Assembly: GCA_946894095.1 (NCBI GenBank)
Contig: OX335649.1
Span: 18,680,001-18,744,000 of the forward strand
Length of the DNA stretch: 64,000 bases
Source: Incurvaria masculella
Taxonomy: Eukaryota > Arthropoda > Insecta > Lepidoptera > Incurvariidae
Reading direction: 5' to 3'
Shown here: positions 1 through 64,000 of the stretch, piece by piece
Position numbering within the stretch: position 1 is the first letter of the stretch
Layout of the letters: every line of letters begins with the position of its first letter
Translations under genes and position numbers: made by a program
The notes under the pieces: generated by a model
The model's input: the letters and a program-made list of their open reading frames with translations, nothing else
Database searches by the model: none
Told to the model about the DNA's origin: nothing

Positions 1-118
1 CCTTGGTTATAATAGGAAGGTGCTGGCATGGCACCTTATTCCTTCAGGAATGTTGTGTATCGTGGCGGTAGTTGTATGGTATTGTGGGCTATCCATGTCA
101 GGTTCAATAAAAAAATCA
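1..118 (+). mobile_element. SINE 3' part
   Basis: GGCATGGCACCTTATTCCTT, then the GTGGGCTATCCATGT tail with poly-A, is shared with the SINE copies at 46.7, 49.4 and 62.6 kb. The head is outside the window. Confidence 0.7.
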
Positions 119-625
119 TTAGTTTCAGTTTCAGATTCTTTATTTCCTGCATTAGATGTATATTACACACTCGGATTCGTCATTTTTAGGGTTCCGTACC
201 CAAAGGGTGAAAACGGAACCCTATTACTAAGCCTCCGCTGTCTGTCCGTCCGTCCGTCCGTCCGTCCGTCTGTCCGTCTGTCACAGGGCTGTATCTCAGT
301 AACCGTAACAGGTAGACAGCTGAAATTTTCACAGAGTGTGTATTTATTTTGCCGCTATAACAACAAATAGGTAAGATTAAAAAATAATTAATATTAAAGG
401 GGGCTCCCATACAAAAAACGTGATTTTTTTGTTTTATTTTTTACGATGGTACGGAACCCTTCGTGTGTGAGTCCGACTCGCACTTGGCCGGTTTTTTTCC
501 TGTCAGTTCGCTTAGGTACTTCTGGCGAAGAAGAGCCGACGAGAAACTTCGTCAGGTTGGTCATTGTATTATTATTTTTTTCCATTGACATTGCAGTGGC
601 GATTGAACACCCAGCCCGCATTCGA
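119..625 (-). mobile_element. non-LTR retrotransposon 3' fragment, interrupted by an AGGGTTCCG element
   Basis: Sequence 119-187 and 498-600 together match the uninterrupted copy at 3770-3945. In minus orientation it ends with AATAAAGAA and a (GAAACT)n tail, as in non-LTR retrotransposon 3' ends. Confidence 0.7.
188..497 (+). mobile_element. AGGGTTCCGTACC element (Helentron/HINE-like), full length
   Basis: Starts AGGGTTCCGTACCCAAAGGG, carries a (GTCC)n/(GTCT)n tract, and ends GTGCGAGTCC-type palindrome plus CACTTGGCCGG followed by T. GGTACGGAACCCT near the end is the reverse complement of the start. It is inserted in a T run. The family resembles HINE/DINE-1 non-autonomous rolling-circle elements, which also carry GTCY repeats and a 3' hairpin; this assignment is inferred. 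Confidence 0.8.
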
Positions 626-678
626 GGTTTAGCGGGATGGCGTGAATGCTTGATTCGAGGAGGTGCATGTGCCCGCAG

Positions 679-831
679 ACGCGGGCGAGCTGCGCGCGAT
701 GGCGGAGCGGTGCGCGCGGCGCATGCGCGAGCAGGGCGCGCGGCTCGCGCGGCGGCTGCGCGCGCGCGACAAGCTGCGCCGCCGCCAGCGGACCCTCTGC
801 GACGGCCTCTCCGTGTTGCTGCGCCACGCGA
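679..831 (+). CDS. TBC1D30: TBC1D30 exon A: N-terminal Arg-rich helix
   Basis: Acceptor GTGCCCGCAG ends at 678 and donor GTGAGT begins at 832. The exon completes a split GAC codon and reads DAGELRAMAERC then RDKLRRRQRTLCDGL, matching the human stretch that starts DANEL and contains KQKDRLL. It is predicted to be a long, strongly basic helix, possibly a coiled coil, before the TBC domain. It ends with one base of a codon (phase 1), which fits exon B at 9448. GC content is far above the surrounding sequence. No start codon or promoter is evident, so it is treated as an internal exon. Confidence 0.85.
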
Positions 832-3800
832 GTGAGTCGCTGGGGGCGTTTGAGTGATACATTAAAAAATATCATCACGGGTGCTATTTTATGACTGGCG
901 AAACAAAAAAAAATATTAAGAGGTTTCTTATTAAGATTGTTAGTTCCCGTACCCAAAGGGTGTCAACGGAACCCTATTACTAAGCCTCCGCTGTCCGTCC
1001 GTCCGTCCGTCCGTCCGTCCGTCCGTCACAGGGCTTTATCTCATGAACTGTAATAGGTAGGCAGCTAAAATTTTCACAGAGTGTGTATTTGTTTTGCCGC
1101 TAAAACGACAAATAATAAAATTTAAATCATGTACGATGGTACGGAACCCTTCGTGTGCAAGTCCGACTCGCACTTGGCCAGTTTTTGCTAATGTCGTCCT
1201 CGCTACACTATTTGCTGGGGGAAAAGTGCTAAACGATGTTTAAAGGCTGTGAAAACTGTGTTTGACAGAACTCCGAGGGTTTTGAATGATACATTAAAAA
1301 CCGGTATTTTTTTTTTCACAGCTGTTGAGCGCGTGTATGATAACATTCTATTTTATATACCATTCATTAATACCAATGTTTTTTAACTTCCTATGAACAT
1401 CTTGCTACAATATTTATAAATATATATAATATGCAAAATATTGGACTTTCTGAAGAAAGCGCAGCAATAAATTTCCATCACAATGTTCAGAGACTGATAA
1501 AACGGCGCCCTTTCCTGTCTTTGCATGAGAATAACGCCGATACAATACCATTTTGAGATGGCCTTAATATAAATTATGAATGGGCCCTTGGCTGTGGAAA
1601 ATACGAGGCAAAGTATCAAACCGCGACACTCTAGCAGCGCGAATATTCCTGCCTACTTTGAGTATCAAATGCGTACGTTTTGTCCTGTCAAAAATTGTTG
1701 AGAGGGTATTTCTCGAGTGACAACCATTTTCTGACGTAGAAAGCATCTATTCAGATCGTGTCTCCGTATCCGGAACCACACTTACGTACGAGGACACGCA
1801 ATCAATATACCTCACGCACACACCAGCGTCGAGCCCAGAAACCCTCACGGCGCGTGCGCGGTTCCGCTCTACCACGGAACCTTCGGCGACTTAATCGGAA
1901 CGGTTCCTAGCGATATTTAAAGAAGTAATTTCGGTCATTTTGAATCAAGTGGTAAGGGGCGCGTTAAGTGACTGCTTTTCCCTTCTATGCGTCCGCAGTA
2001 AACACGATAACAGCTGGGCGTCTGACGCGTGTTTATAGTGAGCGATGCGTTGTCTCAATGGGGCCCCATTCTGCGCCCTATCTGCGTCCATATCTCATTC
2101 AGCCGCGTGGCGTGTTGGGGCGGTGTAGACATGTACAATAGAGGGGTGTAGGCGCGGTATCCGCAGCGCTCACCCACGCCGCAGTGATGACGGAAAAGTG
2201 ACAATCGAAAAGCGGTACAGATGAGCGGAATTTTCAATTCGTTGAAGAACTTGGCTAGCTCCACCAGGGCCGGCTCAGGTAAGTTTACCCGATATGCTAA
2301 GAAGATTTACGAACCCGTGCACTATTCCCGACATAACCTATTCAGGGTGAAGCCAATTAATCGTGTTAAGCTGCATTGAAGTAGTTGCGGATACGAGAAA
2401 CGTAGTCACGTTTACTTGAACGGTTTGATGGTGGACGCTAATTGTGACACTTCATCATTGTGATGTGAATAATAGAAAACAAGTTGCGGAGATGAAGTTG
2501 CGTGTCTATATTTTGAGTTTCGGAGATCATTATTGCATACATTGCACGAAACACAATGCTACACATGACAGTCAAATAAAATTGTTATATTATAATGTCA
2601 AGAAGTGTTGCATTACATATAAAAATAAGAACTGCCCATGCCCACACTATGATCGCTTATGTATCAAAGAACGAATGCCAAAATACAACTTTACAGTTTA
2701 CAGAAAACACATTCTTAAAGTTTACCTAAAAGTATGAATGATAATAAGTTTATTTTTTCTAAAAAAATATAAATGTTGATTGCCTCAAAAAACACATTGT
2801 AAAAACATGTTTTAACTGCAGTTTTATTGGAACTTTTTTCATTATTGCGCGTTTGCGGTGGGCGAATTCTGTGAAGTAATATCAAACGGAATTCTAACAG
2901 AAAGGGCAATTTTTTAACAAAATAATTATTTTATTCGTTAACGAAGCATTCAATTGATACATGAGCCCTTTCCTTTATTTTGCCATTTGATATGACCTCT
3001 CAGAATGTTTTCCTTATAAGTGACTCTATCGGCTGGTGCAATAATAGCGGTTGCGCATTTTTTATTAAAATCAACGGATTTTTTTTTCAAATCTAATGCA
3101 ATTTTAGTTTTTATGAAAATCAGCCCCATTACTCCTTTAAGGATTTTCTTTTTTTTACTTTGCTCGGAAAATTCGTTTATACAGCATTTATTTTACGTTC
3201 GTGCCACGTTTGGCGTACCCAAGTCTTACTTAGATGCATAAGCGTAGGATAAAAGAGTATTTATCAGGACACTTAAAACATTTCGATGGCAAGTAATTTT
3301 CTGCCCTTAAAAAAGTCATTACCCTATCAATTCCCTATACTTCGGGCGATGACTGAATACATGCTCTTAATATTATACAAACTTTTGAGATTTTGGATTC
3401 TAAAATATATTGTCGGAATCTACGTCTATACTTTTAAATTTTTTTATCATACCATTTAGATTGGAAAATTTTAGCCAATTGGAAAAAGTTCATTTTTTAT
3501 ATTTGCACTGAAAAATACAGATATTTCCAAAAAAATTAAAAGGTTGGAAATAGAATGAAGCTTTCTCAAGTGAATATTTTTTTTTAACTCTGACAACTGT
3601 TAGGGGTAGGGAAACGTAGAGTGTGGAAGACAGTCGCCGTGCAAAATTGTGCCTTGGCCAATGGACAAAGAGTGCATTTCATAAAATTTTCAAATCTTAG
3701 ATTTCCTGTGACTTAACGATAGCCTCAAGTATATAAATACATTTTGAAATCGAAATGACTACAAAAATACAGTTTCAGTTTCAGTTTCTTTATTTCCTCC

Positions 3801-6800
3801 ATTAGATGTATATTACACACTCGGATTCGTCATTTTTTTTTTCCTGTCGGTTCGATTACTTCTGGCGAAGAAGAGCCGACAAGAAACTTCGTCAGGTTGG
3901 TCATTGTATTATTATTTTTTCCAGTGATACTTACAAACTAGTTTACAGTGATTGATTGATTACTACTGCTCACAAAGAACATTATTATAAGAACATTATA
4001 TACATTGGTGAGGAGCAAACTCTTGACTACTATAATGACATCTTATTCTAAATTAAAAGGAATTTTGATCTAAATTATTCAGGTGTAAAAAGCCATCGTC
4101 ATTTTTGATACAAGGTAATATCAAATTAAATATAAGTTAGTAAATTAAATAGAAAACACCGCATTCAAGACTTAGAAACACAAACATGCTCAGAAGTTTT
4201 CAAATCAAAGGAAAAGTAATGAAGTGTTCGCAGTACGTTTTTCCCAATTTTCCCAACACTTCGTCCGGGATTGCTGACGGCATCAAGTGTTCGGCTAAAT
4301 ATAGCCCGAGCCCAAGACGGTCGACCTATGCTCTTATGTGCGAACTGAACGCTCGGTTGACGTCTGGCGGGCAGCTTTTGTGGCTCTAATTATTTAAAAA
4401 AAACGGCCAAGTGCGAGTCGGACTCGCACACGAAGGGTTCCGTACCATCGTACAAGATTTGACACAAAAAATCACGATTTGTGAATGGGACCCTCTTTAA
4501 TTTTTATTTTACCTATTTGTTGTTATAGCGGCAAAACAAATACACACCGTGTGAAAATTTCAGCTGCCTACCTATTACGGTTCACGAGATACAGCCCTGT
4601 GACAGCCGGACGGACAGCGGAGGCTTAGTAATAGGGTTCCGTTTTCACCCTTTGGGTACGGAACCCTAACAAATATATATATATATATATATATATTTTC
4701 TTATATATAACAATTTGAGTGCAATAACAGTATAGGTACTTAAAACTAAAAATATTTACATTGTTTTTTTATTTTTTTATGTGACTGAACATGGATGGCT
4801 AATACCACCCCTTCTGTCATGGTATTAGCCCAACACCCCACATGGGAACTAGGTGTCATGCCAGGACCTTCTTTATATTGCACGGCTACATTGAACTGGA
4901 TGGAAAACACGGACAATTTTCATTGCCGCTTCGTCCATCGTTCATCCAATGCGATGGTACCAACCCGGGCGGGATTAACCCTACCACCTAGTAAGTAAGG
5001 AAGGGGACCTACAGTTTAACGTGGAATCCGAACCACGGCCAGCCTCTCTCAACGGTCGATGGTCACCCATCCAAGACCAGACCGGACCCAGCGTTGCTTA
5101 ACTTCGGAGAGCGATCGCCGAAGTGTCGCGCCACTGGGCCACTGAGGCTGACAACTTAATGAAACTTAAAAGTATCAAAAGCCATTATTGCCGTGTCAGA
5201 CCTTGTCCCTTAAACTAGCCTTACGTGCTGTATCATAAGGGGCAGTACTGTGTGTAATGGCATTTGTGATAAAAAATCTTACAGAATATTTAAAGTTACT
5301 TAACAAAATAAGCTAAAGACACAATCAAGAAATATACAAAGGGAAAAACTTAAAAAGATAGAGAAGAATACAAAATATAGTCATCGTACAAAAAGTTCAC
5401 GAGCCGTTTATAATTCTAATTAACTAAGAATGTCAAACATTTTTTCTTCTAACTATTCTTAGATTTATTATTCCAGCTAACTGAAATTATTTAATGCTTA
5501 ATACATTTACCATAACCTAGCTCAGGGCGCGGTGTCTTGCTTCACATGCAACAGGTCACAGAAAGGGTTATTTATTTTCTGAAGAAATAACTTTATCACG
5601 ATTTGGTCACGAATGCGAGGTGTTTCATTGTTCGGGATCTGTAAGGAAAACTGTAAGGTGCATTGGTACCATCGCATTGGCTGAAGGATGATCGAAGCGG
5701 CAATGAAAAACTGACAATGTTTTCCATCCGGTTCAATATAGCTGGGCTCATAAAGGTACTTTTTCCTGGCATGGCACCTAATTCTATCGGGAATGCGGTG
5801 TGTTGGGCTCTTTACCTCTATCCTCCGTGGTTGGGCTATTGTCATGAGGGGGATATTGGTATTAGCCGTCCATGTTGTATTATATTTATGTTGTCGTTCT
5901 TTTAAAAAGCGTTTTATTTGCAAAAAACTTCCTTAATCTTAAATTAAATTTTAACTAAAAAGTTTGTAAGTAAGAATAATTTACTCGACTTTTTTATTGC
6001 TTTAGAATTGTTCTTGGTTTCGAACATTTTTCAATTCAGCTTTCGTCACGGCGTTCCGACCCATGCAATAAAAATATTTTTGGACTCAGAACGCAAAATG
6101 TATTGCACTTTATTAAACATTTACATAGTAGTTGCGTCGAAAACATTTTGACAATTTCACGTTTAATGGTTTTCTTGTAATTAGCGATTAGAAATTTTAC
6201 ACCGTTAGATGGTGCTGTTAAATAAAAGTAAAATATACAACAAATATACAAAAGGTCGGCTGGAAGAAATCTCTTTGAGGGATAAGACCGCCTTTACGCC
6301 CCACTTATGTTGTTATTTCACTATACTTTCTTTTGTAAATTGTTTTTTTGTTGCGTACTCATAAAAAACGGAACCCTATTACTAAGCCTCCCCTGTCCGT
6401 CCGTCCGTCCGCCCGTCCGTCCGTCCGTCCGTCCGTCCGTCTGTCACAGGGCTGTATCTCATGAACCGTAATAGGTAGGCAGCTGAAATTTTCACAGAAT
6501 GTGTATTTATTTTGCCGCTATAACAACAAATAGGTAAAATAGAAAAAAATAAAAATTCAAGGGGGGTCCCATACTAAAAACGTTTGTGTTAAATTTTGTA
6601 CGATGGTACGAAACCCTTATTGTGCGAGTCCGACTCGCACTTGGCCTGTTTTTAAAATTGTAAGAAACCAACAAGCCTGAAATCATGAAAATGTTTTCGC
6701 CTTTATACGTCATTTATACTGAATTCGTGATTTTTGCGTTCCGTGTACTAATAACTTTTTATGTATCGGAATAGCCTTAATCACCATCGACTTAATGACG

Positions 6801-9800
6801 AGACTGTCAAATATTTGACCAATTTCTCGTCCGATATTAAAAGACCCTACCCTGCCGGGTAATGGCCGCAGGACCCTTTTTTACGAGGACTAAATTGATT
6901 TCCAAGCTTAAGAGGGTGTTAGCAATGGATCACATTCAATTCCATAATGGCGTAAGTTAAAGCACGTTTTATTATTCTTAAAAATAACTCAACTGATTAT
7001 AAAATTTCAAAAAAATTTAAGATAAATTGATTATTCAGCTGGATTTGAAACATAATAATTATATAAATCTGTGTCTCCCCTTCTTTGTTCAAACTTTTTT
7101 AATGCATTTTTATATTTTCTTCATTTCCCCGAATCTTACCCGGGTCTTACAAATTTATCTTTAAATTATGGCTAGACCATCAATCTACAAATGTACTTTT
7201 TTGATAATCGAAATTTGTTGCAGTTATTTCGTAATATAGTTAAATGTTGTTTTAATTACGCCTTTATGGAACTGAATTCAATTAGGTGCTAACTAGAAAA
7301 TACTAAACATGTTTTTTCGGTCTTGCCAACTGTTTTTAGGGTTCCGTCCCAAAGGGTGAAAACGGAACCCTATTCCTAAGCCTCCGCTGTCCGTCCGTCC
7401 GTCCGTCCGTCACAGGGCTGTATCTCATGAACCGTAATAGGTGGGCAGCTGTAATTTTCACAAAGTGTGTATTTATTTTGGCGCTATAACAACAAATAGG
7501 TAATATTAAAATAATATCAAAATAATATTAAAAAAAAATGATATTAAAAAACTTATTTTTTTTGTATTCAATATTTTACGATGGTACGGAACCCTTAGTG
7601 TGCGAGTCCGACTAGCACTTGGCCGGTTTTTTTATGTAGTTACATGGATTTTTTATGGATGGCTAATAAAATAGTCACCTTTATGATATGGCCCAACATA
7701 CCTTTGTTTTGATTATGTTTTCATCCAATGCGATACTACCTATCCGGTCATAACGTTACCACCTTGTATGGGAAAGGGATCTATTATAAGGGAATTCAAA
7801 ACATACAAAAATTAGGTACAATGTACAACAGATCGCATTCGTGACGAAATTTACTAATCTAACTTAAAAACATTAGACGTCCTGCATGGGCAGGACGGCG
7901 ATTTGAACCTATGATCTCTGGTATCCAAGGCAACGCCTCAGAAATGGAAACCGCTCTACTTACTGCTCTCTCCGTATATATACAAGTGCCTTAACTTTTT
8001 GAAATAGCAAAACTCGTTTTTAACACATTTCATTAGCTGATAGTGGAACGCTAGGCACAGATAATTTGGATTGGAGGACTTACATAAAACCATGGAACTT
8101 GGATCTACATAGTATACAAGCTTCTTGCATAAAACTCAATGTTTTTTAGTGAAATAAGAATAGCTACTTACACTATTTTGTCATATGATGAATAAATGCT
8201 TGCCTTCCCGCGTGGATTTTATTAAATCATTCCTTTTTCATCTCTAGGCATATTTTAATCGTCCGCTTATAATGACTGGAAAAATAAAGTATGTAAAACT
8301 TAAAAAACACCGGTTCTATGTTTGGGTTATATGTGGTTAACTTTACGTTTACAAACCTCACAGTTGTTATTTGGTTATGATATTACAGTTATATATCACC
8401 ACACATATTTTCGGTGGTTTGTTGAAATAATTGATTCGACATCTACATGCAGGTATCTTGGTCAGATTTTGAAAAATATGTTGTTCAAATTAATAGTTCA
8501 AATATGAATTCCCTTCCGAGGTATTTTCCCGAAATTACGACCTGGGGTCCTTCAAACGTGGTGTGAAGAAGCATCGGCAGGAAGTTAATTTCTCAATCAT
8601 TGAAGTCAAAATGTCTTAGCATACTATTAATATACGCAACGATATTGCCATTCAGTAAGTAGAATAATCATAGAAAAAATGCGATACACATTTGGATAGC
8701 TTAGATACAGATTTCATTTAATTTAAAGTATTAATATAAGGTAAATTATTGTTATAAACACAGAACACATAACAATACACACAAGGAATAGACACATATG
8801 AAAAAAAAAAACATTACAATGACAATACTAATCAACCTTAACAAACAGCAATCATAAATAAAAAAGTTCTTCAAAGTCAGCCGAAGCTGCTTGAGCCCCT
8901 AAGACGCTTATTGCGTTACCCCTTTGGATCTAATTAATCTATAGACTAATGCGACGAATAAAGACGGCTTTTGAGCGTAAGTCTTAGTGGTTCAAAATTG
9001 TTCCAGTTCTGTTATTTTGTTTCTAATGTTTAAATGGCATTGTCGTTGGATTTTCCAAAAGAACAGGCCATTACCTTCTTTTTTATTCCTTTTTTAATTT
9101 CGTGAAAATGAGTCGGACTTGCACACGATGGGTTCCGTACAATCGTGAGATATTTAATACAAAAAGTCACGTTTTTTGTATGGGGGCGGATTTTTTAAAA
9201 TTATTACCTATTTGTTGTTATAGCGGCAAAATAAATACATACTCTATGAAAATTTCAGCTGCGTACCTATTACGGTCAGCCCTGTGACAGACGGACGGAC
9301 GGATGGACGGACAGCGGAGGCTTAGTAATAGGGTAAACATCGTACAACCATACCATCTTGTACGATGGTACGGAACCCTTCGTGTGCGAGTCCGGCTCGC
9401 ACCTGGCCGGTATGTCCAGTTCGAGACATGTGTGTGTGCGCCGGTAGGTGGCGACAGCGGCGCCCGCTTCAGCGTGTCGCCGAGCAAGGGCGGCGGCGGG
9501 GGTGGGGGTGGGGGTGGGGGCGCGTGCGGCGGCGGCGAGGGCGAGGGCGGCTTCACTCAGTGGCTGCACGCGATGCGGCTCGTCGCGCGCCTGCCGGCCG
9601 GCGTTCCGCACCACTTCCGCAAGAAGGTAAGCTCCGCCGTACGCCTATTCTTGCGATTCCGCGCTCAGGAGTCAGGAATACTTCAGTCCGGAAACCCGCT
9701 TTTGTAGTGTGGCCAAGCGGTTTTCTCGACGCAAAAGACTCCCGAGCCCGGGATTTCAACATCCAGTTGAGAAAACGGCTTTTTCAGTGTGTCAAAGGGG

Positions 9801-12800
9801 TTTTCTCGACGCCCGCCTCGGTAATTTAATGATTCAAGGCTTTCCGTCGAGAAAACCGCTTTGATGGACTACGACGCCTTATTATTAGAAATCCGTGCTC
9901 AGGAATCAAGAGTGTTTGAGTCGAGAAAACGGCTTTTTAAGTGTGTCAACGCGGTTTCCATTCGCCATTCGAGGTTTTTGGTCGACAAAACGTCTTAGAC
10001 TAGGAGGTCGCGACAAAAATGGTAACGATAACGTAAATGGCTGAAAATGGGTTCACGGGATAAAGTACAACCCTCTGAAGCTAAATGTGTCAGTCTGCCT
10101 GTTCCAAGTGGTTGCGTTACGTAGATAAGGCGCCTGAAAAAGTAGTTATGGTGACAAAAAATACATATGATAAGGTAAATGGATGGAAATGACGAAGCAC
10201 GAAAGTATCAATACATACTTGCTTAGCAATCCTGAAACTGAACTAATCTTTGGTTGCATTTAGTAGTTATAGGCGATTTAGGTTACAGATATAACTTTAG
10301 GTATATTTAAGTATTATTTAAGTAACCGTCTGTTTATTGTTGTATAATTAATAGGTATCAATGATTCCAGATAATCAGTATATTCATCAGCAGGTACATA
10401 CCAGCATCTATTATATTTTATGTAGCCAATCTAGAAAACGCAACCACTTAGGACGGGCAGACCGACATATTTAGCATCAGAGGGTTGGTCTCTAACATGT
10501 CAACCCAGATTCAGCCATTTACCTTATCGTGACCAAAAATGTCGTGACCTCCCGGAATATCTTGGACACACTGTGACGGCCAATTTATGGAATCCCGTGC
10601 TCAATAATCAGGAATATTCCAGAAGAGAAAACTGCTTTTGTATTGTGTCAAAGCGGTTACTCATTAATCAAGAATTCCCGTCGGAAAAATTATCCCTGAA
10701 AAAAAAATATTCTCGACTGAAAGATACCTGATTCCTGTGCACGAAATTAATATAATATGCCTGCTGTTCGTATGTATGTTCGTATGAGTTTTGCCTGCAG
10801 CACTTTATTGAATGTGTGTGCATACCGTAATTTTTTTACTGTAAATATTACTGTAAATAACTCAGATGTGATTTACAATATTTTCACTAATTTATTCTTT
10901 TAATAAGTACACATTGTCACAAAACGTTTGTCAACATCACATTTTTGGCATGACTGATATAATGTTATCAGGTTTCACAAAACATAACTGTCACTGAGCT
11001 AGTCAAGTAGTTTTACAGTATATTTCACTTTATTAATCTTTAGATGTTGAGTTTCATCACATATTTAAAATCCCTTTCTCCGGCGATCACACTCGTACAA
11101 ATATTATAAGGATTCACAGGCGTTTACAATAATTTAGATTGATTTATAGCGGAGCTACATCCGATCATGCTCTCAGGGTCCATGCCCGTCTGAAAGGGGA
11201 CGGGAATGGAGGCTCCTTCGTATGACGGCGCGTATTAGTGGCTAGCTGATGTCTCCACTCGGGTCAATTTAGTTCTGTATAGTCTCCCGAGAGGAGCTCC
11301 GTAGAACGCGCCCTCAGCGTGCCACTGCGTCGCGTCGCCCGCCCGCGCTTACACTTCGTTTTTGCCTAGCGTTAATTATATCTCTGCTCCAAAGCCTGGT
11401 TTTCACCTAATGCTGATATATTTTATTTATTTATTTATTTATTTATAGGCTTACATACAGGATTGAATCACATTAAAAACAACAACAACATGTATAGTAA
11501 CAAAAGCTTATGAAACATCCCACGAGTAGTAAGCACAGCATGTGCTAGCAGTATTTAGAATAAACAAAAAACACAAAACAAATATGGCAATATAAAAATA
11601 GCAAGGAAAATTAAAATGAAGTTTCCAATAAAGAAGTAACAATAAACGACAAAACTGATGCATTTAAGAGAGTGACAGCAACAATAAAGCAAATAAATTA
11701 AGTGAAAGAAAAGCAAAAACAACATTAGGCTAACAATGATGCATGAATGGTCAAAAGGTAAGTGGTAACAAGCAATAATTATATGAGGTTTTTATACTTA
11801 ATTGCGAACATGAAAAAAGGTCACACTTATCCCTAAAGTCGTTGCATGTTTTCAGCATTCTGTTAAGGGGAGAATGAGAACCTATGTTCGTGCGAGAGTT
11901 AACGGTCTGGAAAGGCATTCTATTTTTTCGAATCTACTTGCAAGACGAGGGACTTTAATATCAATTCCTTGTTTGAGTTCAGGGCAATCGATCAGTGCAT
12001 TGAGAATTGTATGTATGAACATTAAGTCAGCCCGGGAACGACGTAGTGCTAATGTATCCATTGAGTAATACTCGAGGCGAAGGTTTGTGCTAGTGAGTGA
12101 CTGACAACGATTGTCAGCGAAAGTTAGGTGGTACAAAAATCGCTTTAGCACTCTCTCGAGTCTGTCGATATGTACCTTGTAACATGGACACCAGGCCGTG
12201 CTGCAGTATATAATAGGATGAGAGTATATGGGCTTTTATAAAACACACTTTAATTTTAATTGACACTTAAAGGGTCTTTATTACTAATGTGCTGATTATC
12301 TTGTACTGGTATTTATTGCAAGAGCGTCGCGATTTAGCCAATCAGCAGTAGGTGAAAAAGGCCCTTAGGGTCGTAACGTGATGTTAAATAGCGTACTAAC
12401 TTTCCACAATTATATAGGCTATCAAATGCATTAATACTTTTTTCAAATTCTACTGGTAGTTTCACATATAAGCGCGTTCAAACAAAAAACCAAAACACAG
12501 TATTAGTACCAGTAGTACTATTAAAATACTATTACTAAAACAATGACTTAAAAACAGCAAAAATATAAGAATTATGTAATATGCATATATTAGAAGAAAT
12601 TGAGTAGAAAACAAAAATAAAAAAGAAGCAATCCCTCTACAATTAGGTCATTATTCTTGTAGTATAATATAAATTGTTTATTTTAACAATTAAATAATAA
12701 GTGAATACTCATAATAATTTCTAAAATGCGTGTCAAGTAAATGTATAACCACTAAACGCAAATTTAACGTGTACGTGTGTAGCTTCTATTGCGGTTAACG

Positions 12801-15800
12801 AAATTTGAATAAATTCGAGATGTGTAAATATTTTATCGTCAACGAAAGAGAAAATTGCTTCAACGAAGATAAATTGGACGAAAGACTACTGAAGTAAATA
12901 AAGTTAGCTCTTTGGGGAATATTCAAAGCGGTGAAATATTATAAATGTTATTAAGGAGCGGGTGCGGGCGGGTACTTACTTCTCGAACGGCTTAGGTTTT
13001 TGCTATTTTTAACCGACTTCAAAAAAGGAGGAGGTTATCAATTCGTCGGAATCTTTTTTTTTTTTGGACGGAGCGTAATTTGGAAGAAAGTCGTTGAAAG
13101 TTTTTCCGATAGCTTTATTTGCTGTTCACATTGAATTTATCAGACCAAAACACTACTCATTAGAATATACAGGTGGCCTGAAAATGCAGGCTTTCCTTCA
13201 CACCACGTGTTCTAGGCATCAAAATGAAAACCTATACATATTTCAAAAGAGCTACATATACATTTGTAAGGGAAAGTTTAATTATTATTTTGATTGGAAA
13301 CAACATTAGTTTAATTTTTAGAATACGCGTTTTGGAGAAACGCACTGTAAGAAGACTCGCAGAGACCTTGGAATAATATTCCGGGTGGGCTCTCCATCGC
13401 ACAAAGGGGCGCGTATTCAGTGGGAAGCGGACTCCGTTCAGTGCGGCTCCGACCTTCCAGGGGACAACTCTTCGTATTGAAGATCACGTAGGGATTCTTG
13501 CTCCGACCTGACGCATGACCTCAGTTTCAGATACCACAACGAGGATAAAGCCAAGCTCGCCTACATGAATTTTACATCAGCACTAACTCTTATGGATATC
13601 CTACGACTGCCGTTTGTCTGTCTCTTTTATAGGGTTCCGTACCCAAAGGGTACCAAACGGAACCCTATAACTAAGCCTCCGCTGTCCGTCCGTCCGTCTG
13701 TCACTGGGCTGTATCTCATGAACCGTAATAGGTAGACAGCTCAAACTTTCACAGAGGGTTTATTTATTTTGCCGCTATAACAACAAATAGATAAATAAAT
13801 AATAATAAAAAAACGCGTTTTTTAAATTTAAATCCTGTACGATGGCACGGAAACCTTCATGTGCGAGTCCGACTCGCACTTGGCCGGTTTTTCTCTGAAC
13901 CGCATCAATTTTAACAGTTTTCTGTGCAACAGTTATGTTGATTTCGAACCTGCCTGTTCATGTTAGTTATGGGTTGTCTGTGTGATGTTTCCTCCAGTGC
14001 AACAATGATGGTTCGCTTGCGATTTGCAGCTGTGGCTGACACTCGCCGAGCGCCACCTGGTGGTGCGCGGCGTGGACTGGGCGGCGGCCGAGCGCGCCAG
14101 CTTCCGCGGCACCGCGCAGCCCGAGGACTCGGAGCTGGGCGCGCAGATTGTCAAGGTCAGCCGCGTGTCACACGCGCTTCAAACTAGGCGCTAGGACTAG
14201 CCAACTAATCGCGCCATACAAATTTACCTTTTAACAAAAAAAATGTAGCGAAACGCCTCAGTAAGCTCAAACATAACTCCAGACTAATATTTTTTTTTAA
14301 TATTATTTCATTCCATCATTAATTTAAACAATAATTGTAATGATAAAGTAGATTTTTCACATTAGAAATTTGAAAGTAATATGATGTCTAGATATAAGTA
14401 AAACAGCATTTATGCATAAACAAATAATTACATTTGCTTTAAGATTTCTACATTTAGTCACAAAGGTTCGGAAATGGATACCTTTTCAACAATTCATTTT
14501 GTATGGAAAAACGAAACATACATTAACAAAAATAGTTTGATCTCTAGACAAGAAAACACATATTGTACTGATGCAACGTGTAATCGTTTACATGGGGGGC
14601 CTCGTCAAACTTTGCGATTTGGCTAGTACCAGGACCTTAAGGTGGCCCATCCCGCTCAACTCCCCATACAAATGGGGAAAGAAGATCACGCCCATATTTC
14701 TTGTCAGAGATCCCAAATTTTACTCAAAATAACTTTATTTGATCGAACTAGATGTGTGATGACCGTTGGCATTGTAAAATTGTGTTTGGTTTCAAAGTTA
14801 TAAGGTCCTAAAGTTCGAATTTTTCGCGCGTTTTATACAATAACTTTGGAGGTGGATTACGCAATGATAAAGTAAGAACATCTTAAAAAGATTAGTCATC
14901 AGACATAGCTTATTTAATCAATATTTATAATCTATTTGGTACTGTTAGATTTTTTACTACAGCGGTCGTGGTTTACTTTTAGCTATAAGTCCTTTTGTAA
15001 TTAAAATTTTCGTAAATCTTACCAAATCATAGTTGTGCATAGTACATTGTTTTTTTTTTTGTGGACATGTTGCATCTTCCTCATCACAGAGCCTGTCTTT
15101 TTCTTGGAAACAGAGAAGGTCCCATAGCGCAACAGCACGGTTTAGTACCGTGCCCGCGAATTAGTTAGTCCCGCCGGGTTGGGCCACCTTAACGTTGTAT
15201 ATTGGAGCTGTATATTAGCGTTTGGCGGATGGGAGCTGCATGAGAAGAGTGTCCGAAGGATTATTTTTACTTTACGGCCGTAACTGGCTTCAAAATGAAG
15301 ACAGGCATTTGTATCAACTTTCCGAGCGTGGTTCAATGCCAATGCGTTGGGATCAAAATGCAAACGAAGCGCTCTGCAACAATGTGTGTCAATTTTATTA
15401 AAATAAGCGTCAAGCGCTCTGTTTAACTTGACGATTGGCACTTGTGAAATGTTATTCCGTCCGAATTTGAAGTGCATCTTGAGGTAAAATATAGTTCTTA
15501 TAATTCTTCATGCACTAACTACAAAATTACACATTGTGGATTTTATACGATATGCATGGTTTTGATGTTTTGCACAAAACTACTTTTATACGTTGTGAAT
15601 TTTATACATAGTGAATACGACTCGTGGACAGCGGTGCGCGATGTATGTTGTATGCAGGACAAGAACAATTTTCATAAAATAGCGAGTAAAAAATAGATTT
15701 AAAAAAATATATTACAGTGACTATTGTAAACTTAAAGATGAATATAGCCCCGAAGTATGTATAGAAGAAGAAGTGAAGTAATGCGGAACTAATGGTGCAC

Positions 15801-18800
15801 TGAATTTCAGGATCTCCACCGCACTGGCTGCTCGTTGTTCTGCGGAGCGGAGGGCCGCGAGAACCAGGCCATGCTGCGGCGGGTGCTGCTGGCGTACGCC
15901 AGGTCAGTGCGCAATCAATATTTACCTGTTTTAAACTTTATCTGGTAGGCCGAACGGTTAAATAAAGTAAAAAAAGTAAATATACTTTTTCGTACTGAGC
16001 GCTTTTTAGGGTTCCGTACCCAAAGGGTGAAAACGGAACCCTATTACTAAGCCTCCGCTGCCCGTCCGTCCGTTCGTCCGTCCGTCCGTCCGTCTGTCAC
16101 AGGGCTGTATCTCAGTAACCGTAACAGGTAGACATCTGAAATTTTCACAGAGTGTGTATTTATTTTGCCGCTATAACAACAAATAGGTAAGATTAAAAAA
16201 ATAATTAGAATTAAAGGGGGCTCCCATACAAAAAACGTGTTTTTATTGACGATGGTACGGAACCCTTCGTGTGCGAGCCCGACTCGCACTTGGCCGGTTT
16301 TACTATGAAGTATGTGTAATCGTGGTCACATTACTTCAAGAAAGAGAGAGCTGTAAAAAGAACTACAAGACTGGAACCGAACGAGCAAAATATACCTCTT
16401 CTACTCTACCGCTATTTCGTCACCTGATATATATACCCTTAATTTATATGTCTACGTTTTTATTTTATTTCCTTAATTTAAATTCGGAAGGGGTCGATCA
16501 TATATTTGAAATTTCGCAATTGACTACAAAAGTGATGTTCAGAATTACTTAGCTGCCCGTCCGCCCGCCTGCCTATCTGTCTTTCTGTCTACTTGCCTGT
16601 CCGTCTGTCTGTCTGTCTATCCGTCTGTCTGTCTTTCCAGCCGTCCGTCCATCCGTCCGCCCGCCTTCCCGCCTGCCTGCCTGCCTAGCTTAGGCAAATT
16701 AATAGCCACCACCCCAACTGTAACGTTTTTTTCACACGATATCTTCCTTCACCATATGAATTAATGTAATACAAAAGCATTTATCAAACTCGAAGAGAAG
16801 TTAAACGATGCCCACCAACGGGTAAACCACGGCGCCCGGGGTGGAATCTTTATGAGAAAAATAGAACAGAAAATCTTGACATCAATCTGGGAAGCTAAGG
16901 TTCTCGTTGGGCGCTTTATGCAGTGCTTCTTGGCATATTATACGTTTTACATGGTTTTCTTTTTTTGTGAATTCACGTTAGGAATATTATACGTTGTGAC
17001 CATTATACGTTCTGCATGATGCAGTTGATTCTATTTTTAAACTTTCTTCATGCACAACGTATAAAATTATAAGTTGTGAATATTATACGATATGCATGGT
17101 TTTGATTTTATGGAAAAAAATACTTTTATACGTTGTGAATATTATACGTAGTGAATACGACTCGGAATCAAGGACGGCGCTTAGATTGCGGAGGTCTATC
17201 TAGCATACATCGCACTATAGGTATACCGACTCGCTCGTCCTTTCATAGCAATGAATATTGGGCTGCCCTCCATCCACCCTTACGACCGCTAAATAGTGTT
17301 TGCTCAATCAACATTCAAGGTTACCGACAGCATATTCAAACTTTGTGAAGATTGATTATAAACTGCTCTATAATATTATATTGTTAGTGCGTTCGTTTTT
17401 TAGGGTTCCGTACCCAAAGGGTGCCAACGGAACCCTATTACTAAGCATCCGCTGTCCGTCCATCCGTCCGTCGGTCCGTCTGTCATAGGGCTGTATCCCA
17501 TGAACCGTAATAGGTAGCCAGCTGATATTTTCACAGAGTGTGTATTTATTTTGCCGCTATAACAACCAATTGGTAAAAAGTAAAAATAATAAAAAGTAAA
17601 GGGGGCCGCCACACAAAATAGGTTTTTTTTGTGTTAAATCTTGTATAATGGTACGGAACCCTTCGTGTGAGATTCCGAAACGCACTTGGCTGGTATTTTA
17701 GTCTCTCTTCGTCCGTGGTAACGGAACGTGGAACTGTCCTTAAAAGAGGCTATTAACACTAGATTCTCTCATTAGTTAACTTTGTCGAAGTATATTTTTT
17801 AGATCATCAAACTTAAAACGAGTTTTGCTCTGCGCTATGTTACTATGCGGGTAGGCTACGTCATGACAGAAATAAATAAAAGTATTAAAAGTCAACGTGC
17901 AAATGTTTTTCTTGTTGCCACTGGTGTAGTGAATGCATCGCTTACGGTGGCGCTTGGTTCGGGTCACCTCTTTCCCTAAAATAGGGTCGATAGAGGTGAT
18001 GGGTGTACCCGGCGTGATGCTCGTGAGCGGGTGCTGTTTGTGGGGACTAGCCTGCTGCAATTGGCACCGTGTTGATTAACGGTGGTCTGTGGTAGGTGTA
18101 GTCTCTACCTAGTATCATAAACTGTTGACTTATTCAAGTCAAAAATAGAATGATAATAGTGCATGAATTGGCTGGGGTTGGGTTCTTAGCTACAATCCGC
18201 ACAAGTACAACAACACTTGGCAATGGTTATCTTACAATACTTACTTTTACAATTTTACATGTTATTAGATGCAGTACCCGACTCTACTGAAGGAAATTTC
18301 GTTTTGTGAGACTTTAAATTTAAAAAGTACCCAATATCCCTCTCTCTACACTGAGTTATCTATCAATGCAACGGCAGCATTGATTTTTTTATTGATTTAT
18401 TTTGTTGGAAACTAGCCAGATAAATAAAAAATCTATCAAATTGCTCGTTGCAGATGGAACAAGGACGTGGGCTATTGCCAAGGGTTCAACATGCTGGCAG
18501 CCATTATTTTGGAAGTGATGGAAAAGTCCGAATCCGATTCTCTCAAGGTAAATATTTTTAAAAACTTTGCTTCAATCGCGTTGAGTACGTTTTGGTAATT
18601 TTCAAATAAAACAATCTGTTTTTTTTTTCAAAATTTTCTAAATTTCTATCACTCGTGGTGATTATTTCATACCAAGGGTAAGAAACATTTTGGATTTCAT
18701 TAGCGATTGTCAATTATCTCTTGTAATCGAGACAGTTTCTTGGTAATCCTTTACATGGATAATATGTCGATTAAATTAATTAAAATAATTTATAATATTT

Positions 18801-21800
18801 TATTTAAAAAGTTCGTCCAAAAATATATCATATTTATGAAAATAAAAACGAACCGAAACCATAAAAAAATAACAAAAACACAAAGTTTATTGTAAATATG
18901 GCATCAGCAACCTCACCTTAGAAACGTCAAAACTCTATCCGTAATTTCTGCAAGTTGTATTTACGAGTTTTTAGATGAACGATGTACTCTAAACTGCAGA
19001 CGTAATAAGGTCAAACCTATAATAAAATCTTTTGTTTGTCTTCAAACTAATTTTAATGTAATTGACGAGCACAAAGTTTCAAATGAAACATCATAGGTTA
19101 TGTTAATATGATGTTTTATTTGCCACGGCGTCATTTGATTAGCACAATTTGGAACAATTATTTTTGGAATATTATCCAATAATATTATGTTATGTAGATT
19201 GAGTAAATGTAATTTAAGAATCTATTTTAGATTATTTTGCAGGATCTCTGACAGCTCTGAGAGATCGGATATATGCATCGAAATAAGCAGTTTTCCTCCT
19301 ATTTCTTCCCCATTAAAGACAAACATAAATTATTTACATTACACTAGTTTACAAAATTTTATTTTTTGTCTGTTGCCGCGAATTTTATAGTGTTTGTTGT
19401 ACGCTTATGACGTGTCACTTTGAAATCTAACCTTACAATTTGTTGTGCAGCTCAAGTTACTTTATTGTTGATTTTCATCATTAGTGTTTTTGTTTGATGA
19501 TAATGTGTGTGTTTCACTTTGTTCAGATAAATATCTAAAGTTTCTGCAATACTTCAAGAAAAAGTTGTGCAAACGATCCAAACATTTTGCTACATTTGTG
19601 GAGAATATGTAGTCCATAATTGTAGAAGATCTGTATCAGAGTTCTTTAAAATACCTATTATCTGTTTATTAGGATATTCTTGGATAACAATGAGAAGTCT
19701 TGGGTACCTGATTGTGTTTGTAAATCGTGAGAGATTTGAATCTTATATTGATTTTGAATTGATTTGATCTTATATTGAGATTTGAATACTCTTTGAATTT
19801 ATTTTTTTTTGTTCATACATATCTGAAACTCAAAAACTAGAGCTGATCAAAAAAATCTAATTATATATCTAAACTAAGCATGCCATGTGTAGCCAACAAC
19901 AACAAAAATGTTACCGGCAACAGGTACGTTGTAAACTAGTGTTATCGACTAACTCCAACGTCTCAGGTGATGATCTACCTGGTGGAGGCAGTGTTGCCGG
20001 AGGGGTACTTCGCGGACGACCTGCGCGGCCTGTCGGCGGACATGGCCGCATTCAGGGACCTCCTGCGCATCCGCCTGCCGCGACTCGCCAAGCACATGGA
20101 CCGCTTGCAGCGAGCTTCCGATGGTGAGGCTGTCTTTGATTCTTTGTCGGAATCAATTGTGTACAGCAGGTCTATTCCTGGCATTCAGCAATAAGGAATC
20201 AGGAATCCTGAGTCTAGGAAACCGTTGGGATTTTCGAAGCCATTTTTTTGACGAATATAATCCGAAACAAATTATCAATTAATCAAGGTTTTCCGTCCAA
20301 AAACTGAATAGACCTGCAGAATCAGAAACTTTGCCTAAGCATGATTAATTTATTTATCGGTTCACGAACAGCATAATACACAATACATGATAGAATACAA
20401 AATTATGCGGTTTAAGAATATGTGTACATTCTACAATCAGTGAACACAGCATGAACGTGACAACAACAAATTATCCCATTTAAAATTAATACAGTACAAA
20501 AATTTCAGTTCTAAGAAAAACAATTCAAAATCCAATATCATTCAAAATGTAATGTAATTTAAAATGTATCGTAATTCAAAATATAATACAATTATAAATC
20601 AAATACAATTGAAATTCCAATTCAATTAAAATTTCACTTCAAATAAGATTAAAATCAAATTTAATTAAATCGAAGTCAATCCAGATTATTGTCACATAAC
20701 AAACAAAGACTTAAAAATAAAATAAAATAACATGAAATAAAATTAAACAAATAAATAATTTCAATACAATTTTCATGATCAAATAGATTTGCAGTCTTAC
20801 TTTAGTGTCATTTTGGGTTAACAGATACGTATATTTAAGCTTCAAGATAATTGAACAAGTAATGATGGAAGCGACTCAGATCTGCATGAATGTAAAACAA
20901 GAAATTAGCTGGACGAGACCAGAAGTCGCCATTCTTACTAATTTACTATTATTTTTTTAAATTACTGCCACTTTACAAGAAAGCATAAAGTCTAGGGCGA
21001 GGACTGTCAAAAGACTGCAAGCAATATAAGCATACCAAAGTAAATCTTTCAAAAAGTCACATTATGCAAAAATTATATTCTAGTTCATACATAGGAAAAT
21101 AAAGGGAAGTACCCTATACATTATAGGTTTTCATTTATTGGATTCCTTAGAGACAGACGGACTAACCCCGAAGTGATCCTATAAGGGTTCCCTTTTCCTT
21201 TTGAGGAACGGAGCCCTAAAAACCGGCCAAGTGCGAGTCGGACTCACACGCGAAGGGTTCCGTACCATCTTACATGATTAAACACAAAAAAAACAGGGTT
21301 TTTGTATGGTTTAATTTTTATAATTTTTTTATTTTGCCTATTCGTGATAGCGACAAAATAAATACACATCCTATGAAAATTTCAGGTGCCTACCTATTAC
21401 GGTTCACGAGACACAGCCCTGTGACAGACGGACGGACGGACAGCGGAGGCTTAGTAATAGGGTTCCGTTTTCACCCTTTGCGTACGGAACCCTAAAAGGA
21501 ACCCTAAAAAGGAGGGTCTACGCCGATCGACGCTTCTACCACAACTGGTTACTCTCTTCAGGCGGCGGAGTGGAGCCACCGCTCCCGGACGTGTTCACGA
21601 TGCAGTGGTTCCTGACGCTGTACGCGACGTGGCTGCCGCGGGGCGCGCTGCTGCGCGTGTGGGACCTCGTCTTCCTCGACGGCAACGAGGTGCTGCTTCT
21701 AACCGCGCTCGCCATCTGGGACCTGCTGCAGGAGTGAGTGAACGAACGCCTTCACTGAAGAGGGATCCCAAAGGATACCAAAACTATCCACGGCGTAATA

Positions 21801-24800
21801 TTTAGCAACTTTCTGTGGAAATTGACATGGATTACTATTATAGCACCGTAACCAAGGCACTCGGTGCCCGACCAGGATCTTCCGTCCCATTCCTGAACTC
21901 CTCAACCAAGATATAAGAGGGACTTGTGGAGTTGGAAAGTTAGGTCAGGTCTTAAGAACGGCGCGTAAGCTATGCTCCCCATACAAACGTAGTTTACTAA
22001 TCATTTGGAAACCGCTATTCCAATTAAATTGATATTTAATATCTAATATCAAGTAACAAATATCTGTGTCTGCATGCTTTTGTTTTTTTGAAAAATCCAA
22101 ACAGAATGAAATGAAAGCAAAAAGAAAATCTTCATACGAATTTTGTTTTCTCTGTGGTTTGACCCAGAATACTTTTACTGAAAAACAAAGGCATGCAGAC
22201 ACAGATATTTGTAGCCTAATATTAGATACCAAATATCAAGTAAGTTGGAACAGTGGTTTTCAAATTATTAGTCAACTACGTTTGTATGGGAGGCGAAATT
22301 TTCTGATGCTTACGGGGCGACCTTAAGGCGCTAGGACTAGCCAACTACTCGCGCCATACAAATGCACCTTTAAACTAATGTAATAATATGTAGTGAAATG
22401 CCTCAGCAAATCCAATTAAAACTCCAGACTGGATTGTTAATATTTTTTGATTCCATCATTTATTTGAGTAATAATAATCATAAAAAAGTCAATTTTTCAC
22501 ATTAGAAATTTGAAAGTTATATGATTTTTAGATACAAGCAAAAACAGCATATATCCATTAAACAAATAAATCCATTTGCTTTTAGATTTCTACATTTAGT
22601 CAAAAAAGTTCGGAAATGGACACCATTTCAGCAATGTATTTTGTATAGAAAAGGAAAAATACATTAACGAAAATAGATTGATTCCTAGACAAGGAATAAT
22701 ATATTCTAAGAATGACACTTCTAACCGTCAGACTTAGTTAATTTGGGGTGCCTCGTCAAAGGCCCTGGTACTAGCCAAATCGCAAAGTTAGACGATCTAT
22801 GTAGAAACAGCGGCGGTCACTACGGACTCGTGCAAAGGTACAATTAAATTCTTACAAAAAATGTACGAATACATTGGTGATTTATGTTCGCCCAGATGAG
22901 CCTGAAATATCAACCGCTTTTACAGATGAATTAGCGCGATAAGACTAAGTCCATTTGACGGCGTTAAAAGTGTATAAACAATTGGTGGTCTCGCAGTCGG
23001 ATACTTTCGGCGCGCACAGCGGACGAGTTCTACAGCTGCATGGGAGGCGGCGCGGGCGCAGTGTATGCAGCGGGCGAGACACTGGTGGCGCGCGTGGTGG
23101 CGCTGGGCGAGGCGCCAGAGCTGCCGCGGTTGCGAGACCTGCACCGCTACCACGTGACACCGCCGGCCGCGCCGCCGCCGCCCATACACACCGCGGTGAG
23201 TACTACCTGTTGCGGATACCGCAGCCGGGTACTGTCGGCACGCACGGTGGACGAGTTCTACAGCTGCATGGGAGGCGGCGCGGGCGCAGTGTATGCAGCG
23301 GGCGAGACACTAGTGGCGCGCGTGGTGGCGCTGGGCGAGGCGCCAGAGCTGCCGCGGTTGCGAGACCTGCACCGCTACCACGTGACACCGCCGGCCGCTC
23401 CGCCGCCGCCCATACACACCGCGGTGAGTACTACCTGTTGCGGATACCGCAGCCGGGTACTGTCGGCACGCACGGTGGACGAGTTCTACAGCTGCATGGG
23501 AGGCGGCGCGGGCGCAGTGTATGCAGCGGGCGAGACACTAGTTGCGCGCGTGGTGGCGCTGGGCGAGGCGCCAGAGCTGCCGCGGTTGCGAGACCTGCAC
23601 CGCTACCACGTGACACCGCCGGCCGCTCCGCCGCCGCCCATACACACCGCGGTGAGTACTACCTGTTGCGGATACCGCAGCCGGGTACTGTCGGCACGCA
23701 CGGTGGACGAGTTCTACAGCTGCATGGGAGGCGGCGCGGGCGCAGTGTATGCAGCGGGCGAGACACTAGTTGCGCGCGTGGTGGCGCTGGGCGAGGCGCC
23801 AGAGCTGCCGCGGTTGCGAGACCTGCACCGCTACCACGTGACACCGCCGGCCGCTCCGCCGCCGCCCATACACACCGCGGTGAGTACTACCTGTTGCGGA
23901 TACCGCAGCCGGGTACTGTCGGCACGCACGGTGGACGAGTTCTACAGCTGCATGGGAGGCGGCGCGGGCGCAGTGTATGCAGCGGGCGAGACACTAGTGG
24001 CGCGCGTGGTGGCGCTGGGCGAGGCGCCAGAGCTGCCGCGGTTGCGAGACCTGCACCGCTACCACGTGACACCGCCGGCCGCTCCGCCGCCGCCCATACA
24101 CACCGCGGTGAGTACTACCTGTTGCGGATACCGCAGCCGGGTACTGTCGGCACGCACGGTGGACGAGTTCTACAGCTGCATGGGAGGCGGCGCGGGCGCA
24201 GTGTATGCAGCGGGCGAGACACTAGTCGCGCGCGTGGTGGCGCTGGGCGAGGCGCCAGAGCTGCCGCGGCTGCGAGACCTGCACCGCTACCACGTGACAC
24301 CGCCGGCCGCTCCGCCGCCGCCCATACACACCGCGGTGAGTACTACCTGTTGCGGATACCGCAGCCGGGTACTGTCGGCACGCACGGTGGACGAGTTCTA
24401 CAGCTGCATGGGAGGCGGCGCGGGCGCAGTGTATGCAGCGGGCAAGACACTAGTTGCGCGCGTGGTGGCGCTGGGCGAGGCGCCAGAGCTGCCGCGGTTG
24501 CGAGACCTGCACCGCTACCACGTGACACCGCCGGCCGCTCCGCCGCCGCCCATACACACCGCGGTGAGTACTACCTGTTGCGGATACCGCAGCCGGGTAC
24601 TGTCGGCACGCACGGTGGACGAGTTCTACAGCTGCATGGGAGGCGGCGCGGGCGCAGTGTATGCAGCGGGCGAGACACTAGTGGCGCGCGTGGTGGCGCT
24701 GGGCGAGGCGCCAGAGCTGCCGCGGTTGCGAGACCTGCACCGCTACCACGTGACACCGCCGGCCGCTCCGCCGCCGCCCATACACACCGCGGTGAGTACT

Positions 24801-27800
24801 ACCTGTTGCGGATACCGCAGCCGGGTACTGTCGGCACGCACGGTGGACGAGTTCTACAGCTGCATGGGAGGCGGCGCGGGCGCAGTGTATGCAGCGGGCG
24901 AGACACTAGTCGCGCGCGTGGTGGCGCTGGGCGAGGCGCCAGAGCTGCCGCGGCTGCGAGACCTGCACCGCTACCACGTGACACCGCCGGCCGCTCCGCC
25001 GCCGCCCATACACACCGCGATGAGTACTACCTGTTGCGGATACCGCAGCCGGGTACTGTCGGCACGCACGGTGGACGAGTTCTACAGCTGCATGGGAGGC
25101 GCTGCGGGCGCAGTGTATGCAGCGGGCGAGACACTGGTGTCGCGCGTGGTGGCGCTGGGCGAGGCGCCAGAGCTGCCGCGGTTGCGAGACCTGCACCGCT
25201 ACCACGTGACACCGCCGGCCGCGCCGCCGCCGCTCATATACACCGCGGTGAGTACTACCTGGTGGAGATACCGCAGCCGGATACTCTCGGCACGCACGGT
25301 GGACGAGTTCTTCAGCTGCATGGGAGGCGCTGCGGGCGCAGTGTATGCAGCGGGCGAGACACTGGTGTCGCGCGTGGTGGCGCTGGGTGAGGCGCCAGAG
25401 CTGCCGCGGTTGCGAGACCTGCACCGCTACCACGTGACACCGCCGGCCGTGCCGCCGCCGCTCATATACACCGCGGTGAGTACTACCTGGTGGAGATACC
25501 GCAGCCGGATACTCTCGGCACGCACGGTGGACGAGTTCTACAGCTGCATGGGAGGCGCTGCGGGCGCAGTGTATGCAGCGGGCGAGACACTGGTGTCGCG
25601 CGTGGCGGCGCTGGGCGAGGCGCCAGAGCTGCCGCGGTTGCGAGACCTACACCGCTACCACGTGACACCGCCGGCCGCGCCGCCGCCGCTCATATACACC
25701 GCGGTGAGTACTACCTGTTGCGGATACCGCAGCCGGGTACTGTCGGCACGCACGGTGGACGAGTTCTACAGCTGCATGGGAGGCGGCGCGGGCGCAGTGT
25801 ATGCAGCGGGCGAGACACTAGTGGCGCGCGTGGTGGCGCTGGGCGAGGCGCCAGAGCTGCCGCGGTTGCGAGACCTGCACCGCTACCACGTGACACCGCC
25901 GGCCGCTCCGCCGCCGCCCATACACACCGCGGTGAGTACTACCTGTTGCGGATACCGCAGCCGGGTACTGTCGGCACGCACGGTGGACGAGTTCTACAGC
26001 TGCATGGGAGGCGGCGCGGGCGCAGTGTATGCAGCGGGCGAGACACTAGTCGCGCGCGTGGTGGCGCTGGGCGAGGCGCCAGAGCTGCCGCGGTTGCGAG
26101 ACCTGCACCGCTACCACGTGACACCGCCGGCCGCTCCACCGCCGCCCATACACACCGCGGTGAGTACTACCTGTTGCGGATACCGCAGCCGGGTACTGTC
26201 GGCACGCACGGTGGACGAGTTCTACAGCTGCATGGGAGGCGGCGCGGGCGCAGTGTATGCAGCGGGCGAGACACTAGTGGCGCGCGTGGTGGCGCTGGGC
26301 GAGGCGCCAGAGCTGCCGCGGTTGCGAGACCTGCACCGCTACCACGTGACACCGCCGGCCGCTCCGCCGCCGCCCATACACACCGCGGTGAGTACTACCT
26401 GTTGCGGATACCGCAGCCGGGTACTGTCGGCACGCACGGTGGACGAGTTCTACAGCTGCATGGGAGGCGGCGCGGGCGCAGTGTATGCAGCGGGCGAGAC
26501 ACTAGTCGCGCGCGTGGTGGCGCTGGGCGAGGCGCCAGAGCTGCCGCGGCTGCGAGACCTGCACCGCTACCACGTGACACCGCCGGCCGCTCCGCCGCCG
26601 CCCATACACACCGCGGTGAGTACTACCTGTTGCGGATACCGCAGCCGGGTACTGTCGGCACGCACGGTGGACGAGTTCTACAGCTGCATGGGAGGCGCTG
26701 CGGGCGCAGTGTATGCAGCGGGCGAGACACTGGTGTCGCGCGTGGTGGCGCTGGGCGAGGCGCCAGAGCTGCCGCGGTTGCGAGACCTGCACCGCTACCA
26801 CGTGACACCGCCGGCCGCGCGGCCGCCGCTCATATACACCGCGGTGAGTACTACCTGGTGGAGATACCGCAGCCGGATACTCTCGGCACGCACGGTGGAC
26901 GAGTTCTTCAGCTGCATGGGAGGCGCTGCGGGCGCAGTGTATGCAGCGGGCGAGACACTGGTGTCGCGCGTGGTGGCGCTGGGCGAGGCGCCAGAGCTGC
27001 CGCGGTTGCGAGACCTGCACCGCTACCACGTGACACCGCCGGCCGTGCCGCCGCCGCTCATATACACCGCGGTGAGTACTACCTGGTGGAGATACCGCAG
27101 CCGGATACTCTCGGCACGCACGGTGGACGAGTTCTACAGCTGCATGGGAGGCGCTGCGGGCGCAGTGTATGCAGCGGGCGAGACACTGGTGTCGCGCGTG
27201 GCGGCGCTGGGCGAGGCGCCAGAGCTGCCGCGGTTGCGAGACCTACACCGCTACCACGTGACACCGCCGGCCGCGCCGCCGCCGCTCATATACACCGCGG
27301 TGAGTACTACCTGGTGGAGATACCGCAGCCGGATACTCTCGGCACGCACGGTGGACGAGTTCTTCAGCTGCATGGGAGGCGCTGCGGGCGCAGTGTATGC
27401 AGCGGGCGAGACACTGGTGTCGCGCGTGGTGGCGCTGGGCGAGGCGCCAGAGCTGCCGCGGTTGCGAGACCTGCACCGCTACCACGTGACACCGCCGGCC
27501 GCGCCGCCGCCGCTCATATACACCGCGGTGAGTACTACCTGGTGGAGATACCGCAGCCGGATACTCTCGGCACGCACGGTGGACGAGTTCTACAGCTGCA
27601 TGGGAGGCGCTGCGGGCGCAGTGTATGCAGCGGGCGAGACACTGGTGTCGCGCGTGGTGGCGCTGGGCGAGGCGCCAGAGCTGCCGCGGTTGCGAGACCT
27701 GCACCGATACCACGTGACACCGCCGGCCGCGCCGCCACCGCCCATGCACCGTAATTTAAAAACAATATTAAATAAGAGTCCATGTAAATTGTAATTTGTT

Positions 27801-30800
27801 TTTACGAAACGTTGGCATGGAGATGGATAACAATCTTTGAGTTATGTTTGAACGATTGTGAGCGAACAGGAGGTTTCAGAAAATTATGCCCAACTCATGC
27901 CATACTTACTTTTTGTCCCTACTGAAAACGCCTATGTTACCGTGAATTTAAGATTACAAAGAACAGGTAAAAATGAAGCACATGCATCATTCCAGGTGCA
28001 GTCCGTAACCAGGAGAGGCTTGAAATTGTTCTACTCGGAAGATGAAGGTGACTCTAGTGATGACGGAAATCGGTTGGCCTTAGCGACGGTAAGTTATATT
28101 TAATTACTCGTCCAAATCATTGTATGTATGTCGCAAAAATGTGATAAGATTAGGGTTTTGATCAGTAGACCCATCATTGAAATTCTATGCTCACGAATCA
28201 GGCATCTTTCCGTCGAGAAAATAGCTTCATCAACGGTTTTCTCCACCGCAAGACTCCTGATTCCTGAGCACGGAATTCCTAGAATAAGCCTACAGGTCCC
28301 TACAAAAACCCTGCCGATGTTAGAATTTAAAATTCCTTCATGACATGACCTTCATTTTAAATAAATATTCCGAATTAAAAACCGAATAAGAAAGGAAACA
28401 TTGCACACTTATCGAGCCCACGGTCAGTCTACATTACAGGCCATTTAATTTTTCCAGATTTGTTTAACCTAAATGGGGATTTCTATCCTCCTTTAACACA
28501 AGCTTCCAGGTAATTAAATTGATCGGTCGGTCGACTACTGCAGGTGAACTTGCCTCGGCGCGTGGAGACGTCGGGCGGCGACCGGCTGTCGCTCGACATC
28601 GGCGCCCTGAAGCGGCAGTACGCGCGCCTCCGCGAGCGGCAGCGGCAAGCGCACGTCATACTGGCCGCGGCTTGCGCACGCCACGCCGCAGGTACATAGC
28701 GACTAAAGAAATGTCATCCAAGACAAGATCTCTCATCTAATGGCACGATGGAGGTAAACTTGTCTCGGCGCGTGGAGACGTCGAGCGGCAACCGGCTGTC
28801 GCTCGGCATCGGCGCCCTGAAGCGGCAGAACGGGCGCCTGCGCGTGCGGCAGCGGCAAGCGCACGTCATACTGGCCACGGCTTGCGCACCCCACGCCGCA
28901 GGTACATAGCGACTAAGGAAATGTCATCCAAGACAAGATCTCTTATCTAATGGCACGACGGAGGTGAACTTGCCTCGGCGCGTGGAGACGTCGGGCGGCG
29001 ACCGGCTGTCGCTCGACATCGGCGCCCTGAAGCGGCAGTATGCGCGCCTGTGCGAGTGGTAGCGGCAAGCGCACGTCATACTGGCCGCGGCTTGCGCACG
29101 CCACGCCGCAGGTACATAGCGTCTAATGAAATGTCATCCAAGACAAGATCTCTCATCTAACGGCACGATGGAGGTGAACTTGCCTCGGCGCGTGGAGACG
29201 TCGGGCGGCGACTGGCTGTCGCTCGACATCGGCGCCCTGAAGCGGCAGTACGCGCGCCTGCGCGAGCGGCAGCGGCAAGCGCACGTAATACTGGCCGCGG
29301 CTTGCGCACGCTACGCCGCAGGTAGGTACATAGCGTCTAAAGAAATGTCATCCAACACAAGATCTCTCATCTAATGGTACAATGGAAGTTATTAACGTAT
29401 ACTACTTAATATTTACTGATAGTTATACAGTTTGAAACCTTACTTCTTTCCGACAATTCGTGCACCATGTCGAGGACATCATCAGGATAGCGGCGAAACC
29501 TCGCTAGTCCGGCTCGTCATTATTTCTTGTTATTACACGTTTCTAGTCCAAAGCAACTACTCATTCGACTTACTGATGTGTTTTTAATCAAGTTGTTTGT
29601 CAATTTTAGTTGGAGTACCTGCCGCGCCGACATCACTCACGGTTAATCATCTTCTGTTGGGAAAAAGCGCCATAGTCAGCTCGCGTGGACGCCGGCTGGG
29701 TCCACCACCTGGTGCGGTGCCTCCAACGCGCCGCCAGGCACCTTCCCGCGCCTCTCGCGCCCGCACCGACGACACTATCAGTTGGAAGGATGAGCATCAC
29801 CGCAGGACAGCCACGAGGCGGGAATCCATCAAGTGGAAAGACATCAAAAAGGTCAAAGATGATAGGAAAGGATCCCTGGAGTCCGACGAGGCCGGAGACG
29901 GAGTGATCGTTTCTGAGAGAGAAGCTAATGAAATGATGTCAGCTATGCGCTCCCGTAGCATGAGTGAGTCTTCGTCGTACTCATCTCGGTCACCATCAGC
30001 TTCTAGCACAGATACCAGTCTTTGTGATGACAACAACCGGGCTAGCGACTTTGATTCCGAGCCAGCAAGCGTTGATGATAACGCTGTTGCAGTCAATAGA
30101 GCCCCTGATACTAATATCAAACCACCGAATGAGGAATTAATTCGACTTTCGCCAATTCCTGGATTGGCTGAATTTGATTGTGGCGATGAGAAAATATACA
30201 GTAAAAATATGGAAAATGTGTCCGTCAACATTAAAGATAAACCTGCTACACAATTACAGGGAATACCTGAGAGCCCTATCGACGAGTTAAAACTCAATGA
30301 AGTAGAAGCTGTTACTGAGTTTGTTAGTTCGACTCCAGGTGAACAGCTTCGGAACTATTTGGAAGAATTTGAGAATAGAAGAAATAAAGAAGATAAATGG
30401 AATACGTATGAGGGCACATCAGCAATGTGTGGTTCAAAAAGTCCTCTGTTTGATTTAGATGATAAAAAATGTAAAATATTTAGCGATATTTCTTCTAAAA
30501 GTGACAGTGACCTACTCGGACTACAGTGTTCAATGAAAAAAGATCTCACTAAGACTCCTGAATTTTATAAAAACTCCCCAACGTATCCACCATCACCTAC
30601 ACGTATGGATTTTATGGAACTTAGATCATCAAAGTTAAAATCACCTCATAATTTTGATTTCAAATCGACATATGACAGCACGCATCACCTAACAGATCTT
30701 TCCGAAAAGTTGACAACATATTCAAGACAACCTGATATTATTGATAGCCTCATTATGAGTCCTAATTTTATGCCTGACATCGATTTGACTGAAAGGAATT

Positions 30801-32515
30801 TATCTGACATTGAAAGCCCTATACGAAGTCCCAGTGGAGAGAGTATTGTTATCAGTGAAGATGAACCTCCGATTCCATTGAAGATAGATAAATATTTTGA
30901 GCATAGCCCCGAGTTTTTTGGTGCACGACAGACCACTAGCCTCCTCAGCTCTTATGAAGAGGACGCACCAAATAGGAGAACTCAAAAAAGAATGTCAAGG
31001 TTGCATAAAAAACCAGACTCTCTAATGCTTCATTGTAATCTTAATGAAAAATTACAAACAAAGACTGAATATGAACCTAGTCTAGCAATATGTGAAAGCA
31101 ATTATAATCCTATTAGTTCAGATATAGATAGAAGTAAAGCTAACTCGTATAGTATAAAAACAAATATTAAACCCAATTATAGTAAGCATGACGACAACAT
31201 TCTTAGCAGTTGTCTCGAAAAAGAAATTGTTTCCAAAAATCCATTAGATAAAGTAAGCATTTTAGAGAGCGGTCGTCGGAATAGTGAACTGGCTTTGCAA
31301 ATTATTCAAGAAAATTCTAAAATCTTGAACAGAATTTTAACGAAACAGACTTCATCAAATAATTTGCAAGATACGGAGAAGGCATCGATAGTAAATCGTA
31401 AGCAACATTTTCAGTCATTTAGGTTTCCAGATAGGTCTATTATTACTGGAAAAATAATAGAATCACCTGTGCTTAAAGGATCGGCTTCTGATTCATTAAT
31501 CAATTTTGAAGAAAAGCCATCAATATGTGATAGTGAAAAAGCCTCTCCTTTTTTGCGGCTGAGGCCTACTTCACTCGATGAACCTTCTTCAACATCTTTA
31601 TTTAATGCATTTTCATCCAATAGATCTGTGTCTTCGAAATTTCTAACAAAATCTCCTAGTAAAGATGATGCGATCGAAAACAAAACCGACATCTACGGGT
31701 GGGAAAATAAAGGTTTCTTGGCAAAGAATAAAAATGTTAATATTTCAAATGTATCAAAGGGGACTACAAAATCACAATCACCGGAGAAATCATCTTCATC
31801 TCTATACAGTGATGGATTCACAAAAACATCAACATCTTTGAATGAACCAAGATACGATTGGCATATTCACAACATCGATAGTCCTAAGTCAGTTGAAAAT
31901 AAATCTCAAATTGGTATAGATCACGTAAGTAATTGGCTAACAAAAAGGGAGCAAAGCAAAAGTGAAGAAACGAAGCCAGATCAATACGATTTCTCACAAA
32001 ATAGTAAGTATAGTGACTGTTTGCTCTCAAGAGCTAGTGATATATGTAGTCGAACGCTCGATAGAGGGCCAAAAGTGTGCGAAAATATGGCTAAAGCTGA
32101 AAATACTGACGCAAGTGACTTTGCTCTCATTGTGACTTCATCCGTGAGCTTTTCGTATGATCCTTCGGCTGGTGATGACTCTCTCACGGCACCGAAGAGC
32201 AACTCCAGTGACACGCTTTGTCAGATCACATCTTTAGACCAAATCTCTACTCCTATTTCACCGAAAATATTTCCGAAGGATACGCCGACTCCTAAAGAAG
32301 CGCCCGAAAGGTCGGTGCAATCTTCGGACGACACTTCAAGCCAGATAACGTCCCTGATTGAGACGGAGACGGTATCATCTCTGTCGTGCCCTCGCAGTCC
32401 GTCCAGCGGGTCATACCATCCCTTTCCGGCCCGACCTGCCATTCGGATGCCCAAGGAATTGGGCGTTCGACTTGGTCTTTACTCTCGTGATTCTTTGAAC
32501 TCTTCGTCAAAATAG
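679..32515 (+). CDS. TBC1D30: TBC1D30-like Rab GTPase-activating protein (spliced, 5' end outside window)
   Basis: Spliced gene whose assembled product follows human TBC1D30 from its coiled-coil N-terminal region (DANEL in human, DAGEL here) through the TBC domain to the C-terminal LGLY motif. Known role of the family: TBC domains stimulate GTP hydrolysis by Rab GTPases, and TBC1D30 is reported as a Rab8A GAP affecting primary cilia. In the reconstruction with one copy of each duplicated exon the in-window protein is 1,439 residues: Arg-rich helix 1-51, poly-Gly linker about 60-90, TBC domain about 100-375, acidic segment about 392-422, basic helix 423-471, Ser-rich disordered tail 472-1439. 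The arginine finger IVKDLHR (about residues 151-157) and glutamine finger YCQ (about 190) are both present, so GAP activity is expected. All eleven splice phases agree. Oddities are a 21-copy and a 4-copy tandem exon duplication. Earlier 5' exons must lie left of the window, because the first exon here opens at an acceptor in the middle of a codon. Confidence 0.93.
941..1186 (+). mobile_element. AGGGTTCCGTACC element
   Basis: Same family: CCCGTACCCAAAGGGTG, a (GTCC)n tract, and the end AGTCCGACTCGCACTTGGCC followed by T. Confidence 0.8.
1187..1749. other. intron 1 of TBC1D30, no gene seen
   Basis: AT-rich intron sequence; no convincing coding exon or known repeat recognised. Confidence 0.5.
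1750..2220 (+). promoter_or_regulatory. candidate internal promoter / 5' UTR
   Basis: Locally GC- and CpG-richer sequence without recognisable repeats inside intron 1, directly before the ATG-donor unit at 2221-2278. No clear TATA box was identified. It is inferred to be the promoter and 5' UTR of a short TBC1D30 isoform. Confidence 0.35.
2221..2278 (+). CDS. TBC1D30: candidate alternative first exon of TBC1D30
   Basis: ATG at 2221 is followed by 19 codons (MSGIFNSLKNLASSTRAGS) and a strong GTAAGT donor at 2279. The exon ends in phase 1, the same phase as exon A, so it can splice to exon B at 9448 without a frame shift. The preceding sequence, about 1750-2220, is repeat-free and locally GC-rich in an otherwise AT-rich intron, as expected for an internal promoter with a 5' UTR. 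An isoform starting here would lack the Arg-rich helix. The call rests on donor quality, phase and base composition; I know no homologous peptide. Confidence 0.45.
2279..3769. other. intron 1 of TBC1D30, no gene seen
   Basis: AT-rich, many T and A runs, no repeat or exon that I can support. Confidence 0.5.
3770..3945 (-). mobile_element. non-LTR retrotransposon 3' fragment, uninterrupted copy
   Basis: Minus orientation, ending AATAAAGAAACTGAAACT. It matches 119-600 without the inserted element and so shows the empty insertion site (a 10-T run at about 3833-3842). Confidence 0.7.
4398..4669 (-). mobile_element. AGGGTTCCGTACC element
   Basis: Minus orientation: CGGCCAAGTGCGAGTCGG at the left and CTTTGGGTACGGAACCCT at the right. 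The (GGAC)n tract is short. Confidence 0.85.
4671..4697. repeat. (AT)n microsatellite
   Basis: Uninterrupted TA dinucleotides immediately after the element at 4398-4669. Confidence 0.9.
4783..5150 (-). mobile_element. SINE with 5S rRNA-like head
   Basis: On the minus strand, 5150-5060 contains CCGAAGTTAAGCAACGCTGG and GGTCTTGGATGGGTGACC, which correspond to the internal promoter elements (box A and box C) of 5S rRNA. The body that follows (CACGTTAAACTGTAGGTCCC onwards to GGTATTAGCCATCCATG) is the same as that of the tRNA-headed SINEs at 46.7, 49.4 and 62.6 kb. It is not a functional 5S gene, because the 5' and 3' stems are missing. Confidence 0.7.
5606..5890 (+). mobile_element. SINE, partial
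   Basis: Contains GTCACGAATGCGAG, CATTGGTACCATCGCATTGG, GGCATGGCACCTAATTC and the tail ATTAGCCGTCCATGT, in the same order as the 62.6-kb copy, with the head missing. Confidence 0.7.
6245..6358 (+). mobile_element. non-LTR retrotransposon 3' fragment
   Basis: GGAAGAAATCTCTTTGAGGG then GATAAGACCGCCTTTACGCC and TTGTTATTTCACTATA are shared with 40.27-40.44 kb (minus) and 58.19-58.30 kb. The next element is inserted at its end. Confidence 0.6.
6366..6653 (+). mobile_element. AGGGTTCCGTACC element, 5' truncated
   Basis: Begins at ACGGAACCCTATTACTAAGC, carries a long (GTCC)n tract, and ends GAGTCCGACTCGCACTTGGC. Confidence 0.8.
7338..7632 (+). mobile_element. AGGGTTCCGTACC element
   Basis: Starts AGGGTTCCGTCCCAAAGGG and ends CACTTGGCCGG, flanked by T runs. 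Confidence 0.85.
7655..7790 (-). mobile_element. SINE body fragment
   Basis: Minus-orientation fragment with GGATGGCTAATA and TCATCCAATGCGATACTACC, from the same body as the 4.8-kb SINE. Confidence 0.55.
7868..7972 (-). mobile_element. tRNA-headed SINE fragment
   Basis: On the minus strand AGTAGAGCGG resembles a tRNA A box and GGTTCAAATCGCC a B box, about 45 bp apart. No cloverleaf is evident, so a SINE head rather than a tRNA gene. Confidence 0.5.
8511..8590 (+). mobile_element. Jockey/CR1-like retrotransposon C-terminal scrap
   Basis: CTTCCGAGGTATTTTCCCGA and GGTCCTTCAAACGTGGTGTG match the end of the retrotransposon reading frame at 41.2 kb (LPAEVFPSNY, VLQTWCEEA). Confidence 0.5.
9100..9334 (-). 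mobile_element. AGGGTTCCGTACC element, partial, minus
   Basis: GAGTCGGACTTGCACACGAT at the left and CAGCGGAGGCTTAGTAATAG at the right; both termini are lost. Confidence 0.75.
9357..9411 (+). mobile_element. AGGGTTCCGTACC element, 3' end only
   Basis: GATGGTACGGAACCCTTCG and GCACCTGGCCGG. It ends 36 bp before the acceptor of TBC1D30 exon B, so the acceptor region of that exon abuts transposon DNA. Confidence 0.75.
9448..9626 (+). CDS. TBC1D30: TBC1D30 exon B: poly-Gly linker and start of TBC domain
   Basis: Acceptor GCGCCGGTAG ends at 9447 and donor GTAAGC starts at 9627. A second AG at 9456-9457 is out of phase with exon A, so 9448 is chosen. The exon reads SGDSGARFSVSPSK, a run of 11 glycines, ACGGGEGEGG, then FTQWLHAMRLVARLPAG and VPHHFRKK. 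The last part matches human GFQQWYDALKAVARLSTGIP. The R of FRKK, with the W in the next exon, forms the RxxxW motif that opens TBC domains. The glycine run is absent from the human protein and is encoded by repeated GGTGGG. It ends in phase 0. Confidence 0.92.
9627..10000. repeat. cluster of GTCGAGAAAACCGCTTT repeats
   Basis: GGTTTTCTCGACG or its complement CGAGAAAACNGCTTT occurs repeatedly in both orientations (about 9719, 9767, 9801, 9858, 9932), suggesting nested palindromic insertions. The same motif recurs at 10.6, 28.2 and 63.6-63.8 kb. Confidence 0.55.
10001..10552. mobile_element. MITE with ~100-bp inverted repeats (TAGGAGGTCGCGAC family)
   Basis: The left end TAGGAGGTCGCGACAAAAAT and right end AAAATGTCGTGACCTCCC are inverted repeats that continue inward (GTAAATGGCTGAA with TTCAGCCATTTAC; AGTCTGCC with GGCAGAC). 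No open frame. A related copy lies at 42927-43494. Confidence 0.8.
10553..11424. other. intron 2 of TBC1D30, no gene seen
   Basis: AT-rich apart from a GC-richer patch at about 11150-11370 that shows no open exon with good splice sites. Confidence 0.4.
11425..12245 (-). mobile_element. 5'-truncated non-LTR retrotransposon (Jockey/CR1-like)
   Basis: The minus-strand frame near 12151-11882 reads KRFLYHLTFADNRC and LALRRSRADLMFIHTILN then CPELKQGIDIKVPRL, the pattern seen after the reverse transcriptase domain in Jockey/CR1 retrotransposons (LRRxxADLxFLxxLLNG). The element ends with a (TAAA)n tail at 11425-11452. Confidence 0.7.
12246..13010. other. intron 2, no gene seen
   Basis: AT-rich; no repeat family or exon supported. 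Confidence 0.45.
13010..13075 (+). mobile_element. CCGACTTCAAAAAAGG terminal fragment
   Basis: TTTTAACCGACTTCAAAAAA then GGAGGAGGTTATCAATTCG, the same end sequence as the element at 35158-35745. Confidence 0.7.
13631..13892 (+). mobile_element. AGGGTTCCGTACC element
   Basis: Starts AGGGTTCCGTACCCAAAGGG and ends CACTTGGCCGG, T-run flanks; it lies about 140 bp before exon C. Confidence 0.85.
14030..14155 (+). CDS. TBC1D30: TBC1D30 exon C
   Basis: Acceptor GATTTGCAG ends at 14029; donor GTCAGC starts at 14156. The 42 codons read LWLTLAERHLVVRGVDW then RASFRGTAQPEDSELG and AQIVK, matching human VWLTLADHYLHSIAIDW and MGIQIVK. It supplies the W of the RxxxW motif and the start of the IxxDxxR catalytic motif. 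It starts and ends in phase 0. The donor is slightly non-consensus (C at +3). Confidence 0.95.
14184..14640. mobile_element. MITE-like repeat (GGACTAGCCAA ends)
   Basis: GGCGCTAGGACTAGCCAAC at the left and GATTTGGCTAGTACCAGGAC at the right are imperfect inverted ends. A second copy with the same interior (CACATTAGAAATTTGAAAG) lies at 22322-22800. It begins about 30 bp after the exon C donor. Confidence 0.7.
14636..15196. mobile_element. possible MITE (TTAAGGTGGCCCA ends)
   Basis: CCTTAAGGTGGCCCATCCCG at the left and GGGTTGGGCCACCTTAACG at the right are inverted; the rest is AT-rich and non-coding. Confidence 0.5.
15500..15645 (+). repeat. TATACGTTGTGAAT repeat
   Basis: ACGATATGCATGGTTTTGAT and TTTTATACGTTGTGAAT are shared with copies at 16.93-17.17, 44.96-45.18 and 45.34-45.59 kb. 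Confidence 0.65.
15811..15902 (+). CDS. TBC1D30: TBC1D30 exon D: arginine finger
   Basis: Acceptor TGAATTTCAG ends at 15810; donor GTCAGT starts at 15903. It reads DLHRTGCSLFCGAEG then NQAMLRRVLLAYA, matching human DLHRTGCSSYCGQEA and VVLKRVLLAYARW. The Asp and Arg of IVKDLHR, the dual-finger arginine of TBC GAPs, are at the very start of this exon. It ends in phase 2 and the arginine codon is completed by exon E. Confidence 0.97.
16008..16300 (+). mobile_element. AGGGTTCCGTACC element
   Basis: Full length with both ends and a (GTCC)n tract; it lies inside a fragment of the TACTTTTTCGTACTGAGC family. Confidence 0.85.
16551..16690. repeat. (CTGT/CCGT)n degenerate microsatellite
   Basis: About 140 bp of tetranucleotide repeats of the CTGT, CCGT and CCTG types without the flanking element sequence. 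Confidence 0.9.
16930..17170 (+). repeat. TATACGTTGTGAAT repeat
   Basis: Multiple TATTATACGTTGTG and CAACGTATAAAATTAT motifs with ACGATATGCATGG; related to the copy at 45.34-45.59 kb over the whole length. Confidence 0.7.
17402..17700 (+). mobile_element. AGGGTTCCGTACC element
   Basis: The start is intact; the 3' hairpin is mutated (GTGAGATTCCGAAACGCAC). Confidence 0.8.
18454..18547 (+). CDS. TBC1D30: TBC1D30 exon E: glutamine finger
   Basis: Acceptor CTCGTTGCAG ends at 18453; donor GTAAAT starts at 18548. It reads WNKDVGYCQGFNMLAAI then ILEVMEKSESDSLK, matching human RWNKTVGYCQGFNILAAL. The YCQ motif carries the catalytic glutamine finger of TBC domains. It ends in phase 0. Confidence 0.97.
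18548..19966. other. intron between exons E and F, no gene seen
   Basis: AT-rich throughout, short frames only, no repeat recognised. Confidence 0.5.
19967..20123 (+). CDS. TBC1D30: TBC1D30 exon F
   Basis: Acceptor AACGTCTCAG ends at 19966; donor GTGAGG starts at 20124. It reads VMIYLVEAVLPEGYFADDL then LSADMAAFRDLLRIRLP and KHMDRLQRASD, matching human IMIYLIDKVLPESYF and DMAVFRDLLRMKLP. It forms the middle helices of the TBC domain. It ends in phase 1. Confidence 0.97.
20340..21180. other. intron between exons F and G, no gene seen
   Basis: AT-rich, with locally reiterated ATTCAAAAT/AATTCAAATT-type motifs at 20520-20660; no gene. Confidence 0.45.
21217..21494 (-). mobile_element. AGGGTTCCGTACC element
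   Basis: Minus orientation: CCGGCCAAGTGCGAGTCGG at the left, ACGGAACCCT at the right, with a partial second end (AAGGAACCCT) duplicated up to 21510. Confidence 0.85.
21562..21733 (+). CDS. TBC1D30: TBC1D30 exon G
   Basis: Acceptor CTCTCTTCAG ends at 21561; donor GTGAGT starts at 21734. It reads GGGVEPPLPDVFTMQWFLTL then ATWLPRGALLRVWDLVFLDG and ALAIWDLLQE, matching human GGGYEPPLTNVFTMQWFLTL. It ends in phase 2 with GA, and any copy of the amplified exon can complete this codon with its first base. It begins about 70 bp after an inserted repeat at 21217-21494. Confidence 0.97.
21945..22321. mobile_element. foldback element with ~150-bp imperfect inverted repeats
   Basis: Left arm CATACAAACGTAGTTTACTA and AAATATCTGTGTCTGCATGC; right arm GCATGCAGACACAGATATTT and TCAACTACGTTTGTATGGG. 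Open frames on both strands mirror each other because of the palindrome and are not genes. Confidence 0.8.
22322..22800. mobile_element. MITE-like repeat (GGACTAGCCAA ends), copy 2
   Basis: Same as 14184-14640: GGCGCTAGGACTAGCCAAC at the left, CTGGTACTAGCCAAATCGC at the right. It ends about 200 bp before the first copy of the amplified exon. Confidence 0.7.
22997..23195 (+). CDS. TBC1D30: TBC1D30 exon H, copy 1 of the amplified exon
   Basis: Acceptor GTCTCGCAG ends at 22996 and is preceded by unique intron sequence; donor GTGAGT starts at 23196. It reads RILSARTADEFYSCMGGG then VYAAGETLVARVVALGEAP and LRDLHRYHVTPPAAPPP, matching human CCETADEFYSTMG and LREKYTYNITPF, the last helices of the TBC domain. 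It enters with one base and leaves in phase 0, fitting exons G and I. This copy keeps TADEF, like human, while the other 20 copies have TVDEF, so it may be nearest to the ancestral exon. Confidence 0.92.
22997..27750 (+). repeat. TBC1D30: 21-copy tandem array of a TBC1D30 coding exon, 228-bp period
   Basis: Twenty-one head-to-tail copies with an invariant 228-bp period; the ATG of MGG lies at 23040 + 228(n-1), the last at 27600. Each unit is a 199-bp exon equivalent followed by a 29-bp spacer that starts GTGAGTACTACCTG and ends GATACCGCAG. All 21 acceptors and the 20 GTGAGT donors share one phase, and the frame is open from 23040 to 27794. Two subfamilies occur: type A (MGGGAGA, IHTA, TTCCGY) in copies 1-9 and 13-16, type B (MGGAAGA, IYTA, TTWWRY) in copies 10-12 and 17-21. 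Exon G can join any copy and copies 1-20 can join exon I. Reading through copies 1-20 would make one 4,531-bp exon (22997-27527). Which form is used cannot be told from sequence. Confidence 0.95.
27528..27794 (+). pseudogene. terminal copy 21 of the amplified exon, donor lost
   Basis: The spacer after copy 20 is followed by a twenty-first exon copy that ends at CCCATGCACC and runs into AT-rich unique DNA instead of CACCGCG plus GTGAGT. The nearest GT (27751, GTAATT) is in phase 1 and does not fit exon I at 27996. Reading on reaches a stop at about 27792 after NLKTILNKSPCKL. If a transcript stays in frame without splicing out here, the protein would end before the C-terminal 1,000 residues. 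Copy 21 is therefore probably either spliced out with the following intron or a truncation exon. Confidence 0.7.
27996..28088 (+). CDS. TBC1D30: TBC1D30 exon I: acidic segment
   Basis: Acceptor ATCATTCCAG ends at 27995; donor GTAAGT starts at 28089. The 31 codons read VQSVTRRGLKLFYSEDEG then DSSDDGNRLALAT, comparable to human TSVSGRHSKARDSDEEND. Both ends are in phase 0, so it joins any of the 20 GTGAGT donors of the array and exon J. An alternative acceptor at 27966 (exon from 27967) would fit the phase of the copy-21 GTAATT donor, but it lacks a good pyrimidine tract. Confidence 0.85.
28544..28691 (+). CDS. TBC1D30: TBC1D30 exon J, copy 1
   Basis: Acceptor CGACTACTGCAG ends at 28543; donor GTACAT starts at 28692. 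It reads VNLPRRVETSGGDRLSLDIG then ALKRQYARLRERQRQAHVIL and AAACARHAA. The ALKRQYARLRERQRQ core matches human INALKRQYSRIKKKQQQQ, a basic helix probably forming a coiled coil. It enters in phase 0 and leaves in phase 1, which fits exon K. Its acceptor is the best of the four copies. Confidence 0.9.
28754..28901 (+). pseudogene. TBC1D30: TBC1D30 exon J, copy 2 (diverged)
   Basis: Second 148-bp copy, exactly 210 bp downstream. The frame is open but conserved core residues are changed: LDIGALKRQYARLRE has become LGIGALKRQNGRLRV. The preceding AG (ATGGAG) is a weak acceptor. It is probably decaying, or at most a rarely used alternative exon. Confidence 0.6.
28964..29111 (+). pseudogene. TBC1D30: TBC1D30 exon J, copy 3 (premature stop)
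   Basis: Third copy of the 148-bp exon, again offset by 210 bp. In the phase-0 frame it reads LKRQYARLCEW and then TAG, so inclusion would truncate the protein. It is a dead or nonsense-mediated-decay exon. Confidence 0.75.
29174..29321 (+). CDS. TBC1D30: TBC1D30 exon J, copy 4 (intact alternative copy)
   Basis: Fourth copy, open in frame with the core ALKRQYARLRERQRQAHVIL unchanged; differences from copy 1 include R to W (GGDWLSL) and H to Y (ARYAA). The donor GTAGGT is at least as good as that of copy 1. The preceding acceptor ATGGAG is poor, although CTAAT, a possible branch point, lies upstream. It could replace copy 1 in frame but cannot be added to it, because 148 is not a multiple of three. 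Confidence 0.5.
29610..32515 (+). CDS. TBC1D30: TBC1D30 exon K: last coding exon, disordered tail
   Basis: Acceptor TCAATTTTAG ends at 29609; TAG stop at 32513-32515. It starts VGVPAAPTSLTVNHLLLGK, matching human SSPVINHLLLGKK, and ends with LGVRLGLYSRDSLNSSSK, where LGLY echoes the human C-terminal ARNLGLYG. The 968 residues between are rich in Ser, Asp, Asn and Lys, with many SP and TP sites and no visible domain, so probably disordered and phosphorylated. ITSL occurs twice near the C-terminus (SQITSLIETE and CQITSLDQIS). Codon use is AT-rich, unlike the GC-rich domain exons. Confidence 0.95.
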
Positions 32516-33664
32516 AAATAGTTTCATTGCTACTCCTTCAAATTACGAAACATTTTTGCTTTGCATTCCTGCGAAAAGGTGTCGGTCTTTTACAATATTT
32601 CGTTTTCATCTGATAAACCTAATGCTCCATACTAGATTAAAAATGTATGATCAATAGTATTAACTTGTTCCGATTCTGAATGGATTCTATGAATTAATGT
32701 GTAATGTCAACCGTCTATTAAGTATGGCCTTTCGTAGGCATTATGTATTCGATCAATTTATCGTTACCGCAACACCTCATTAGAATACTTTATGGTAACA
32801 GAAACATAAACATACATCGTATGTATATATATATAGGTTGTGCTACCACACCGCTCGAATGTGCCTAAACTACTATCAAAGTGAGTTTCCATATCTTGTT
32901 ATAAGTATTCGTAGGCCAGAATCTTGACACATAATGGTACATATCTATTGGTTTTATGTTTGATTTACCATTCTGTATTCCTATCACATGAACAAATTTT
33001 GTCGTACTCCTTGAGTTGATTGTTTCTAATCTACAGTGAATGTACTGGAATTTATTTTACACCCATGTGTTAAAAATACAAAACTGAACCCAGTTGTCAG
33101 GAATTATACAAACTATATTGAATTGGATTTTCTGTGCGCAACAACTACTCTTGGATCGAATCAGTATGTGGACTGGTCATTTGTATCATTGAAGACAAGA
33201 AACCCTGAACTAATACATTTCTGTTAAACATATGTGTTGACATAAATCCTCTTTTGGAATAAAACAATACATTGATGGTGGTGCGTCTCATCCCAGATCA
33301 AGTGAGGATTATTGGATAGCTAACGGCAAATATTAATATGTGACAAGTCAGTTAATAATCTATGCTCACAGCCATTATTTGCTTAGTCTCTTTTATGTGA
33401 TCAACCCTTGTTACTGAGCAGAGGTTCTAGTTAGTCGCCAGTTGCCTTTTCCTTACCTTTTTTATTAGAATAAAAAAATACATAAGTGTTTTACCTATTA
33501 GTTCTGTCTGCTCTAATAATATTTTCAGTCTATGTTTATAATAGTGTTATTTAGGTTTATTTAGATTCATAGCTGTTACGTTGTTGCGACTTGCATACAA
33601 CAAATGATCGTAGAGTTTCGTTGTAAAGATGCAATGATATATTCTATGACGACATATAAATAAA
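32516..33664 (+). other. TBC1D30: TBC1D30 3' UTR with two candidate poly(A) signals
   Basis: AT-rich, repeat-poor sequence after the stop. AATAAA occurs at 33258-33263 and at 33659-33664; either could end the transcript. Beyond 33.7 kb the sequence becomes repeat-rich. Confidence 0.6.
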
Positions 33665-34180
33665 ATTAGTATTTACCGTATCGATTCAAGACAGTTTTAT
33701 TAAAAAAAATCGACATTCCCAAACATATTATGAGAAGAAGAACAAGGTAGTATAATGAGACCGGATTCTTATTCGTCGCAGTTCGGCCTCTGGGGAAGTC
33801 CAGAATTCTACCAAAAGTTCCGAGTCTTGACTCCAGCTTCTGTGAAATTTAGTAGTTCATGTAACTTGGAGCAAATGTTGATATGAGCGCCAGAATTTTG
33901 TGGAATTTGTTGGTCCAGCTACGAATTCTGGCGAAGCAATACCGAACCAATATTTGCATGCGCGGTCCAAATTACATCGGACGTATCAGATGATCTCACA
34001 AATACTCGCCGATTTTTCCCGAGTTTAAGCCCCAATTGCACGAAGCGACGGTCGATTTAATCAATGTGCAAACACGTCACTTTTAGTGAACCGCACGGAG
34101 ATGCTTCCATACTGTCCAATGCATACTAGTCGGAAGACATCAAATGTAGCTGACACACCCGGAAAAGCCGGCTTATTGCC
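33665..34180. other. intergenic, no gene seen
   Basis: No recognised repeat or open frame of note. Confidence 0.4.
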
Positions 34181-34228
34181 CCAATTACTAGAGAAATAAA
34201 TTTTATCTGAATCTGAATCTGAATCTTC
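34181..34228 (+). mobile_element. non-LTR retrotransposon 3' tail
   Basis: GAAATAAATTTTATCTGAAT followed by CTGAATCTGAATC, a typical AATAAA plus short tandem tail. Confidence 0.5.
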
Positions 34229-34628
34229 CATACTGTCCATACAAAGTGACGTGTTTAAGCATACGTTGACGTTGATTTTGATGTTTTTTGCTTTCGTGCA
34301 CTCGGCCCTAAGAGTCCACTACACGTGTCAAATGATTAATTGTGTTTCCACGCACTAGAGGTTAGGTATGGGCCTTGATATATTTATGAGGTCCAGTGTC
34401 AAGTTTCAAAATCCGGTATTTCTTGAAGGGCTGCCTCGCGAGGTTGATGAACGGAATTATTTAATGATCTGAAAGCAACTATCTAAGTTGTAAACAGTTA
34501 TTAAACCCTAAAAGTTATCATGCATAAAAAATCACTTTAATTTTCACACAGTCCGATTTTAAAGGACTCGTGAGAACGTAAAATTCACAAGGTAAACCCT
34601 TGATAAAAAGGTCATACGCACTTAAGTA

Positions 34629-34925
34629 AATTTACTTTTTCGTACTAAGCAGGTACGTCGCTTATTCCGAGGAATGTGATATGCATGTATGTATAATCGA
34701 CCGTGAAGCAAGGACACATCAATTGAAGAAAGAGCCCAGAAAAAAGAACTACTTTACGAATATACTGCAAGGCTGGACCCGAACCAGCAAAACATACCAT
34801 TCGCGGGTATTGCGTCTACCAATTTCGCTACCGGCTGTATACCCATAATTTGGAATTCTCCTAGAGTCCCTCCTCCCATAATGAATGCCTCCTACTACCA
34901 CAGTGTTTAAAATTATACCTACATA
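34629..34925 (-). mobile_element. tRNA-like-headed element, minus copy of an inverted pair
   Basis: Minus-strand GGCGAAATTGGTAGACGC (A-box-like) and GGTTCGGGTCCAGCC (B-box-like) about 45 bp apart, then GGGCTCTTTCTTCAAT and CTGCTTAGTACGAAAAAG. The complete order is also seen at 46276-46520. Confidence 0.65.
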
Positions 34926-34943
34926 CATTTATTTAACGCTTCA

Positions 34944-35141
34944 TCTGCGGCGAAATTGGTAGACGCAATACCCCGAATGGTATGTTTTGCTGGTTCGGGT
35001 CCATCCTCGCAGTATTTTCGTAAAGTAGTTCTTTTTACTGGGCTCTTTCTTCAATAAATGTGTCCTTGCTTCACAGTCGATTATACGTACATACATGTCA
35101 CATTCCTTGGAATAAGCGACGTACCTGCTTAGTACGAAAAA
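34944..35141 (+). mobile_element. tRNA-like-headed element, plus copy of an inverted pair
   Basis: GGCGAAATTGGTAGACGCAA, GGTTCGGGTCCATCC, GTGTCCTTGCTTCACAGTCG and CCTGCTTAGTACG in the same order as the minus copy 19 bp to the left; the two could form a long hairpin in RNA. Confidence 0.65.
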
Positions 35142-35157
35142 ACAATTTAACAAAAAA

Positions 35158-35745
35158 AAATAACCGACTTCAAAGAAAAAGCACTAAAAAGTAAAAAATA
35201 ATTTCCATTTCTGTAGTTACGATTTTTGTTATTTTTTGAGTCGGCGTCAGCCGGGCACGCGCTGCGCCAATCAAGAGAACCTTGGCTACCTTGGCTGACA
35301 CCGACTCAAAATATAACAAACATCGTAACTACAAAAATGGAAATTATTTTTTACTTTTTAGTGCTTTTTCTTTGAAGTCGGTAATTTTTTTTGTTAATTT
35401 TTTTATTTTTTTTTATTTTTAGTGAATCTGAAGTACACTTACTAATTTGTACACGTCCTTTCCAATAAAAAAAGAATCACCGAAATCGGTTGGCGTTATA
35501 TTGAGTTATTCGTCCATTTCGTCGCGCACATCTTAATACAAATTTAAGACTTTTATGATTTTCTCATGGATATCATTGTCAGAACTTAACCAAATTAAAA
35601 TGGGACCACTTGGGAAGTACTAGCTATCATTTAAAAAAATAATCATCAAAATCGGTTCACCCACGCAAAATTTATGAGGTAACAAACATAAAAAAAAACA
35701 TACAGACGAATTGATAACTTCCTCCTTTTTTGAAGTCGGTTAAAA
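35158..35745. mobile_element. AACCGACTTCAAA element with internal foldback
   Basis: Begins TAACCGACTTCAAAG and ends CCTTTTTTGAAGTCGGTTAA. The left 228 bp (35158-35385) are a near-perfect foldback: AAAGCACTAAAAAGTAAAAA at the left pairs with TTTTTACTTTTTAGTGCTTT at the right around a loop of about 40-45 bp. Confidence 0.8.
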
Positions 35746-35843
35746 AGTATATTTACTCAGGGGTAAGTCATTCACAAACACCGCAACCCAGAGTAAAGGA
35801 TTTTATTCCAAAAATCTGTTTAATGAAGCAATTCCCTATGGAA

Positions 35844-36075
35844 TTATCCATGTTTTTCCAACCACGGCAATGATCTATCAATGTACCCAGTGCACCTGTG
35901 GCCGATCACTTCCTCGAACGGAATCGCCAGCAACAAATGTAACGTATAATCTGGTGTAATCAAGTGAGCTAGATGTGTCACGACCAAAGGCGTTGTACTT
36001 GGATGACGAGAAGAACAGCACGCTACCGGTTGACACGTCACACGCTGATATTTCCGATTTCCGCGAACAAAACAA
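35844..36075 (-). other. possible decayed coding fragment, unidentified
   Basis: A minus-strand frame reads SACDVSTGSVLFFSSSKYNA then FGRDTSSSLDYTRLYVTFVA and GDSVRGSDRPQVHWVH before a stop. Composition looks protein-like, but I recognise no family and see no splice sites that connect it to anything. It may be a pseudogene scrap. Confidence 0.2.
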
Positions 36076-36347
36076 TTAGATTAATTGCACACAGAAATGT
36101 GCATAGCAATCAAGACGTGAACATCCGTAGAGTCGTAATAATGTACGAGCAACTCGTGATATTGACGTTTTGAATTTATTATGTTACCATAACCTTCTGC
36201 AGACATCTTATAATGTGTTCTCTTCGATTTAGGGTGCTTCTTAATTTCTTGGCATCACGGGGCGAAAGTCTTTTTTTCATTCTTTCAATTGTTTTGTGAT
36301 TATTTCATTCAAAGTTCGAATGTCCATTGGCGTCAAGGGATCCTTAA

Positions 36348-36545
36348 AAAAAAAGGTATCAAGAAGCACCTGGCCGGCTGCCATGGTTTTCACAGCTCCC
36401 CTGAAAGAATAAATGCCCATGGGCGTCTTCGAGCTCCTCAATGGGTCCTCCAAATATGGTGTAATGAAGCACCCGGCCGTTCGGCATAGTTTTTGCAGCG
36501 CCCCTGAAAGTTCGAAAGTCCATGGGCATCGTCGGGCACCTCAAG
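36348..36545 (+). mobile_element. Jockey-like retrotransposon 3' UTR, two tandem copies
   Basis: CACCTGGCCGGCTGCCATGG and GCACCCGGCCGTTCGGCAT start two similar ~110-bp segments with CCCATGGGC and GGTCCTCCAAATATGGTG; related to 41.16-41.29 kb. Confidence 0.55.
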
Positions 36546-36562
36546 CGCTTCTGGCGTACGAA

Positions 36563-36768
36563 AACAGGCCAAGTGCGAGTCGGACTTGCACACGAAGGGT
36601 TCCGTACCATCGTACAAGATTTAACACACAAAAATCCCGGTTTCTGTATCCCCCTCTCATTTTTATTATTTTGAAATGTTACCTATGTGTTGTTGTTGTG
36701 TTGTACAGACGGACAGCGGAGGCTTAGTAATAGGGTTCCGTTGGCACCCTTCGGGTACGGAACCCTAA
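36563..36768 (-). mobile_element. AGGGTTCCGTACC element, internally deleted
   Basis: CAGGCCAAGTGCGAGTCGG at the left and CTTCGGGTACGGAACCCT at the right; the (GGAC)n tract is nearly lost. Confidence 0.85.
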
Positions 36769-37237
36769 AAATTTAAATAAATTGCACGTATCTCGAACCA
36801 TTTGGGCAGCGTACGCCGATAAAGCAGACGGTTTTTTTTCCAAATTTAAACATTATTTAACGTATAAATATTATTTATAGCCTATGTTAGTAACTTTCCA
36901 TTGGTGAAATTATTTTTAGAATCGGTTCAGTAGATCCAAAGATTACCCCCTACAAACAAACAAACAAACATCAAAACAAACTCTTTAGTGTAATATTGGA
37001 ATATTTCTATCGATCGCATCACAGGGTCAAGGAAGCAGAAAGAAATCCTAGGATTCACGTAACTCAACGAAATCCTTTTCTTTGCTTTTTTTATTTAAGT
37101 GTGTAGTAAGGTAATTTTCTTCTGATTTTCAAAATATTTTGCATTGACTTCTAAAAGATTAGTTTACAATTAACTTATTTTGATTTTCTATTTGAATATC
37201 CAAGCGTACAGCACTTTTAGATGAAAACACAGTTGTT

Positions 37238-37970
37238 AGGGTTCCGTACCCAAAGGGTACCAACGGAATCCTATTACCAAGCCTTCGCTGTCCGTCCATC
37301 CAACCGTCCGTCCGTCCGTCCGTCCGTCACAGGGCTGTATCTCATGAACCGTAATAGGTAGGCAGCTGAAATCTTCACAGCATGTGTATCTATTTTGCTA
37401 TGATAACATAAACAATATCGGACCAATCTAGGTATACACTCTCCACTTGCAAGAATGTTTAAAATTACAATATGGTATCACACATTGGGTTGGACCTCGA
37501 TTTAAATTCATGCTCATTAGAAACGTGGAAAAAGGGCCTAATCGATCTTTTTAAAACCGACTCTTTCTTTGTTTAACGTTAAATTACATTATTTTCAGTT
37601 TTGGTTTTTTGTTAGTAAGTACTTAGTCGTTTGTTTTTTAAAGTTTTAAATTTTTTGTTTCCTTTCTTATTTTTTTATACTAGTCACTTTTATTAGACCA
37701 GTCACTGAATATTCGCTTTAGGTTAAGATGCATTCTGCTTGTACATGTTGTGTTTGTCTTTTACTGAGAGTGCACTCAGGCTTAATGTTAATGTATTCAT
37801 ATTTTCTTATGTAAATGTTGGAGCTGTACTTTCGTTGACGAACCTAATAAAAAAAAATAGGTAAACTTAAAAAAATAATAAAAAATAGTGGAGTGACTTT
37901 TTGGTGTTAAATCATATACGATTTTACGGAACCCTTCGTGTGCGAGGCCGACTCGCACTTAGCCGGTTTT
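37238..37970 (+). mobile_element. AGGGTTCCGTACC element with nested insertion
   Basis: The 5' half (37238-37400) and 3' half (37859-37970, ending CGACTCGCACTTAGCCGG) belong to one element. About 460 bp in between are foreign and end with CCTAATAAAAAAAA, a retroposon-like 3' end. Confidence 0.75.
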
Positions 37971-38169
37971 TAGATTAATTTTGCGATCAGATCCACCCGG
38001 ATATCGAAAACGCCACTGCATTGCATAAACAACGTTGTCAGTTTCACATCTTTTGATGCATCCGATGTCAATTAACGCAATATGCTAATACAACTTGTTG
38101 GCCTTTGTGCATATATTATTTTTTATCGGTCAGTGTCAGATTCGCAAAGATTTCTTTTTCGCTGGTATT

Positions 38170-38770
38170 CGATAACATTCTAAGGGTTCAGTAGTCAAAT
38201 AACGAAATTGTCTCTCGTCCCATCCGTCCGTCCGTCTGTGCGTATTTCAGAGCCATTTTACTCGGAGACTAATCGCACTATATCTATGTATGCATGAAAT
38301 TTGGGAGGAAAGGTTTTTATGATCAGCCGCTATAAAATAGTGTTTTGAAATAGCGCAAAAAATTAAAGGTAGGGGTGGGATGTGTGAAGGTTACAAAATG
38401 ATTTTTAATCAATACCTAGTGATATTTGGGCTTTTGAAGTCTGGGCTTTTGAAGTCTAATCCTCTTTCCAATTTTAAAACATACCGTGAAATATTCCGTA
38501 AAGTAGGGGTCGTTTTATTTAAGATGGTAAAACTTTAAAAAAAAACCGATTTCATTCAAAGAACTTATGTCGTGTAGTTTTTGAGATATGGGATATTTTC
38601 GTTACGTCCCTTCACTGAAATGCTTCACTGTGCGTGGTCCGACACGCACTTATTTGTAACTCATAGCCAGCGAGCATGGAGAGACGGGAGTAGCGATACG
38701 AATGCCGCCATACGAAACTCATTCGTATGGCGGCAGTGTAGCCACGAGTTAGTGGAAAACATCTAACGTC
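38170..38770. mobile_element. repeat with hairpin GCCGCCATACGAA
   Basis: A (CCGT)n tract at 38221-38237, then a hairpin GCCGCCATACGAA...TTCGTATGGCGGC at about 38704-38734. TTCGTATGGCGGCAG with CGTAGCCACGAG recurs at 53.07-53.10 kb. Confidence 0.5.
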
Positions 38771-38929
38771 GTAGACCCATCATGCGACCACTCAAGGTAA
38801 AACGCCCCAACCTTATGTACCTACTTGTCATGTACTTTGTTTTGGTTATATCTTAGGAAACACTGGTCGTAGACCTATCAACGCTCCAACCCGATCTAAC
38901 TACCTGCTACCATTCGAACTTTCAGGGAG

Positions 38930-39062
38930 GCTACGAACCGCCGGCCGGCTAGGTGCTTCTTCACACCGTGTTTGAAGGACCCATTGAGATGCCCGACGAT
39001 GCCCATGGGCTTTTGAACTTTCACGATGGCTGCGAAAACAAAGCCGGCCGGTCGGGCTTTAA
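38930..39062 (-). mobile_element. Jockey-like retrotransposon 3' end fragment
   Basis: Minus orientation: CTTCTTCACACCGTGTTTGA and GATGCCCATGGGC match the 41.2-kb element. Confidence 0.55.
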
Positions 39063-39069
39063 TTAAATT

Positions 39070-39303
39070 AAATTCTTGGTTGCACTAAAATGTTGTAAAT
39101 AGGCCTAAAATCGGTATGTTGTTGAGAATTCTAAGGAAGTTGATTTTAAAATATGGTTATTTTTTTAAATCTGAGATGGCTATATTTTTTTTTAAACCTT
39201 ATATGGGGGATTAAAAGCATTTATGGTAAATCAATATAGATTTCGAAATTATTCGAAATTCGAAACGGTTTCTAGCGGGAGCGAGGCCGCGGGGAAACGC
39301 TAG
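39070..39303 (+). mobile_element. Helitron-like 3' end (Lepidoptera type)
   Basis: GCGGGAGCGAGGCCGCGGGG then AAACGCTAG followed by T, consistent with a CTAG terminus inserted before T; the 5' end is not located. Confidence 0.45.
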
Positions 39304-40260
39304 TTATATACAATTTGAATACAAAGATATACTGAGATACGAAAGTATTAACAAGTTATGTGAGATGACTTTTCGACGGTTATCATTATTTACGAGGTAC
39401 CATCGCTGTTGAAATAACAAGTCACGAACGAATACTAAACCAGTGGTAATTCTTGATCACATTTATGAGACAATCAAGAATTTCCGACTCGACTTCTTCA
39501 TTTATTTGACAAATACAAATAATTCTAGGCACTTTTTATACTGGTTCTTAATACATACCTAAAAGTTACAACCTCTCACACGGCAAGTTATGGGCGAGTT
39601 ACAATAATGCCTACTCAACGAGAAGTCTAAATTATAACGAAAGTAATAATGGAATAATCTCCAACCGCGTATTAAATACCGCAAGAATTAATATATTTAA
39701 TTACATTTAACACACCCTTACACATTCTTGCAATTCTAACATACTCACTTATACCCTTTCTTTTGAATTTTCACAAACACACAACTTTTTTTCAAACTTG
39801 CTAAGCAGCATCATCAATTTACCATATACAGATTGAATTCACGCTGTATTTAGTGATGTACCTAATAGGGATTCGTTTGCAAAGGAATTCCGAAACGAAA
39901 ATTCGTTTTCGTTGGAATGCCCTGAACTCCTAGATAAATTCGGTGTTTTGGTGCCACGATTTATTTTTATTTTTATTCTAAATAAACATGAAAATATAAT
40001 ATAAATTCTCGATTTCGACAAAAAGTTTGACGTTCCTGTTTTGACTTCTAACTTACCTTCAGAATCAACCTTGCCGAGAATGTTACAATGATCTGCCCAG
40101 CCTGATGGATTTTGGCATTTTCAACCAGAGTAATTATGTTTATAAACAATATTATTTCTTATGTGTCGGTAACTTTAACAATAATAATTAATAATTTAGC
40201 TTTTGTTAAATAGATAATATGTACTTAAAATTAAAATTAAAATATTTAATTACTTTTAAG
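39304..40260. other. intergenic, no gene seen
   Basis: AT-rich with short frames only. Confidence 0.45.
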
Positions 40261-40261
40261 A

Positions 40262-40440
40262 GTTTAAATTGAGTTGATTGATTGATTGAAAATTCTTTAT
40301 TACGCCACAAAAAAAAAAACAATTTACAAAAGAAAGTATAGTGCAATAACAACATAAGTGGGGCGCAAAGGCGGGCTTATCCCTCGAAGAGATTTCTTCC
40401 AGCCGAACTTTGGGTGTTTGAGAAGTTCAATAGGTATATA
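40262..40440 (-). mobile_element. non-LTR retrotransposon 3' end with (TTGA)n
   Basis: Minus orientation with CAATCAATCAATCAA tail at the left end and GAAGAAATCTCTTCGAGGG, the same 3' region as at 6245 and 58190. Confidence 0.6.
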
Positions 40441-40482
40441 TTGGTTGGTAGGCGCCACTTACTCTTGTAGAATCGTACTGTT

Positions 40483-40755
40483 ATGGTTATTATATTGTTT
40501 TGTGTGTTGTTTCTAAATTGTCCGTGTATTGTACCTTATTTGCGCTCCTACAATGAAAAATTCTCCGAGTTTATTTATCTTCGAATACAACAAACAACGC
40601 AAAAACTCAATAACCTTGATCCGGTACATACATATATAATGCATGTCAACTATTTGCTTGATTCAGAACTGGTTTGCAACCGGATTCTCGAACGGGTTTA
40701 TAAAACTGCATTTTGTTTTGATTTCACCAAACACGAGCATTCCAATTCATTGTAA
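40483..40755 (+). other. 90-codon open frame, no family recognised
   Basis: Starts MVIILFCVLFLNCPCIVPYL (hydrophobic, signal-like) and continues without recognisable motifs. It stands alone in intergenic DNA with no supporting promoter or splice site; chance is quite possible. Confidence 0.1.
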
Positions 40756-41164
40756 ATAAGGCTTCCGTAAGCCCTCTTAGTATAGTTTGGTGTTATCAAA
40801 AGCGAATGATTTTATAAACCAATCTGATGGAAAGTCTTACAAGGAAACTTGGAACAAGCTGATTGGTAAATTCGTGTGTGAGATCTGTAATTATTTACCT
40901 GTCCTTTGAAGTTATCAACTATTTCAATAAATGAAAATGATGTATACTTTATATATATAAGATATGTTACATAGATATCGGTATTAAGATGTATATTATT
41001 GTCTATGGATGTGTATGCATATATTTGTATACATAAATTTCTGTTTTCGTCACCCTTTACGCATGCCTAAATTTTTTTTTCTTTCTTATCCTCATCACGC
41101 CAAAGGTTGACTGGACGAAATTACTTTTAATTATGAATTCGCCTTTGTTGTTTTTTTTTCATGT

Positions 41165-42080
41165 TAAGCGCGGCCCAGGACCTCACTAAAAAGGCCCCCA
41201 ACGGCGCCCATGGGCTTTCGGACTTTCACAGGGGCTGCGAAAACCATGCCGGCCGGCCAGTTGCTTCTTCACACCATGTTTGAAGGACCTCCGGGTTGTA
41301 ATTTGAGGGAAAAACTTCGGCAGGGAGTCGATTCCATAGTTTACCGACCCTATAGATAAAAGATCTAGAGGATCGGTGGGTTCTTATTTTGGGAATGTCG
41401 ACAGTGAATGGGTGCATACCCTGCCTGGACGGGGGGACAGCGTTGTGCAGCTCCGAAGACTCTCCATGGTAAAGATGATAGAATACAGCGAGAGACCCTA
41501 CATCCCTTCAGAGTTGAAGGGTATCCAAATTTAGGGATACCTTGGGATCGTCGACGAGACGCACGGCACGACGCTGTATCGAGTCCAGGGAGCCAAGCAG
41601 ATACTTAGCTGAGCCGTCCCACAAATGCGAGCAGTACTCCACGCTAGACCTTCTCTGCGCCTTGTAGAAGAGCAGTTTTTGGTCAGGCGTGAAATACTGA
41701 CGCCATGCATTGATGACGTCCAAAATTTAGATAATGCGCCAGGTCGACACTAAGAATCCCGTTGTGGTCGTCAATACCCAGAGTTGTCCCCTGGAAGGTC
41801 GGAGCTGCACTGAAAGGTGTACTCTTCGCACTGAATATGCACGCCTGTGTCTTGCTCGCGTTGAACTCAACGAGGTTCTGGAGACCCTACCCGGAAACTT
41901 TTTCCAGGGTCTCTTCGAGTTTAACAACGAGGCACCGCCTATTCTCCTCTACTTCATACCGGCTTGCGGTCCGGTGGCTGGCGTACCTGGCTAGCACTGT
42001 GCTGTCATCTGCGTAGCAATCAATATCGCCCAAATTTAGCAGATCATTAATTTGCAGCAGGAAAATTTGTTGTTCCAATT
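41165..42080 (-). pseudogene. Jockey/CR1-like reverse transcriptase remnant
   Basis: Minus-strand frames in order: FLLQINDLLNLGDIDCYADD (the YADD active site of reverse transcriptases), then AWRQYFTPDQKLLFYKAQ and SVEYCSHLWDGSAKYLLGSL, then RVGKLWNRLPAEVFPSNY and VLQTWCEEA. The pieces are in different frames and separated by stops, so the element is dead. Confidence 0.8.
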
Positions 42081-42926
42081 TGTAAGATTTAATTGTCCTA
42101 TGTATACAATTTATTGCAATTGCACAATAAACAATTTAGATATTTCTTTCATACACAGTAAGTTGCTAGATTTGAACAGATATCGACTAGCTTGGGAATA
42201 TGTGATCTTGACATGATGCTATAGAACCACAATATTGGAAAAATATATATATGTGGTTATTAAATTGTGATAACTATTATAACTACATTCAAGAGAGACG
42301 GACACTTTAAAAGTTCTTAAATCTTCACTATTACGAAATCCTGCAATGTTTGCATATTCAATGTATCCAATATATGAGGTCATTTACATTTGCGGGGAAA
42401 TAAAATGAACGCTTACCTGTCCAATATGTAAAAAAACACTAAATAATTCTGCGGTTTCCTCACAGTGTACAGTTCACAACACAGTAAACGTCACACTCCG
42501 TTCAGCTTTCCTAACTGCAAAGAATAACAAAAATTGTAAAAAAATGGCTATGTTCTATTTTTTAATAAGTAAATATATTATATACTTCCAGAGACCTATT
42601 ATATTTTGCCAAAATTTGCCAAAACAAATTTGCATTATTTTTATATTTATATTTTAGGGACATTGTCAGAGCTGTGACACTCTTATCCCATTGGTCCGGC
42701 CTGTAGACAAAGTTTTTTCTACTTTCTACAGAGTGTAATGGGCTATGATGAGGCACTAATTAATAATTAACAAATTTGAAATGTAGCCATAGTGCAGCCA
42801 AATATTCAGAATTTTAGGTTCGTGGATTTTGGAATTATATATTTTAAACTGAAAAGTGGCTATACACACGTTTTTTAACTATTAGTAATGCAAAATTTAA
42901 AAAAATAGGCATCTCTCGTTAAAGAC
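42081..42926. other. intergenic, no gene seen
   Basis: AT-rich; nothing recognised. Confidence 0.45.
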
Positions 42927-43494
42927 TAGGAGGTCGCGACAAAAATTATAACGATAACGTAAATGGCTAAAACTGGGTTCACAGGATAAAGGCCAACCCT
43001 CTAAAGCTAAACGTGTTAGTCTGCTTGCGCCAAGTGGTTGCAGCACCTAGATAAGGCACCTGCAAAAGTCGTTACAAAACATATATAAAATAAATATATA
43101 TAATATATATAATAAAGAAAAATATATGTTAAATGGCTGAAAATAACGCAGCATGAAAATATCAGAACAGCTTAGTAATGCCAAAACTTAAAAAAACGTT
43201 GGTTACATTTCGTAGTTTGTAGGTTACAGGTATAACTTTACGTATATTTAAGTAGATAATTAAACAAAGATTCCATTACATACATACATACAACCCAAGC
43301 TAATAAAAGCGTGTTAAAAACCGACTGGTTATTGTTGTATAATTAATATATATCAATATGTCCACACAATCAGTATATTCAGCAGCAGATATTTTATATA
43401 GACAATCTAGCTAAAGCAATCACTTGGCGCAGGCAGACTGACATATTTAGAATCAAAGGGTTGGTCTCCAATCTGAGAACCCAGATCCAGCCAT
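42927..43494. mobile_element. MITE (TAGGAGGTCGCGAC family), 3' truncated
   Basis: TAGGAGGTCGCGACAAAAAT at the left and GGCAGACTGACATATTTAG within the right arm; the final ~40 bp are missing where retrotransposon sequence begins. Confidence 0.75.
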
Positions 43495-44830
43495 TACTCA
43501 TTGCATGGATTGCCTGTCAGCCTTTCAGCATTCTCTGCTGAAGTTAGGCATCCAAGGGTGTCGATCCTAGACCTCCTTACATAGTTATATCCAGCAGCAT
43601 TTAGCAGATCGTCTGTCCAATGAGCCACTGGGCATTCCACACTACGCTTGCCGGTACGTGGTCTCTTATTCAGGAGATTTTCCCTCAGAGAAATTCTGAG
43701 CACAGTTCGTTGAGTGGCCAGAACTTGAAACTAGCCTCTTCGTCATTATCCACGTTTTTGCACCGTGATACTTTCGATCAATACTGATAGAATGCATTGG
43801 TTGAAGATCCTAGTCTAAAGGTACTGCGGTATAATTTCGGAGAATATAAAATGAACATTTTCGAAAGTCACCCGCTCCTAACGATTTCTCCTTTAAGCCT
43901 CTTTGTCGAAGAGATTTTGGACGGTTTTTCCCTGTTAGACATATTCCTGCATCACTTCGAATGACGTACCACCGACGGAAATCAGAATGATGTATCATTA
44001 AAAATAACTATAGTATGTCCAAGTTCATCCCGAGTCCCGAATCGACACAATCTTAATTGTGGCCTTCGTTGAGTTCTTGCACAGTTTCTGCTATCACGAC
44101 GATGTCTTCTAAAGCAGGACGACATTTTTGGTAACGATACGGTAAATGGCTGAATCTGGCGTACGCAGACTGACATATTTAGCTTCAGAGCGTGGGTCTT
44201 TATCCTGTGCACCCAGTTTCAGTCATTTACGTTATCGTTACCATTTTTCTTGTGACCTCCTAGTCTATTCGGGGAACCAGAGATGAGGTATACTCGCCAT
44301 TTATATTTATACTCTTTCCAGCCCAGTCCAGTTTAAAATGCTTCCTCCAGCTCACTAGACGTTTGGGTGATATGACATTACCCTGTCGTACACTTACATG
44401 AATTGGATTGCTTTCATCGACTGTTCTTGGGGTCATTGAGGTGGTTTGATACAGACGTAGCATTGCATTATATGTATATATTTCTGTTTTTGAGAATTGA
44501 TAGTGCGAGTATATTAGGCATTGCTGCAGGAATTCCAGAACAGCATAGGTTTCAATGGATCTAAGGCTTTCTCGTTGTTCACAAATGTCATATACAACGT
44601 TTGTTTATAATATTCGGTCTTCTGTATAATCTGCTGAATTGTACGCATTGTATGGATTTTAAAAAAGAAAAAATCAGTACCCACTCGATTGAGCGAGTGT
44701 GTGGTTAAAACATTACGAATCATATGACTTAGCTTGTCGTAAGGTCTTCTCTGTCGTCTGGACATACTAGTTCCACCCACTTTCGCTCTGTTAATTCGCT
44801 TCATCATTATTTCATCGCACATTCGTTCAG
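43494..44830 (-). pseudogene. RTE-like retrotransposon remnant, interrupted by a MITE
   Basis: Minus-strand pieces in order: QIIQKTEYYKQTLYMTFVN, then VRQGNVISPKRL and FKLDWAGKSININGEYTS, then HTIVIFND and finally CPVAHWTDDLLNAAGYNYVR, which resembles the RTE C-terminal motif RPxTRWTDDL. Many stops and frame shifts. A 155-bp MITE sits inside at 44112-44267. Confidence 0.7.
44112..44267. mobile_element. short MITE of the TAGGAGGTC family
   Basis: GACATTTTTGGTAACGATAC at the left and GTTATCGTTACCATTTTTC then TTGTGACCTCCTAGTC at the right; inserted in the RTE remnant. Confidence 0.75.
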
Positions 44831-44954
44831 CGTGTTCAGTATGTTTGCGGGCGAGAGATCACCCTCTTTTGGTCCCACTAAAGTAAAATCTTCACACGAA
44901 TGGAACGAACGCCTTTGCTTTGTTGTAGCGGTACTGCATTGGGGGGAACGGCAG

Positions 44955-45185
44955 AACGTCTAATATGCAGATCGTATAATGTCATATTTTAACAAAATTT
45001 TAAAAACCATGCACAACGTATAATCGGCAGTTCGTATAATTTTATACGTAGTGCATGAAGAAGTTTAAACAATAAAATTACTTATTTCTCCATGCATAAC
45101 GTATAATAGTCACAACGTATAATATTATGATCTTTATTTAACAAAAAAAGGAAACCATGCATATCATATAATCCAAAAACTTTTC
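44955..45185 (-). repeat. TATACGTTGTG repeat, minus copy of an inverted pair
   Basis: CATGCACAACGTATAATCGG and CATAACGTATAATAGTCACA, reversed relative to 45340-45590. Confidence 0.65.
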
Positions 45186-45339
45186 ATACGATAAGCGCCC
45201 TTGTTTATAAACTTTTAAATCGTATACTCGCACATGACGTTTCGACCGTCTCAATTAGCGTAAGGTGGCCTTTCGAAATTGTAGCAAATATCGTTTCGTA
45301 GCAATTTCAGCCTTAAATGTATCGTTATTAGGGCGCTTT

Positions 45340-45590
45340 ATGCAGTGCTTCTTGGCATATTATACGTTCTGCATGGTTTTCTTTTTTTCTGAATTATTGT
45401 TAGGAATATTATACGTTGTGACTATTATACATTCTGCATGATGCAAAGAGTTGATTTTATTTTTAAACTTTATTCATGCACAACGTATAACATTATACGT
45501 TGTGAATATTATACGATATGCATGGTTTTAATTTTTTGCAAAAAAATACTATTATACGTTGTGAACATTATACGTAGTGAATACGACTCC
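45340..45590 (+). repeat. TATACGTTGTG repeat, plus copy of an inverted pair
   Basis: CAGTGCTTCTTGGCATATTA at the left and CGTTGTGAACATTATACGTA at the right; nearly the same as 16930-17165. Confidence 0.7.
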
Positions 45591-46054
45591 TGCATTGACG
45601 TCATAAGTTCCCACAAACATGAAAACTTACGCTGCGTGCGAAAGCATTGACAAAAAACTGCATGAATAATCTGACGCACCTTGACCCTGTCCGACCAGAT
45701 TTTCGGGTTTTCAATGTTTTGATGCCACCGAAGTTTCCGTTGCACGTGTCACGATCCGGTATACGTTAAGGTGCATTGTCAGTAGTCTTAGTGACGCATG
45801 TTTGGGAAGTTGTTTATCTGTTATTGAAAAATGAATCGCTGTGTAGCATACATGAATTACCCATTTGTATATTGCAATAGGTACTTTTTACGGTTGTAGT
45901 GACACACGATTGTCTACATTATAATAGTAGGTTATTTCTCTTACTTTTATGTATGTTACAGAAAATTCGGAATATTATTGGAGATATTCCAATCGAATTC
46001 GCGAATATGCTAGGACTAGAATCGTATTACTTAGTTATTGACCTATCTCCTACA

Positions 46055-46139
46055 TTATTCGATTATAAATACATACATGTCACATTCCTTGGTATAAGCG
46101 ATGTACCTGCTTAGTACGAAAAAGTATATTTACTTAAGT
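46055..46139 (+). mobile_element. 3' fragment of the tRNA-like-headed element
   Basis: CATACATGTCACATTCCTTG and ACCTGCTTAGTACGAAAAAG as in the 34.6-35.1 kb pair. Confidence 0.6.
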
Positions 46140-46275
46140 CAACCTAGGTCTGGCTCTAGCGTCTGATGCCAAATACGATTTTGGTGATGACGGCAATATG
46201 TTTGATTGTTCAATCTTTACAGTCAATGTCCGCAACGCAGATGTAGCGTTCAATAAATGTACTCAAATGTAATCA

Positions 46276-46520
46276 AACACTGTGTTAGTAGGAGGCATTT
46301 ATTACGGGAGGAGGGACTGAAGGAGAATTCCAAATTATGGGTATACAGCCGCTGGCGAAATTGGTAGACGCAATACCCGCGAATGGTATGTTTTGCTGGT
46401 TCGGGTCCAGCCTTGCAGTATATTCGTAAAGTAGTTCTTTTTACTGGGCTCTTTCTTCAATTAATGTGTCCTTGCTTCACGGTCGATTATACATGCATAC
46501 ATGTCACATTCCTTGGAGCT
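46276..46520 (+). mobile_element. tRNA-like-headed element
   Basis: GTGTTAGTAGGAGGCATTTA, GGCGAAATTGGTAGACGCAA (A box-like), GGTTCGGGTCCAGCC (B box-like) and CATGTCACATTCCTTGGA. The order is the same as at 34.6-34.9 kb. Confidence 0.65.
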
Positions 46521-46672
46521 GTCATAGAAACTGCAATGCTCTGCACGGCTCGGCCGACACGGTCAGGCGAGCGGCCAGGTTCGAGATGGGTTGCTTATTT
46601 AGAGAGATTTTATCTTACCATGATAAAATCTCAGATTAAAAATGAAAGCGCCTTTTAAGAACAGCTCGAGTT

Positions 46673-47035
46673 CTAGGGCCTAGATGACTTGCCGTTCATG
46701 GAGGTCTGGGTTCAAATCCTCGTCTCGGTCGTGCACCACTTTCTTTCTCTTTATGAGTTAGATAAGTGAGAGCTGTTCCATGGTTCGGAAGCCACGTAAA
46801 ACTGTATGTCCCCTTCCCTTACTAAGTAGTAGGGTTAAGGCCGCCCGGGTTGGTACCACCGCTTTGGATGAAAATATAATTGAAGAGCAATGGAAAATTG
46901 ACCGTGTATTCCATCCAGTTCATTGTAACCGTGCACATAAAGGGAAGGTCCTGACATGGCCCCTAATTTCTTTGGCAATGTGGGGTCTCTAATATCATAA
47001 CGGTAGTCATTCATGTAAGGTTCAATAAAAAAAAA
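46673..47035 (+). mobile_element. tRNA-headed SINE
   Basis: TAGGGCCTAGATGA (A-box-like), GGTTCAAATCC (perfect B box), then CACTTTCTTTCTCTTTATGA, the shared body with GTAGTAGGGTTAAGGCCGCC, and a poly-A end GGTTCAATAAAAAAA. Confidence 0.8.
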
Positions 47036-47499
47036 CCTGTCTCCAATTCTATAAAACTACCAACCCAACTTGACTGAAGAGAAAGGAATGAGAAGTGGCA
47101 TGCGGATGATATATCGTCTCCGCTATATGGTCAAAATTACCATATAATTGTATGTAAGTCATTGTATTGAGTTGTATTTAATGGTCTTGAGGCAACATCG
47201 AATGCACATCGGGTACACGCGAAAATGCGTAGTAGCACCAAATTTCTCAATACTTAGGATACACGTGAACTTGAATTTGAAAAATATACATAAAACATTT
47301 TAGCACGCCACAGCGTAGTGCAAACGCGTTATAAAATTTACCGAGCAAGCTTGAACCGGAACAACTGGCTTTGACTTTATGCGTAATGGCGTGTTTTACT
47401 ATTATGTTCATAGATCTCCATCTCGAATGTTAATCACTTGGAAATGGAAATGGCTAAATAATACTGCACAGGCAAAATTTCAATATTTATAAGTTATTT

Positions 47500-47650
47500 A
47501 TAAGATCTAGGCATGGTACCTTGTTCCCGTGAGGTGGGTCGGGATAATATAGTGACAGCAGGCATGGTATTAGCTATCCATCCGGATCGGCAATGAAAAA
47601 TTTCCGTATTTTCTGTCTAGTCAGTTAGAAGGTCCATTATGTCTCCCAGT
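47500..47650 (+). mobile_element. rearranged SINE body fragments
   Basis: GGCATGGTACCTTGTTCCC and GGCATGGTATTAGCTATCCA, body pieces of the same SINE. Confidence 0.5.
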
Positions 47651-48963
47651 TCCGATGTGGTTTATATGATTAATCATGAAACCAGGTATAAATTAGCATA
47701 GATGGTTCACATAAAAAACATTGTTTCCATGACATTTTCGGGATAAAAATATCCCTTGGACAAACGAGCGTTGAAATGCTTGGATAACACTTACCATAAC
47801 GTTTTAAAGTCGTTTAAGAACTAACCGTAACCATCACGCTAAGTAGATAATTGGGTCTATTCGCAAAACAAAAACAAAAACTAGCAAAAACATTGTTTAT
47901 GTGATATTAAATATTCATAAACTAATATTATTCCAACTCATTGTTGTAAAAAATACAAACAATGACATATTGAACGGAAACTTTTAACTATGTGCCTAGG
48001 AAATAATAGCGTTCGTCGACCATCGAAACAGAACAATAACGGAAATCGCAAAACGGGTCATGACCTCCAACTGTACATTTGGTAAGAATATTTTAATTCT
48101 GTGCAAAATGTGTGTTAAGGGGAACTAAACGATGAACGTTTCATACATAATATTGTTGCCCGGATTTGCTACACGTGAAGAATTTACAATTTTTTATAAA
48201 AACAAAAATGTGATCAAAAAATTCTCTTTTCGCCAACCTTTAAAACATTTTAAATTAATGAATTTTTTCGTCGTTGAATGGGTTTGGCAAAAAGGTAATT
48301 TTTTGTTTCTATTTTTGGTGTTTTAAAAATATGTAAATACTTGCAGCAAAATCCAGGCAACAATCTTTTGCATGAAACTTTCAAGGTTTAGTTCCCTCTT
48401 AAATATAAAATTTGTAACTAATGCTTTACTTTGATACCCGATGAACTCAAATAAAGTAAACGTTAGTAGAGCTGCTATGCTGACGTTTCTTTCATTTAAG
48501 CAAACCTTTTTTTTTAGAAAAGCTATACAGTATTTTAAAATTAACATTTTTTGTTATTATAACCACCCGACTACACACGACACATAATGGTATTTCAAAT
48601 TTAAAAAATCCAATTTTACACGAACAGTTTTCATTATTTACATAAGTACATGTCTCCTTTGCTGTAGACGTTTACTGGATAAATACGTTAATGGTGAAGT
48701 GATGGCCGCAGAATGAAAAACCACAATCAAACTTTTCTCAAAAACATATGGAAGAATAAGACCCGTAAATAAAGATTTCTTAGTCCAAAGATTTAGTTCA
48801 CAACCGTTTTCGTGACATAGTTCAAAATTGTTCTTCAAAAGTGTTGTGACAAGATGTAGCTACGTACGTTTGTTCGGGTACGTGCAAGCATTTAAAAGCA
48901 ACAAGTATTCATTGGCGTTCGTCTCCTTGTCATTGTTTGAATGGTTAAGTACTGTATGTTTGC
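47651..48963. other. downstream of GLDC, no gene seen
   Basis: AT-rich; would include the GLDC 3' UTR on the minus strand, but no clear poly(A) signal was identified. Confidence 0.4.
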
Positions 48964-62513
<13,550 letters not shown>

Positions 62514-62561
62514 CTGAACACACACACATTTATCTCCATTTGTTTAAACTACCCAAAAGGC

Positions 62562-62945
62562 GGCTCGTAGCCTAGGGGCGCGGGGACTTGCCTAGCACAC
62601 CAGAGGTCTGGGTTCAAATCCTCGCATGCACGTCGTTTGTTCTCATTCTGATTTGATAAGTGCATTTTGTCACGAATGCGAGCTGCGCAGTGGTTCGGAA
62701 CACATGTAAAACTGTAAGTCCCCTTTCTCTACTAGGTAGTAGGGTTTAAGTCCGCCCCGGTTGGTAACATCGCATTGGATGAAAAGATGGTCGAAGCGGC
62801 AACGAAAAATGTACCGTGTTTTCCATCCAGTCTAATTTAGCCGTGCTCATTGCACCTAATTCCTTCGGGAATGTGGTGTATTGGGCTAACGAATGGTAGT
62901 TGTGTTGTATTAGCCATCCATGTAATTTGCATAAAAGAATGAGAT
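62562..62945 (+). mobile_element. tRNA-headed SINE
   Basis: GTAGCCTAGGGGCGCGGG (A-box-like), GGTTCAAATCC (B box), then the shared body with ACTAGGTAGTAGGGTTTAAG and the tail TATTAGCCATCCATGTAA. It begins just after the acceptor side of a GLDC exon. Confidence 0.8.
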
Positions 62946-64000
62946 TCTTAGACGTTACTAATGCTTAGCTTGGCCAAGGCTTACCTTACGACTGTCAATT
63001 TTGACGTTTATCACTTACATTTTATGTAAGTTTAATTTTGACATCAGGAATGTAGGCCCAAGTAACGTCTATGAATCCCAGCATTAGTCATGTAGCAATT
63101 TGATCTATCCGTGGATTCGATCAACTCGGTGATGTTCAGTTCTTGTTGTTCAAGTTGTATGGTAATTAACAAATAACCAATCCCGATATTTTATTAACAC
63201 TAACAGAAACAGTATTCTTCTGTTAAATTAATTGTATGCAACGATTTTCAAACTAATTTTTTTAAGTATAGTCTTTACGGAAGATTTCACAAAATATATG
63301 GCACATTTAAATCATAAATTGTAAATATTATGCAGAATATTGGCCTTAAGGAAAACAACATCGTTCTCCGAAAACCGCGAAGTTGTTAGATGGCTTTGAA
63401 GGTTTTTCTCATTGGGTTTTCTGATGCGTATGTTTGAGGTCTTTGTGTAAATGTCGACCGAGCCGGGTATTTCCTTTTAAAGCCAAACATTAGGGCCGGC
63501 GAGTAGGAATAACAGTGATGTCAATACGTACAGTTCATGGAACAAGATGTCAATGTTGTATTATGTTCAATACATTAACAGATTTATGGTATATTTGTCG
63601 ATCATCAAGTCAGGCCGGAAATCTTTTATTCGAGAAACCGTTTTTGTAGCGGTTTAAAAAGCGATTTTCTCGACTTAAATCATTGAAATACCGTGCTCCG
63701 AAATCTTTCCATCCTGAAAATCTCTTTGACAACCGTTATAAAAGCTGTTTTCTCGATTGAAATAAATTCTAGTTCCTGAGCACGGAATTAAGGGTTACTG
63801 AAATACTAATTTAATAACGGAGACAGCTTATTTGCTCCAAACATATTTCCCTTGTGCCGACTCTCAGGAATCCTGAATCTAGATTCCTTAGATTTAGAAC
63901 GCTCATAATCTAGCCAGTTAGATTTTACCGTTTGGCTTTACATCTTAGTATTCAACCGCAAGCCCGGGCTTTTAATAAACGCTTGCATTAAATTAAGTGG
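62946..64000. other. GLDC intron, no exon seen
   Basis: I looked on the minus strand for the preceding GLDC exon and did not find it. 63.6-63.8 kb holds GGTTTAAAAAGCGATTTTCTC-type palindromic repeats of the CGAGAAAACCGCTTT family. Confidence 0.5.

What the first reader, a model, noticed from the sequence alone, without database searches (positions are those of the whole stretch)
22997..27750. A TBC1D30 coding exon amplified into 21 in-phase tandem copies
The exon for the last helices of the TBC domain is present as 21 copies with an exact 228-bp period. All 21 acceptors enter in the same phase and the 20 GTGAGT donors leave in phase 0, so exon G can join any copy and copies 1-20 can join exon I without a frame shift. 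I know no case of a TBC Rab-GAP with such an array. Possible outcomes: one copy chosen (isoform choice between type A and type B sequences), or a 4.5-kb exon adding 76 residues per copy.
Basis: partly seen in the sequence, partly recalled or inferred. Interest (0 to 1): 0.9.

Follow-up and report, generated by a model that had tools for sequence, protein, structure and literature searches.

The report
Moth gene exon repeated 21 times
In a moth or butterfly gene for a membrane-traffic regulator (TBC1D30), one coding exon stands 21 times in a row where the relatives examined carry it once; the first copy probably does the work and the rest are most likely spliced-over passengers, though up to 19 copies could still serve as the exon.

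Summary
The array is real: 21 head-to-tail copies, exact 228-bp period, no indels and no stops, in an otherwise intact lepidopteran TBC1D30 orthologue. Two details need correcting: 19, not 20, copies keep the GTGAGT donor (copy 9 reads ATGAGT, copy 21 has none), and the exon lies just behind the Pfam TBC core. Of 101 proteins fetched, 52 hold the exon's motifs, each once. Each unit is a 199-nt exon (1 mod 3) plus a 29-nt linker. The linker is shorter than the intron limits I found for human and Drosophila, and splicing two or three copies together shifts the frame into stops. So simple productive mRNAs take one copy or read through in frame. Most likely copy 1 is the constitutive exon and copies 2-21 are an unequal-crossing-over array, spliced out with the intron. 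Copy 1 alone keeps the ancestral-like 5' edge (with an Ala kept in 47 of 47 relatives covering it) and an ordinary upstream intron; a second exon array in the same gene has decayed around an intact copy 1. Against a passive array: copies 2-21 show a modest synonymous excess (10 N : 12 S), so alternative use of several copies is not excluded. No transcript evidence was found; the species is unidentified.

The parts
21562..21733 (+). Exon upstream of the array (end of the Pfam TBC core); ends in phase 2 (GA|GTGAGT)
   Evidence: Pfam RabGAP-TBC in the spliced model ends at residue 276
22997..23195 (+). Copy 1 of the array exon, 199 nt, GTGAGT donor; only copy with an ordinary upstream intron and with the conserved Ala9
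23196..23224 (+). 29-nt linker between donor of copy 1 and acceptor of copy 2 (same length after each of copies 1-20)
   Evidence: all four substitutions among linkers change the amino acid
23225..25019 (+). Copies 2-9, type A; copies 2-8 keep the GTGAGT donor
25020..25025 (+). Broken donor of copy 9 (ATGAGT in place of GTGAGT)
25049..25703 (+). Copies 10-12, type B (copy 10 type-A-like at its 5' end)
25733..26615 (+). Copies 13-16, type A
26645..27527 (+). Copies 17-20, type B; copies 15-19 look like a duplicate of copies 8-12 (7-unit step)
27557..27749 (+). Copy 21, type B but copy-1-like at nt 186 and 191; no donor; reading on meets a stop at 27792-27794
27996..28088 (+). Exon I, 93 nt, entered in phase 0; both other frames hold stops
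28544..28691 (+). Second array copy 1: intact exon (148 nt), matches 38 of 38 near-invariant residues of the orthologues
28754..29321 (+). Second array copies 2-4 (period 210): 8, 3 (one a stop) and 1 breaks at near-invariant residues
29610..32515 (+). Last coding exon (K) of the TBC1D30 orthologue, stop at its end
9448..20123 (+). Upstream TBC exons at 9448-9626, 14030-14155, 15811-15902, 18454-18547, 19967-20123, open in the spliced model

Best explanation
A lineage-specific tandem exon expansion that is buffered by its own geometry. Unequal crossing-over multiplied a unit made of the 3' end of the upstream intron, the 199-nt exon and its donor (inferred from unit structure and copy relationships). 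The 29-nt linkers look too short to be removed as introns, and joining two or three non-adjacent copies shifts the frame, so extra copies neither add to nor easily break the protein. The transcript most likely uses the acceptor and the donor of copy 1, and removes copies 2-21 with the 4.8-kb intron to exon I (inferred). The array is then mostly a passenger. Exchange appears to have included copy 1 from about nt 25 onward, which would let selection on the working copy leave a weak imprint on the array (inferred).
For: Copy 1 differs from copy 2 at 8 sites, 6 of them in nt 1-24 against 2 of the remaining 204 (P 2e-5): a distinct left edge is kept and the remainder homogenised. Copy 21 shares copy 1's states at nt 186 and 191. 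Copy 1 has the highest score against 48 orthologue rows (204.9 over the first 63 residues, against 159.6-189.8 for the other 20). Copies 2-21 all carry A9V, a position that is Ala in 47 of 47 rows that cover it. Copies 1 and 10 have the only acceptors not 29 nt behind an intact donor; copy 1's has a yUnAy motif at -39, against none within 60 nt for 13 of the other 20 and one at -41 (beyond the linker, in the previous copy) for 7. Segmental duplication inside the array: copies 8-12 against 15-19 differ at 0, 1, 1, 1 and 3 sites. Same gene, same process: a second exon is present 4 times with copy 1 intact and copies 2-4 decayed, 14 N: 4 S. The window holds two further arrays, of 74-bp and 32-bp units. 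In an unnamed relative (P0098) the reading frame runs 43 residues past the exon's end without a second copy. Exon I is closed in both other frames. Published limits: donor-to-branchpoint 44-47 nt in human (PMC11291888, passages); 40-50 nt is the 'ultra-short' class in Drosophila (PMC5762160, passages).
Against: Among copies 2-21 the exon shows 10 N: 12 S where 0.63-0.71 N is expected (P 0.011-0.075 over nine settings of transition and CpG bias), and its N changes are milder than random (P about 0.01, on the 9 N of nt 1-189); a purely passive array should look neutral, as the second array does. 19 of 21 copies keep acceptor and donor. Copy 1's better score rests mainly on its first 24 nt and may be an edge effect rather than selection. 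Copy 1's acceptor is not strong: pyrimidine fraction 0.47 against 0.53 (behind type A linkers) or 0.41 (behind type B linkers), and working exons E3, E7 and I of this gene also lack a yUnAy motif, so the branchpoint argument is weak. [quoted passage not shown] No RNA data were available.
Confidence: 0.6

Rival explanations
1. Mutually exclusive alternative exons: the spliceosome picks one of up to 19 donor-bearing copies per transcript, giving near-identical type A products and slightly different type B products.
For: All 21 acceptors and 19 of 21 donors are intact and in matching phase. The 29-nt linkers and the 1 mod 3 length favour one copy per productive mRNA. Exon parts of copies 2-21 show fewer and milder amino-acid changes than expected while linkers do not (4 N: 0 S; Fisher P 0.04 with copy 1 included, 0.10 without).
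Against: 52 of 52 fetched proteins with the exon's motifs hold them once. All copies 2-21 share A9V at a conserved Ala, and type B copies depart at 4-6 near-invariant residues (copy 1 at 2, type A at 4). Type A differs from copy 1 by 2-3 residues, so there is little to choose between. No docker or selector complementarity stands out. Few events support constraint, and type A (1 N: 6 S) and type B (8 N: 6 S) do not differ significantly (P 0.16).
Confidence: 0.25
2. One giant exon: the array is read through from copy 1 to copy 20, adding 76 residues per extra copy (about 1,500 residues in all).
For: The 228-bp period is a multiple of 3 and the frame is open for the whole array.
Against: Linker changes all alter the amino acid, mostly radically (C>W, C>W, G>R, V>M). 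With 21-26 substitution events and about 2.6% stop chance each, an open frame is expected anyway (probability of no stop 0.50-0.78). Donors inside the array are kept in 19 copies rather than lost. Pfam finds no domain in the read-through product.
Confidence: 0.06
3. Assembly error: the copy number was inflated, or haplotypes were joined, in a shorter repeat.
For: Copies 2, 5, 8, 13 and 15 are identical. Copies 8-12 recur as 15-19 nearly unchanged, a pattern a misassembly can also give.
Against: Types A and B, singletons in several copies, and distinct left and right edges give a structured order; the 4.8-kb array could be spanned by single long reads (the read type is unknown to me). The window has no N. 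A second, more diverged exon array lies about 800 bp downstream.
Confidence: 0.07

Closest known systems
Tandem exon duplications with mutually exclusive splicing (Dscam1, Mhc, mrp in insects; Kondrashov and Koonin 2001 as cited in PMC6071210; PMC9741552)
   Same: Adjacent homologous exons with the same splice phase, a length not a multiple of 3, and short spacing as a possible bar to joint inclusion.
   Different: PMC9741552 (passages) describes such events in human as mostly ancient; here copies are 92-100% alike (0-18 differences; 228 sites for copies 1-20, 192 for copy 21), not seen in the relatives examined, separated by 29 nt, and no selector/docker was found.
Coding tandem repeats (minisatellites) evolving by unequal crossing-over (recalled)
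   Same: Constant period, homogenised interior, distinct edges, segmental duplication inside the array.
   Different: The unit here spans an exon, both its splice sites and a mini-linker, so the array sits across splice sites rather than inside one exon.
TBC1D30, reported GAP for Rab8a (Yoshimura et al. 2007, as cited in PMC9198432; called the Rab8 GAP in PMC6864590)
   Same: TBC domain, DUF4682, and the same order of conserved stretches as in lepidopteran orthologues.
   Different: Two of its exons are tandemly multiplied; none of the fetched proteins shows that.

Membership tests
TBC1D30 orthologue | RabGAP-TBC domain followed by DUF4682 | tested here: met
   Pfam E 1.9e-37 and 5.9e-19 on the spliced model; orthologues with the name TBC1 domain family member 30
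TBC1D30 orthologue | Catalytic Arg and Gln motifs (IxxDxxR, YxQ; recalled) | tested here: met
   IVKDLHR (across exons 14030-14155 and 15811-15902) and GYCQG (18454-18547) in the model, by eye; both lie upstream of the array
Mutually exclusive tandem exons | Adjacent homologous exons with same-phase acceptors and donors | tested here: met
   21 of 21 acceptors, 19 of 21 donors
Mutually exclusive tandem exons | Joint inclusion barred by frame or by intron length | tested here: met
   Exon 199 nt, linker 29 nt; exon I closed in both other frames. By arithmetic four or seven spliced copies would restore the frame; PMC6071210 limits the length bar to pairs of exons
Mutually exclusive tandem exons | Copies diverged and conserved between species | tested here: not met
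   Exon motifs once in 52 of 52 fetched proteins that hold them; predicted proteins may hide unannotated copies
Mutually exclusive tandem exons | Competing RNA selector/docker pairing | tested here: inconclusive
   No helix clearly beyond 30 shuffles in six comparisons; best case 2 of 30; only gapless helices, mononucleotide shuffles
Mutually exclusive tandem exons | Transcripts carrying one copy, with different copies used | not testable with these tools
   No RNA reads held; no near-identical protein found
In-frame coding tandem repeat (read-through) | Whole unit, linker included, conserved as protein | tested here: not met
   Linker 4 N: 0 S, mean BLOSUM62 -1.25; only four events, in line with neutrality rather than proof of it

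The most novel reading that the evidence does not exclude
A one-of-nineteen exon cassette: any donor-bearing copy can be used, giving functionally equivalent or subtly different (type A or B) TBC1D30, in an array whose copies are kept translatable by selection and concerted evolution. It would be a splice-buffered exon array that can grow and shrink without touching protein length.
Probability: 0.22. Interest if true: 0.85.

Novelty: new variant of a known kind. Interest (0 to 1): 0.5.

Why it matters
It suggests how an exon can be multiplied many times inside an apparently working gene without destroying it: a unit that includes both splice sites, a linker too short to splice and a length of 1 mod 3 keep simple productive mRNAs to one copy. 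It is a natural test of splice-site choice among near-identical competitors ordered along one transcript (first acceptor against nearest donor), and of whether concerted evolution with a working exon can keep passenger copies readable. For annotation it warns that an open frame over 4.8 kb need not be a 1,600-residue protein.

Tried and rejected
Own genome: the same genome search was sent nine times and never answered, so arrays elsewhere in this genome were not counted.

Selector/docker pairing in the flanking introns: nothing convincing.

Structure: an orthologue (P0090, 29-row alignment) gave a poor model (mean pLDDT 49.7), though the stretch matching the array exon (about residues 297-350) is predicted as three helices with ten-residue block means of 68-88; I rest nothing on it and did no fold search.

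Transcript or protein evidence: searches (array ORF, first 500 residues; C-terminal exon; composite of the upstream exon, copy 1, linker, copy 2 and exon I) found relatives only. The best local identity was 80% for the array query and 82% for the composite. In each of these calls just under 8,000 candidates were scored (a cap), and the tool's length limits mean proteins outside them were not seen.

Literature: ten searches, of which 41, 49 and 56 returned nothing; among the listed titles I saw no report of a TBC1D30 exon array. Lists were capped (20 of 118 papers shown for TBC1D30) and the library lacks most subscription papers. Papers seen as passages only: PMC11291888, PMC6071210, PMC5762160, PMC9741552, PMC9198432, PMC6864590; the rest as search listings.

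Considered and dropped: reading the open frame as proof of coding (probability of no stop 0.50-0.78). Also dropped: taking copy 1's better score as proof of selection, since most of its differences from copy 2 sit in the first 24 nt. Also dropped: using P0094 (Diatraea) as evidence for a single genomic copy, since it ends seven residues past the exon.

Rows dropped: of 93 proteins in hand, P0091-P0093 (mosquitoes) were not aligned. P0064 was dropped from both profiles (misaligned in array 1; its array 2 row was sound). Proteins with 40% or more gaps over the exon were left out, leaving 48 rows for array 1 and 50 for array 2. The regular expression matched 42 of 45 proteins, each once; P0007 and P0036 have variants of the motif and P0045 starts within the exon. 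The recount used two shorter motifs on all 101 proteins: 52 hold one or both, none twice; the other 49 hold neither and say nothing.
Full report
WHAT IS THERE. The window contains a lepidopteran orthologue of TBC1D30 on the plus strand. The spliced model from 9448 to 32515 (with copy 1 of each array) reads 1387 residues with a single terminal stop. Its first 460 residues carry Pfam RabGAP-TBC (55-276) and DUF4682 (389-454). The best relatives are lepidopteran proteins, several named TBC1 domain family member 30. In a tree of 47 rows the window protein groups with Plutella (P0007) at 0.84 support, on the longest terminal branch; the species is not identified. The gene's 5' end was not modelled in full (a likely further exon lies at about 663-833).

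THE ARRAY. Tandem Repeats Finder gives 22992-27749, period 228, no indels. Each unit is 199 nt of exon plus a 29-nt linker running from GTGAGT to the next CAG. All 21 acceptors stand in the same phase. Donors: 19 GTGAGT, one ATGAGT (copy 9, at 25020), none in copy 21. The frame is open from 22968 to 27794. Two sequence types exist: A (copies 2-9, 13-16) and B (10-12, 17-21), with copies 10 and 17 type-A-like at their 5' ends. Copies 8-12 and 15-19 differ at 0, 1, 1, 1 and 3 sites, so a block of at least five units was probably duplicated with a step of seven. The edges differ from the interior: copy 1 differs from copy 2 at 6 of the first 24 nt but at 2 of the remaining 204 (P 2e-5), and copy 21 shares copy 1's states at nt 186 and 191. 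This is what unequal crossing-over is expected to leave behind.

RELATIVES. In one search, 42 of 45 proteins matched the exon's motif, each once; of the other three, two have a variant motif and one starts within the exon. A recount with two shorter motifs on all 101 fetched proteins found 52 with the exon, none twice; the other 49 hold neither motif. Over 48 aligned rows, 37 positions are near-invariant (at most one row differs); copy 1 departs at 2, type A copies at 4, type B copies at 4-6. The two departures of copy 1 (S8T, S66T) also occur in Eumeta (P0090). Copies 2-21 all carry A9V, where 47 of 47 covering rows have Ala. In an unnamed relative (P0098) the frame runs 43 residues past the exon without a second copy; P0094 (Diatraea) ends seven residues past it and says nothing on this point. 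These are predicted proteins, and unannotated copies in an intron would not show.

WHAT SPLICING ALLOWS. The 29-nt linker lies below the limits I could find: a hard limit of 44-47 nt from donor to branchpoint in human constructs (PMC11291888, passages), and 40-50 nt as the slower 'ultra-short' class in Drosophila (PMC5762160, passages). [quoted passage not shown] That caveat holds here: non-adjacent copies could be joined physically. But 199 is 1 mod 3 and exon I has stops in both other frames, so two or three spliced copies give no full product; four would restore the frame. One copy, or in-frame read-through from copy k to copy m, is productive. If copy 9's acceptor were used, the transcript would have to read on to a later donor; copy 21's would end at a stop 16 residues after its PPPP. 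These outcomes follow from sequence; none was observed in RNA.

SPLICE SIGNALS. Copies 1 and 10 are the only ones whose acceptor is not 29 nt behind an intact donor. Copy 1 has a yUnAy motif at -39; 13 of the other 20 have none within 60 nt and 7 have one at -41, inside the previous copy. This is weak: working exons E3, E7 and I also lack the motif, and copy 1's pyrimidine fraction (0.47) is not better than that of most others (0.53 or 0.41).

SELECTION TEST. Counting distinct substitutions: the exon in copies 2-21 has 10 N and 12 S; the neutral expectation is 63-71% N; P is 0.011 to 0.075 over nine combinations of transition and CpG bias. Its N changes are mild (P about 0.01, on 9 N). The linker has 4 N: 0 S. 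The second array has 14 N (one a stop): 4 S, as expected without selection. The difference between the arrays is borderline: Fisher P 0.049 on 9: 12, 0.054 on 10: 12. Exon against linker: P 0.04 with copy 1 included, 0.10 without. Polarised on copy 1, type A has 1 N: 6 S and type B 8 N: 6 S, not significantly different (P 0.16). Events in a homogenised array are not independent, so I read this as a hint. It fits either real use of several copies or exchange between the array and a selected copy 1 (copy 1 beyond nt 24 is almost type A).

THE SECOND ARRAY AS CONTROL. At 28542-29386 the exon after exon I is present four times with period 210. Copy 1 matches 38 of 38 near-invariant residues; copies 2, 3 and 4 break 8, 3 (one a stop) and 1. 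Here the first copy looks like the working one. The window holds two further arrays whose units I did not recognise as exons, one of them between two exons of a minus-strand glycine dehydrogenase gene. Local tandem expansion looks like a habit of this stretch of genome rather than an adaptation of TBC1D30 (inference from one window).

VERDICT. Observation right in the main, with two corrections. Most likely (0.6) copy 1 is the exon and the rest a passenger array, tolerated because its geometry keeps simple productive mRNAs to one copy. The alternative-exon cassette (0.25) is open and easy to test with long-read cDNA. The read-through protein (0.06) and the assembly error (0.07) are less likely. 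Function of the gene itself (GAP activity reported toward Rab8a, reduced cilium formation on expression) is known to me from mammalian work only (PMC9198432, PMC6864590, passages).

A recount led me to narrow the claim on relatives, to drop P0094 as evidence, to add the caveat of PMC6071210 and to correct the statement on acceptors (copy 10 also stands behind a broken donor).

Noticed in passing
28542-29386: A second exon of the same gene (start of the DUF4682 match, LSLDIGALKRQYARL) is tandemly present four times, period 210; copy 1 is intact, copy 3 has an in-frame stop, copies 2 and 4 have changes at near-invariant residues.
   Followed up: yes
55231-56409: Array of about 37 copies of a 32-bp unit between two minus-strand exons of a glycine dehydrogenase gene; 32 is not a multiple of 3, so the long minus-strand ORFs there are one unit read in shifting frames.
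   Followed up: partly
50410-52141: Array of about 23 copies of a 74-bp unit (also reported as periods 221 and 295) between TBC1D30 and the glycine dehydrogenase gene.
   Followed up: no
53478-62548: Minus-strand exons of a glycine dehydrogenase gene; Pfam GcvP2_C matches 57512-57793 and 53478-53744, while 60199-60411 and 62246-62548 look like further exons by eye only (no Pfam match).
   Followed up: partly
27557-27794: Use of copy 21's acceptor would end TBC1D30 shortly after the array exon, before DUF4682; a possible truncated isoform.
   Followed up: no
29610-32515: The C-terminal exon is about 38-49% identical to most relatives over long alignments, while most of the second-array exon is unchanged across the relatives aligned; this protein has the longest terminal branch in the tree.
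   Followed up: partly
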